In this document: piece after piece, positions 1 to 64,000 of the stretch
Layout of the letters: every line of letters starts with the position of its first letter
Numbering within the stretch: the first letter of the stretch is position 1
Source: Phorcus lineatus
Taxonomy: Eukaryota; Mollusca; Gastropoda; Trochida; Trochidae
Direction: 5' to 3'
DNA: 64,000 nucleotides
Assembly (NCBI GenBank): GCA_921293015.1
Contig: OV121098.1
Location: forward strand, 11,879,016 to 11,943,015
Notes under the pieces: generated by a model
Database searches by the model: none
Told to the model about the DNA's origin: nothing
The model's input: only the letters and a program-made list of their open reading frames with translations
Program-made: the position numbers and the translations under genes

Positions 1-80
1 TCTGACTAACTTATAAGAAATATTATGCTGTTATAAAAATTTATACTGCCTATTTTATATCATTTAGATGAATCTAGTTG

Positions 81-380
81 GGCGGGATAGCGCAGTGGTT
101 AGCGCGTTCGGCTTCGGAGGTCCATGGTTCGAATCTCGCCAGGTGCTCGGCAGTTTTGTCTGCAGTAGATAACTGTTCTACACGCAGTCAGGTTTGGGTG
201 TAATGCTACACTGAAATTCAACGCAGTACCACCCATGGTTCGCTAGTTCCACCCGATGCTCGCAGGTTTCAGCGCAATGCATAGCCACAATGGTGTTGCG
301 GGTTTTCTCCCTGCATTAATACTAGCAGCCGCGATATAAGTGAAATAATCTTAAAAAGCAGTGTTTAACACCACCTCACC
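81..380 (+). mobile_element. tRNA-headed SINE, family 1
   Basis: The head GGCGGGATAGCGCAGTGG is followed by a B-box (GGTTCGAATC), a body with TCTGCAGTAGA and GCATAGCCACAATGG, and a tail CACCACCTCACC. A 16-bp imperfect target duplication flanks it (65-80 and 381-396, TAGATGAA...). In better copies the anticodon arm resembles tRNA-Arg (CTTCGGATCAAGAG). Confidence 0.85.
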
Positions 381-924
381 TAGATGAACCTATTGGGGTT
401 TCAAAGCTTTTTCCTTAGTTTCTGTCTACATGGCAACCCTTTATGACTTTGTGATTTCTAAAACACTCTGTGTTTCCGGAGCATAATTGTGAAAGTACTT
501 GTCCTATCTTCTGTAGATTTGGTATACTTATATTCCATATCAAGTAGATATGTCTAGGAGTTTTTCATATATTTTTTCTGTTTCCATAGCAACAATTTTG
601 ATTTGTTCATAGTAGTTTTTTTTAAATTCTGAAACTATTATACTTATTTTCACCAGATGTGATATATGCCTCTACATTTCATTTCGGCGTTTGAGCTTCA
701 TTTGAAAAATAATGATTTATTTCCATGACAGCAACTTCTCTTTAAAGCACAGGCACATATTAGAATTCGTGGTAGAGTGAGACATCTGTTTTTAAAAGTA
801 GAAACATTCTCTGTAGTTAACTGGTTGTTATTGTTGTTAACTACGAAGCCTGCAGGATAGCCAGTTACGATATAAGAAGTGCGGACCTGTTTGTTTGATG
901 AGAGTAATACAGGAGTTCACCTTA
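381..924. other. Gene-poor stretch
   Basis: AT-rich sequence between a SINE and a MITE. No exon of the sushi-WSC gene or other feature was recognised. Confidence 0.6.
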
Positions 925-1376
925 TTAAAGAGCCACTCCGTGATTTTCATAACATATTATTTACCTTTGATACGAACCTAAATGTCATATGTGGTGATAT
1001 AAAATCAAAACATCTTAACTTTTCATGTCCAAAAGATATGAAATACTGGTTTTCCATGAAAATCTAAAAACAGCATTATAAATGCACAGATGTGTAGATA
1101 TCACGTCCAGTTTACATGTATACTAGTTATATAACCTAACAAACATTATCAAGACATAACTGTCCTCCTGGCTGTTTAGATAAGTCTCCAAAATTACGTT
1201 TTACTATTTGAAGCTCGCCACTGTCCGGTTTTCGATCATAATTGCGACGTTCTACCTTCATATTGTCTCTGTAAAAAAACAATAAGCTTTAAAATGTGTC
1301 TTTTTGGTAAGAGTCGATACTTCGCGATCAAATGACACCATTGATTAGGTTTGGCAATTCACAGAGTGGCTCTTTA
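925..1376. mobile_element. MITE, TTAAAG-ended family, copy 1
   Basis: It begins TTAAAGAGCCACTCCGTG and ends with its complement CACAGAGTGGCTCTTTAA. Its left 390 bp are nearly identical to 28402-28800. No functional ORF. Confidence 0.75.
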
Positions 1377-2390
1377 AAATTCATTGATTTTGAAGGGGTT
1401 GGGAAAGGGAGGGGAATGGAGAGGATTCTTTTCTGTACGTTGCCTTGACAACACTTATCATCTCGCGAGAACACGTTGTCTCAACCCTGGTCCACAGCGT
1501 TAAGAACCTTTCTATGTATTAGCCGAGATAACGAGTACTGTCTCCTTATGGAAACTCTTCCGATTCAATCGCGTACAATTATAGTCTATTTTGAATCAAG
1601 TGTTTATCTACTTTACATTGCATTGTCGTCAGTTGCCTTTGAATCCTTCAAAATCGTTTCTTCAGGGAAAGCAGTTTTTATTACTTGCATGCTTATGTAG
1701 TTTGTAAAAATCGAATTTGAAGTACAAGAACTGTAAAGGGGAGGTACATGTAGCACTTTTAAAAAATTGCCCCAATAAATATACATTTTTGCCAAACGCA
1801 ATATCTCCAGAGGGTCAAACACCTCATTACTCAAACCGTTTATCCCTAGTCGTAGGATCAAGCCAAAACTGCACGAGGCCATTTTAGTGTGAACACCTTG
1901 CAATCATTTAAGGTAGGGGAATGGGTTTGCGTAGCTGAATCGAACATGTTAAGTTCTCCCGAGAACTGCTTATCTTGATTAAAAAAGATTGCCTTGCAAT
2001 AGATATTTTTGTATTTACGTTTTCCTGAGATCACTTGTTTACCTAAAAACAAACGTGCTACCTCCCCTTTTAACGTTGATTTTAATGCCCCTTTTGGTCA
2101 GTGAGGGTAGTATTTAGATTTTTTACGAAGCTGATGTTCATGTTTTTGTTTGCAGTTATGTGATGTTTTATTGTTGTTGTTTTTGAGTTTTATTTCATTA
2201 TATGAAAGGATTTTGTATTTTCAGTAAAGTTTCCCCAGTTTTTAATGTAACTTTTACAGAGATGCATGTTCGACACCTATATACATTTACAGTTCTACAT
2301 GTATGGCCATATGGTAAGGGAAATGTGATAAAAATATTTAAATGGTAACACAAGTTTCAAATTTAAGAAATGCGTTATGTTTGTTGTCAG
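1377..2390. other. Intron or 5' flank of the sushi-WSC gene
   Basis: No sushi-like Cys pattern between splice sites is seen in any frame. Short open frames here look random. Confidence 0.55.
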
Positions 2391-2564
2391 TCGTAGACTG
2401 CGGTACACCGTCAGACGTGGAATACGCTGACTCGACACATGTAGGAACCACGTACGGCAATACGGCCACGTACACCTGCCGTACCGGATACGTATTTACT
2501 GGAACAAGTCTTGATGTGACCTGTACAGAGACAGGATGGAGCAGCCTTGATGGCGTTTGTGATA
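2391..2564 (+). CDS. Exon: sushi/CCP module 1
   Basis: The exon runs from a TTGTTGTCAG acceptor to a GATA|GTGAGT donor, phase 1 at both ends. It encodes the four-Cys sushi pattern with CGTP after the first Cys and GWSSLDGVC at the end. No exon for this gene is recognisable to its left. Confidence 0.85.
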
Positions 2565-5500
2565 GTGAGTATTTTGAACTAAATCATACATTTTTTCGGT
2601 AATTAACGAGCGAAAGCGACACAATAAATGAGATTTAATCTCTAATGTAAAATAAGTCACTAATGGGCAGGACATCCGACTTGGGTCGAGTTGCTAAAAT
2701 TTTGACCACAATGACCTTGAAACGTCAACTTTAACCCCTGCAATAATACTAGAAGCCGTGTTATAAGTGAAATTAACTAGAAAGCCGCGTTAAACCCGAT
2801 ATCTCAACTCCTCTCAAACATTACATTTGATAAAATCGTCATCTTCTAAAGCTGTGTACAGTGGTATCGGTAGGTCGTAAGAATGCTGAATGCAATGGTA
2901 TTAGCATGGGGGATACTGATTTGGTTTCAATGATAACACCAACAGCTACTAATGTTTTCTTTGTCCCTACACAGGCCAAGAGAGATGAAATAAACCAGTT
3001 CCCCCTAAGTTGTTAAGATATATCTATTTATGTATTGAGGGCATAAAATTATAGACATTTTGAACGTTCAGGGTATCGGTACTCCTCTTAACAACACAGC
3101 TGTTATGAAGCATGTCCATTTCATTTAAACTCTTGCCCAAGAACTACAAATAAGCGTTGAAGATTGAAGGGGTAAATGAAAAACGTCCACAGGTTTTGTG
3201 TTCGAGTTTGGAACATGTGTTCTCCTTTAATGTACCTCTTAAAGTTGCTGTTGTTTATTTCAAGTTGTCAATTGCGGTACCCCTGCTGGACATACAAATG
3301 CGGAAGTGACGTATGAAGCTATGACGTATGCTGCAACAGCAAACTACTCGTGTATCCTTGGTTACGAGTTCGTCGGGGGAACCCAGACTTCAACTTGTAC
3401 TGAATGGGGTTCCTGGGACGCCATTGATGGCAGCTGTACTCGTAAGTGTTGGGTATTATCAATTAACTATCAGTTGTCTGTCACTAATACAGTATTTACG
3501 TCTAGGCCATATAATTCGACAACGGGCAAATGCAAAGGACTGGGCCAATACAGGAAAACTTGGCCACACTAGACAAACTGGGCCAATACGATTCTGAGCA
3601 TGCGCAGACAAACGAATGGAGAAAGAGCCAAGTTCTCGTTTTAAAAAACTTTCATAAGTTATATCGGTTCACAAATCTCAATGATATTGATTTTGACGAG
3701 ATTGAACTCTTTAAGGTGACTCAAAATAAAAAGGGGTTGATAAATTGAAAAATTAAGTATTTCCGTTTTTGCTGATTTCGCGCAAACACAACGGACCTCG
3801 GACCTGTAACTGGGTCAATACGTAAATACAAAGGTAATAACATTAAAGCTCTGTGCGAAAGATCGCCTTTTATTAATAACAGATGTAACCAGTTTTGTAC
3901 TATACACTACCGTTAAAGAGGAAGTTCCAAAAATGGTAACAATAGTATTAAGTGATGTTTTCTGTGTATCATTTTGGGCTAATTCTTGGTATATGTAGCA
4001 GTAAGTGTTGTTGAAACACTACCGTGCAGAAGAAATGTTCCTGTTTCTCTTTTACTATCTTCAAACGATTGTTTGAAACAGTCGAAAACCGTACCGCTAA
4101 GTACTATAAAGTAGAAAATTCCCCGTTTTCTCTCTTGGTCACTTCAGCTGTCATTGTAAATGGTACAATACTTCAACAATCTAAAGTAAGTACATGGTTT
4201 CCCGTAATTAACATTTGTCACCAGATTTGGACAGCCGCGGATAGTTCATATGCAGAACTTCAAGCGTTGTGCTTCAACCATCGAATATTGTGATTGTCAA
4301 AAATTCCGACTGACACAGAAACTACAAGTTAAGTGAACATGAACAACTTGCAAATGATCCATTTTGTGAATGGCCAATCTGTTTCACGATAAGACGAATA
4401 CGCTTGCGCTCCACTTACGTAACCTGGGATGAAACCTCAGAAAAAGCTACGCGCTGTGGCATATGATCCAGCCGATCAAACAGGTTCACGATAAAGTTTC
4501 TGTCAGCCACAGAGAGCCTTTTCAAACACAATCGGCCTTTGCTCTTCCGCAACATGATGTCGTCCTTAGATAAGGTAGATGAAATCAAATGATGTTCCGT
4601 TTTATCAAAGTAGGTGTGGTAGATTTTTAACACACTGTTTAACAATAATCCACCACAAAGAACACAATCAAAAATCTTAAAACATTGCAAACGCTGTCAC
4701 TGCTTGACTATTTAAAAATAGTTTATAGGTCATAGGTCACAGTGCGTAGCTTTGATAATGGTTATATCCCAGGGTACAAAAGTGGAACAGTGGTGTATAA
4801 TTTTTTTAATCTGAGACCGGATAATGAATGGGTGGCTTTATATTCATCATTTCTTCACTCTTTCTATAAATCGCCGCTGTAAGTGATGTTTGAAATTCTG
4901 TATATAGAGTCCATTTAACGCATAGCATCATACTTCTGTGAATAACCTTAACTAAACTTATGTTTCTGATTTCAGTTATAACATGTGACCCACCACCAGA
5001 ATTACCAAATGCGGAAGTGACGTATTCAAATACGTCGTACGGTTCCTTAGCAACGTATACTTGTCTTATTGGCTATAGGTTTGAAGGAGGCAACCCGAAC
5101 ACAACATGTACGGAGAGCGCGGCGTGGACCACCCTAAATGGAACTTGTACTTGTGAGTGTGGTCAATAAATCTATAGTTTGAAAAACAAGATTTAATTAA
5201 AGTGACTGCTGTTGGGACGTACTTAATCATATTCAAGTGTCTGATTGACAAACGATTGATATGCCTTTTCAATAACGCATAATTATTTTTTCATATAAAT
5301 TGTTCCCAGCTAAATTCATCGGTAAACGCTCACTATATTTTTTCGAAGATTCAGCACAAGAACTCTATTTGAAAAGCAAATCTAGGGAAGTTTTATTTAG
5401 CTGATTTTATTAGCTATAGCAACATTTCTGTAGTTTGTGAGTGCCAAGTATATATATATACCCAGACTTTTCCGAGATTCTGATAGTCTCAGGTTTAAAG

Positions 5501-7887
5501 TTATATACTCATTTTTGCAAAGCAACTACATTATACTCGTAAGACTTACCGAACAAAAATATGATCACTTACATCAATCTTTCATGTCGCTTTTGCAATG
5601 ATTTTTATGTTAATGCCCTTTTCAAAGTTTACGTGACGCTTCTTATCGGAGCCTGCCAATTCAGCTCGATTAAGGACAAATCAATTGCACCCCATTAGAG
5701 TCGCGTCGCGAGTGTGATATAGCGATAATCTACAAATGGCAATGCCGATACTTGTAACAAACGCGTCTCTCATTGAGATTATCGCCTAGTTGTGTATTTC
5801 CTTATTTGAAGAAGGTAGGCATGAGCTATTTTCATTGCATTTTGGGTTTTATTTTATCTGTTCTACTTGTCTAAGTCTTGTCGTAAGGACGATGGGGAGG
5901 GATAAGGTGTTTTGTATGTTAATATTGAAGGCAAGAATGAAAGCAAAGTTCTGACGGAGAGGTTGAAGTGAGTGATGAACTCCATGTCTGGCGTGCATTA
6001 AAATATTTGCAAAAGTGATCTAATGACTTTTATGACAATACTGTTAAGGGTTCCTCCCTTTAAACGTACTAGCCTTTTTGATGTTCATTATGATATGAGT
6101 TGGCTTCCTAGAGGATATCATCAACTTTAAATCAGTCCCATTGTGTATCTCCTCTATTGCAGTGATATCATGTGGAGAACCTCCTGATATCGTCAATGCA
6201 ACCGTGACGTATCAGAATATGACGTATGGTAGCCTAGCAACGTATTCATGCATTGAGGGTTATATGTTACTTGGTGGTACGACTGATGTAAATTGCACCG
6301 ACTCAGGGACGTGGGCCAATCAGAGTGGCGCCTGTTATCGTAAGTTTCGTAAATCTCATTAAAACCAAATGGAACCATAATTATTTCTGATCTGAGAATT
6401 GTTCCACCATGGTTATGTCAGGAGATGATTGCTTCAAGCCAATCAGCAACGAGGCAACAAAGTCTTTGGCACGATTTGATAATTCAGCAGGTGTCTGATT
6501 ATTTGATACTACAATTGATTGATATAGAAAATTTACAGACAGGTCAGTTGACCACTACGAGCAGTATTCAGATCAGAAAAGCAGCGAGATGAAAGAGGTA
6601 GATTTGTCGGAGTTGAATGAGATTTACAGTGCCGCTGTGCCTGGCTGTGACTGGTCAGGATTTTCTGTCACAGTCTTCACTGTTCGGATGTTATTTGAAA
6701 ACATGAAAATGTAAACGTTTACATTGTTCGATATATGTCTTTAAAAAATGCACTTAAATGTTATTTTCAAGCTTCGAATATAACATCATATAATTCCCAA
6801 AGTAATTTCAGCCACAATTGTTTTCCGTCCGACTCAAATCTAAAATCTTATTTCTGAATAATGTAAAACAAGTTATCATAAAAAATCTTGTGAACTAAAA
6901 GAACAGACATCCTCATCCCATAAAGGCAGCTCAAGTCAGACTAACCGCTGTTTGAACACGAGAACTCGGGCTTCCGAATATTCCCCACGCTGCAAGCAAA
7001 CTGCAAACTATTAACCAATGAAAATACTGCTGCTAAGGAACGCTTGCTTACTATCACCTGATTCAGTCTGCATGTCACGTGACCGTGTTCTGTTAAGAAG
7101 ATGCAAAGTGCTAAGTCAAATTTATCCTACTTAATCCGAAACACCCGCAAACGATTAAGTTTTTTTTGCAAGTCCGTAGCAACGAATTAAAATATGATTA
7201 TGAAAATAAAAAATAATTGGGGTGCTAACGTAAGATGTGAAGTTTTTTCTTGCAGATGTTTATATATTTTATCGAATATTTTTCCAGGATATATTGGATG
7301 TTACAAGGACAATCCGCAAAGGTTGTTTGACGACGGGAAACTAATCTCCGAGATGACTCTGATCTCTTGCATCGATTACTGTCAAAACTACACATTTGCA
7401 GGTGCACAGGTATGAAATAATCCTTTAACTCCCGTCCTTAGTTTATCAGGACTCAATGTCTCACTGATGTACATTCCCTACCTCTTGGACCCATATGGGA
7501 GGTTAAAATACGTTTTTGATATTTTTTAAGTGACCCAATCTGAATTAATTTAGATACAAAGTTTCTTTGGATATAAGGTCATACACAATAATCAAAGACG
7601 ATAATTTCCAGTGGAGGATCCAATTATAGATTCAAGTTAATAAAAATAATTTGAAATATGAATGGTTTTATAGTAAAACATATTATAACGTAACAATAGC
7701 CCCCATCCCCCCTTTTTTGACAATATCAGAATCACTGTTTCAGAACGGAGGAGAGTGCTATTGTGGGAACGAGCTAGACGAGACAAATTTCCCGAAAGTA
7801 TCAGAGACAGATTGCAGCTCCCCATGCTCGGGAGACTCGTCACAGATTTGTGGAGGAAGTTGGCGATCATCCGTGTTTAGACTCTGA
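2391..7887 (+). CDS. Sushi(CCP)x4-WSC domain protein, 3' part of gene
   Basis: Six exons join in phase: 2391-2564, 3265-3441, 4976-5152, 6163-6339, 7288-7409 and 7744-7887 (TGA). The first four are 58-59 codon, phase 1-1 exons, each one complete sushi/CCP module with four Cys (for example VDCGTP near the start, ATYTC, DVTC and GVC in module 1). The last two make one WSC domain, starting YIGCYKDNPQRLF and ending with SSPCSGDSSQICGGSW and SSVFRL before the stop. Sushi modules bind proteins or glycans; WSC domains bind carbohydrate. Several N-glycosylation sequons (NYS, NTS, NMT, NQS) fit an extracellular protein. No start codon, signal peptide or membrane anchor is seen, so the 5' exons must lie left of the window or unrecognised before 2391. 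Function is unknown; a secreted lectin or innate-immune role is inference. Confidence 0.85.
2732..2812 (+). mobile_element. SINE family 1 tail fragment
   Basis: The stretch CTGCAATAATACTAGAAGCC and the following GTTAAACC match the SINE 3' part. It lies between sushi exons 1 and 2. Confidence 0.6.
3265..3441 (+). CDS. Exon: sushi/CCP module 2
   Basis: The acceptor is TTTATTTCAAG and the donor C|GTAAGT, phase 1-1, 177 nt. It encodes VNCGTPAGHTNAEVTY through SWDAIDGSC, a full four-Cys sushi module. Confidence 0.85.
3442..4975. other. Intron between sushi exons 2 and 3
   Basis: It contains short repeated text (CTGGGCCAATACAGG / CTGGGCCAATACGATT, 3540-3595) and a minus-strand open stretch at 4415-4690 of no recognised family. 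No exon is supported. Confidence 0.5.
4976..5152 (+). CDS. Exon: sushi/CCP module 3
   Basis: The acceptor is CTGATTTCAG and the donor T|GTGAGT, phase 1-1, 177 nt. It starts ITCDPPPELPNAEVTYSNTS and closes with WTTLNGTC. It shares NAEVTY with module 2, suggesting the modules arose by exon duplication. Confidence 0.85.
6163..6339 (+). CDS. Exon: sushi/CCP module 4
   Basis: The acceptor is CTCTATTGCAG and the donor C|GTAAGT, phase 1-1, 177 nt. It starts ISCGEPPDIVNATVTYQNMT and ends WANQSGAC. It is the last sushi module before the WSC exons. Confidence 0.85.
7288..7409 (+). CDS. Exon: WSC domain, first half
   Basis: The acceptor is ATTTTTCCAG and the donor CAG|GTATGA, phase 1 in and phase 0 out, 122 nt. 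It encodes YIGCYKDNPQRLF, then SCIDYCQNYTFAGAQ, the N-terminal half of a WSC domain. Confidence 0.88.
7744..7887 (+). CDS. Exon: WSC domain, second half, and stop
   Basis: The acceptor is CACTGTTTCAG, phase 0. The exon encodes NGGECYCGN, then VSETDCSSPCSGDSSQICGG, and ends SSVFRL-stop. The spacing of the last Cys residues and CGGSW is typical of WSC domains. The protein stops immediately after the domain. Confidence 0.88.
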   Translation, partial: NGGECYCGNELDETNFPKVSETDCSSPCSGDSSQICGGSWRSSVFRL

Positions 7888-7933
7888 CAAAGCAACAGGC
7901 AACAAAAGGCAACTTTTAAAAAATTGGAAGAAA

Positions 7934-7939
7934 AATAAA
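7934..7939 (+). promoter_or_regulatory. Candidate poly(A) signal of the sushi-WSC gene
   Basis: An AATAAA lies 47 nt after the TGA at 7887. The distance is short but usable; there is no transcript evidence. Confidence 0.4.
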
Positions 7940-9154
7940 AAGATCTTTTAGGCATAGTTTCAAGGTTCAATAACAGCAGTATAGCTAGGAAGAAATGTAT
8001 GTACGCAAGAATATTATAATAATAATTTATGTTATATAAATTATGTTATATGCTCATTGACGGGAAGAAAAGAATGTACGCAAGAATAATGAATTATGTT
8101 ATATGGTCCTTGAGGGGTACTGCAGCTCCCTATTTCAGTAGCAACCAAAACATGTCACCTCCAATTATCAAAAACTCCTGTGTTTCCCTTGATGAGGGAA
8201 ACATCACAAACATGACCACCATGTCTAGCAATATTTTTCACTTTTCATGTTATTAAAGTGGTGTGTTCCAATTTATTTTGAATATTTGATTCTCCAAGAG
8301 CTGTTGTCTCTTATCATCTCCTTAAATAATATAATGACTTTGATATGATAAGAAACCAGGTATATGTGTGTACAATCAATTTATACGTAAAATGTAATGT
8401 AATGCTGTCGTATTAAAAAAAGCTCCAATGTTTACGGTCATAAATCTAAACCTATTTCCTGTTTATTGTCACTTCGCTGATAAGCATTGAGATGATAATT
8501 TACAGAAACATCCACTAGTTGTCGATGAAATAACACCATTCAGAAATTAATGACATTCTTAATCTAAGATCTTAAAAGACCATGTCTGTTTCAATATTTG
8601 ACTTATCTTGATCTCGTGACCTTGACCTTTCAATTCAGATCACACGGTCTAAAAACATTTTTGCTTTTTGTGACATTGACCTTAGCTTCAACACAACGAA
8701 AACCTTTTCAAATCATGGTACTTCTTCATATAGTTGATATATACCAAATAAGAACCTCATAGCACAAACTTTTGAGTAACCTTGTTTACAAGGATTTTTC
8801 ATGATTTTATTACTTATGACCTTGACCTTTGACATAATTTTCAGGGGGATGTAGGCCTAATCAATAAATGGTTTCTTGGCTCAAATGCGCTTCATCAGGT
8901 TCGTAGATATATCCCAGTTTCCATTTACGGGCACGAAAGATATCCAAGGTGGCGTTTACTTTGTCGCACCTTTTTTTTATATTACATGAGAACTATGAAT
9001 ACGTGAATGTACATTTAGAGTCTGGTGTCCGTGGTCATCAGCGAGGTTGAAACGTCATTATCGCCGCCTTGATGACCCAAATACTTTCTCAAAGTCGACG
9101 GAAAGTTCACATGGTTTTCATAATTGGTGAAAGGATTGTTTACTACTAATGAAT
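7940..9154. other. Intergenic, repeat remnants
   Basis: A local duplication (ATGTACGCAAGAATA at about 7998 and 8075) and TGACCTTGACCTTT-type motifs near 8618 and 8816, common in mollusc repeats, are seen. No gene. Confidence 0.5.
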
Positions 9155-10414
9155 GTTGCAGACTTGCCTAGCCCCCTTATGAAGAAAATAGTAAGATCAG
9201 CAAAATAAATTGGTAAGGCAGGGGTCATTGATAGTAAGGCATGTTATGTTAAGAAGAAATCAAGAAAAACATTAATTATTTAGAAGATCGACGAATACTT
9301 AACTCGACGATAGATAAATAGTCATCTTTGAATTTCTGGGCCCATTGCTGGATTGACACGTTTTTTGATGGGAGGTTCATCCTCAAGCTTGTCTCGACTT
9401 CGTTTTTCCGCCATGTTTTGTCTGTCGCAATCGATTGGAATAACCGGTTGAAAAAAATAACCAGACCTGGTGCCGGTAATTTTTAATTAAGTGTCAACAA
9501 CTTACTGGACTGATCATCGTGGATAATAATTTGGAATAACTATGGTCAAAAGTAATATTCGTTATTCATTTTAACAAATATTTACAAAATATTAATGATT
9601 GCTGACATCACCATTAATTGATTACTACATGAACTAGATTATCGATCTGAAGCGAACGTAACTCGAATTCCACGAGTCGATGCCGTTGCGAGTTTGAGTT
9701 TCATTTATTCTAATACTTCATCCATATTTTATTTTGTGTGATGCAGAAATGTTTTATCACAATAATTTGCCGTAATTATGACACTATTAACATCGCCAGC
9801 TCTCATTGGGGTTTCAAGTTATTAATAGCATAGCACGTGTTTGAGTTTTTCCATTCTGATTCATTAACATTAGTTATATCGCTGTTAAGATTGTATCATC
9901 AATGTTCATAACTGAATTATTTTATAAATGCATATTAATTATTTCTTTTTTTTATTGATTTGTGAATAATAAACAGGAAGTATAATTAAAAAAATTATTT
10001 ATTGACAGCAGATTTAGGTTCGTGTAAACAGAGGCTGTTCCATGTTCCTCCCTCGATATCATCTCTCAACCAGTCAGCAAGCTCATTTCCTCAGATAACG
10101 ATATGACGAAATAGAACAGCCACAAATTGTCCGAGAGAAGGGTATTTTATTTTCTGATTTTTCTCGCATACGATGCAAAGATCATTTATTTGTAATGTTT
10201 AACATATGTCTTTTGTTTTCCATTGCTTGAAGTATCGATAGTACCTTTGTAAATATCAAGGATATGCCTAAATATAGGCCTAGTATTTCCATTATATTTT
10301 ACCATTTATTTGGTAAGTCGTAAGGAATTTCAGTGTTATCGTAAGGTCGTAATTTAGCACCAAAAATAGTAAGCCTTACGCCAAAATCGTAAGGGTAGGC
10401 AAGTCTGAATTGTT
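9155..10414. mobile_element. Possible inverted-repeat DNA element
   Basis: GCAGACTTGCCTAGCCCC at the left is mirrored by GGTAGGCAAGTCTGAATTG at the right, and GTAAG-rich text follows both ends internally. No transposase was recognised. Confidence 0.4.
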
Positions 10415-11231
10415 GGCTGTTGTTATCTCAGGAAGTGCTTCTGGGAAAATCCAGAAGGCATTTGCTCCCAACAGAGGGTGCTTCGTCATAAATTCCTATA
10501 CAGCCTCTGTACGAAGGTTTCTCGGGCTTCAGGCAGTTTCCCCTACCGGCGCTATATTGCAACTTAAACTACCTGGCACTATTTCAGCCAATGAAAACAC
10601 CGAATGCATGAATAACATATCTATTGTGACAAAGGCTTATGCAATGATGCCGTCGCAAAATGAGGCGTTATCTGCAAGGTGCATATTCGAATAAAGTTTA
10701 GCTTTTGTAAAGCTTCCGGAAATAACTCAGGCGATGTGAATGATAACTTTTGAAACGGCGTCGCTGATTGCACAACTAACTTTGATTGCATCCAACCAGC
10801 GTTCTACATTTGTTCTCTTGAGTTTAGGTTGTGACCGATGTTCCGACATGGTTTGTCCGTGTTCCGTTCTCAGAAGAAAGTATATTCCTCAACAGTTTTA
10901 ATCAAAATCCCTTAATTATTCCTTTACATCCTTATGGTCTTTTCATTTATCGTTATTTATCAAGCATAGTGTTAGAATTAGAGATGAACTGTTTAAAAAA
11001 GAAATTCCTCCTAGTAACTAAAACGAGATCTTTCAACTGTCATTTTGTTATCAAACATTTGATCTGTATATTATATCGATTGTGTTCACTACTTGTTTAT
11101 GTACTTTTGTATGTGGACCGGAGGCCTTAAATACAATAAATTCTTTGACTTTGACATGGTTTGTTCTTTCCTCGTTGCTACACTTTACATACTGTGTTCC
11201 GTACATTTTGTCGTTTTGGAGTAAGAGATTG
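10415..11231. other. Intergenic
   Basis: Two 94-99 codon open stretches (10410-10694, 10831-11130) show no domain or conserved motif. I see nothing else. Confidence 0.5.
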
Positions 11232-11547
11232 GAGGTGAGATGATATGGGGTTTAACGCTGCTTTCACGATTATTCACGTATATCGCGGCTGCTAGTATTA
11301 TGGCAGGGGGAAAGCCCGCAACACCATCGTGGCTATGCATTACGGTGAAACCTGCGAGCATCGGCTGGAACTAGCGAACCATGGGTGGTACTGCGCTGAA
11401 ATTCAGTGTAGCATTGCACCTAAACCTTACTGCGTGTAAAACAGTTCTCTACTGCAGACAAAGTTGCCGAGCCCCTGGCGGGATTCAAACCTTGGACCTC
11501 TTGATCCGAAGCCGAACGCGCTATAACCATTGCGATATCCCGCCCCC
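11232..11547 (-). mobile_element. tRNA-headed SINE, family 1
   Basis: A near full-length reverse copy: tail complement at 11232, body GTGGCTATGCATTACGG, and head complement GCGATATCCCGCCCCC at the right end. Confidence 0.82.
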
Positions 11548-12782
11548 AACAGATTTGAACATTCAATAATTCGCCAACGTTCATTTTCTGTCAGCCTTGG
11601 TATATGAATGTCTGATTTTGACGATCATGTTCATTTCTATGTTCCTTTACCGGCAATTTCAGAGTTCTTACACGGTATATTCAGCAAACTTCTTTTGCAA
11701 AGTGGTTTTCCCATTATTTACAAGCATTACCTTGACAGGTGCGCATTGGTAATCTGCCGTAATGCCGTGAACCCGTTTTGAATTCATAAGTAAGTATTTT
11801 CACATGAAACATCTGTGTCGCAAAATCTTTTTGACGGCAATATTAAGGAAACTAACTTTTAGCTATAAGAAAAAGCGTAAATTGATAGAATATGCAAAAC
11901 CAAAAACATTGTGTCAATCTCTTCAAGCATCGGCCATTTCAGTGTGAAACCCTAAAAATAATCATTTTTATAAAGGAGATGACTTTTCTTTGCATAACGA
12001 AATGTTGTATAATCGTTTAGTAAATCCTCGAATTGATCATAAACGAGTGTCTTGCAATTTGTAACATTTGTTATTTATCATTTCATTTTCAATTTTGTGA
12101 TATTATTTTTTTCTCTCAGAAAATGAGCTACAGTGCCATAAATGAAATAATGAGAATAAAGAAATAAGTCACAATTAAAGACATTTTATTTTAACAAGAA
12201 TATCTAGATTGTCAATGTTAACATATTTGGAGAACGTCAACGATAATATACTAACTTCCAATAAATCCTGATAACATATCAAGATCTTGGCCATGGAGTC
12301 ATACATAACTAACAACAATAAGTGAATCAAAATGTGATTTGAAGACGATGGCGGATCCAGAAGTGTTCAAAAGGGTTTAAAATGTTGGAAACAGAGACCT
12401 ATGGGGATAATCTTTTTGAAACTAAAATGTTTGTGGAGGGCCGGTTGTGGGAGGGCTGGTTGTGGGAGTAGGTGAAAAACACAACGTGTTCAAATACCTG
12501 CCTGCCAAGCGCATTGCTGGTTTATTTCAGACTTGTTGGAGAAGGGTTAAGTAAGCGCCCCTGGCTTGTGTGCGTTTAGGTATAATAACAGTTTCAACAT
12601 TGCAGGACTTTTCAAATGTTAAGGACGGTTCGTGGATTGTTAAAACCAAATGCCCCACTTTCCAGTATTAAACACAAATCATTTCAAACGATCGACCACT
12701 TGACACCACCGAATCCGTAGACCTGATCGAGCCACTAGAAAGAACATTGACTGTCATGACATCTCCGTTGTCTTTGCTGCGT
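11548..12782. other. Intergenic
   Basis: AT-rich sequence with no supported feature. Confidence 0.5.
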
Positions 12783-12903
12783 GCACCGGTGCTAGTATTA
12801 TTGCTTGGAAAAGGTCTGACAACACCATTTGGGCTATGCATTGCGGTGAAACCTGTGAGCATCTTCACCTGTGAGCATCAGCTGAAACTAACGAACCATG
12901 GGT
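12783..12903 (-). mobile_element. SINE family 1 body fragment
   Basis: It contains GGGCTATGCATTGCGGTGAA and AACGAACCATGGGTG, matching the middle of the SINE. Both ends are missing. Confidence 0.6.
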
Positions 12904-13069
12904 GCGTATACAATTCTAATAATCGAATTGAACAACAGCTTTATGTGCGTGCAGAAGCCAAACTCGTATATGCAAATCACATGTTAACTAGTTTTATAAA
13001 CCTATTATGCACTATTAGAACAAAGCTGTAAAGCCAGGATTATTCCATGTGTACGGATTAAGTGAGCAA

Positions 13070-13252
13070 TGTGATGACTAAACCTGATTAGGTGATAACT
13101 ATCTCCAAATTAGGAGTTGATATATCCTAATTAGGACTTAATATCTCCTAATTAGGTAATAGTTTCTCCCAATAAGGTGATAGTTATGTCCAAATTAGGC
13201 GATGATTAAGTCCTAATTAGGTGATTGTATATCCTAATTAGGGGATAACATT
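13070..13252. repeat. Degenerate tandem array of CCTAATTAGG palindromes
   Basis: About seven units of 23-29 bp each contain CCTAATTAGG or a one-to-two base variant, separated by TGATA-like text. The palindrome spans a TAATTA homeodomain core. Confidence 0.8.
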
Positions 13253-13452
13253 TTTTTGACTGTGGCACGAGGATGCTTCCATAAGTATGAAATCCCTGGA
13301 ATGATAACAAGGGTGTCCAATATGCATAAAGAGATTAAAAGTCAGGATTCCATGGGGGTTCCATTTCAGGAGATGAAGTGGTCTTCCAGTGGAAAGATGA
13401 TACTTCATTTTGACTCAATTGTCACACTCTTGTGGAAAGTGACATTACAAGT

Positions 13453-13769
13453 GGTGTGGAGCACAGTGGTGTAGTGGTTAGTTTGCTTGCCTCTCACGCC
13501 AGAGACCCAGGTTCGAATCCCGGTGGAGACACCAACAATTTGTGAATTGGGTCTCATCCTGTGTTGTGTCCCTGGGCAAGACACTTCATCCACTTTGCAC
13601 TCAGTTCACCCAGCTGTACAAATGGGTACTTGAACAAGGGGGAAGTACGGACCTATACGGTCGCGCGGATTGCTTGTTAATCGGCAGCATCGAAAGTACT
13701 ATCCCTCCAGGGTAATAATACTCATGGTGCTTTGAGCATGCTTTGTCATGGATATAAGAAAGTTATTAT
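13453..13769 (+). mobile_element. tRNA-headed SINE, family 2
   Basis: It has a different head (GTGGTGTAGTGGTTAG A-box, GGTTCGAATCCCGG B-box) and a conserved body GGGCAAGACACTTCATCC. The 3' end, TTTGAGCATGCTTTGTCATG then TTATTATC, shows a TTAT-type tail. Flanks are CATTACAAGT / CATTATAAGT. The head resembles tRNA-Glu but the acceptor stem does not pair, so it is not a tRNA gene. Confidence 0.8.
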
Positions 13770-13791
13770 CATTATAAGTCACCACTTACTA

Positions 13792-14212
13792 AGGGTGCGC
13801 AGTATTATCGGTATATCGGTATATTGCAATATAGAAACATCACGATACCTACCGGTACAGTCTTCTGAAAATATCCAATATATCAGAGGTTTGCAAATTA
13901 ACAATTTCCGTGTAAATTTAAGAAAAACGTAACAAAAAAAACATTTACAGAAAGTTGTAAACAAAGTGTGAAGTAAAAATAGCACAGACATGTTAAAAGT
14001 ACTAAACCAGTCACTTGATTATCTCTCTTTCCAAAACCAGGTCCAGTTGAGCATTGATTGCTGTTCTAAATGCTGTTATTTAGTCAAGAGATCATATAAA
14101 AACTATAATATGAAAAGTACTAATATATTGCAACGTGTTTATCTGTATCATTTTTCTGTATTGCAATATATTGCTATATGGAATTAGGACCAATATCCAT
14201 CCTTACCACAAA
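13792..14212. mobile_element. Dispersed 400-bp element, copy 1
   Basis: It begins TAAGGGTGCGCAGTATTATC and ends CATCCTTA. The interior shares ATAGCACAGACATGTTA and ATATTGCAA motifs with 35315-35720. Flanks CCACTTAC / CCACAAAC suggest an 8-bp, hAT-like target duplication. Confidence 0.65.
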
Positions 14213-15414
14213 CACAATGTGTATCATGTATGGCACACAAATACAAACACATGGAAATAAAGCTTTATTCTGACTGTTTGAGTTTGAACTTTCAACAATT
14301 AATGTAATACAACAGTAAAAAAGAGATTTGTACATTTCACTCAAGGCTATATTTAGGAGAGATATCTAAATATATCAATGTTAAGCTTTTGCAAATCTCT
14401 TTCCAAAATTACACCTGAATATAATATGTTTAATTGATCTGCAAATAACGATGAATTAAAAAAGCTATCCTTTAAATATGAATAAGGATATAGCACGATC
14501 GTCTGTAATCGATAACATGAGTGAAAATTAGTATGAGAGCAATAGTTGTTGACAAAGAATGACAAACACAAAAATAATTTTCTATCATAACAAAAATATC
14601 ATGAAATCAAGAAAACCATGCAACAATATACTTCCATTAATAAATTGGCTACCTGTCACAGTATTTAGAACATAAAGTCAGAGGCAAAATCCACTCTTGA
14701 CATGTCACATTGCTATCACGGATGATATTCTGGCCGAGAGCATTACATGTCAATTAAAACACACAATAAATTATGACAAGTTTAATATTGTAACGAGAGT
14801 AACCCTTTACAAAAGCATCATCAAATAATAAGCGTTTTACTTTAGCTTATCACAATCTCATTTAAAACAGTTCTTGCCATTTGCACACTTTTCCTATTTT
14901 CTACATAACTTTAGATGTGATACTTTAGATCAATGGCAGAAAGTGAACAGTAGATCTAACGAAGCCAGAAAGGGTTGCTAGTTCCAGCTGGAGAGATATC
15001 GGACAAATCAGATAACTTGTTAAGTGTTCCTTAGTATGCTTTCAAAACTTTTAACAATGCAACTGCTGTGTATTTGAATGATTTAATGCTGTGTGGTGTA
15101 ATTTGGAATCGTTTTTTAGCCAAAAGTAACTGCGATATAAATATCAATGGAAAGAGTGAATTTCAGAATAACTTTGTCAGAAGCTGCTCACTTTCTTAAA
15201 ACACAAATAATAGGATGAATCTCCAGGGTGAACCCTCCTCTGTCTGTAGCCCCCCACCCCAAACCCTCAAATTTCCTGTATCGTCAGCTGAAAGTGCAGT
15301 GTGTGAAATAAATACTTTTTAACAACGGCAGACATGAGATTTCCTCAAATATAATATTTCAATGTATTTGAGTAGCTAGTCAACTAACCAGTTTATCTAT
15401 GAGGTGACTCTCCT
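14213..15414. other. Intergenic
   Basis: AT-rich sequence with no supported feature. Confidence 0.5.
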
Positions 15415-15532
15415 GGGCGTCCTTTCACAAAGCTCTAAGGTGATCGTAAGTCCTTAAGGTAACCTTAGTGCAATGTTAAAGTATGGGAGTTAAGAGCAAC
15501 CTTAATTAAGGTAGCTTTGTGAAAGCAGGCCC
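15415..15532. mobile_element. 118-bp MITE
   Basis: GGGCGTCCTTTCACAAAGCT at the left is mirrored by AGCTTTGTGAAAGCAGGCCC at the right, with AAGGT/ACCTT arms inside. No coding content. Confidence 0.7.
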
Positions 15533-16254
15533 TGGGGTTATCTCGCATATGGGAATCATAAACAAGTGCCAAAAAGGAAAATCTGAAACAAAACAATCGA
15601 AAGTTCTTTAGTCTAAAATAACAAGAATAGCCATTGCTTAAGACTAATTTTGAAAAGTAAAAGAAATGCGTGCTGCAATTATTTTAATGATAACAGGTAG
15701 ATAATGACTGCTGTGCAAGTACAGGTGCCAATTCTTTCAGTTTTGAGACCAAGAAAAGACTTCTGCAAACATGCGCAAATTAAAAGTACAAAGCATAAGA
15801 CTCTTCCACAACACTTCACAGATTTATCACGGAGCGGTATTGATATAAGCATTTACCAATCCGGTTCCTTCTTTTGGGAAATAAATACGTTTAAACAGAT
15901 TTATCACAAATTCCTCAATTTCTCCTTTTATGAATTTAAAATTAAAAACATTAAAAGTAACCTCAAATTTTGAAAAGAGGGCTTTCACTCTTAGAATTTT
16001 TCTCCTTTACGAACTATTATTATGAGAAAAAATTCGCCAAGTGGTTAAATAGTAGTAGCAGATACAGGAATATTGAAGGGGGGGGGGGGGGAGAGAATAA
16101 TCAAATAATTACAGAGGATTGCAAATTACAATGTTTATCCTCTTGAAACGACTATACTTATTTTGATTGCCACAATTGAACACATAAGTCTAGTCCATGG
16201 TTGACATGCAGTAGAGATCAGGTAAAGTTATTGTAGCCTGACTTTGATGACCAC
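15533..16254. other. Receptor 3' flank / probable 3' UTR side
   Basis: A G run (16077-16091) is present. No clear minus-strand AATAAA was found near the receptor stop, so the 3' end of the transcript is undefined. Confidence 0.45.
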
Positions 16255-16540
16255 AAATAACCTGTGAACAAATCAAATGATCTTAATGCCCATCAAATGG
16301 CCTTGGAACCCATCTGATGACCTTGCATCCTGCAAATGACCTTGGTGCACGTCAAATAACCTAAGGGCACTTTGAATGTCTTTGGCGCCCGTCACCTCAA
16401 CTTGGTGCCTGTCACCTCAACTTGGTGCCTGTCACCTCAACTTGGTGCCTGTCACCTCAACTTGGCGCCCGTCATCTCAACTTGGCGCCCATCATCTCAA
16501 CTTGGCGCTAGTCATCTCAACTTGGCGCCAGTCAACATCA
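16255..16540. repeat. 20-23 bp tandem arrays
   Basis: 16386-16535 holds about eight copies of a 20-bp unit (GTCACCTCAACTTGGTGCCT and variants). The preceding 130 bp is a looser 23-bp repeat around AAATGACCTTG. It lies just beyond the 3' end of the receptor gene. Confidence 0.85.
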
Positions 16541-16595
16541 GTTATCTGTCAATAATAGTCACAATCTATGAACAGAGTCTAATCTGCGAACAAGT

Positions 16596-16831
16596 CTAGT
16601 TGATCATCTCCAGAACGAGATCGTTGAGTTGTATACTGCCATCTAGTGTCAGAGAGAGAAACCGTTCTGCTGCCTTGGCACTGACAGTCCGTAGAAGAGG
16701 TAATCGCAGCAACATCTTTCCGTATCTGCGTGAGTCCCCTGGGTAGTGATGTCGCATGTATCGTAACATGGCCTCCAGAATCTTTGTCTGCAGTTCAGTC
16801 ACTGTATTTTTGTCTTGGATTCCGGCTGCAT
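16596..16831 (-). CDS. Receptor exon 7: LBD helices 10-12 and stop
   Basis: The acceptor is TGTATTGTTACAG and the exon ends at TAG (16596-16598). It encodes [39 protein letters not shown] and the AF-2 motif [14 protein letters not shown] begins only 28 nt upstream of this exon in the intron. Confidence 0.92.
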
Positions 16832-19800
16832 CTGTAACAATACATGCGTGGGTTGTGATTTAAAGGGGCACAGAGTATCTTGTTGGAGTCAAAAATGTCA
16901 AACTTCATTAATGGTGTTATTTCATAGAGAAATAGTGGTTGTTTCAGAAAATCAGAATCCTAAGGCTTATCAGTTCAGATTAGTTTCAATAGAGGGTTAA
17001 TGCCGTGATGGGTGTTTAAAAACTGCACAGTGGCGCCAATGATTCAAATGTAATTTCTTAAAATTATTCACGGCAGATACAAACAAGAATATTGGATGAC
17101 AGTGTTCAGTAGGTAATTTAAGTAATATACACACTAATTTGGCACATGTCTTCAAATTTTAACAAGAATGGGGCTGTTTTCCGATTATCAGTGAAAACAA
17201 GAAAAATCTTAATTTGGGCGTTTTAGAAATAAAGACGCAAGTTTAGGGAGGCGATTTTAACTTAATCTCAAGTTATCATGTATTTTTGCTCTTACAAATG
17301 CCAAATTAAAAATCATGAAATGTACTCTGTGTCACTTTAAGGTGTTTTCAACGCTATTTCAGTCATTCAACTCATGAATGCAAATCATCCCAAAAAGATT
17401 GGACAGATCAGAGAAAATGGGATCTAAAGTTTGACATTTGGTCTGGCTTGAATTGCTCCACCTGTCCCTACCAGAAGTGCATAGGCTCCAATTGGCATTA
17501 CTCTCGGGGATTAGGTGAGGTGATTTGGGGTTTAAAGTTGCTGGTAATATTGCAGGGAGTAAGCCCGCAACACTATTGTGATTTTACATTCCGTAAAAAA
17601 ACAGCGAGCCACAGCTGGAGGTAGCAAACCATGGGTGGTGTAAATTCAGTTTTAATTTGCAGCACACTCTTAAAGCATGCAAAAAAGTTCTCTACTGCAG
17701 GCAAGTTGTAGAGCCCTGGTAGCATTCGAACCCCAGTCCTTTCATCGAAAACTGAAAACTGTAACTACTCTGCTATCCGGCCCCAAAAAAGGCTCAATAT
17801 TTTATGAGTGCTTCAACCAGTGACAAGACTTGTTTCTTTTTACTATTTGAAATGGGGATTTTAGAAAACCAATAACCAGACCAATTTGATTACATTGAAA
17901 ATTTGATCATGCACTACAAAGGATGCAACAGTTTGATAAAAGTTACGCTTCCATATTGGATGGGTAATCAGGAGGGTTACACACAAAGTTACAAACTTCA
18001 GTCTACAGGTTATAAAGATTTTATTCTGGAAAGTTTAGCCTCCTATGCAAGGAAGAAAAATCAAATCAAGGTGGTGGACATCTTTGCCTCTAATCTAGAC
18101 TTGTAGTATTTGAAGGGGCATAGAGATTGTTGAATTGCAGGTCTTGCCCAATTTTTAGGAGGGCTATTTATTCTTCAAACCATGTAAGGCAAAAAATTTA
18201 TTTCTGAAGACCTTTTGTCTGTATATGATGAAAAGCATGAGATGACAAACCTGGATATGAGAGAACGAGAGCGTTGAGGATGCAGTACTCGGTGTGGTCA
18301 AGGTGAACTTCCTTGAGTCGGGAAGCAAATTCAAGAGTGGCGTTGATTAGTTCCTTGCCCCATCCCATGCTCTGAGCCATCTCGGATGATACCAGGAGAC
18401 CGTCCGCAAACCTGATTGTGTTGTCCAGTCCCATTGACCTGAATGAGCGACAAGAATCTTAATGTACTGGACCAAATAAGTTAGGGTTATTGTCAATTTT
18501 GATTAATATTTCATCAGGTGATCAAAGTAAATTATTTTTGTCTAGGATAAAAACATTGCTGCCGGATGCTGTCAGTAGAATATATCCAGCAATGTCATTT
18601 CCGTCACCAGTCTCATTAAAATACAAAGTGTTCAAAGAAATAAACGTTTCAAAATGTTGTCTCTTCAGAGATTAGAACTTGTTCCTTCAGTCTTACCACA
18701 GCCCCATTAGTCGCAGGTTCTGACGTAAACACACCCTTTTTAAACAACCACAAAAATTGAACCTCCCAAAATTGATATCCCCTTTTTCAATTGTTGTAGA
18801 TGCCCCTTAAAAATTCCTTGATTAGCAACTGATTAGAATTTCATAGAGGCAAGAGTTGGTGATGAACAGTCTCTGATACCTGTACGCTAACCGGAGGACA
18901 TTCAGTTCCATAAAAGAGGACTTCAGTAGGGCCATTTGGTCCTCCATACACAAGTCCCCAAAGCCTGAAAACAGAAAGATAAAAGAGGACTTCAGTAGGG
19001 CCATTTGGTCTTCCATACACAAGTCCCCAAAGCCTGAAAACAGAAAGATAAAAGAGGACTTCAGTAGGGCCATTTGGTCCTCCATACACAAGTCCCCAAA
19101 GCCTGAAAACAGAAAGATAAAAGAGGACTTCAGTAGGGCCACTTGGTCCTCCATACACAAGTCCCCAAAGCCTGAAAACAGAAAGATAAAAGAGGACTTC
19201 AGTAGGGCCATTTGGTCTTCCATACATAAGTCCCCAAAGCCTGAAAACAGAAACATGGACATTAATGATTACAGTATTTTTGGTGTACCAAATTTGATGT
19301 ATTGAGCTCCCCAAAGCCTGAAAACAGAAAGATAAAAGAGGACTTCAGTAGGGCCATTTGGTCTTCCATACACAAGTCCCCAAAGCCTGAAAACAGAAAC
19401 ATAAAAGAGGACTTCAGTAGGGCCATTTGGTCCTCCATACACAAGTCCCCAAAGCCTGAAAACAGAAAGATAAAAGAGGACTTCAGTAGGGCCATTTGGT
19501 CTTCCATACACAAGTTCCCAAAGCCTGAAAACAGAAAGATAAAAGAGGACTTCAGTAGGGCCATTTGGTCCTCCATACACAAGTCCCCAAAGCCTGAAAA
19601 CAGAAAGATAAAAGAGGACTTCAGTAGGGCCATTTGGTCCTCCATACACAAGTCCCCAAAGCCTGAAAACAGAAACATAAAAGAGGACTTCAGTAGGGCC
19701 ATTTGGTCTTCCATACATAAGTCCCCAAAGCCTGAAAACAGAAACGTGGACATTAATGATTACAGTATTTTTGGTGTACCAAATTTGATGTATTGAGCTC

Positions 19801-22800
19801 CCAAGCCTGAAAACAGAAAGATAAAAGAGGACTTCAGTAGGGCCATTTGGTCTTCCATACACAAGTCCCCAAAGCCTGAAAACAGAAACATAAAAGAGGA
19901 CTTCAGTAGGGCCATTTGGTCCTCCATACACAAGTCCCCAAAGCCTGAAAACAGAAACATAAAAGAGGACTTCAGTAGGGCCATTTGGTCTTCCATACAC
20001 AAGTCCCCAAAGCCTGAAAACAGAAAGATAAAAGAGGACTTCAGTAGGGCCATTTGGTCTTCCATACACAGGTCCCCAAAGCCTGAAAACAGAAAGATAA
20101 AAGAGGACTTCAGTAGGGCCATTTGGTCCTCCATACACAAGTCCCCAAAGCCTAAAAACAGAAACATAAAAGAGGACTTCAGTAGGGCCATTTGGTCCTC
20201 CATACATAAGTCCCCAAAGCCTGAAAACAGAAACATGGACATTAATGATTACAGTATTTTTGGTGTACCAAATTTGATGTATTGAGCTCCCTTTGCTCTT
20301 ATATCATTCAGAAGTGAGGGGCTTGCGAAAAAAATCAGTTGAACAAGGTGAGACGGTTCACTACTACAGTAGTTGAATGGCAGTATTTAAGTTCAATTCA
20401 GTGCACCGTACACTAACATGGATTTTTGGTTCATATCGCATATTTACTTTGTGTACAAAATATCATTTTAATAACTTAAAAACCAATAATATTTATTCAA
20501 TGTCAATGAATATTAAAGGCAATGATCAAATTTTTTATATTTATTATCATTAAATGTCTTCAAGTTTCGAAGAAACCTGTGGCCATTTTCCTGGAAGTAA
20601 ACATTCAGAATGATTTAGTTTGATCTTTAACTCTCAACAATAGTGTTTGAATGATGTGACTTTTGAGATCTCGTTCAAAGAAATATGGCGACTAATGGTT
20701 TCCTACCGAACCAAAAGTGTACTGTACCGGGTCCTGTACCGCAATAGGCACCAAACCGAAGCTCAAGCGTACCGTTTCACCCTTAGTTTCTAAGTTAACC
20801 TTCCACAAGCTGAAAGAGGCATGTGATACTAAGGGCTAATGCCAATGTTCAATGCACTTCTTGGTGATACAAACTTGTTTGTCTGATCTCAACTTATTCT
20901 ACATTTTACTGTCGATATTCAATATTCAATAACTCTCTCTTTTGTGCTTAACAAATTTACTGCAGACATTTTTATCCCAAAATATCTTGGGCCTCTAAAA
21001 TTATTTTTTTAATTCACTCCTCTGAAAGCATTCTCAACTACATATGACTTTATAGTCCTGCTACATGACTTTGTATATAAAGGAGCCTTTAATACAGTCT
21101 AGGTCCACATTCAGCAAGTCTAGATTCACTGAAAACAAATATGAAATTAGGAGCCCAAATAAAAAAATATCATGGATGAAGGAACATTAAATTATTAGAA
21201 TTTTTCATAGACTAAATTTTGATCTAATGACCTTACAGACATGGTCAGCTCAAGGAAAACTTGAAACAGAAATATAGTTTATACTTACCATGAACTTTCT
21301 TGGCCCATGCAATGATGTATTTGAGCTCAGTGTACCCACACTGCATCACTTCATTCACGCTTATGTTTGAAACCATCGTACCTAAAAAAAAAATGCTTTA
21401 TTTTTCATCCAGGGTATTTTCAAGTAACTTCCCAGTGATGAGCTAAATGCCAGTTCTAAGTGACATTCAAGTTTTGAAAGGCCCTCAGAATTCACTCGCA
21501 TCGTTTTTAGGTTTTTATATAAACCTTACAAAGCGCTTATGTGTCAAGGAGAAAATGATTACAAAATTATTTTTATCTTTCATCTTACCGAATGATTCAA
21601 ATTCTCAACATGATACATCAAACAGGTTAGGTGCCTCTCATCTCACATCTTAGCTTGCAGTTATGAGAAAACCCTAATTTCATCAATTTTTATGAACAAA
21701 TAGTCAATCAACTTTCACGTATCAAAAATGGAGAGAAAACAACCACCTTCATATTTGGGGAAAATGTCCGGCCCTGCTTTGACCAGGTTATCGATGATTG
21801 GGTCACGTAGCTCTGTCTGGGGTACTTGCTGAACTCCGACCATCCCACCTTCTGTCGTAATGATTGAGGTCTCGTCCACGCGCTGTCGTTTCATCCGATG
21901 CTTGCCGCCAGGAGCCCGGTCTTCACGAACAGCTTAGGGTAAAAATTTGCATTTATTATTAGAATATTTATATATTAGAATATTATATTTCCTTTGGGGG
22001 TTTATGGGGTGCTGAATAAATAACATCTTGGCCTTGATAAAACCTTTGTCGCTGAATCAATATAACCTTGCAATCCAATTCAGCCAGTAGTGTCATGTAA
22101 CTGCTGAATAACTATAACCAGCGTATAAACGTTATAAAACTGGACTTAGTACAAAGCACGGGGGATAAGGAGTTGAAATGAAAATGAAATAGAACATTAA
22201 CGAAGGAAAATTTGTTGATATAAATTGCAAGAATTATTTCATTTGGGATTGTTAAAGAGCAAAATATAAAAAGAATAAATTCCTAAATGAACATTGAAAT
22301 ATGTCAGGCAGATCTTTTGTTTGTCTGAGCGCAGTCAATTTTAACGAAGACTGTGTAGGTCTCTTGACGAAAATAGGTTTTTAGGGCTTCTCCCCTAAGG
22401 CCCTTATTTGGAGGGGCGGGATAGCACAGTGGCTTTCTATCAAGAGGTCCGTGGTTTGATTCCTGCCAGGGGCTCAGCAACTGTGTCTGCAGTAGAGAAC
22501 TGTTCTACACGCAGTCAGGTTTGGGTGCAATGCTACACCGAATATCACTGTAGTACCATCCTTTTTTCGTTAGTTCCAGCCAGTGCTCGCAGGTTTCACC
22601 GCAATGCATAGCCACAATGGTGTTGCAGGCTTTTTTCGTGCCATAATACTAGCAGCCGCGATATAAGTGAAATACTCTTGAATGCGGTGTTAAACCCAGA
22701 TCATCTCACCCCCCCACCCCTTATTTGGAGTCAAAGGGTCACCATTTCTATAAAAAAGAATCCCCGTCAGCTAAGGGGTCTCTATACAAAGTTTTAAGCT

Positions 22801-23877
22801 CTGTAGACCTCACTCTTGTAGAGACAAGATGAAAATAGGTTTAAAGGATGTTGTTGATGTGGCCCTTTTAACTGGTCACAGAGTCACCAAATCTATAAAT
22901 TAGAATCCTCATCAGCTTAGGAGTCTGTACACAAGGTTTCAGCTTTGTAGGTCTTTTGCTCCTGGGGAAAAATGGAAATTTTTTAGGGCGTAGCCCTTGT
23001 TGTCTTTATTCGGAGTCTAAAAGCAGCAGTGAAAAGGTTGCTAACAAAGTTTCAGATTTGTAGATTGCCTCTTGAGAAGAAGATGAAAATAGGTTTTTAT
23101 TTAGTGGTCCATGTGGCCAGTATTACTGGTTAGATGGACAGCTTATCTATGAATTAGAATCCCAATCAGCTAAGGAGTCTGTACAAAAAGTTTCAGCTTT
23201 CTAGGCCTCTTGCTTCTGAAGAAGAAGATGAAGGTTTTATCAACTCTTGTTAGAACTTTAAAAACCAGAAACACTTGGATAGCATAGCCACAATGGTGTT
23301 GCAGGTTTTATCAATAGGTTTTTACAACTATAAATACCAGAAACACTTGGGTGAGATTCTCTATTCATCAAAAAGTTACCTTCTCTCTTCATTCCCGTCT
23401 GGATACACTTGCTGAAGCGACAAGCCTGACAGCTGTTGCGTGTGAATTTGTTGATCTCACAACTGTTGCCTTCCTTACAGCAGTACATGAGATTCTTCTG
23501 TACCGTCCGTTTGAAGAATCCTTTGCACCCCTCGCACGAGAACACAGAATAGTGGTACCCTGATGCCCGGTCACCGCAAACTAAACACGCTGACGCATTA
23601 GCGGCCTGGAGACTGTCTATGTAATCACTCGATTGGTGGACTTCATTGCCAGCGATGGTTTCCACGACGACCTCCATAGGCTTGGAAACGTTTGATGTTG
23701 TTGTGCTCGTAGATGATTCTATGATATTTCCATGAAATTCCTGCAACCCTTGACTCTGCATGATAGAATCCTGGGTAAACGATTCACCTCCGTTTTCATC
23801 CTGCATGATAATGAGGATATTCCCGCTCCCACCACTCATGCTCGTAACAGCGCCTTGGCTTGCCATCGTGAGGTCGT
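16596..23877 (-). CDS. Nuclear receptor, DBD and LBD, 424 aa
   Basis: Six coding exons in gene order: 23380-23877 (ATG at 23866), 21747-21932, 21289-21381, 18880-18964, 18251-18438 and 16596-16831 (TAG). All phases match and sum to 1275 nt. DBD fingers use Cys 94, 97, 111, 114 and Cys 130, 136, 146, 149; the P-box is CEGCKG. After the DBD comes [16 protein letters not shown]. The LBD has the helix 3-5 signature ([15 protein letters not shown], then [17 protein letters not shown]), helix 10/11 [15 protein letters not shown], and AF-2 core LVLEMI at the C-terminus, so it should be a ligand- or coactivator-regulated transcription factor. The exact subfamily is not certain: the REDRxPGG box recalls NR6 (GCNF/HR4), the DBD also resembles NR4/ERR-type receptors, and the NR8 group reported in cnidarians and molluscs is a strong candidate. 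Exon 5 sits at the edge of a large tandem array of its own 5' part. Confidence 0.92.
16860..17340. mobile_element. MITE, TTAAAG-ended family, copy in receptor intron 6
   Basis: The ends are TTAAAGGGGCACAGAGTA and TACTCTGTGTCACTTTAA. It shares an interior (AGAGAAATAGTGGTTG) with the copy at 30024. One end lies 28 nt from the acceptor of receptor exon 7. Confidence 0.75.
17513..17785 (-). mobile_element. Diverged tRNA-headed SINE, family 1
   Basis: It has the GGTGAGGTGA tail complement, the AAACCATGGGTGG body and a decayed head ending CTGCTATCCGGCCCC. It lies in receptor intron 6. Confidence 0.7.
18251..18438 (-). CDS. Receptor exon 6: LBD helices 6-9
   Basis: The exon is 188 nt, acceptor CGCTCATTCAG, donor CCAG|GTTTGT. 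It encodes [20 protein letters not shown], then [20 protein letters not shown] and [11 protein letters not shown], the usual order for receptor helices 6-9. Confidence 0.9.
18880..18964 (-). CDS. Receptor exon 5 (minimal form): LBD helix 3-5 signature
   Basis: With the most downstream acceptor (start at 18964) the exon is 85 nt, phase 1 in and phase 2 out, with donor TACAG|GTATCA. It encodes [18 protein letters not shown] followed by [11 protein letters not shown], continuous with exons 4 and 6. Further AGs at 19033, 19102, 19171 and 19240 would lengthen it by 69 nt each, in frame. Which acceptor is used cannot be told from sequence. Confidence 0.85.
18911..20290 (-). repeat. 69-bp exon-edge tandem array, 17 full units in three blocks
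   Basis: Each 69-bp unit (minus strand) is 15 nt of intron end, TCTTTCTGTTTTCAG, plus the first 54 nt of receptor exon 5. The unit is exactly 23 codons, so the coding frame ([18 protein letters not shown] plus five linker residues) stays open through a block. Block 1 (5 units, 18911-19250) is contiguous with the functional exon; block 2 has 6 units (19317-19740) and block 3 has 6 units (19806-20230). Blocks are separated by a ~60-bp segment (about 19251-19312, 19741-19800, 20231-20290) that looks like the genuine upstream intron end. It holds an in-frame stop and TAATCATTAAT, a possible branch-point region. Counting partial units there are 19 acceptor-like AGs. Confidence 0.95.
20291..21288. 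other. Receptor intron 4
   Basis: AT-rich intron between exon 4 and the exon-edge array. No other exon or element was recognised. Confidence 0.55.
21289..21381 (-). CDS. Receptor exon 4: LBD helix 1-3 region
   Basis: The exon is 93 nt, phase 1-1, between a T-rich acceptor and a CATG|GTAAGT donor. It encodes [20 protein letters not shown], then IIAWAKKVH, which matches helix 3 of nuclear receptor LBDs. Confidence 0.9.
21747..21932 (-). CDS. Receptor exon 3: DBD C-terminal extension and hinge
   Basis: The exon is 186 nt, phase 1-1. It encodes [19 protein letters not shown], then a hinge through [17 protein letters not shown]. The basic KHRMKRQR stretch is a likely nuclear-localisation and DNA-contact segment. 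Confidence 0.9.
22380..23235 (+). repeat. Diverged relative of the 145-bp array
   Basis: Three to four degenerate units share AGAATCCYCATCAGCTWAGG-like, GAGTCTGTACACAAG-like and GAAGATGAAAATAGG blocks with 31018-32160. A SINE is inserted near its left end. It lies in receptor intron 2, ending about 145 bp from exon 2. Confidence 0.65.
22414..22717 (+). mobile_element. tRNA-headed SINE, family 1
   Basis: It is flanked by a perfect 13-bp target duplication (CCCTTATTTGGAG at 22401-22413 and 22718-22730). The head has lost the segment between the A-box and the anticodon arm. It inserted in a diverged tandem repeat upstream of receptor exon 3. Confidence 0.85.
23281..23308 (+). mobile_element. 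SINE family 1 scrap
   Basis: ATAGCCACAATGGTGTTGCAG is the conserved body motif. Nothing else of the element is recognisable. Confidence 0.45.
23380..23877 (-). CDS. Receptor exon 2: start codon, N-terminus and DBD
   Basis: The acceptor (TTGTTTTCCAG) leaves 11 nt before the ATG at 23866, so at least one upstream exon exists at higher coordinates. The frame before this ATG is open for those 11 nt, so an upstream in-frame start cannot be excluded. Residues 1-93 are Ser/Thr/Gln-rich; residues 94-149 hold both zinc fingers. The donor is AAG|GTAACT in phase 1. Confidence 0.92.
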
Positions 23878-25530
23878 CTGGAAAACAAGAGTGTGGGTTT
23901 AAGCGAAAAAGTTAAGTTTTGACAATTTAAGCATTGATATCAGTGAGGCTGCTATGAGACTGCTGTGGAGAGGAAAGCCCTATAGATAGGTTTGAATTAT
24001 GTGAATTAAATCATGTAAATTTTCAGTTCATGTTTTGATGATAAAACACATGCAGCCACAAGTAACTAGCTGGTGTTCCGAACTTCGTAATAATATACAG
24101 CATGAGACTTGATAATATTCACTTGTAAGCATCGCTCCGATGAAACGAACAACTTCCGGGGAATTCCATCGGTATAGTAACCAATGACAGGGCTTTTAGC
24201 AATGGGATTTCCAGGTTTCGATTTATTCTTGTTAGGACATCGTAATCAGACAATCAGCTTAGAACGATTTTTTTAACATGATGGAAAAATATTAACTCAA
24301 ATTATAATTATATGTGTGTGCAAAACACGCAGTTACAATAGACTAATTCTTATAGTTACTAATTTTCTCAACTGAAGAACAAATCAAGTTGTTTATGTCT
24401 TTGAGAGGCTCGCAGGTCCTATTAACAAGACGCTTACTCAAATCAACAGTAAGAAATTTCGATTAAAATTTTCCTAATAAAAAGAAAAAGTCCCCTTGGT
24501 TATTTGTGAGGAACAAGGGGACATTATTTCTGGTTTTGGTTTACCTATGTATTCCACTTACGTATTGCTCCTCTAAGACAAAATTGATATATTAGTTTTT
24601 CATTAGAAAATAAAAATTTATGTACTACTATTCAAAATTCATAAAACCTTACAACAAAACAAACCCCAATATTCAGACATTTTGAAAAATGTGGTCCAGA
24701 AAATCGTAAATTATTTCTAAACTCAAATATAAAGCTATTGCCTCTGTAGCACATATGGCTTTATTTTATGTATCATCACTTTCACAGTAGAAAGATACGG
24801 CTTGAGTGAGATCAAGGGGTATCTACAAGCGATATCTTCCTTGTTGCTATCACAACAATCCAATTATCATAATGCCTATACCTATAAGTTATAAACCATT
24901 TCTCTCTCCCTTATTATATGTTCTGTTCTGTTCGCTTTACAAAAAAATAAACAATCAATTAATTGTGTCAGGGTTAGTCTGTAGGCCAGACCCTGAAATA
25001 AGGTAGAAGCCTATAAAAAGACTTTAGAGCTTGATTTCAGGCTAAAATGAAGAAATTTCAGTCACCTTTACATTTCATTTTTAAATTTTTTTAAAAATTT
25101 CGATTAACTGATACATTTTCATTTCAGAGTCTAATTGTTAGACTATGGCAGGTTGTGTGGGTTTATGTGGTGTATCTTTGTGTTTGAACCACCTAAACCC
25201 GTCCACTCCGCAAACTTTCTAATTTGTTTTTAAAATTTGACCAAAGACCAATACACCCGGGGTGATCCACCCTCTTTCTCAAGTACTGGATCTGCCAGTC
25301 CATAATATTGTTTAAACTGGATTGTGTTTTCATTGTTATCCATCATACATTACCCTCCAACTGTAACATCCTATCCACAAAAACATGCACTGAATCTAAG
25401 AGCTGCTATGAAATCTAAGCACATGGGGCGTTATTTATTGCTGGCTGCCCTCTGCGCTGAATTTACAATGACTCCGTCTCATATGTACAATACTCACATC
25501 TATTTGGAATAACACCATTCAGACCTTGCA
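23878..25530. other. Receptor upstream region
   Basis: It must contain the last 5' UTR intron of the receptor and perhaps a 5' UTR exon, which cannot be placed. A small hairpin (GTCCCCTTG / CAAGGGGAC, 24491-24523) and a MITE fragment at 23947-24003 are seen. Confidence 0.45.
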
Positions 25531-25660
25531 CTTTTGAAGACAAATATTTTAAATCCTGCGTGCCATAATTAATTACCTACCATGAATAATCGCTGTGTGA
25601 GATTATAGAAACATAAATAAATCTTGTGAATAACTTCCGTTTTCCAAAAATTCAAGTATA

Positions 25661-27433
25661 TGGATCAGAAAAAAGCCTTTATTCAATACCTTGGAACTAT
25701 TTGCCCGTTTTTCAGGATTGAAAGTCAATGTAGATAAAACAAAACTTATGTGGATAGGCTCCAAAAAGAGATCTCGATATAAAATATGTAAAGAATGGAA
25801 TTTCAATTGGTCAAAAACAAATTTCACTCTTCTAGGAATAGAGTTCGATATCGATCTCGATAAAATGATCGAAATAAATTACGAAGAAAAGCTTTCTCAT
25901 ATCTACAGACAAATGAACATCTGGTCAGCACATACATTAACCCCCTATGGCAGAAATACGATACTTAAATCACTCCTACTACCAAAGCTTAACCATCTAT
26001 TCTCATCTTTGCCAAATCCCAAAAAAGGCGTCATTGAAAAACTCCAAAAAAAGTGTTTTAATTTCATATGGAAAAACAAACCAGATAAGATTAAAAGAGA
26101 TGTAATGATGTTAAACCCAGAACATGGGGGAATAAAATCTCCAAATATTTGGAAGATCATATCATCACAAAAATTAAAATGGATTAAAAGAATAAGAGAC
26201 AAAGACCTAAAATGGACATATTTATTTTACAATCAACTTAAAGAGAAGACCCCTTTTCTACTTTCGGATGGTATCTTTATAAAAAATAAAATAATTCCTT
26301 CTTTAACAAATTCTTTTTGGAAAGACATTCTCTCAGAATGGTCAAACTTTTTATTCATGAATAAAAGGAAAATTGTAAATGAAGAAGATATACAATGTCA
26401 ATCATTATGGAACAACGACAATATTATAATTGATAAACATCCGTTTTTGTATTATGATAGTATAAGAAAGGTGTTATTTTTGTAAATGATTTGATTCATG
26501 TCGAGGGAAGACTGTTAACTTATGAAGAATTTTCCAAATCTTTTTGTATCAAGACTAACTTTTTGACTTAAGAATCGGTGAAAAGAGCCATTATGACATA
26601 TGCCCGTTCACTGAACATTAAGCAATTTAAGAAAAAGCTACAAAATCCTATATATCTGTATAATGTATCAAAAATTGATACCATAATTGGGAGTAAAAAA
26701 TTATATGCGGCTCTTATTAACTCGAATTTTGTTCGGCTGGCAAGCTTTTCAAAATGGGAAAAAGTTTGACACAGTGATTTTGATGAAAAAGATTGGAAAG
26801 TTTTCAACATTATTGCTAATAAATGTTCGAAAAGCACAGACTTAAAATGGTTGCAATATAGAATTATTCATAATATTCTCCCAACAAGACAATTTCTTTA
26901 TAAAATAGGATATATATCATCACCACTTTGTCCGTTTTGCAAAAGTGAAATAGAAACCTTAAACCATATGCTTTGGGAATGTGAACCTATCCTCAGATTA
27001 TGGAAGGAAATAGAATTATGGTTAAACTCCGTTCAACTGAAATTAGAATTTACTAATAAAATTGTTATACTGGGAATGAACGGAAAGAACAATAATCCTG
27101 TAAATGTAATCATTTTACTAGTCAAAAAGTATATTCATAGATGTAGCATTAATGGTTACAAACCAAAGTTAGAACATCTTCAAGATGAAATTGTACGATA
27201 TTATGACCTATCTAGATATATTTTTCTGTCAACCGAAACTGAAGCAAAGTTTTTTCAATATTGGTCAAGTTTACACTTATTACTTGGAAAATAATGTTAT
27301 TTAGATTTCTTTTTAAAAAAAATGTAATAGCCAACTGTGGATTTCTTGTATCTTTATCTATTCGACGATTTTTTGTTTAAAAATATTACTTATTTTTGCC
27401 TGTAACACAAATATGGAAAATAAAAAAAAATTA
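25661..27433 (+). mobile_element. 5'-truncated L1/Tx1-like LINE
   Basis: The insert is flanked by a perfect 15-bp target duplication (AAAAATTCAAGTATA at 25646-25660 and 27434-27448) and ends in an A-rich tail. It holds the C-terminal part of a reverse transcriptase ORF: SGLKVNVDKTKLMWIG near 25710, then LTPYGRNTILKSLLLPKLNH, the post-palm region of L1-type enzymes. Near 26935 is a Cys/His knuckle, CPFCKSEIETLNHMLWEC, as at the C-terminus of L1/Tx1 ORF2. The catalytic palm and everything upstream are missing. Confidence 0.85.
25691..27294 (+). pseudogene. LINE ORF2 C-terminal relic, frameshifted
   Basis: The coding relic runs in three pieces: 25691-26485, about 26578-26769, and 26851-27294. 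A stop or frameshift separates each piece. It encodes the RT thumb/connection region and the terminal CCHC-type knuckle and has no active-site YxDD, so it cannot act on its own. Confidence 0.8.
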
Positions 27434-27448
27434 AAAAATTCAAGTATA

Positions 27449-27720
27449 ATCTCATATTCATGCGACGCCTTGTGAAAATGTCAAATGAATTTCTTTTGGA
27501 GAGAAATATTTTAAATCCTTGAAAATAATGTGTGCCATAATAAGATATAAATGAATATCATGAATAATAGCTGTATGAATTTATAGAATTATAAATTAAT
27601 CTTGTGAAAAACTTCCTTTTAAAAAAATTCAAGTATGTATACACATATTCATACGATGCGATGTGAACATGTCAAATGAATTTCTAATGAACATTTTTAA
27701 TAACATATCTGACATGTTTT
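27449..27720. repeat. Local duplication split by the LINE
   Basis: Sequence right of the LINE (AAATATTTTAAATCC, TGAATAATAGCTGTATGA, AATCTTGTGAAAAACTTCC) repeats the sequence left of it at 25535-25660. A second partial copy continues to about 27720. Confidence 0.75.
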
Positions 27721-27986
27721 GAAATCATCATTTATCATTTTTTCCTTCAACATCATCCATAAATGAATTGATTATCTCATTCAGATTTTGTGGAGATATG
27801 GTGCAACTTTTTTTTTGTCCTTTTTATTTTGCCTTTTGATTGAAAAAGTGCCTGCCCGCCAGCATATTGACAGTGAACTTCAGGTGGGACATGTTTGAGA
27901 AGATCTATGTCAGCAAGCCAAGCTGCCTTGTTCGGTGACTATTGCACTAATGATTATGATAGTCTACTGACACTTACTATTACCAT

Positions 27987-28264
27987 CATCCTGCTACATC
28001 AGCGTATTTTATTCCGCCCAGCTCAATCATATACCCCGATAACCTTCGGCCTAAAACGCCTTTATCGTTAAATATAGCAAGCCAATGAAATGACTCGCAT
28101 TCAGCAATAGCGGTACCACCCGGATGAGAGTTCAAACAAATGTCAATATAAGCTATAAATAGCCATGAGTAACCAGCTATAAGCGATACCAGCGTTTTAG
28201 ACAGAAGGATATTAGGGCATATAATAGAGCTAGGCGAGGACAAATACACTGATGTAGCAGGATG
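27987..28264. mobile_element. MITE, CTGCTACATCAG-ended family
   Basis: The ends are CATCCTGCTACATCAGCGTA and CTGATGTAGCAGGATG. It is flanked by TATTACCAT / TATTGCCAT, a 9-bp imperfect duplication. It holds no gene. Confidence 0.78.
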
Positions 28265-28401
28265 TATTGCCATATGTACACTAATCACCCATTGGGAGTG
28301 GAGAAAAAATCTGTGATAAAGCTATCCAGATTGTAGAGCTGACAGACGAAACAGGGACGTGTCACTCACATCTGTTTTTCTGTTAAACATGCTGAAAAGA
28401 C

Positions 28402-29140
28402 TTAAAGAGCCACTCCGTAATTTTCATAACATATTATTTACCTTTGATACGAACCTAAATGTCATATGTGGTGATATAAAATCAAAACATCTTAACTTTT
28501 CGTGTCCAAAAGACATATATATGACAAATACTGGTTTTCCATGAAAATCTAAAAACAGCCTTATAAATTCACAGAGGTGTAGTTATCACGTCCAATATAC
28601 TTAGATACAAGTTTTATAACCTAACAATCACTAACAACTCCTGACTGCTCTCCTGGCTGTTTTAGATAAATCTCCAAAATTACGTTCGACTATTTGACTC
28701 GCACCACTGACCGGTTTTCAATCATAAAGATCTACCTTCATATTGTCACTGTAGAAAACAATAAGCTTAAAAATGTGCCTTTTTGGTAACAGTCAATACA
28801 TCAAAATTATGATACTTTCTGGTTTTCAAAAAAAGGCCCTATAAATGTTAAAAAGGCAAAGTTTTTTGTCCAGTTAGGAAACAGATATAAGTTAAATGAC
28901 CTACTTAACACTATCTACCTATGTTTATCTTTGTTTCTGCTGTAAATAAATTTCCAACATTAAGTTTGAAACGTGTTTTTCGATCACAAGTAACGATTTT
29001 AACCTGTTTTTGTCACTATACTGAACTGATAAGCATTAAGATTCTGATTTTCTTGAACAATCACTACTTCTCTATAAAATAACATAAATCTTTAACATCT
29101 GACATTTTTGACTCCAACAACTAACTCTTTGCCCTTTTAA
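28402..29140. mobile_element. MITE, TTAAAG-ended family, longer copy
   Basis: It starts TTAAAGAGCCACTCCGTA and ends AACTCTTTGCCCTTTTAA. The left part matches 925-1315; the right part carries GACTCCAACAAC as in other copies. Confidence 0.7.
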
Positions 29141-29249
29141 GGTCATGACATGAAAATAAAAAAAACATTTGAAAGCACACAGACAGTTTGGCTTGTTTTT
29201 TGCACCTGACAAACTCATGTGTGATTGACTTGTTGACACATATAGTGGA

Positions 29250-29571
29250 GGTGAGGTGAGGTGAGGTTAGTTGGTGTTTACGTCGCTTTCAAGATTACTT
29301 TACTTATATCGTTGCTGCTAGTATTATTGCAGGGAGAAAGCCCTCAACATCATTGTGGCTATGGATTGCGGTGAAACCTGCTAGCATCGGCTGGACTAGC
29401 GAACCATGGGTGGTACTGCTCTGAAATTCAGTGTAGCATTGCACCCAAACCTGACTGCGTGTAGAACAGTTCTCTACTGCAGACAAAGTTGCCGAGCCCC
29501 TGGCGGGATTGGAACCACGGACCTCTTGATACGAAGCCGAACGCGCTAACCACTGCGCTATCCCTCCCCCC
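29250..29571 (-). mobile_element. tRNA-headed SINE, family 1
   Basis: A near full-length reverse copy flanked by an 11-bp imperfect target duplication (CATATAGTGGA / CATATAATGGA). The tail complement is a GGTGA run. Confidence 0.83.
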
Positions 29572-30023
29572 CATATAATGGAATAACAGTAATTAAGTTG
29601 ACACACTATTTACATCTACAAACAGTGTGATAACTTAGCATGTGATTGCTGCTATTAACAGTTGATCAATGTCAGTTATTTAATAGTGACAATTATGACA
29701 ATGATAAATCCCAGTGTGAAGGATTAGACAGACGATTTGTATAGAAACAGCTGCTTGAACAACATATTTGGTTATCTAACATAGACAATTTCCTGTTATT
29801 CAACCGTTGATGATTAAATATCTTCTTCTGTTAATCTGTATATCAAAACTATAAAATGAAGATGATGTAACTGATTTAAATATTATTTTTTTTATCCTTT
29901 TGTTTTGTAAGTATGAAAGTTAAATTACATTTTTTCTTCAGGGCGATCTCGAAAGCAATATTTTTCTCTAAAATTAGTCAAAATCATGTGATGAGATTTT
30001 GTAAATAAATTTTTATTTCCCTG

Positions 30024-30425
30024 TTAAGGACCACAGAGTATGATGTTGGAGTCAAATATGTCAAACTTCGTAAACGGTGTTATTCAATAGAGAAATAGTG
30101 GTTGACTCTGAAAATAAGAATCCTAGTGATTACCAGTTCCCCATAGTGACAATAAAAAGGCTAACTTCCTAATTTATGATCAAAACTGGACAATGGCACG
30201 TGCTAATGACAGAAACGTTATTTTGGAAACTTATTAATAGCAGATATCAAGACAAAAGGGGGTTGATAAGGTTAAGTAAGTCATATAACTATTAACATGT
30301 AAATGGGATGCAGAAAGTCGATTTCTTAACATTTATTCTATTATATTATCATTATAACGTTTTTCGATTATCATTGAAAATAAGAAAATATCTTAATTTT
30401 TACAATTTAGAGTTAAAAATGGTGA
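30024..30425. mobile_element. MITE, TTAAAG-ended family, partial copy
   Basis: The left end is TTAAGGACCACAGAGTATGA with GTTGGAGTCAAATATGTCAA inside. The right end is not clear. Confidence 0.55.
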
Positions 30426-31017
30426 GGTAATATGTGAGGTGATATTGGGTTCATATACTTACATGATATCGTAAATTCAGAGTCTGGCGCCTGTGTTTTT
30501 TACTAAAAAAAATAACACCCCCTGTCATAAGTTACCCGCTACATGATGAAACTTAGGTAGTTTCACTGAAATTTCAATTGTTCATGTTCATAAATCCTAA
30601 ATAAGCAAAGCACAAGGAAGTTATAGATATTTTTTCAAACAGTGTTTTTAAAAAAAATCTTGTTGATTGCACAACTTACACTTTGTTTGCCTCCAACCAG
30701 GCTTGTATCCCTTTGTAGCCTGGCAAGTTTTCAATTTAGTTTTTATCTAATTACCTATACATTTGACTGATTTAATGAGCTATCACCCCTTTTCCATCCC
30801 GCTACCAAAAGCACGGAGCAACTATAGAATTGGTTTGCCACCTACAATATATCCTAACCCTTACCTTAACACTAACTCTAAAAATAGAGCCATGGGCTCT
30901 GTAGCTCATCAGACTTTTGATAGAAATAGGTGTTGTGGTTTAGACCATGGGGTCATGGGTAGTGTAGGAAAGATAGCCTGTCCCAACGTCCGAGTTATTC
31001 ACAATCAAATAAAAAAG

Positions 31018-32160
31018 GCCCATTGCCCATTTGGGGTCAAGGGGTCACCGAACCTACAATTCAGAATCCCCATTGTCCAAGGAGTCTACACACAACTATT
31101 AAGCTATCAAGACCTTTTGGAACTGGAGAAGAAGATGAAAGTAGGATTTTAAGGTTTTGACCCCTCTGACCCCATTTGGGGTCAAGGGGTCACCGAACCT
31201 ACAATTCAGAATCCCCATTGTCCAAGGAGTCTACACACAACTATTAAGCTATCAAGACCTTTTGGAACTGGAGAAGATGAAAGTAGGATTTTAAGGTTTT
31301 GACCCCTGTGACCCTATTTGGGGTCAAGTGGTCACCAAACCTTCAATTTAGAATCCCCAGTGCCCAAGGAGTCTTCACACAATTTTTCAGCTCTCTAGAC
31401 CTTTTGGAACTAGGACAAAAGATGAAATTAGGTTTTTTAGGTTTTGACCCCTGTGACCCCATTTGGCGTCATGGGGTCACCAAACCTACAATTTAGAATC
31501 CCCGTTGGCCAAGGAGTCTACACACACCTTTTCAGCTCTCTAGACCTTTTGGAACTAGGGAAAAAGATTAAATTAGGTTTTTTAGGTATTGACCCCTGTG
31601 ACCCCATTTGGGGTCATGGGGTCAGCAAACCTACAATTTAGAATCCCCGTTGGCCAAGGAGTCTACACACACCTTTTCAGCTCTCTAGACCTTTTGGAAC
31701 TGGAGAAGAAGATGAATTAGGTTTTTCAGGTTTTGACCCCTGTGACCCCATTTGGGGTCATTGGGTCACCAAACCTACAATTTAGAATCTCCAGTGCCCA
31801 AGGAGTCTACACACAACTATTCAGCTCTCTGGACCTTTTGGAACTGGAGAAGAAGATGAAAATAGGTTTTTCATGTTTTGACCCCTGTGACCTCATTTGG
31901 GGTCATGGGGTCACAAAATCTACAATTTAGAATCTCCAGTGCCCAAGGAGTCTACACACAACTTTTCAGCTCTCTGGGCCTTTTGGAACTGGAGAAGAAG
32001 ATTAAAATAGATTTTTAAGGTTTTGACCCTTGTGACCCCATTTGGGGTCATGGGGTCACAAAATCTACAATTTAGAATCCCCATTTGGCAAGGAGTATGC
32101 ACATAAAATTTCAGCTCTCTAGAGTCATTGGTTCTGGAGAAGAAGTCGAAAAAGTGAAAA
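31018..32160 (+). repeat. 145-bp tandem array
   Basis: About 7-8 copies of a 143-147 bp unit, each with GACCCCATTTGGGGTCA, AATTTAGAATCCCC, AAGGAGTCTACACAC and GACCTTTTGGAACT. Copies differ by a few to many percent. The unit has transiently open frames (for example CDPIWGHGV) but these follow the period and are not a gene. Confidence 0.9.
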
Positions 32161-32234
32161 GTTTACGGACGGATGGACGGACGCCTTGCCATGCCATAAG
32201 CCCATCGGGTCTTTCAGACCTGATGAGCTAAAAA
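32161..32234 (+). mobile_element. 3' terminus with hairpin of the 145-bp repeat element
   Basis: After the array comes ACGGACGGATGGACGGACG, then a 12-bp stem with two G-T pairs at 32200-32228 (GCCCATCGGGTC / GACCTGATGAGC) and TAAAAAG. A tandem core followed by a terminal hairpin fits the non-autonomous Helitron-like elements (pearl type) described in bivalves; this assignment is inference. Confidence 0.55.
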
Positions 32235-32599
32235 GTAACACTTACCCTAATTCTAAACTCTAACCCAATAAAATGAAAGGAAAATAATATTAAATATGCT
32301 ATAATGGAGAATATATTGGTATGTATAGTAATTATGAAAATAGATGGCGAACCAATTCCATAGTTATACCAAAAGCACCTTTTACACTTTAGAATTTGAA
32401 TAAAACATTTAATGAACACTTGTCAAATCTCAGTTTATGACCCAAATTAGGCGAAATAGAAATCAAGGGTGGTAACTCTGCGATAGGCCTATATTATGTT
32501 TCAATTTATATAAATACTGGAGTAACATACCTGCCAACTGCTGACCTGAATTAAAATAAGATTTATCTAAAATGGTCCGAAGAATAACCGTCCGAAGTT

Positions 32600-32845
32600 T
32601 CTCCCGTAATTCCGATCACATACTGTTATTTGCTTGGTTGTTCTGAAAATCTGTGATCAAAACACCGCTCGCTTCTCAAACGGAACTTCGTCAACACGCA
32701 TGTGCAGTATGTGAGCTTAACTTCCTACTTCCGCTAATAACAAAACGAAAATCGTGAAAAGGTTGCACGTGATGGTTTCATCAAATAATCTTCCTTCTTC
32801 GTGAGAAGCGGACTTAATTTATTGTGGAAGATATTGAAAGAAAAC
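32600..32845 (+). promoter_or_regulatory. Probable SIDT promoter / 5' UTR region
   Basis: This stretch lies directly upstream of the first coding exon. It holds TTCCTACTTCCGC (ETS-like) and an E-box CACGTG near 32767. The transcription start is not identifiable; the assignment rests on position only. Confidence 0.3.
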
Positions 32846-33085
32846 ATGTATCTGTGGCAACCTGCAATACTTTTAATTTTAGCAAGCACTTTCAAACCGA
32901 ATGAATTTAAAAATAATGAAATCTTAATTGATACTGACGATGCCGCTGACAGACAGGTTCAAGTTTCAGGAAACTTAGATTTAAAAACGAACGATGTCAA
33001 AGGAGAATTCGGTGTAACTTACAACAAAACAGTTGAAATTACTTCACAAATTCTTTTTGTTTACAACTATAGTGATACAAACCAC
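32846..33085 (+). CDS. SIDT: SIDT exon 1: signal peptide and start of ectodomain
   Basis: The frame opens further upstream without an ATG; the first in-frame ATG is at 32846 and starts [14 protein letters not shown], a convincing signal peptide. Residues 17-80 begin the ectodomain with sequons NKT and NYS. The donor is CAC|GTAAGT, phase 0. Confidence 0.88.
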
Positions 33086-36000
33086 GTAAGTAAAACATTG
33101 TAGCTAATAAAATATTTATGCGTTTTGTTTATCCTTTGATGTTCACCTGTTCACACCTGTGGTGGTTATAAAATATTGCCCGGAGGGCACCAGTGATTTC
33201 GTAAGATAAAACAGTTTCAAGGAGAGTTGTTTTCGTAGGAGGATCCATATTGTAGAAGTTCTTTTCATAGAAGTGAAATTGTATTTATGTCAGTGTGGCA
33301 GGGTATATATTAGTCTATTCTATATACAGGTCCTTGTTAGTATATTACAGTGCCGTGCCATAATATAGTAGGCAAAATTCTGAACGTCATACTTTGTGTT
33401 ACACCACTAACAGGGACTGGGAAAGACACCTTTGACAATGGGCGATTTTGAGGGCATTCAGTCATTTTCAGAATTTTGAATGGGCCATTCCCCCTTGTAG
33501 CAATGGTAAAATATCCAATTGTAATGGGCCATTTTTTCGTCCTATGTGCAAAATGGCCCATGGCCCCTGCCTTTCCCAATCCCTGCACTAAGTGTTATTC
33601 TGCGCCGCGATTGGATAATATTCAATGTAGAGATATGAAATTTGGTTATCTCGACAATAACATAGTGAACTAACTGCAGACCCAACAAAGGAAGCCCTGC
33701 CTCAATGTGAAGCCCCTCTCACTTCGTCAATCAAAATGGCGCGAAGAGGACGTGATGTATCAGAGGAGCTAAAGCAGATGATGATTACAATGAATGAAGG
33801 CGGTTATAGTTCCAGGAAAATATCTGAAATTATTGGAATAAGTTTTCAATACTATTCAGAAAATTTTAAAATGTTATTCGAATAAGGAAAGACCGGGAAG
33901 GAAAAAAATCTTGGGCGAGAGGGGAGGGCGCGTTTTAGCACAGCTTGCCAAACAAAACAGATGCCGATCTTTGGCAGATTTGACAGTCAAATTTAATAAT
34001 TCTGTCCCTGAACCTTTGTAAAAAAGGACTGTCAGGCACAGATTACGATCTGTAGGATTTCATAGGTGCACAGTTGCCAAAAAAATCACCATCACTAAAT
34101 TAAACAAAATTCGCCGTGTTAAATGGTGCAAAGGTCTATTGATGAAAATTGGTCCAAAATAATTTTTAGTGATGAAATGAAAGTTGTATTGGGTCGTGAC
34201 AGAAAGGTTTATTTTTGGAGAAAGCCCGGTGAAAAATTCCGACCCAAGTGTTTGGGAATGATTAAAAACAAGTCCCCGCACAGCGGCATATCGGCAATGT
34301 TTTGGGGTTGCATAAGCTACCATAGTGTTGGTACCATAACATCTGTTGATGGAAATATAAACTCTGAAAAGTACATTAAAATCTTAGATGAACATTTATG
34401 GCCTGTGGTAACGAAAGAATTTCAAAATGAACCCTGGCTTTTCCAGGAAGACGATTGCCGTGTGCACACCTCTCGGGCGACCACGCTGTGGAAGTTGAAT
34501 AATCAAATAAATTTATTATAATGGCCTAGTCAGTCCCCAGATATCAATATCATAGAAAATATCTATGAAATAAAATAAATCTGGAAAAAAAGTTAGATGA
34601 CATCAAATCAAAAGCCGATCTCGTCCATGTTGTCAAGGAGATATGGTACACAATCAGTCCTGATGTTGTCAAGTCGCTGTATGCATCCCTCCCAAAACGG
34701 CTGTAATCAGTGATCAAGGCAAAGGGATGTATAACAAAATATTAACATTTGGTCTAACTTTCTTGACGTTCCGACAATTATTGGTTGAGCCATCGCCTTA
34801 AAACTAGGGAGGTTCCAAGTTGAGCTTACGACACATCGTTACGCCATGATCCACTTTTGCGTATTGTATTGTGGCCACGCATTGTAGTACGCAAAGAGTG
34901 TCATGACGTCATGAAATGGCGTTGGTCAAACGGATCAATTCGCTCATTAAAACGCCATATTTCAATAAATATTTACCCGAAAGAGTCAAAATTTTGGTTA
35001 TGTGTTTTTGATCTGCAATCTATATCTGTGATCACCTTTCGTTGCCATGAAAGGATAATCCTTTGATGACATGAAGACACAACTGAAATCAACTTTTTAT
35101 AATCTGTCATTTAATTTACTTTCCAAACTTATTTCGATAATTTGTCAGATATTGCCATTTATGTTGATATGTGAGGAAAAAATGTGCAATTCCAAATATT
35201 TTATTTACTCATTTTGTATTCTCTACGGACACCTGACAAGGTGCCAACATGGTTTTCTCTTGCTTAAAAAATCAAGGTTGATTGCCAATGACATGAATTT
35301 TCATCCAAGATGAAAAGATGTGCCTCAGACTTTGTATCGGTATATTGCAATACGGAAACAACACGATACATACCGGTACACTCTTCTGGATTTATCCAAT
35401 ATATCGCATGATATAAAATTAACAATTTCCTTTTAAAATTGCACAAAATATAACCAAAAAACGTGACTTTACTGGAAGTTGAAGTGTGAACTCTCCAAGT
35501 GAAAATAGCACAGACATGTTACAAGACCGAAACCAGTCACTGAATTATCTTTCTTTACTAAACGAGCCAGTTGAGCAATGCATGCTCACTGTTCTAATCG
35601 ATGTTATTTAGCCAAGAGAGTCTGGAAAAATAAGAATATGAAATGTACCAATATATTGCAATACGCCTCTCTATATTGCAATACATTGCGATACGGAAAT
35701 GAGTAGCGATACCCATCCTTACGCGCTATGTGGGAGATATTTTTATATTACCCATACGGGCAAGGAGACACAGGTGGATATTTTTTTTAATCTCTCGCTT
35801 GGTAGTCGCCTTATAAAATATATTATCACAACCCAAGACAATTATTTGTAATAGATACAACCAATTCTTACCTAATTTTGAGAAAATATACAATGTTTCG
35901 TTATTTCCACTAATTTCTAGACACATTTTCAAACATCTTTGAAGTTGTTAGAAAGATGCAGTTTTCTAAAAAGATCACTATCCGTTCCTTTTAAATTATC

Positions 36001-39000
36001 ATTTCTAAAACTGCAGCCTTGCGTGCCTGTTATTTTCCTTGTTGTGACTGAACTACAAAACAAAAACAATTGTCTACCCTAAATGTGATAATTAATATAT
36101 ATCAACATTTCTGGCACATTTTCAAGACTTGTCTTGCTTCATCAATAATTCTCTCTGTTGTAGCTATTATGACAGATTGGGAAATGTCGCTGCTTGAATT
36201 CCCTTAGAAAACCAATGGAAAGAGGAGTCGTCTCTTTACGATGCAAACTTACAAAACGCGACATGGAAATAGCTAATTGTCAAACGAAATGCCCAGAACG
36301 TTATGATTTCTGCATACTATATTATAGCCACGCACTGTAGTATACCTTAAAGCCCTAATATTCATTCATTCATATCATTCATATTGTTACATGTTAAATA
36401 TCCATTTGTCTTATGTTGTTCGCGTTTGCCGTTGCCGTTCTTAAGTCTTTGGAGTCTCCCTTCACTTCCAAGGATGTTCTGTAAAGATGGAGGTTTATTG
36501 ATGAAAGTTTTGGATTGATTTGTAACATTAACAATGCTTTCTTTTGTTACAACAAGAGAATAGATGTTCATATGCTATTATTTCAGACTGCGGTACGAGT
36601 ATCAATCTCCAGCCTTGATGCCTCTGTGAGGAAACCTGTCCTGGTTGTGGTCAGGGAACAGGAAGGGGTCATGTCCTGGGCAGTCCCTCTCTACATTGAC
36701 TACATGTAAGTTAAGCAGTTTACTCCAGAAGTTACTGTGTAATACCGTTTCTATTTTTTTTGCCATTATCATTGTTGAGGGAACAGGAAGGGGTCATGTC
36801 CTGGGCAGTCCCTCTCTACATTGACTACATGTAAGTTAAGCAGTTTACTCCAGAAGTTACTGTGTAATACCGTTTCTATTTTTTTGCCATTATCATTGTT
36901 GAGGGAACAGGAAGGGGTCATGTCCTGGGCAGTCCCTCTCTACATTGACTACATGTAAGTTACACAGTTTACTCCAGGAGTTACTGTGTAATACCGTTTC
37001 ACTTTTTTTTTTGCCGTTACATTTGTTGAGGGAACAGGAAGGGGTCATGTCCTGGGCAGTCCCTCTCTACATTGACTACATGTAAGTTAAGCAGTTTACT
37101 CCAGAAGTTACTGTATAATACTGTTTTTACTTTTTCTTTTGCCATTACAATTTTTGAGGGAACAGGAAGGGGTCATGTCCTGGGCAGTCCCTCTCTACAT
37201 AGACTACATGTAAGTTACACAGTTTACTCCAGAAGTTACTGTGTAATGCCGTTTCACATTCATTTTTGCCAATACAGGTATTATACATTGCTTTGAAATA
37301 TAAGAGGTAAGAGAGCAAGTGTATAAGAGAGTTATATTATAGATTCACAATGGATAAGTCAAGAAAGTTAACAGTTCAGGAATGATTATATTTTGTGTAA
37401 TATTACTTTTGGGGACATGTCACAATTTCATGTTTTGGTGACATTTCAGTGAATTTTTGTATGTAATTCATAGGTCTTCAACTTGATTAATTTATAAACT
37501 TAATCAATAGATCATGACATGCTTATGAGCAACAGGGTCAAATGTTTTTTTTTTACAGTTATGCCTACCACGAGGTTAGCCGAACGCTTTGTCCAGCCCA
37601 GTATGCACTGACTGATAGGGAGGAGACAGGGGAAAGCATAATCTATGTGGAAGTGTCTTCAATGGACACCAAACCAGTGCAGTTCTCATTTATGGCAGAA
37701 CTGTTGACCAACTTCGACCTACAGTACGTATAATGATTATATCCTTGTTTGTGAAAACAATTTGTGAGATAAAAAACAATCAAGCTGTCTCATAAGGGGG
37801 TAAAATTTAAACATTTAACTTCAAAACTCTGATCCTTTTTTTATGATAGGATGTGAAGCACTTCCTTGAATATCAAAATGGAACTCTTTTGTATTTCAGA
37901 CACAGTAAGTTAAAGAATGCGTCCGTCTCCCCATCAAAGCCTCAATACTTCAAGTACACGTTCCCAGATGACGTATATTCGGTTCTCATCAAGGTCAAAT
38001 CCGACTCCAGCACGTGTATGGTTGTCTCCATACAGGATATTCAGGTTTGATGGCATTGTGTCATTTAGCATATTTTAGTGTAATTAAGATATGATTGTGA
38101 TATGATTACAAATCCAGAAAGGGGCGGGATAGTGCAGTGGTTAGCGCGTTCGGCTTTGGATCAAGAGGTCTGTGGTTCAAATCCTGCCAGGGGCTCGGCA
38201 ACTTTATCTGCAGTAGAGAACCGACAGTTCTACATGCAGTCAGGTTTAGGTGCAATGTTACACTGAGTTTCAGCGCAGTACCACTCATTGTTTGTTAGTT
38301 CCAGCATTTGCTCGCAGGTTTCACCGCAATGCATAGCCACAATGGTGTTGCGGGCTGCAATAATACGAGCCCCCGCGATATAGAGGAAATACTCTTGAAA
38401 GCGGCGTTTAACCCCATTTCACCTTCACCTCACAAATCAAGAAATTGTCAAGGAGGGGGGAAGGTTTGTTTTCCTAAGATCCCTTTATTGACCTAAGAAA
38501 ACCTTGCTACTGCCCCTTTTAAGGCCTTTTTTTTTTTATAAGTTGGTTTACGGATCCGCCGACCGTAAAAAGCTGAGATACTGAAAATAAATAAAATTCC
38601 CATAAGAGCATTTTTTTATTACCGTCGAGTGAAAACAGAAGAAATGTCAATAAAATAATAATCAGTGAAATAGATATGCTTCCCAAATGTCTTGCCTGTG
38701 AACCAACGGAGCCCGTTCTAAAAATAAACCACATCGACAATGCTCCACAGCAGTGCGTGACCTGTTTAAGACAATAACGGCTTCGCTGTAAGGAGCTGCC
38801 TTTGCTTAATACTCGACAGCAGTGTGTGGCATTTATCTCAATGTTTATAATACCGCAGAATCCACTGTAAGGAGCTATGCGATCTACTTCCGGTTTTCAA
38901 ACATGTGTTCGCCGGCTGGCGAAAGTTTTTCTTACTTCCAAGTAACATTAAAACCTCCTGGAAAGTTTTGGGTCAACTATTTAGGATATTGCAATATTTT

Positions 39001-42000
39001 CACATTTTCAAATTGTAATGAAATATCCACTTGACATACTGAAATAATTCATCCAATATCCACATATTAAAAAATAAACTATATTTTGTCCAGTATATAT
39101 AAATACAAGATTTGATATTCTGTGAACTAAGATATTCATGAAACTGTCAGAGACTATACTGTACAAATATACTGATATTTTGACATTTTAAAATTTTAAT
39201 ATGAATAATGAAATATCCACTTCACTTTGAAGTATAGTTCTATATAAATTAAAGATTTCATATTTTGTTAAACTATATTTTATATTGATATTCTGTATTC
39301 TTGAATTAACTGAATTGTTTTTAAAATTGTTTTATTATAAAAGGTTGCATTGTGAAAGTTTTATGAGCCATTAGTAAACATTTCAATTGAAATAAAACTT
39401 GTTTGTTGTTTGTGGTATGAAACAATGGGCCAAGTTAAAATATGGTGTATGTCATATGATTCCAGAGTTTATCCTAGGGTTTTATACATTAAATACAACA
39501 GATACTGCCAATGTGTCCCATATGTGTTATAATGCATGAAATGACACCATACAGTTTTATTTTATTTTTTTTATGCCTACCGACTGATTTATTCAGTAGA
39601 AGAAAAAAATAATTTCAAAAGCCAATTATATTTATTTTTATTTTTCGACCACCGACTTGAAGTTTTAAGGGAAAAAATCCGTAAACCAACTAATAAAAAA
39701 TAAAAGGCCTAAACTAGTTTTGAAAAATTCAACATGATATGTTGAGTTCTTTCTCTCTTGTTCCCCTCAAAGACACAAGGTATCTAATCTAAACCCCAGA
39801 ACCAGACTTAAGTTACTGAACGTAAACAAGCTCTGCTCGATGAACGCCTCCTGTAAGAATATTGATTAAAAACCATCCTGCTACATCATGATGATTATAA
39901 ACTTAAATTTACAAAATTCTAATTCAAGTGATACCTCCATTCTATTCTTATAGCATTCCCTTTTGATTTTATAGTTCTCATTCTGTAATTAATTAATATT
40001 GTTGAAATATTTTATTATCTTTATTCGATGTTTTTAGTGTCCTGTGTATGACCTTGACCGGAATGTTGAGTTCTCGGGAAAGTACCAGACCATGAGTACG
40101 CAGGCGGCCATGTTGTTACAGGTAGGTCAGAGGTCAGAGGTCAGTGATGTCTCAAAAGTTATCAAATCAACATAGTTCATTTGGAGGAGGCAAAACAAGG
40201 ACTAAATGAATGGCAAGGTTGTACAAAGGTCAAATAAAAGCCAAGACTCCTAGGTTGCAGTGGAGGTGATTTATTGAACAAATGTAGCTGAGGTGTTATA
40301 TTTCTCATATGATGCTTGAATACAGCAGAATAAAGAAAAGGGCATTTTCATGGTTATAGAGGGAAACAAAGGATTTTGCTATGTCAGCATATTTTTTATC
40401 ACCACAAATCTAATAAATATAAATAAGACAAATTGACCTAATAAGGCAAATGTCTTGTAGAGCTGGTTATGCGTGGTTATCCATAACTTGTTCAGCCAAT
40501 GAAATGCCTTATTTGGGGAGCCTGGGGAGGCACATTTATTTTATGTGAGTACTTTGGCTAATGCTTGAAGGAGGTCACTTCATTGGCTTATTGTGTGTTG
40601 ATGCAATTACTCTGTGGAATGAAAGTAGAAGGAAAACACAGAAATTCAAACTCGCTCAAATATTTTAATAATCTTGATTTCCCTTTGATTTCCAGAAATC
40701 AGACTATGACTCGAAGGCGTTCTACGTTGTTTTGATTGTGAAACCTCTTGATCTCGACTGTGTTGGGATTGAACAGATTCAGCCTGCGGGTTCAAATCCA
40801 GGTCGTGTCAAAGATGTCACCATATTTGTGGACGTCACAATTCCTGGTGAGAAAACTGTGTTTTACACAAGAGTGTTTGAAATATCCGATCAACAGCTTT
40901 TACGTTGGTGGTTATTTTTGGATTGTAAATTGACAAACAAACCCATCTGTTTTCTCAGATTTTATGCCGAAATTCTACAAACTATATAATTATTTGAACT
41001 CAACTTGTGTTAACTATGAGACACTACTACACTAAAATTAACTGTTTGAGTGGCATTCTAGAAGTTGTCAGTTTAAGGAAAACAAGGAATTTTTATTGGA
41101 TTATCAACTTCTTTATTTTACTGATAGTGACGTTTTGGTATACAGTCAGACCTCGATAATCCGAACACTTCCGTTTTTCATCAAAAACGTTCGGATAGTG
41201 AAATGTTCGGACTACTGAAGCGAACCAAATCTACAGACAGACGACAACGTATTTGAGTTTTATTTTATATACACATAACAACTGGGATACATGTATTAAC
41301 AAACAATCATTGTACAAAAGCAATTTATTACAATCACAAACTCCTGATACACAAAGTGAGACATCTCAATTTATTACAATCACAAACTGCTGCCACGCTC
41401 AACTCCCGTTTCAATCCACTGTCATTGATGTTTACCGATTCAATCAGTGTGGTGCTCGTTTGTCTAGGGGATTACCGAACGCATTGATGAACCGTCGGAT
41501 TAATGAAGCAGATATAGCTGTAATTAACTAATCTGTTACAGCTAATTAGCATTCGGATACGGAGATTGAATCAACGGATTAATGAATCAACATTTAATGA
41601 GTTTATATAGAGATTAGTTTGGTTACAGCTTGCTACCATTCAGACACTGCGAGATTCGGATTATCGGTGGCCGGACTATCGCGAGTTGACTGTAGCTTCT
41701 TAAACTTCTTAGCTGAAAAACGGTATGAGAAGCTTTACCAAAACATTGCTCTCAGTAAAATAAACAAGTTGATAATCCATTGAAATTCATTGTCTTCCTT
41801 AAACTTAAATTGTATTTTTTATGCTTCAGATAAGTTTAAAAATTGTCTTTTACTCATTGATGTGTATCAGTTACTATAATCGTTGTCAGTATTTTTATTT
41901 GCATTAATAACTGTAACATGTTTTTCCTCTACAGCCACTCAATACTACAAGGGAATATTTGCTGCTGTCGGTTTCTTCCTCTCGTTTTATATCATGGCTG

Positions 42001-45000
42001 TCCTCATGATCTACTGTTACAATAAGTGGTGAGGAAAGCCTGATTTCTTTATCAAAAAGACTACAGTAGTTATTTAATGTTATCTTCGTGTTTGTGCTAA
42101 AGAACCATGGCCTATATGAAAACTAACTTTTTTTCTGTGGTATAAACCTGTTTTTACCCCTGGGTTATTTCCCTTTACTGGTGGAAGTTGTAGTCGGCCA
42201 TTTTGGTACCTATGGCTATGCTTGATTGGTAACCCGGCGAACTATTCGGAGTACGTCGCCGGAAATGACGAAGGCGGCGAGTCACTTTATTGGCAACCGG
42301 AGTACGCCTCAAGAGCACGCCGGATTCGCTGGTTTTAAATGACAGACTAACCCTGCTTATAATGGCGGACAAATATTTTCGTTGCGACTATTACACAACT
42401 ATTTTATAGTCGTCATTATTTTTTAAAATAACAACTCAAAATGACTTAATTGTTATTAATAACCATCCATAACTTGATAGTGACATTTAAAGTCATCTTT
42501 CAAAATGTTTGAAAAATATTTATGTCATATAGATGAAAAATATTTTGAAACTAGTCTGAAGTATGATGGCTGCGCCATGTGTACGCCAACATACTTGATT
42601 CAACTTGAGCCTGTTACTGACCTGGCTTACGCCGGTTCCATGTCTCGGGTGTACGCCGCTTAAACGAATCAAGCATAGCCATTGACAACTTTTTTTGTGT
42701 GGTAAGAACCCGTTTTTACCCCTGGGTTATTTCCCTTTACTGGTGGAAGTTGTAGTCGGCCATTTTGGTACTATGTCTAACCAGAGTGCTTTTTTATGAT
42801 GACTTTGCAAAAAAAGTTTTTGAAACTAGTTAATCTGATCAACTATGAACAATCAATTATTTTTCCTTTTTCAGTGATAGTACACCAAATCTGCTGGACA
42901 TAACAGAATCAGAAAGAGGTAAGAAATCTTTTTTTAAAATCTCATTCAATTAACGATGATCCTATACTAATATGGAAAAATCTTGTCATGTTTTTTAAAT
43001 CAGACATTTGAATAATGTGATTTTCGTTATATAAGTTATAAGATATATTGTACTTAATTACCTAATTCTAATAATCATATACAATAGGTTTGAAATAAAA
43101 TTACAGAAATCTTTTTCACATCTTTGCACAGAAGCCCATTCATTTAACATGGATTTCTGTAATAAAAACATATAATATTTAAAATGAAAATCTAATAATT
43201 ACAGTAGTTGTCATCTTCTTGTAAATGTTTAAAATAATGTAGACACCCAAGAGACTTTTTGTCAATGACTGTGGTGAAATGGTACACTTAACTTATATGC
43301 CTTCTGTCTCATACATAACGCATATATCTTTTATTCAGTTCCTTAACAGGTTAGATATTTAACATCGAACAACTATTCAAGCACTATTGAAAATCAGTGA
43401 ACATAATGACAACCTTTCTAATTAAAAAAGAACCATACTCCAAGGAATAAAACTTTCAAATTATTGACTTTACCAGGCTTCAAACTCGTTCATTCGAGGG
43501 CTTTCTTCTCTTCACGGTCTGACCTCATCTTACTGTAGCACACATTCTGACTTAAACCCAGCTATCCAATCACAATGCCTCCGACGAAAGCTTACAGTAT
43601 AAGTAGCAAGGGGCAAGTAACTCCTGTGAGTCCTTCGTTACCTTGATCCTGTCATCCTTCTTTTAAATGGGATGTTGTGATTGGTCTCATTATGATGAGG
43701 TTTTTTCTGCGCTTGGTGTCAGAATATGTGCTTTGTGCGGCTGCGGTCAGACTGTGTAGAGAGGAAAGGCCTAGACAGAAAGAGTTTGAATGTCGATAAA
43801 GTCAAAACTTGAAACTTTTATTCCTCGTAACCTTCCATGTTATTCAGACTGAATGAAAACTACCTTGGAACTTGAGCACATTAGGTTATGCTGTGAATTA
43901 AGAAAGAAATTTTGTATACAATATAATTTTTTAAATATTTATATTAATTTCCCGGTGCCTTTACATTATATTTTAGGATTTTGGGCGACTTGTATCTGTT
44001 TTTAAAATTTTTTTTATCAAGGTATATTTTTTTAATTGACTCTTTACCAGCTATGTCCTGAGTTAAACAGTTGAACATTCATACAAATGGGTTATTATTA
44101 CCGATCGGAGAAATCCTGTATGTGCTTAGTACATTGCTGAGGAAATTCTGGACATAGCTGGACATAGCAACAGGAAGACCAAGTGAGCTTATCATATGAA
44201 TGTATAACTTTGACTTAAGGGCGATGTTTTAAGAGTTCAAGTAAAACAAAATGGCCGGTCTTGAAGTAATTCAATTTACATTTACTTTCCTCCAGAAAAG
44301 CTGATCGGATTTACTTTTCCTGGTTACCAGGCAACTGATAGAGACACCACTACTGGTAACCATGGCAACGCCTGCAAATATATATATATGTTGTAGTTAG
44401 TCTTTTTAAATTTTCTAACAACACAGAGTTAGTTATCACTTGTTTGTTTTTAATCAACCACTTTTTTTTTGCATGTATTTTTTAGCTCATGACCTCCTTT
44501 CACAAAGTGTTAAAGTGACACAGAGTATGTTTCATGATTTTCATATGAAGGTTAAATGAGAGTCAAAATACCATATGACCTGAGTAAAGTTAAAATCAAT
44601 CTTTCATCTTTATCTCCAAAATTTCAAACAATGAGATTTTCTTGACTTCAATGATAAATTAAAAACAGCGATATTAATGTAAGGAATTTGTAAATCTGTG
44701 TCCACTTTTCATGGATATTAGTTAAAGGGCCTACAAAGGACTACCAATCAATATTTGTCTTCGTGTCTGATGTAAATTAGTTTCCAAAATAACATTTGAA
44801 GTGGATATTCTTCGGCCTCAAACGCTCGTATCGCCTACGGCTGGTTACTCATGGCTATTTATAACCTACATTGTCATTTGTTTGAATTCTCATCTGGGTG
44901 GTGCCGCTGTCGGTGAATGCGAGTCATTTCATTGGCTTGCTATATTTAGCGAGATGAGCATTTTAGGCTGAAGGATATCAGGATATATGATGGTAGCAGG

Positions 45001-48000
45001 ATGCATGATTTACAAAGTTTGACATATTGACCCCAACAACATACTCTGTGCCCCTTTAAAATTGCATGAGGTTGCCTAGAAGACTTGATCTGGGTCTCTT
45101 AAAAGGAGACCATGGTCTATAAGGTCTGGTGGGTTATTGCAGTGCCAATGGCATTTGCAGTCAACTGTTTGGTGTTGTTTGTAATCCTTTTCATATTTTT
45201 CACTTCAGAATTGCTACCTTGCCCTATATAAGCGGGAAAAATAATTTTATTTGCTTCTATCTAACATGTGTTTTGCACTTAGAAATGAAATAATTCTTCA
45301 TTAGATATGAGATTTGTGAGTATATGTTTTATTTAGGAGATAAACCTTGTATGTTTGAAAATCAGAGATTGATATACTGGATTGATAGTGAGTAAATTTT
45401 AAATAAAAATCTCATGCAAACAAATACGGCTAATTTCTTTTGGAAAGAGATTAATCACACTTAAAAGCAGAATACTGACTCTGAAGTTACCAGTCGGATA
45501 GTCGGAAGAAAATGTATGTATCAATACATTGTAAACTGATTTCGTGTAAACAGAGCAACTTCAGTCGTGAATTGATACCCTGTGAATCGGACAAAACAAC
45601 AAATCAGAATCGTGTATCCAGCACTTTCATGGTAGAATGTATTTTTTTTTATTTACTGAAAGTTTTATACTGCATTTTGCCTTGTAGACTTCTAGAGCCT
45701 TGAACATAAGAATTAGCAAAGAGAATTAATGAATAATAACAAATTAATCCCATCCCAAGCAAGTCTTCCACCTTAGATGGTAAATAATCATCAGTGACTG
45801 ATGATCTACACATACAATGGCATTATTTTTTCTTACTAAGTTTTGATCGAATTTCTCAAGTAATCTGGTTATCTGGGATGATTTTAGATTTTTTTGGGAA
45901 AATTTATACACTTGTGTATTGTGGATTTAGTGGCCGAACGATATATCCCGATACCGACTGAATAAGGCGAGATGATATATCATTGAAGTATTAGTATGAA
46001 CCAGCGAGATGATTATCATTATACAATCATCATCATCATCGATAATATACATATCTGAAGACCACAGTTTCAGAAAGTTGGATGGAGAGGTCAGAAAAAA
46101 TGAATGCATCGATTTTTTAAGACAGAGACAATGGAATATTCCTTTCAATGAAGAAGTTAAACTTACAATTTCCGAGAAATAAATTTTAAGATTAATTTCA
46201 TCAACATATGAGTGCAATGTAACACTGAATTTCAGTGCATTACCACCCATTGTAGTCGGTTTTAAACTTAATTTTCGGGTGTTGAATAACAATGAATCCC
46301 GTAAATTTTACAAACGCAACTATTTATCTTCTTTTTTTATTTCAACTGACAGCTCCTTTTACTTAATTTAATAAGTTTTAATTGAATTTAAGTTTTCATG
46401 TTTTCTTTTAATGACTTTTTCATGTTTGAATCTATATTGTCATGTTTTGTTTTTATTTATCAATTTAGATAAAACTTACCTTTGATGTTGTCAGATATGT
46501 ATCCAAATGTTAGATTTGGAGAATTGTGATCTTACCAGTATTTAACCGTTATCTCTCACTGGTACTTTATGTTATTATTCCCTCCACAAATCAACCCTAG
46601 GACTTTCCATCCATTTACACAAATTACCCGCCCTTGGATCATGTTATGGAATAAAAGTAAACGCTTGGCTACAATGACTTTCAACTGACATTTACTGCGC
46701 AAGGTAGGGAACTTGAATTTTGAAAATTCAAAGGTAATATTCCTTCCAGGTTTGCTGTCAACACTGATGTTTGAGCTAAGATATGGAATTGCAAGCCAAT
46801 TTTGTAAACACGAGACTAGTCCGTGTTGTAAGGCATCTTTTGAGACTTGCAGGTTCAATTTGCATAGCAGTCTCATTGGCGTTCTCAAATCAAGGGTAAT
46901 TTAAATACAGCCTTTAATAATGAAATTCCCTGGGGTGATAAAGTAACAGTATATGAATATTTATCCCATGGTAACTAACTTGTGTGGAGAGGATACCATT
47001 GGACGAGTATGTGTACTGGTAAAGGCAATATATTGAAACTGTTGTTCCTCGCAACGTGGTCAGTTTCAGACAGCATTCAATCAAATGAGTGAAGTGCTTT
47101 GAATTTCAAGATCCAAAAGTAGAACTACAATGATATTATGACTGTTTACTAAAGGTTAGAATAAATTTTGTATTGTCTCTATTTTCAAATAATTTGAACC
47201 ATTATATACACAATTGATACTTGTTTACTTGTTTTGCTTGCTACTACATATATGCTAGACGTACCATTATGATAAGGCTGTTTCACTGTTTTGTGGAAAG
47301 TAGAGGGGAAAAAATCACGCAAAATATGCAACACAATGTTTAATTGAAACTGGTAAATCATATGTGTGTAGTTTTGGGAGGTTGGCGCCAATTTTAGGAT
47401 TTTTCTAATGTCAAAAAATTATAGACAGGCAATTTAGATAGAGATTGTTATATAGAACACGTTATAGAGAACCGTTTAAAAAAATGAGTTATCATTCTCT
47501 CGCATTGGACAGCTATAGGATCTATTCTACTAGTAGTGAGATACTGAAGGGCAGATTTGTAGGGAGTTTAGTAATCAGATCTGCTTGAATTCAACCCTAT
47601 TTTGAGAAATAAGTTACAATTTATTAGCACTATCGGCATACAAACCCCACCACTGGTTCTCTCTGCATGGCATGCAATGATAGATAGTCACTGTAGCTAG
47701 TTTGGTGCAGGCAAAACCTAGTCAGATCTATCCAGTTGTACATTTTAAAATTGTTAGCCATTTTAAATGCACTTGGAACCATTGGTCAATGATTCCCATG
47801 TTACAGCCGGGGGCTGGATAGCGCAGTGGTTAGCGCGTTTGGCTTCGGATCAAGAGGTCTGTGGTTCGAATCCCGCCGGGGACTTGGCAACTTTGTCTGC
47901 AGTAGAGAACTGTTCTACATGCAGTCAGGTTTGGGTGCAATGTTACACTGAGTTTCAGCGCAGTACCACCCATGGTTCGCTAGTTCCAGCCGATGATTGC

Positions 48001-51000
48001 AGGTTTCACCACAATGCATAGTCACAATGGTGTTGCAGGCTTTCTCCCTGCAATATTACTAGCAGCCGCGATGTAAGTGAAATAATCTTGAAAGGGGCGT
48101 TAAACCCCAACTCACTCACTCACTCACTCACTCACCCATGTTACCGCCGCTAATGGCTGAAATATTGCCCTTCACAGCAACTCACTCACTCCCCATGTTA
48201 TAGGAATATCTCTCGAAAATAACTTGCCCCTTGATTCTTAAATTGAAGGTTTTTGTAGGGAGGCTTATGATTGGCTACAGAACATGTGCCTTTTCAAAGC
48301 ATTATTAGACTGTGTGGGAAAGAACTACCAAACAATTTCAAATCTTTGTAGGGGTGAAATGATTTTAAGCGGATAAGATTGGAAGAAAATGATTGTCTGT
48401 TTTGCAGAGGAACAGAGGGAACGTCTCCTGGATAGTACGACCAGCTCGCAGAGTTACGGAACCAACACCACCCTTAATGCTGGTCAGCTGATTTCGTATC
48501 CCTTGACTAATCAAATAAGAATAAGACCTCATTGAAATAGGATCAAACCTTTCATTACAATAAGGATACAATCTCACTGAAATTGTATCAAACCTTTCGT
48601 TTGTTCCTTGCTGCGTTTTTGGTCCAAGGTTTTCACTGCTCCTTAGGGGTTGTGTTGAGTGACCTTATTAGTGTCCTTTGACCTCTCCATAGATTTAATC
48701 AGTCTCATCACTGATTGGCTGGAGTGAGAAGGTCACCTGATACGACCCTTATGGAGCAGTGCTCAGATCAGAAAGGTATGAGTGTTTGGTTTTGAACTGA
48801 TTTCAATGAGATGGATTAATACTTTACTTCTTGATATAGTTATATTTCTATCAATTGTCCCTTTGTAAAGGGTTTATGAGTTCATCTTCCTCAGGTAATG
48901 GTAGGGGGCAGTTAGTTTTTAAAAGTGGAAATTTCTTATATTCTAAGAATTATTGAATTTATTCTTTTCTTTGAGGTTTAAAGTACCATTGCCTGAAACC
49001 TGTGAACTGTAAACTTTCTTTGTCATGCAAAGACACTGTTGAGTCGATTAAGGAAGGAATCTTTTAATATTTCTTTTCATTGAGGTTTATCAATTTTGTT
49101 GTACGCTCTCTGAGAATGAGAGTTATTTCCCTTAGTTGTCAAGCATTCAAAATTTGGATTGTACAGTGTGGTGGATTTATGCCTAAAATGGAGTCACGAT
49201 TTCAGACAAAGAGATGGGTGCGGTTATGCCGAGTATGACCTCTGACCCCAGAGGCCATCAGCGTGTCCCATCTCTAGACGAGTCCGAGGTCGACTTCCTC
49301 CATGATGCAGATCAGGAGAAGGATGTTTTTAGAACGAAGGTTACGTGTATTATTGTGATTTATTACTCTCCCGTTGAAGATACCGCCGTTTGATAAACTT
49401 AAAATATTATTATTTTGTCATAACATCAAATGCTGTTTTGAGTTCAGATGACTTCACAACGTTAGCAGTGCGGCAACAATGGTCATCTCGGCGAATTTCA
49501 TGCTTTTTATCTGATATAAATCTGCAAGTAATAAATAGAATACTAAACCTAGTTCCGATTGATTACATTTTTATAAAACTTGTTAATGATATCATTATTT
49601 AACTCGCTTTTGCTCCTTTTACTCTTTTTCATGAAAATGTTATGAAACAGGAAGATTTTAGTAATCTCTATTTATTACTTACAAGGGAAATCATATGAGA
49701 GTTCATATTTTCATACAATGCCGAAGTTAAAATAACACTTTTCCATTATGACGTCATGTCATGAGCAATGCTTTGACGTCACAGTTTGATTATGACGTGC
49801 AACAACTTAGGGTTATCCACCTATGCTTGTGTCAATTTGATTATTTTATTTTATTTTGCGACTTCGGTAATAAACAGAATATTATCTTCATGCCCATGAT
49901 GCCATTGCTTACAACACAATTACACTCGTGCATAAATATCAGTATATCACTCTATCACTTCTGAAAGACTAATATTTAGGCGCTTGCGTTGTAAACATAG
50001 TATGTCATGGACCCTCAATTAATATCCTCTATGTAATGATATAATGAAAGGCCCTTCCTTGAGTAGTATTTCATTCTCTGAACTAGTAAATGCTGAATCT
50101 AGCCCAATCAAAGATGGATGTGCAATTGTCTATGGATTTCAACACCTACTCAATGGGTACACACGTCTTGCAAATCATCTTTCAGTTGGAGATTTGATCG
50201 AATAATAATTCAAAGAGTCAGATGTAAAACAATGTGGCAGATCAGAAGAATAATTCATAGAGTCAGATGTAAAACAATGTGGTAGATCAGAAGAATAATT
50301 TATAAAGTCAGATGTAAAACAATGTGGTAGATCAGAAGAATAATTTATAAAGTCAGATGTAAAACAATGTGGTAGATCAGAAGAATAATTCATAAAGTCA
50401 GATGTAAAACAATGTGGTAGATCAGAAGAATAATTTATAAGAACAGAGAGTGGATAAATGGCACTTTGAGAAACCTTTTATTGACCTATTGCTCTAAAAA
50501 CTAATTGGTTTTCTGTTCATTCTAATATTCTATTCTTCTAATATTTTCAGACCGCCTTGTTCGTCACTGACCTTGCTAGGAAAAGCAGAAAAAAGTTGTC
50601 CAAAACTTACAAGATCTATCACTGGTAATTTTATGGGCTTACTGATATATTTTGCTTGTATGTATGTATGTATGTATGTATGTATATTGTGATGATTGAG
50701 AACTCTTTTATTCTTGTATGACAATGTGCTCTTAGGAACAGTAAAATATTTAAAAAATGAAGAACTCTTCAAAAGTATCAACATTTGTACATTCGCTGTA
50801 AATTTTGATCCTTTACATATCAGCCTTTTGATGAATATCACGTTTTGAAGAATCAAATTGTAACTTTTAGGAAAAACTTGTAATCTTTATTATAAACAGT
50901 GTTCGAAATAACTGTAAGTCTGTCGGCCAATCATTGATAAATTCAAATGGGTCTTGTTTGAGAAGAGATTAGTAAGTCTGCCTGCCTTGGGAGATTTTAG

Positions 51001-54000
51001 AGTCTGTTGAATGATCTGTTTTCAGGAATCTCTTCACGATAGCTATCTTCTATGGATTACCAGTGGCCCAACTTGTCATCACTTATCAGAAGGTACCGAT
51101 CTCTGATGAATAGATAAATCTTTTACCTAATCCGTCATCCATAGTAACCCAGAGCTTAATGTTTGCATTCTCTCTCTCCCACTCATCACCAGGAACTTTT
51201 TATCAGGAAAATTACCCATCATTGATTTGAGTAAGCCAACAAATTTGCTAAGCTATTTGAGCCTGCAAGCCTCTGAAACTCAGTGTCACAACTTTTAGAT
51301 ATTTTGCTTTAAATTCCATGTTTCCAGACCTCAATGTTTTCAGCCAATTAGGTCGGATGGATTCCTAATAAATTTCAAATCAAATTTCTGAGCATCCACT
51401 GTTTAAAACTCACATTTTCAAAACACATCTTGTATCAAGCCTTTTCATTGGTTCATAACAAAACTCAAGGGCAGGTAATTTGAATACTTTTGATGAAAAT
51501 TCCCAGGGGTGACTTATGAAGAGAATTAAATGGAACAGATAAAACTGCCTGCTTGACACTGCCTGCATGAATACGTGTGTAATTCTCTAGGTGTATAAAT
51601 GGACTTCGGGACGTATTATATTACAGCTAGTTTTAACTACCAGTAGATTGGAGTGAATACAGGATTTTTTTTTGGGAGGGGTGCACCCTATTCATGTCAC
51701 AAGTACTTTTATTGAAATGATAATGAATGAAATCCCAATTCAAGTTTTACAAGGCGAGACGATATATCAATTATTGCCAAGGAACTTGTGAGACGATTAT
51801 CGTCATGTTACCATGGTTGCAATACAATACTTATCCCAATTCTCTTCAATTTATGAAAGAAATATAGATAGGACAAAAGAAAGTAATGTTATTTCTTAGC
51901 TACCAACCTCTCAAAAATATTACATAATGGTAATCACCAAATTAGAGAACGTGAAATTGCGGATATAATTTACCAAATATTATTATAATTCCTGTTTGTC
52001 AATTCACTGTAATCTCTGAAATAGAATAAAAACTTTGTCACCTTATATAGTTATATATCTGAAACAAATTATGTTAATACTATCGTGATATATTGTCTCT
52101 TATGGCAATACATGAATGTATCATGGATCCTCATGATATAAATATCCTGATATATTGTCTAAATGTGTTTTGTATCGCACTCATATCACGTAGTACACGA
52201 TGCAAACATTGATAATAACGATTAATCATTACACCACTAGTGAACATCAAACATCTCACATTTGTCTTCATACTCAGGTTCTAGTACAGACCGGAGATCA
52301 GGATCTTTGCTACTACAACTTTGACTGTGCCCGCCCGCTTGGCGTGCTGAGTGCGTTTAACAACGTCTTCTCCAACATTGGCTACGTTCTCCTGGGGACG
52401 CTCTTCATCCTGCTGGTGTGGAGGAGGTGATTTTACATTTTAATCAATTGAGACATACCAGTAAGCAGTGATATATTTTCCATATGTGCACATGGTATGC
52501 CTAGCAACAGTCTGTTCAGTTAAACAGACTAATTTCTGTTAAAGGTTTTAAATTTGGCAGATCAAAAAGCTATATCTGGAGGTGATTCAACTCTTCTTAT
52601 CAGATGAGACATAAGCAGTGATATATTTTTCATATGTGCACATGTGTACATATCACTTATACCTAGGCCTCAGTTAAACATACTAATTTCTTTTTCTGCT
52701 TGGATTAAAGTTTTAAATTTGGCAGATCAAAATGCTATATTTGGGACACTGGCAATTTAACTCTGAAGCAGAAATAAACTGATACATTTTTCATACTTGC
52801 ACATGTGCACATATCACATATGCCTAGCAACAGTTGTTTCAGTTAAACATACTAATTTATTTTTCTGCTTGGATAAAGGTTATAAATTCTGCAGATCAAA
52901 ATGCTATCTTTATGACAATGGTCTCAATATCAGGAATTGATTGGCAACGTTGGAAAGTCAGAATATAGTCATCTTCCCAGAGAAGTGCCAGTTTGTCCTG
53001 TTCAGCTCTGTGAGTGCTGTTTAATAACTTAACCAATATGAGTGATATTTTATCTGTTCACAGAGATGCAAAGCACAAGAAGATGGTAGCACAGATGGGG
53101 GACTTGGAACAGGTGGGAGTTCAGTTCATAACAAACCCAAAGAGGTCAATTAACATATATGAGATCATTTATTATTTGTTCCTTGAAGATATGGCTGTTT
53201 GATAAATCTACATTGTTATTATGCATTGTGTAAAAACACGGCATGCTTACCGATTGACATGATGTGATAGCCAAATGACATGCATAGCCACAATAAAGTT
53301 GAGGACTTTCTTCCTGCAATAATACTAGCAGCCATGGTATGATTGAAAGACTCTTAATAACAACGTCATACCCTATATTATTACCTAAGAGGGCAATCAT
53401 ATCGAGGTTCATATTTTTTTACATGATGCCCTAGGGCAAAATGTCACTTTTTCATTATGACGCCATGTAAAAACAATGCTTTGACTTCACATTTTGCCAA
53501 TGACGTTGTGTTTCAAATGTGACGACGGCTGGTAAACTGCTTATGCTTGGAGGTTGATTTTGATAATTTTCTTTGATATAGCTATTTCAGCAATTCGTGC
53601 CCATGACATACTATGTTTATGACACTCGTGGCTGTATATCAGTATATCCCTCGCTTTCGCTCGGGAAATACTAATTTGAAGCACTCGTGTCGTAAAGATA
53701 GTATGCCATGGACACTCATATGATACCCTTAATTAGCTCACCTCAAGCTATCCGTTATCTGTTACAGAGGTTCGGCATCCCCCAACACTTCGGGCTGTTC
53801 TATGCCATGGGTCTGGCCCTGATCATGGAGGGCATCATGAGCGCCTGCTACCACGTGTGTCCAAACTACTCCAACTTCCAGTTCGGTAGGCAACATATCA
53901 ATCTCATTTAAATCAGATCAAAACTATCACTTGACATTTCTCATTGCATTTCTGCTCTGAGGAGCATTAGTAATGGTCAAGTGAACTTAAAATTGTGGCA

Positions 54001-57000
54001 AAACAGCCATTGAGAACCATTGACACAATTTGATATTTTACCACGCCTCTGATTGTATTGATCTTCAGAAGGTTAAAGGTCACAGATAAGACAACGTGAC
54101 ACTACCCCTAATGAGCAGTACTCAAATTAGAAATGCTGCTAGTTACGATAGTAGTATAGATTCTATGTGTTTTTGATTTAGTATCAGTATCATTTCTCAA
54201 AATTGCAAATGTTGATGTGTTCCAAGTGATGTCCCCTTCGTGCAGTGGTTAATTCCTTTTTCTCTTCCCAAGAAATCTCATTCATCCTGCAGAGTAATGA
54301 CACTAATCTGATTTCCTATTTTAAGAAGGATTAGATATCCAACAATTTCAGTTGCACAAATTTTCCTGATATCTATCACAGCATTTTCCTCGTATCAATG
54401 ACAGCTGGTTATACATGTTGATGATAATTGTCTTTATTCAAGAACCCTGAATAGTATGTGTACCACAAATCCTCAAGTTGAAGTAATGTTAGTTCAATTA
54501 TACATTGCCATTATAAATAGATATAAGGTTATTGTTGGAGATATATTTACTCTGATGCAGTAGGATCCCAGGGATAAAAGGTAATTACTGAAAAAAGGTC
54601 ATTATTTTCAGACACGTCCTTCATGTACATCATTGCGTGTCTGTGCATGTTGAAGATCTACCAGTCCCGACACCCGGACATCAACGCCAAGGCCTACCAG
54701 GCGTATCTCTGCATGGCACTTGTTATCTTCATGGCCGTTATTGGAGTCGTAAGTCACTCATGCATGTTTGATATTCTAGCATTTTTTCGGTAGAGATCAA
54801 AGGCGCCGCCTATCCTTTATTTCGCAATAAAGTATAGTTTTTGAATGACGTCACGAAACAATCACCCATGACATCAACAACAATAATGTTATGACGTCAC
54901 TAGTTATAGCCCTAGTTGAGCATTTTCAACTCACTGCCAGATTCGATCGATTTCATTTAGGTTCAATGACGACTAAAACATAATTTCACGAGATAAAATC
55001 GACATACTAGAAAAGAAATAGAGTAGCCTTAACCATCATGTGTTTTGCAATAAAGTACAGTTTTGCCCTGAACTATAATTAGCGTCAAACCACTCGGCCT
55101 TCAGCCTCGTGCTTTAACTATAATAGTTCAGGGCAAAACTGTACTTTTTTGCAAAACACATAATGGTTGAGGCTACTCTATATCTTAAACAAGAAATGAT
55201 AATCCTTTTATATAGTGCTGTTTACATGCATAAGAATGCTCAAGGCGCACAATTCTACCCAGAAGGAATTTACACGGGACGTGTATCGCCGAAAATTATA
55301 AGAATAATGATACATAATAAATAAAAAATGATATCTCATCTTTATAGTATTTATAAAGATGAGATATCATTTTTAATTATTATATATTAAATTATTCTTA
55401 TAATTTTCGGCGATACACGTCCCTGTGGGAATTTACTTTGATAGTGTCAAAGAATTTGGCGCTATTGTATGTTTCATAGTTCCATGGTTCTTATCATATG
55501 TCATTGTTCATGCATATATCTTGTCAACTTTGTTTGAGAGAACCATCAGGATCACAGACTCCAAAGTTGATAGGGATTCTAATTTAAAGTTTTTGTGACC
55601 CTATGACCCCTATAAGGGCCACAGGGGCCACACCCTGAAAAATTTCTTCTCCCTGATTTTTTAAAAAAAGAAAAGGCCTAGAAGAAAATAGAAAATCTTG
55701 TTTACAGTATTCTAACCTAATGAGGATTACTAAATAGATTTGGGAATCCTGTGACATCAATATGGTGACCCAGTGACCATTTATCATCATAGATAGCGTG
55801 GCAATTTATTTTTGCTTATTTCAGGTATATGCAACTAGCTATTTCTGGATCTGCTATGCGCTGGTCCATATGTTTGTGAGCTTGCTTCTAAGCGCCCAGA
55901 TTTACTACATGGGGCGCTGGCAGATTGGTAAGTAGCACAATCTCATTAAAATCAGTTTGAACCTGTCACTCATACCTCTCTGCAATTCTGATCCGAGTTC
56001 TGCTCCACAGGTGTCACATCTGGTGTCCACGACATTTCACCGTCCTTAGATTCAAAATATTCAGATAAAATTACAATTCTGCAGAAGGCTCACTAGTCTT
56101 GTCACCGATTGAATCAAGGTCGCCTAACATGATCACTGTGGACAGAGACTCAGATCAGCTGTGCAGCAGGGATGAGTGATACATGAATAGGTTTTGCTAG
56201 AATTCATAGAGTTTGGTGTGTAGAACTTCCTTCCATCCTTCCTTTTACATCATTTCATCAAGAATGTAAAGAAATTTGACTCCTTCCATTGTATATTATG
56301 GTACGCCATTTTGATTAGCGCCCCGTTTTCAAATTTATGTCCCCAGGGTGCTTTTTAAGTTGGATACAGTAAGAATTTGATTTAGGAAATTTTAAAAATC
56401 TACTTATGAATTTAAATCATTTTGTAATTCTTTGGTTGCTAATACTTTGACATTCTTTCTTTTGATTTCAGACCGCTATATTTTCAAACGTCTGTGGTAC
56501 GTCTTTATTACTGATTGCCTCAAGTGTGCCCGCCCGACATACAGGGTAAGAATTGGTTTCCAGACCATCATTAATTGAATCGTTATCAAATTTTAAGTCT
56601 TTAGCTTATCTAGACAGATATAAGAAACTTCTGGGAGAATGATTTGAAATGATATGAAAGAAGTTATCGAGGAGGTTTGAATTATGATGGAATTGGATTT
56701 TTTATTTTCCATGGAAAAAACAAGGGTGTCAATATGTCAAGTGTTGTCATGGATAGCTGTCTTACAAAATAACTCTTCCTACAGTTTTTAAACAATTTCT
56801 CTCAAACTTTTTACATCAGTTTGATTGTTTCATAGATAGTTTTGGAGTTACATCCCTTGAATTAGAGTGCTTGACTTTAGAGATTCAAAATCACATCATC
56901 TCCTTCGCAAAAATCAACTCCACCTACAGTTTTTGATTATTTTTTCCGAAACTAAACATCTGCTTTGATTTGATTATTGATGCAAATATGAACATTGGAT

Positions 57001-60000
57001 AAGATTATTTTTCAAGGGTCATGGAATAAGAGCACTTCACTTTCCTCCCCCAGGTTGAGGTTCATTTCTGTGTGTGTTTAAGTTCAATTTTTTGTTAATA
57101 TGTCTTTGATACTGAATATATGTTTCCCGTAACCCTGAATATTATTTTGACCAATTTTGCCCTTTGCGGCTGAATTTTAGATAAAACAATAGTCATAAGG
57201 GGAACTATCATATCATTATCTTTAAAAAGCAGGGCCTAGATTTTTTAAGCTCTCTTAGCGCTAAGATAGTATAAGTACCATCGATTTGCATTGGTCTACC
57301 ACTATCATAGCACTAAGTGAGCTTCGAAAATCAGGGCCCAAGATTGATTGATCGTGTTGTATGAATTGTTCATAAGAGGTCTTTTGATTGGTCACATATG
57401 TTATCTATAAGTTGATCAGCCAATCAGGCTGTTTTCGGAAAAATTTGAGTAGTTTCATCTCCCTGATGGATTCAATTTGTGGGAAATTCTGAAACAACTT
57501 TCTTATTGGGAAGACAAGGAATATGATGGATTATCAACTTCTTTATTGTGCTGATACTTTTCGGTATAGCTTCTTATACCATTTTCAAGCAATGTGGGAT
57601 ATGTGAGATACAGCATTTTATACACAAATTACATATGGGTGGAATAACAAGGTAACAATGCACTATTTTATATTGTTTATCCCGAGTGAATTTATCAGAC
57701 AGACTATATCTTCTTTGTTACAGGACAGGTTCCTGCTCTTGCTGATTGGTAATGCTATAAACTGGACCTTGTAAGTACCCAACTCCTTTATGATCATCTC
57801 TTGTTAATAGAATGCAATATTAACATTTCCGTTTTGTTGCCTGAGCATAATATCTATGACTTGAACTAAAAGTTTGATGTCAAACTCATCAATAACTGTC
57901 ATTCTGTGACATCAAAGCATTGTTTATGACGTGATGGCACCATGAAAAAGTGATATTTTGCCATAGGGCATCATACAAAAAATATTAACCTCAATGTGAT
58001 TGCCGTCGTAGATTTATTTCACTGATAAAACAGAGGATCTTGCACTCAATTGTATTCTAAAAATTGGGAATTTTTCATGTTATCATTTATCTTGTAGCGC
58101 CATATATGGAGCGGTCACCCACCCTGCGGACTTTGCAAGCTACTTACTGGCAATCTTCATCGGCAATCTGCTTCTCTACTGTTTATTCTATATTCTTATG
58201 AAGGTTGGTAACAAATTCTTCTTAATTATAATAATAATAATAATGATAATAACAATAATGTGGATATTTATATGGCGCCATTTCCACATCCTAAGACATG
58301 CTCAAAGCGCTACCTACATCATTACCCTGAGGGAAGAGTACTTTTAAAGCTGCTACTAAGCGCTATATTCAGATACCCATTTTAACAGCTGGATGGACTG
58401 AGTGCAATGTGATTGACTTTTATTTCAAGTTTAAAAGTCTTCAAAGTCTGTTGCAGCGATTATCTTCAATCAAATACACCCTTTCATACACCCATCTGGC
58501 TCCAAAAGGCTTTTAATCTGCTAAATGATAATAAGCTCCTATTTCATCTCCTATTATGTCCTTCAGGGGTCGGGAGAGCGCAGTAGTTAGCGCGTTCAGC
58601 TTCGGGACAGGAGATTCGTGGTTCGAATCCTGCCAGGGGCTCGGAAACTTTGTCTGCAGTAGAGAACTGTTCTACATGCAGTCATGTTTAGGTGAAATGC
58701 TACACTGAAATTCAGCGCAGTACCACCTATGGTTCGCTAGTTCCAGCCAATGCTCACAGGTTTCCCAGCAATGCATAGCCACAATGGTGTAGCAGGCTTT
58801 CTCCCTGCAATAATACTAGCAGCCGCAATATAAGTGAAATAATCGTGAAGGCGGCGAAACACCAACTCACCTCACCTATTATGTCCTTAACGAGTTGAGA
58901 AAAGCGAGTCAACATTCCCACATGCAACCCTCGTATTGACAAATCCATTCTTCCTCATACATTCTTTGCACGTATATATTTCAGCTTATGTCCGGAGAGA
59001 GAATTCAGCGGCCTGCGATTGCGATCATCCTCCTATCTATGCTGACCTGGAGCCTTGCTTTATTCTTCTTCTTTTCTAACTTAACGTCGTGGCATGTAAG
59101 TATATATATCTGTTGAAAACAAGTTTATAAGATAAATAAAAAAATAAAAAAAATATTTATAAAACTTTGTGTTAGCAAAAGTATAAAGAGGTGCCAAACC
59201 TTTTATATCTCTTGACCGAATGGAAATAGACAGTTTTTACAGTGGCAATGGCATGTTTTCTTAAATATTTATATCTTCAAATTTTGACATTGCTAATAGC
59301 TGAAATATTGCCCAAGCGAGGCTAAGCAACAAATTTTAAAATTTTATCAATCATTAGTTAATGCCAAATGTGTCACTTCAGACAGTCAGACATCTCATCA
59401 TTTACCAGATCAATAGTTTTAGCAGAATTATCAAGTATTATTCAACAAAAACCATTCACGCCCATCTTTGTGTAAATAGCTATGAATCATTTGAGATAGG
59501 GAATTTTGTTTTGTTATTTGTTTTTATTTCTTCTGTGACTATTCCAGAAAACAGCGGCAGGATCGCGGGAGGGGAACCGAGACTGTATAGTGCTGGAATT
59601 CTATGATGCTCACGACGTGTGGCACTTCATGTCCGCCATCAGCCTCTTCCTCTCCTTCCTCGTGAGTACCAACATCTCTGTAGGCTCCGTCTCAGCCAAT
59701 CAGATCCCACCTATTGTTAGGTCCCTACTTTGTAATCATCCAACCACTAGAAACTTAAGCTCAGCCAATCAGATCCCACCTATTGTTAGGTCCCTACTTT
59801 GTAATCATCCAACTGCTGGAAAATTAGTCTCAGTCATTCAGAACCCACTTATTATTAGTACCTTACTGTGTAAGGATACACTAGTACCAAATACCAAAGG
59901 TTAGTACCATATACCCAACATAAGTACCATATACCTAAAGTTTACCCAATACCTTATATCAGTATCCATACCTGAAATTAGTACCCATACCTAACATTAG

Positions 60001-61743
60001 TACCCATACCTTAAATTCATACCCATACCCATAACATAGGACCCAATACTTAACATTTGTACCCAATACCTAACATTAATACCCACACCTATCATAGTTC
60101 CTAACCTAACATAAGTACAACATACCCAACATTAATACCAAAAACTGAACACTAATTCCGGTTATCTCATGTTAGTTCACAATACCTAACATTAGTACCC
60201 ATACCTGAAATTAGTACCCATACCTAACATTAGTATCTATACCTAACATTAGTATCTATACCTAACATTAGTACCCATACCTTAAATTCATACCCATTCC
60301 TAACATTAGTACCCATACCTAACATTAGTATCTATACCTAACATAAGTATTTATACCTAACATTAATACCCATACCTGAAATAGATACCTATTCCTAACA
60401 TTAGTACCCATACCTAACATTAATACCCATACCTAACATTAATACCCATACCTAACATTAATACCCATTCCTATTATCAATACCCATACCTAAAATTAAT
60501 ACCCATCCTTAACATTAGTACCCATACCTAACAATAATACCCATACCTAACATTAATACCCATACCTAACATTAATACCCATACCTAACATTAATACCCA
60601 TTCCTATTATCAATACCCATACCTAAAATTAATACCCATCCTTAACATTACTACCCATACCTAACAATAATACCCATACCTAACATTAATACCCATACCT
60701 AACATTAATACCCATACCTAACATCAATACCCATTCCTATTATCAATACCCATACCTAAAATTAATACCCATCCTTAACATTAGTACCCATACCTAACAT
60801 TAGTATCTATACCTAACATTAGTATTTATACCTAACATTAATACCCATACCTGAAATAAATACCTATTCCTAACATTAGTACCCATACCTAACATTAATA
60901 CCCATACCTAACATTAATACCCATTCCTATTATCAATACCCATACCTAAAATTAATACCCATCCTTAACATTAGTACCCATACCTAACAATAATACCCAT
61001 ACCTAACATTAATACCCATACCTAACATTAATACCCATACCTAACATTAATACCCATACCTAACATTAATACCCATACCTAACAATAATACCCATACCTA
61101 ACATTAATACCCATACCTAACATTAATACCCATACCTAACAATAATACCCATACCTAACAATAATACCCATACCTAACAATAATACCCATACCTAACAAT
61201 AATACCCATACCTAACATTAATACCCATACCTAACAATAATACCCATACCTAACAATAATACCCATACCTAACAATAATACCCATACCTAACAATAATAC
61301 CCATACCTAACAATAATACCCATACCTAACAATAATACCCATACCTAACAATAATACCCATACCTAACAATAATACCCATACCTAACAATAATACCCATA
61401 CCTAACAATAATACCCATACCTAACATCCATCTGACCATTCATTAAGATCTTTCCTAACATTAGATTCTCCCTGTATAAGGATTAAACCACTGTCTCAAT
61501 CCTTTTCTTACTTTCTATTTACCATAAATCCAACCAATCACTTACCTCGATTCAAAGCAGGGATGTCTTAATTCCATTACATACCATTTAACATAAAAGG
61601 TAGTGTCTCTCTAATTCATATTTGAAATTAAGTTAAGGACTTGTTATTAGTTTGTAAATGTTGATATATTTTTATTTCAGATTTTGCTTCTCCTGGATGA
61701 TGATTTGTCTTTGAAGAGAAGAGACAGGATTCCAGTCTTTTAA
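32846..61743 (+). CDS. SIDT: SID1 transmembrane family protein (dsRNA transporter family), 820 aa
   Basis: 23 exons join in phase: 32846-33085, 36587-36705, 37559-37723, 37900-38044, 40038-40121, 40696-40846, 41935-42028, 42875-42918, 48408-48482, 49206-49339, 50551-50624, 51026-51092, 52278-52426, 53064-53112, 53768-53885, 54612-54748, 55825-55927, 56472-56545, 57724-57770, 58098-58203, 58985-59095, 59548-59661 and 61681-61743 (2463 nt). The length is close to vertebrate SIDT1/SIDT2. Diagnostic stretches include [52 protein letters not shown] and the C-terminal [11 protein letters not shown]-1 proteins move dsRNA across plasma or endolysosomal membranes. The CREST-superfamily residues are present: Ser555-x3-His559, Asp570, His784-x3-His788, a likely metal site. 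Exon 2 has tandem partial copies in the next intron. Confidence 0.96.
33411..33585. mobile_element. 175-bp MITE nested in the Tc1-like element
   Basis: The terminal inverted repeats are CAGGGACTGGGAAAG and its near complement CTTTCCCAATCCCTG. Both ends are flanked by CACTAA (33405-33410 and 33586-33591). It has no coding capacity. Confidence 0.7.
33736..34745 (+). pseudogene. Tc1-like transposase relic (DDE)
   Basis: It begins [17 protein letters not shown], a helix-turn-helix start ([10 protein letters not shown]). The catalytic domain keeps the three acidic motifs: IIFSDEMK near 34160, [14 protein letters not shown] near 34442, and [13 protein letters not shown] near 34525. Frameshifts near 33850 and 34120 and stops (for example after NNQINLL and in the PKRL-VIKAKG tail) make it non-functional. 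Confidence 0.82.
35315..35720. mobile_element. Dispersed 400-bp element, copy 2
   Basis: It is homologous over its length to 13792-14212 (TATCGGTATATTGCAATACG near the left, GCGATACCCATCCTTA at the right). It lies in SIDT intron 1. Confidence 0.65.
36310..36337 (-). mobile_element. Orphan Tc1-like terminal repeat
   Basis: The sequence ending CCACGCACTG before TA matches the right end at 34884 in the same orientation. No matching left end is recognised, so this is a relic of a second copy or of a rearranged element. Confidence 0.55.
36587..36705 (+). CDS. SIDT: SIDT exon 2: ectodomain, parent of the tandem cassettes
   Basis: The exon is 119 nt, acceptor CTATTATTTCAG, donor TACAT|GTAAGT, phase 0 in and phase 2 out. 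It encodes [20 protein letters not shown], then [17 protein letters not shown]. Joining to exon 3 restores Ile and continues [12 protein letters not shown], as expected for the family. Confidence 0.92.
36654..37270 (+). repeat. Tandem copies of SIDT exon-2 3' end with splice sites
   Basis: A 124-128 bp unit holds the last 52 nt of exon 2, its GTAAGT donor and about 72 nt of intron. It occurs five times, with GGGAACA at 36654, 36779, 36903, 37030 and 37158. Copies 2-5 hold 51-nt segments at 36780-36830, 36904-36954, 37031-37081 and 37159-37209, each preceded by a T-rich stretch and an AG (GTTGAG or TTTGAG) and followed by GTAAGTTA. All four are phase 2-2 and 17 codons long, so inclusion would keep the SIDT frame. 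The 51-nt parts differ at one synonymous site in copy 5; the intronic parts differ at several positions. Confidence 0.95.
37559..40846 (+). CDS. SIDT: SIDT exons 3-6: rest of ectodomain
   Basis: Exons 37559-37723, 37900-38044, 40038-40121 and 40696-40846 have phases 2-2, 2-0, 0-0 and 0-1. They encode [59 protein letters not shown], and a segment ending [10 protein letters not shown]. These are characteristic ectodomain blocks of SIDT proteins, the part thought to bind dsRNA. Exon 3 could end at either of two nearby GTs; 37723 keeps the frame. Confidence 0.92.
38121..38431 (+). mobile_element. tRNA-headed SINE, family 1
   Basis: The head is GGGGCGGGATAGTGCAGTGG. It is flanked by ACAAATCCAGAAA / ACAAATCAAGAAA (38108-38120, 38432-38444). 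It lies in SIDT intron 4. Confidence 0.83.
38520..39710. mobile_element. 1.2-kb non-autonomous DNA transposon
   Basis: The left end AAGGCCTTTTTTTTTTTATA with GTTGGTTTACGGAT is mirrored at the right end by ATCCGTAAACCAACTAATAA and AAAAGGCCT. The interior is AT-rich and noncoding. It occupies most of SIDT intron 4. Confidence 0.7.
41072..41806. mobile_element. Inverted-repeat element interrupted by the pogo-like insert
   Basis: The left arm includes GGATTATCAACTTCTTTATT (about 41098-41117). The right arm near 41755-41803 is its near complement (AATAAACAAGTTGATAATCC). A related single arm occurs near 57533-57553 in SIDT intron 18. Confidence 0.6.
41143..41692. mobile_element. Non-autonomous pogo/Tigger-like element
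   Basis: It starts CAGTCAGACCTCGATAATCC and ends with its imperfect complement CGGACTATCGCGAGTTGACTG; both ends are flanked by TA. No transposase ORF is present. It is nested in a larger inverted-repeat element in SIDT intron 6. Confidence 0.75.
41935..42028 (+). CDS. SIDT: SIDT exon 7: first transmembrane helix
   Basis: The exon encodes [20 protein letters not shown] and then VLMIYCYNK, a single hydrophobic helix at about residues 308-329 between ectodomain and cytosolic loop. Phase is 1 in and 2 out. Confidence 0.92.
42213..42682. mobile_element. MITE flanked by 88-bp direct repeats
   Basis: The ends are GGCTATGCTTGATTGGT and CGAATCAAGCATAGCC. Directly outside, 42123-42212 and 42683-42773 are near-identical direct repeats (both with CCCCTGGGTTATTTCCCTTT), much longer than a normal target duplication. 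It is in SIDT intron 7. Confidence 0.65.
42875..50624 (+). CDS. SIDT: SIDT exons 8-11: cytosolic loop
   Basis: Exons 42875-42918, 48408-48482, 49206-49339 and 50551-50624 encode a polar loop (about residues 333-441). It includes a Ser/Thr-rich part ([20 protein letters not shown]), the acidic [19 protein letters not shown], and the basic [18 protein letters not shown] before TM2. The intron between exons 8 and 9 is the largest in the gene (about 5.5 kb) and full of repeats. Confidence 0.9.
43442..43829. mobile_element. Foldback MITE in SIDT intron 8
   Basis: The left arm AATAAAACTTTCAAATTATT with TTCAAACTCG is mirrored by GAGTTTGAATGTCGATAAAG and GAAACTTTTATTCC at the right. Arms extend about 80 bp or more. 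A related fragment is at 23947-24003 and another may begin at 63960. Confidence 0.7.
44510..45059. mobile_element. MITE, TTAAAG-ended family, with nested fragment
   Basis: The ends are TTAAAGTGACACAGAGTA and TACTCTGTGCCCCTTTAAA. The segment from about 44810 to 45008 is a fragment of the CTGCTACAT-type MITE inserted in it. It is in SIDT intron 8. Confidence 0.7.
45060..47794. other. SIDT intron 8, right part
   Basis: AT-rich sequence with a SINE scrap and hAT-like debris (GGCGAGATGATATATCA near 45966, similar text near 51752). No exon is supported; the 110-codon minus frame at 46556-46888 shows no domain. Confidence 0.5.
46208..46255 (+). mobile_element. SINE family 1 scrap
   Basis: ACACTGAATTTCAGTGCATT and ACCACCCATTG match the SINE body. 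It lies in SIDT intron 8. Confidence 0.45.
47810..48134 (+). mobile_element. tRNA-headed SINE, family 1, with (ACTC)n tail
   Basis: A full-length copy with a 15-bp target duplication (CCCATGTTACAGCCG / CCCATGTTACCGCCG). The tail is an ACTCACTC repeat, and a second tail-like remnant (GCTGAAATATTGCCC, then ACTCACTC) follows to about 48190. It is in SIDT intron 8. Confidence 0.87.
48569..48813. mobile_element. MITE, ATCTCAYTGAAAT-ended, SIDT intron 9
   Basis: The left end ATCTCACTGAAATTGTATCA is mirrored by TTTTGAACTGATTTCAATGA at the right; a partial extra left end lies at 48529-48560. It begins less than 100 nt after the exon 9 donor. Confidence 0.6.
49363..50020. mobile_element. Dispersed repeat with TGACGTCA motifs, copy 1
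   Basis: It shares with 53163-53715 the blocks TTGAAGATA...TTTGATAAA, CCATTATGACG, AACAATGCTTTGAC-like text, and CATAGTATGTCATGGACCCT at the end. It lies in SIDT intron 10. Confidence 0.6.
50215..50443. repeat. 45-bp tandem repeat, five copies
   Basis: The unit contains AGTCAGATGTAAAACAATGT and GGTAGATCAGAAGAATAATT. Being 15 codons long, it leaves a minus-strand frame open, but there is no sign this is a gene. It is in SIDT intron 10. Confidence 0.9.
50656..50685. repeat. (TATG)n microsatellite
   Basis: About seven TATG units lie in SIDT intron 11, 30 nt after the exon 11 donor. Confidence 0.9.
51026..53112 (+). CDS. SIDT: SIDT exons 12-14: TM2-TM3
   Basis: Exons 51026-51092, 52278-52426 and 53064-53112 encode a hydrophobic helix ([20 protein letters not shown]), the family block [20 protein letters not shown], the helix [16 protein letters not shown], and a basic loop (RDAKHKKM). 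Confidence 0.93.
52440..52930. repeat. About 155-bp tandem repeat, three copies
   Basis: Copies begin near 52463, 52613 and 52774 and share TGATATATTTTTCATATGTG-like, AGTTAAACATACTAATTT and GGCAGATCAAAATGCTAT blocks. They fill most of SIDT intron 13. Confidence 0.85.
53163..53715. mobile_element. Dispersed repeat with TGACG motifs, copy 2
   Basis: It matches 49363-50020 in the same order, interrupted by a SINE fragment at 53279-53375. It ends ATAGTATGCCATGGACACTC, about 50 nt before SIDT exon 15. A reverse fragment is near 57840-58015. Confidence 0.6.
53279..53375 (+). mobile_element. SINE family 1 3' fragment
   Basis: It contains TGCATAGCCACAATAAAG and CAATAATACTAGCAGCC. It interrupts a dispersed repeat in SIDT intron 14. 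Confidence 0.6.
53768..54748 (+). CDS. SIDT: SIDT exons 15-16: CREST core with Ser/His/Asp
   Basis: Exons 53768-53885 and 54612-54748 encode [20 protein letters not shown], then [18 protein letters not shown] and the following helices up to VIFMAVIGV. Ser555, His559 and Asp570 correspond to the conserved CREST hydrolase-like positions, and DTSFMY lies at the helix start as in SIDT1/2. Confidence 0.95.
53898..54192. mobile_element. MITE, same family, SIDT intron 15
   Basis: It starts CAATCTCATTTAAATCAGAT, 13 nt after exon 15. The right end has GATTTAGTATCAGTATCATT. Inner motifs (TCTGCTC near 53950, GAGCAGTACTCA near 54114) match the copy at 48569. Confidence 0.5.
55018..55182. repeat. Long palindrome 1 in SIDT intron 16
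   Basis: Arms of about 70 bp (left: TAGAGTAGCC through GCCCTGAACTATA; right: its near-perfect complement ending GGCTACTCTA) surround a short spacer. A shorter related arm lies near 54810-54840. It is probably a foldback transposon. Confidence 0.8.
55270..55436. repeat. Long palindrome 2 in SIDT intron 16
   Basis: The outer arms GGGACGTGTATCGCCG and CGGCGATACACGTCCC continue inward through an AT-rich stretch to inner arms AAATGATATCTCATCTTTAT / ATAAAGATGAGATATCATTT. Nearly the whole 167 bp can fold into one hairpin. Confidence 0.82.
55510..55795 (-). repeat. Single diverged unit of the 145-bp family
   Basis: Reverse-oriented text (GACCCCTATAAGGGCCACAG, then a GAATCCTGTGACATC block and GGTGACCCAGTGACC) resembles the array units. 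It is in SIDT intron 16, just before exon 17. Confidence 0.45.
55825..58203 (+). CDS. SIDT: SIDT exons 17-20: multi-pass core
   Basis: Exons 55825-55927, 56472-56545, 57724-57770 and 58098-58203 encode further helices and loops: [40 protein letters not shown], and [20 protein letters not shown]. All are strongly conserved family blocks, and phases join without gaps. Confidence 0.94.
55937..56215. mobile_element. MITE, same family, SIDT intron 17
   Basis: It starts CACAATCTCATTAAAATCAG, 10 nt after exon 17, with inner CTCATACCTCTCTGCAATTC. The right end is less clear. Confidence 0.5.
57229..57343. mobile_element. 115-bp MITE in SIDT intron 18
   Basis: GCAGGGCCTAGATTTTTTAA is mirrored by TTCGAAAATCAGGGCCC, with inner TTAGCGCTAAGATAGT / ACTATCATAGCACTAAG arms. 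Confidence 0.65.
58222..58422 (-). mobile_element. SINE family 2-type 3' part
   Basis: The reverse copy starts with an ATAATAATAATA tail complement and holds ACATGCTCAAAGCGC, matching the 3' end of the family-2 element at 13453-13769. It is in SIDT intron 20. Confidence 0.6.
58564..58875 (+). mobile_element. tRNA-headed SINE, family 1
   Basis: It is flanked by a perfect 13-bp target duplication (CTATTATGTCCTT at 58551-58563 and 58876-58888). The head and B-box are intact. It is in SIDT intron 20. Confidence 0.87.
58985..61743 (+). CDS. SIDT: SIDT exons 21-23: last helices, His pair and C-terminus
   Basis: Exons 58985-59095, 59548-59661 and 61681-61743 encode [10 protein letters not shown], a Phe-rich helix, [18 protein letters not shown] with His784 and His788 of the HxxxH pair, and the terminal [19 protein letters not shown] before TAA. 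The last intron carries a 1.5-kb tandem array. Confidence 0.95.
59691..59875. repeat. 68-bp tandem repeat after SIDT exon 22
   Basis: Two full copies and one diverged partial copy of a unit containing CAGCCAATCAGATCCCACCT and TAGGTCCCTACTTTGTAATC. It starts 29 nt after the exon 22 donor. Confidence 0.9.
59900..61432. repeat. 19-bp tandem array, about 1.5 kb
   Basis: The unit is AATACCCATACCTAACATT with an alternate ending AACAAT. The left third is degenerate, the middle has mixed higher-order order, and the right end (from about 61140) is an almost pure run of the CAAT variant. It fills most of SIDT intron 22. Confidence 0.95.
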
Positions 61744-61924
61744 TGTTTGTTACTATTTCCTTGGTGTAATTAGTGTTCGAGTTAATTTTGTTCTGCCTCA
61801 ACTGTATAGGACTGCTACATCAGCATATTTGAATCTGCAGAGCTCCTTCAATACCTTGATATCTGGCACGCCTAGTATCACTGACAGCTGGTTGTTCATT
61901 GCTATAGTTTGTTATTTTTAACCC

Positions 61925-61930
61925 AATAAA
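61925..61930 (+). promoter_or_regulatory. Candidate SIDT poly(A) signal inside a MITE
   Basis: An AATAAA occurs 181 nt after the stop, inside an inverted-repeat element. Other AATAAA motifs follow at 62576 and 62805. Which is used is unknown. Confidence 0.35.
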
Positions 61931-62013
61931 TGCTGACATCTCAAACTCATCATTTAAAATCGGGTTATTCCGCTTGTACACGGTGAAAGTCATTTCATTG
62001 GCTGCTTATCTAT

Positions 62014-62320
62014 GAGGGGGCGGGATAGCGCGTTCGTCTTCGGTTCATGAGATCTGTGGTTCGAATCCCGCCAGGGGCTTGGCAACTTTGTCTGCAGTAG
62101 AGAACTGTTCTACACGCAGTTAGGATTGGGTTCAATGCTACACTGAATTTCAGCGCAGTACCACCCATGGTTTGCTAGTTCCAGCCGATGCTCGCAGGTT
62201 TCACCGCAATGCATAGCCACAATGGTGTTGCGGGCTTTCTCCCTGCAATAATACCAGCAGCCATGATATAAGTGAAATAATCTTGAAAGCGGCGTTGGAC
62301 ACCAACTCACCTCACCTCAC
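62014..62320 (+). mobile_element. tRNA-headed SINE, family 1
   Basis: The copy lies inside an inverted-repeat MITE and is flanked by TATCTAT (62007-62013, 62321-62327). The A-box region of the head is partly deleted. Confidence 0.83.
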
Positions 62321-62410
62321 TATCTATAATGATACAAGGATTTTTGCCTAGCAGATATCAAGGTATTGAAGGAGATGTGCAGATTCAAATATGCTGGTGT
62401 AGCAGGATGA

Positions 62411-64000
62411 GACTGCCTTGTGAATGAAAGCAGTATCATGAGCATTTGTGAAGCATAATTCATACATACAAGCTGTTATTTGACATTGATGTTTGGTATT
62501 GTAAATAAGTAGCTTGTTACAAGTGATAAAGGTTGATTATTATAGTAAGATTAAGTTCTGTTTGAAACATTCCAGAATAAATCGTAGATTTCACCCAACA
62601 GATATGAGATTGACGGAAAAAAAGAGATTTACTGATGAGCTCAAACATTACAAGAAGGAAAGAAGTTCTCTACGAGTGAAAAGGCAAATATTTCACAGGC
62701 AGAGAGTGATTTTTTTCTTCCTTTCCACAATTGGGAAGAAGTAAATTAACAAATTTTACTAAAAATTGGAATAATGGCTTTTATAAAAACCTTGCAATCA
62801 TGATAATAAAACCTCTTTGGTGGTGCTTGATAAGACAGTGTTGATCAATTCAGTCCTCCCATTTTGTGTTTTGGTACAGCATGAGAAAAATGCTGTACTT
62901 TGAATAATTGTACAAACTAATTAAGATGACATGTATGTATTGATGTGATGTTCAGAGTTTATCATATGGATAGTGAGAAGCCTTATCAGCCTTGTCATGC
63001 TGTAGGAAGGCATTCTGGACTTGTGGCGCTGATATCTTGCTTGATTTTTCAAAGTTTTATTTTTGAGTGAATTCAAGCTATTTTTTGTCATGTTGTACAT
63101 ACTGAAGCAACAATAGCATTATACTCAACAATCTAGTTATAACTAGCTGTAATGTTCCGTCACTACATGTAAGAATTATTGATTGAGGTCATGTATGGCG
63201 GACCTTTGACATACTTTGAACCTACCAATAAAATAAGGGATGGAAGTCAGATTTGAACAACGGCATATGAACCCTCGATTTGAAGACCTTGGGCAGGAGG
63301 TCGCAGAAAGAATTTTACATATCACTAAGCTTAACATTAGAGCCATTCTGTAACATTGCACTAAAGCTACCTGAGTGATTTAAGATTACCTCAGTCGTGC
63401 AACGGGACCCAGCTCTCGTTTGATTGGCTGATTTTCACACCTGACGGTACCTGACAAGACGGTATAGGGGTGTAATTCTAGTGATGTACCGGTAATACAG
63501 ACCTCGCCACATATTACAGCTAGTTTTAGCTTCATTGTACACTCAGTTACCTGCTTTAAAGGAATTGTGAAATAATCATGTGTTAATAACATAAATGGAA
63601 TGTTCCCTTGAATTTTGTTCCACTAAAAAATTCACAAACCTCTTTTGGTGGAAAAAAAGCGTCACAAATGCTGGAAAATGACAGGTCCAGTTGAAAATAA
63701 TAATTAGTGTGCCATATAAGCAGGTAATTCATAATAGATTGTAAATAGTTTTCGTATATTGTACTGTTATTGTATGAAGTATTTTTTGTTCTGGATATAT
63801 GTGAACTTTACATTTTGTCTTTATTTTGAGATGTTAGAATTTCTGTTGCATCACAAGTCTCATCAACATGATTCAACATCAATGATCATGACTTTGAAAG
63901 AGGGTTTTAACTATGTAAAACATTATATTCGCATGTGTCTCGGTCTGATTAAAATCGACCTTGTTCCGAGGAATAAAGGTTTCAAAATATCAAGTCTATC
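62411..64000. other. SIDT downstream region
   Basis: AATAAA motifs at 62576 and 62805 may be SIDT poly(A) signals. The rest is repeat debris; the last 60 bp (GAGGAATAAAGGTTTCAAAA) may be the start of another foldback MITE copy. Confidence 0.45.

Follow-up and report, generated by a model that had tools for sequence, protein, structure and literature searches.

The window analysed here, a 64,000-nucleotide stretch of the Phorcus lineatus genome, contains a minus-strand nuclear receptor gene of the NR7 type, in which a tandem array spans the junction between intron 4 and exon 5. The exons of the gene and the three blocks of the array are listed in Table 1.

Table 1. Exons of the NR7-type receptor gene and blocks of the intron 4/exon 5 array, in window coordinates. 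Array acceptors are named by the first exon position after the AG.
Feature	Position	Strand	Basis
Exon 2: start codon, DNA-binding domain	23380..23877	-	Splice-site reading and translation; zf-C4 domain
Exon 3: hinge, start of the ligand-binding domain (LBD)	21747..21932	-	Splice-site reading and translation; alignment
Exon 4: LBD, helix H3; donor ATG/GTAAGT	21289..21381	-	Splice-site reading and donor scoring
Array block 3, 489 bp: intron-tail linker, 6 full copies, 1 truncated copy; acceptors 20220, 20151, 20082, 20013, 19944, 19875, 19806	19803..20291	-	Scan, isoform table, block alignment
Array block 2, 491 bp: linker, 6 full copies, 1 truncated copy; acceptors 19731, 19662, 19593, 19524, 19455, 19386, 19317	19312..19802	-	Scan, isoform table, block alignment
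Array block 1: linker, 5 full copies; acceptors 19240, 19171, 19102, 19033, 18964	18911..19311	-	Scan, isoform table, block alignment
Exon 5, canonical receptor form, 85 nt; donor CAG/GTATCA	18880..18964	-	Splice-site reading, isoform table, donor scoring
Exon 6	18251..18438	-	Splice-site reading; genome LBD search
Exon 7, with stop codon	16596..16831	-	Splice-site reading; genome LBD search

When 21289 is joined to 18964 the gene encodes a predicted product of 424 aa, which in a domain search matched PF00105 (E 1.6e-29) and PF00104 (E 5.5e-30), as expected of the nuclear receptor superfamily. This form, the only isoform that we aligned to 7q71, the LBD of NR7 from amphioxus (B. lanceolatum), matched it with an E-value of 1.1e-57 and without a gap across the exon 4/5 boundary. 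In the best 60 of 753 rows, 7q71 was the first of the LBD-only PDB chains, with 199 bits vs 118 for the next, ERR-gamma; the first two rows of the table were RXR chains, matched over the DNA-binding domain plus the LBD. Judged by the closest LBD among these rows, the gene is best placed with NR7, and we refer to it as NR7-type. The charge-clamp positions of amphioxus NR7, R218 in H3 and D241 at the H4-H5 kink, are K and E here, so that the charge is preserved when the positions are counted on the alignment rather than on coordinates; the 23 residues from the R of WARK to the D of FMD fit this placement, with residue numbers taken from PMC9535869. Amphioxus NR7 is described there as a constitutive activator that binds DNA as a dimer with RXR, and in the debate on how heterodimerisation evolved its subfamily figures as a link (PMC9535869).

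Neither a second NR7 gene nor an array-free copy was found when the whole genome was searched with the LBD and with the repeat unit, all counts being lower bounds. The LBD search returned at least 52 matches at E up to 10, with identities of 70-98% at the receptor locus only, and of 21-38% elsewhere, plus one short match at 53%. The 69-bp unit pointed to one candidate place, the receptor locus, with at least 18 matches. On another contig of the assembly, C74, cox1 has K at AAA codons and M at ATA codons in conserved motifs, evidence against the echinoderm code, and a tRNA search at that locus gave 0 hits.

Tandem Repeats Finder placed the array at 18910-20233, with a period of 69, 19.0 copies and a score of 2016, which makes it a minisatellite, with units of tens of bases in tandem. 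The consensus unit, composed of TCTTTCTGTTTTCAG and 54 nt, measures 69 nt or 23 codons and is open in the receptor frame, and the last array copy is the first 54 nt of canonical exon 5. This agrees with the first-pass annotation of the stretch, whose five block-1 exon starts and exon 4 end were likewise recovered here; its count of 17-fold amplification holds for the full copies of the exon start, but the acceptors number 19. A direct scan found these 19 AGs in the form TTTCTGTTTT[C/T]AG, cut before a G. They are spaced by 69 in 16 of the 18 steps, the two block joins measuring 75 and 77, and the full 54-nt exon start follows 17 of them, a shortened one following the other two (19806 and 19317).

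The three blocks are copies of a higher-order unit of about 490 bp and are 98-99% alike, with 482 identities, 7 mismatches and 2 gap positions between blocks 3 and 2, 397 identities and 4 mismatches between blocks 1 and 2, and 394 identities and 7 mismatches between blocks 1 and 3. When units 2-6 of blocks 3 and 2 were compared in register they showed 5 differences, and because 8 of 120 permutations did as well or better, the register of a higher-order repeat is only suggestive; the case for block duplication rests on the copied linkers and block heads. The exon part of the 17 full copies varies at 5 sites, all of them transitions, of which 3 are silent and 2 change an amino acid, each in a single copy (D to N in copy 19524, M to V in copy 19171). 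In the rest of intron 4 (20291-21288) we found no inverted repeat pair of 14 or more bases.

As background we sampled 200,000 bases of the genome, in 20 segments of 10 kb each, placed by us at round coordinates across five contigs, and with a filter of period at least 15 and at least 4 copies obtained 5 arrays covering 3193 bases. Such arrays are thus common in the sample, and some are expected to coincide with acceptors. Five arrays in the window pass the same filter, and those at 31026 and 36653 fail it because the best-scoring period there has fewer than 4 copies.

Each of the 19 array acceptors is preceded by a branch-point-like motif and a pyrimidine tract, so that several have plausible signals. 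At all 16 internal acceptors the motif is TACTGAA at -28, a candidate branch point with one mismatch to YNYTRAY (6/7), and 17-18 of 20 positions are pyrimidines, while at the three block heads the native CATTAAT stands at -22 (7/7) and 14 of 20 positions are pyrimidines; the acceptors of the other five exons have 10-14. Further 6/7 motifs lie close by, CTTTTAT at -16 in the internal acceptors and CTGTAAT at -29 in the block heads. Because the coding sequence of one copy gives the next AG its branch-point-like heptamer and polypyrimidine tract, the 69-bp unit amounts to a complete 3' splice-site module. Splicing can pass over an AG that lies no more than about 12-15 nt from a branch point (PMC1431707), which fits the AG that stands directly after the candidate branch A.

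Splice-site strength was scored with rough matrices, built from general animal frequencies and untrained on this species. On the rough acceptor matrix all 19 array acceptors scored above those of the gene's other five exons, and the 16 internal ones (13.7-16.4) were the top 16 among the 404 AGs of the gene span. The block heads, at 10.3-11.0, were the weakest of the array, and three non-array AGs (12.5, 11.9 and 11.2) ranked above them. The scored 21 nt are identical at 18964, 19033, 19102 and 19171. On the rough donor matrix exon 5 has the lowest-scoring donor (4.6 vs 5.0-10.6 for the other four), so exon definition may be weak, and a cryptic donor within exon 5, at 18891, scores 4.1, near the real one.

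The consequences of acceptor choice depend on the block. The first-pass annotation had every upstream AG extending the exon in frame, which held for the five acceptors of block 1 (5 of 19 overall), with predicted products of 516 (19240), 493 (19171), 470 (19102), 447 (19033) and 424 aa (18964), all with the normal C-terminus. The 14 others, 7/7 in block 3 and 7/7 in block 2, run into a premature stop if the exon is read as far as the donor of exon 5; this stop falls in the copied intron tail, and the exons would span 438-1341 nt. The frame arithmetic therefore allows the proposed 0-4 extra copies, although what was called a helix 3-4 signature appears, from the 7q71 alignment and general LBD anatomy, to run from the H3-H4 loop through H4 into the first part of H5, and not to include helix 3. 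The extra residues would enter between H3 and H4, four positions past the charge clamp, where an insertion should harm the fold.

On balance we judge it rather likely that this is a minisatellite born across a splice junction, that productive mRNA comes mainly from the last acceptor, and that the array is tolerated because this acceptor still yields the normal receptor. The minisatellite would have begun with a tandem duplication that spanned the intron 4/exon 5 junction and joined exon 5 (...TTTTATG) to the intron tail at ATGTTTCTG with a 3-bp overlap, ATG; the 69-bp array would then have expanded, and a stretch of about 490 bp, native intron tail included, would have been copied. In the resulting array the coding sequence CCCTACTGAAGTCCTCTTTT of one copy would supply the branch-point-like motif and polypyrimidine tract for the following AG, and the spliceosome could enter at many array AGs. 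Acceptor 18964, which adjoins the exon-5 donor, would supply most of the productive mRNA, and with it the conserved 424-aa protein, while the four other block-1 acceptors would lengthen the stretch between H3 and H4 by 23, 46, 69 or 92 residues. The products of these four and of the 14 upstream acceptors are most likely minor or decayed. We infer both the acceptor choice and the near-neutrality of the array from the sequence, and several points speak against this reading: the identity of the scored 21 nt at four sites means that strength alone gives 18964 no edge, transcription order favours the upstream acceptors, the exon-5 donor is weak, and the candidate branch point has a mismatch and other motifs near it. 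A tolerated array of which the last AG is used was the alternative offered in the first-pass annotation; it is now the reading that we favour, with the added point that a branch-point-like motif and a pyrimidine tract come with each unit.

A role in dosage is the foremost of the other readings, and an unlikely one. Here the array would be a row of decoy acceptors, whose 14 upstream AGs give premature-stop, decaying messages, so that copy number sets the productive share of NR7 mRNA. It would require the 438-1341 nt exons, which are unfavourable under exon definition; in its favour are the 14 of 19 acceptors that run into a stop in the copied intron tail, the high rough-matrix scores of the internal acceptors, and the exon-boundary VNTR of ABCA7, in which greater length goes with lower expression (PMC5954066). 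We regard as quite improbable a combination of both effects, in which amplification of the 69-bp module created a graded ladder of NR7 forms with 0-4 extra H4 segments, together with a decayed fraction from the other 14 acceptors, making array length a heritable dial on form and amount.

It is still more doubtful that the array exists to vary the LBD. The extra block-1 acceptors would then yield receptors with 1-4 more 23-residue copies between H3 and H4, in which the DNA-binding domain is kept and the coactivator groove broken, giving repressive or altered isoforms; since amphioxus NR7 is a constitutive activator that dimerises with RXR (PMC9535869), a form that lacks activation could compete. 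The five in-frame products of 424-516 aa are consistent with this, but the open frame and the period weigh little: 3 of the 6 frames of the consensus unit are open, as are 33.7% of shuffled units in any given frame, and the prior probability that a period is divisible by three is one in three. We therefore rejected the open frame as a sign of coding use or selection. The 3 silent sites of 5, with both amino-acid changes singletons, might suggest constraint, but against expected silent shares of 19/53 for transitions and 33/159 for all changes the surplus is not clear (binomial P 0.25 and 0.06, on five sites only), and the M to V change lies in a block-1 copy. The derived ATC junction, present in 4/4 internal acceptors of block 1 vs 7/12 in blocks 2-3, likewise gave a difference that is not significant (Fisher P 0.24) and does not demonstrate selection for a stronger junction in block 1; 19240, the remaining acceptor of that block, sits in the weaker native context. 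The insertion site, moreover, is within a highly conserved part of the LBD. That extra copies serve to tune the domain is thus a possible but unsupported idea.

We give little credence to 19240, the first AG of block 1, as the main site, chosen by scanning from the native CATTAAT branch point, such that the normal receptor has four extra copies. The native heptamer does match at 7/7 positions, 22 nt ahead of 19240, and a search for the first AG downstream of the branch point has been described (PMC1431707). However, the block heads are the weakest array acceptors (10.3-11.0 vs 13.7-16.4), the same motif ahead of blocks 3 and 2 leads to stops, and the product would hold 92 additional residues at a point where the alignment of the 424-aa form to 7q71 is ungapped. 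Least probable is an assembly error, in copy number or in the array itself: tandem arrays are hard to assemble and this one was seen in a single haplotype of a single individual, but the copies differ from one another in the junction and at 5 sites of the exon part, the two-level order with unlike joins (75 and 77 bp) and three 98-99% blocks is no plain repetition of one unit, and the assembly, with its 958 Mb in 74 contigs, is contiguous.

In NAGNAG and similar tandem acceptors, competing frame-keeping 3' AGs lie a few bases apart and use one common branch point. The array resembles them in its competing frame-keeping AGs and differs in their 69-bp spacing and in the separate module that each of them possesses. 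NAGNAG acceptors are named in PMC2891723, which also treats the gain of introns when an AG/GY proto-splice site is duplicated in tandem. In that process (PMC2891723), as here, exon sequence and a splice signal are duplicated in tandem, and copied exon now lies in an intron; the receptor array, by contrast, multiplies an existing 3' site rather than making an intron. In all 19 cases the AG precedes GC and not GY, so no donor is formed at the junction, and on the rough matrix the cryptic donors of the array, TGTGTATGG (1.3, 14 times) and TATGTATGG (3.6, 3 times, at block heads), score below the five real ones (4.6-10.6). We accordingly did not retain intron creation inside the array as a main reading.

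A precedent for repeats at exon boundaries is the VNTR in intron 18 of human ABCA7, also a minisatellite from an exon boundary with a splice site in its unit. It starts with the GT of the exon-18 donor, and retention of one unit, seen in RNA, and skipping of exon 19 have been reported (PMC5954066). Its 25-bp unit carries a 5' site and breaks the frame, whereas the receptor unit of 69 bp carries a 3' site with branch-point-like motif, pyrimidine tract and 54 coding nt, keeps the frame and has higher-order structure. Variable internal tandem repeats at exon-intron boundaries are also described in human segmental-duplication genes, with PRDM7 among the earlier cases, where minisatellite growth shifts the exon-intron limits and changes splicing, with products both in and out of frame, as in the receptor array; those are recent primate paralogs with on average four 30-bp units, whereas the receptor gene is apparently single-copy and has 19 acceptors (PMC2812944). 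In the literature searched we found no 3' splice-site minisatellite in a receptor, a result that is no proof of absence in print.

The gene thus presents a row of near-identical splice choices, with the normal receptor probably made from the last acceptor, although the row could also set the amount or form of the receptor. Choice between near-identical, autonomous acceptors has mostly been studied in built minigenes. A natural gene with five in-frame and 14 frame-breaking acceptors would allow donor nearness, transcription order and the first-AG rule to be separated, and it indicates that tandem duplication can turn coding sequence into a branch-point-like motif and pyrimidine tract. The array sits in a conserved part of the LBD of an NR7 receptor, and if its length varies among individuals, these would form a natural dose series.

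The six coding exons of the nuclear receptor gene join to a product of 424 aa, to which Pfam assigns two domains, C4 zinc finger and hormone receptor. Their numbering, taken from the first-pass annotation, starts at 2, and a putative non-coding exon is assumed upstream because an acceptor stands before the start codon. Among the best 60 of 753 matches to solved structures, the top chain with only a ligand-binding domain (LBD) was 7q71 ('Nuclear hormone receptor 7', 1.1e-57), the amphioxus NR7 crystal structure described in PMC9535869, and on whole-protein scores RXR chains with DBD and LBD ranked above it. Right past the stop codon lies a minisatellite (16382-16534, 20-bp unit, 7.7 copies), probably in the 3' UTR or immediately downstream.

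Coding exons of the receptor gene (window positions)
Feature	Position	Strand
Coding exon 2	23877-23380	minus
Coding exon 3	21932-21747	minus
Coding exon 4	21381-21289	minus
Coding exon 5	18964-18880	minus
Coding exon 6	18438-18251	minus
Coding exon 7	16831-16596	minus

A tandem repeat search placed a 69-bp array on the intron 4/exon 5 junction, and a direct scan found 19 acceptor AGs in it: the full 54-nt exon start follows 17 of them, and a cut-down one follows the two that close blocks 3 and 2. Together these results bear out and extend the earlier description of an amplified acceptor and exon start. The acceptors are 69 bp apart in 16 of 18 steps (75 and 77 in the remaining two), and the array falls into three higher-order segments, blocks 3, 2 and 1 in gene order, the last running into exon 5. 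In searches of the genome (958 Mb, 74 contigs; counts are lower bounds), one 69-bp unit gave the receptor locus as the single scored candidate place, with at least 18 matches, and the LBD gave 70-98% identity at this NR7-type locus only, with 21-38% elsewhere and one short match at 53%.

The 16 acceptors that do not head a block carry what looks like a complete splicing module. TACTGAA precedes all of them, with a candidate branch A at -28 (6/7 to YNYTRAY), pyrimidines fill 17-18 of the 20 positions from -24 to -5, and the exon begins 25 nt from the preceding AG. The three block-head AGs (exon starts 20220, 19731 and 19240) have the native CATTAAT at -22 (7/7) and 14/20 pyrimidines, and the other five exons have 10-14/20; further 6/7 motifs occur at -16 in internal modules and at -29 at block heads. 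On a rough matrix of general animal splice-site frequencies, not fitted to this species, scores are 13.7-16.4 for internal acceptors, 10.3-11.0 for block heads and 0.1-10.1 for other exons. The 16 internal ones outscore every other AG of the 404 in the gene span; the block heads also fall below three AGs located outside the array (12.5, 11.9, 11.2). TACTGAA and the tract bases are also the codons for ALLKSSF of the preceding copy, so that copied coding sequence is, as read from the DNA, the source of the candidate motif and tract for the next acceptor, and we infer that these elements may be in actual use. The AG straight after the candidate branch A should be skipped, as PMC1431707 reports that this can happen to AGs lying no more than 12-15 nt from a branch point. 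For the last AG (exon start 18964), the nearest native branch-point motif lies ~300 nt upstream.

Predicted joins of exon 4 to exons 5-7 through acceptors 18964, 19033, 19102, 19171 and 19240 give 424, 447, 470, 493 and 516 aa, all with the regular C-terminus, and the other 14 of 19 run into a stop at 270-411 aa, within one of the copied intron tails. The proposed ladder of receptors with extra 23-residue copies is thus possible on paper, limited to block 1. The exon 4/5 boundary is gap-free when the 424-aa form, the sole one aligned, is compared with 7q71; receptors from other acceptors would have an insertion there. By count on this alignment, the first K of WAKKVHG takes the place of the charge-clamp residue R218 of amphioxus NR7, and the E of SFMEL that of D241, in the H4-H5 kink; the insertion would start four positions past the charge-clamp residue, within the H3-H4 loop.

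The array is most likely a tolerated minisatellite, because the last AG still connects exon 4 to intact exon 5. Arrays with a period of at least 15 and at least four copies numbered five (3193 bases, 1.6%) in 20 stretches at round coordinates on five contigs, 200 kb in total, and five in the window under the same filter. Since such arrays are common and acceptors number many tens of thousands in an animal genome, some of the two should coincide. Two points weigh against this reading: three rival block-1 sites are identical to the last AG in the scored region, which makes some use of them likely, and the exon-5 donor scores below the other four donors (4.6, rough matrix). The first-pass interpretation is supported in part: its anatomy and frame arithmetic hold, but tuning of the receptor by the added copies finds no support. 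Neither open frames (3/6 in the consensus unit; 33.7% of shuffled units open) nor variable exon sites (3 silent to 2 replacement; P 0.25 or 0.06) show selection for extra copies.

The native intron tail (GGGAGCTCAATACATC...) is copied at the head of every block (starts 20291, 19802 and 19311). Blocks 3 (489 bp) and 2 (491 bp) agree at 482 positions and differ by 7 mismatches and 2 gap positions; mismatches between block 1 (401 bp, to 18911) and the others number 4 for block 2 and 7 for block 3. TTA marks the first copy of each block, and the remaining 14 copies carry TTG (13) or CTG (1) at this place. These shared features suggest that the 69-bp array arose first and that a ~490-bp stretch including the intron tail was copied afterwards. 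At the 69-bp junction, exon CTTTTATGGAACTG and intron tail CCATGTTTCTG meet as CTTTTATGTTTCTG, ATG being common to both. ATG is kept at 5/16 internal junctions and a derived ATC stands at 11/16, the G-to-C change adding a pyrimidine and so strengthening the tract; the ATC excess in block 1 (4/4, against 7/12 in blocks 2-3; 18911-20151) was not significant.

Elsewhere in exon 5, a cryptic donor at 18891 (CCG|GTTAGC) scores 4.1 against 4.6 for the real one (rough matrix). Other arrays in the window have 145-bp units (31026-32145, 7.8 copies), resembling by eye scattered single pieces in receptor intron 2 (22700-23300); 124-127-bp units (36653-37271, 4.8-4.9 copies); 45-bp units (50196-50440, 5.5 copies at 96% matches), with an open frame for a 15-residue repeat on the minus strand; and 19-bp units (59943-61427, 77.8 copies), with a very strong GC skew of -0.646 in 60001-62000. 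On the plus strand, open frames at 2342-7887, perhaps exons of one neighbouring gene, resemble by eye sushi/CCP modules and a WSC-like module, and those at 25634-27294 and 34123-34521 look, also by eye, like two LINE reverse transcriptase ends and a Tc1/mariner transposase piece. Mitochondrial cox1 (contig C74, locus L037) has 13 in-frame TGA; AAA, read as K, and ATA, read as M, in conserved motifs speak against the echinoderm code for it.

Repeats at splice junctions have been described: the human ABCA7 VNTR starts with the exon-18 donor and shows one-unit retention (PMC5954066), variable tandem repeats at exon-intron boundaries change splicing in human duplicated genes (PMC2812944), and tandem duplication of AG/GY proto-splice sites was proposed as an origin of Drosophila introns (PMC2891723), although the array AGs lack the AG/GY motif as given there. 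New relative to these cases are an acceptor array with full modules, its last block in frame, its higher-order structure and its place in a conserved receptor.
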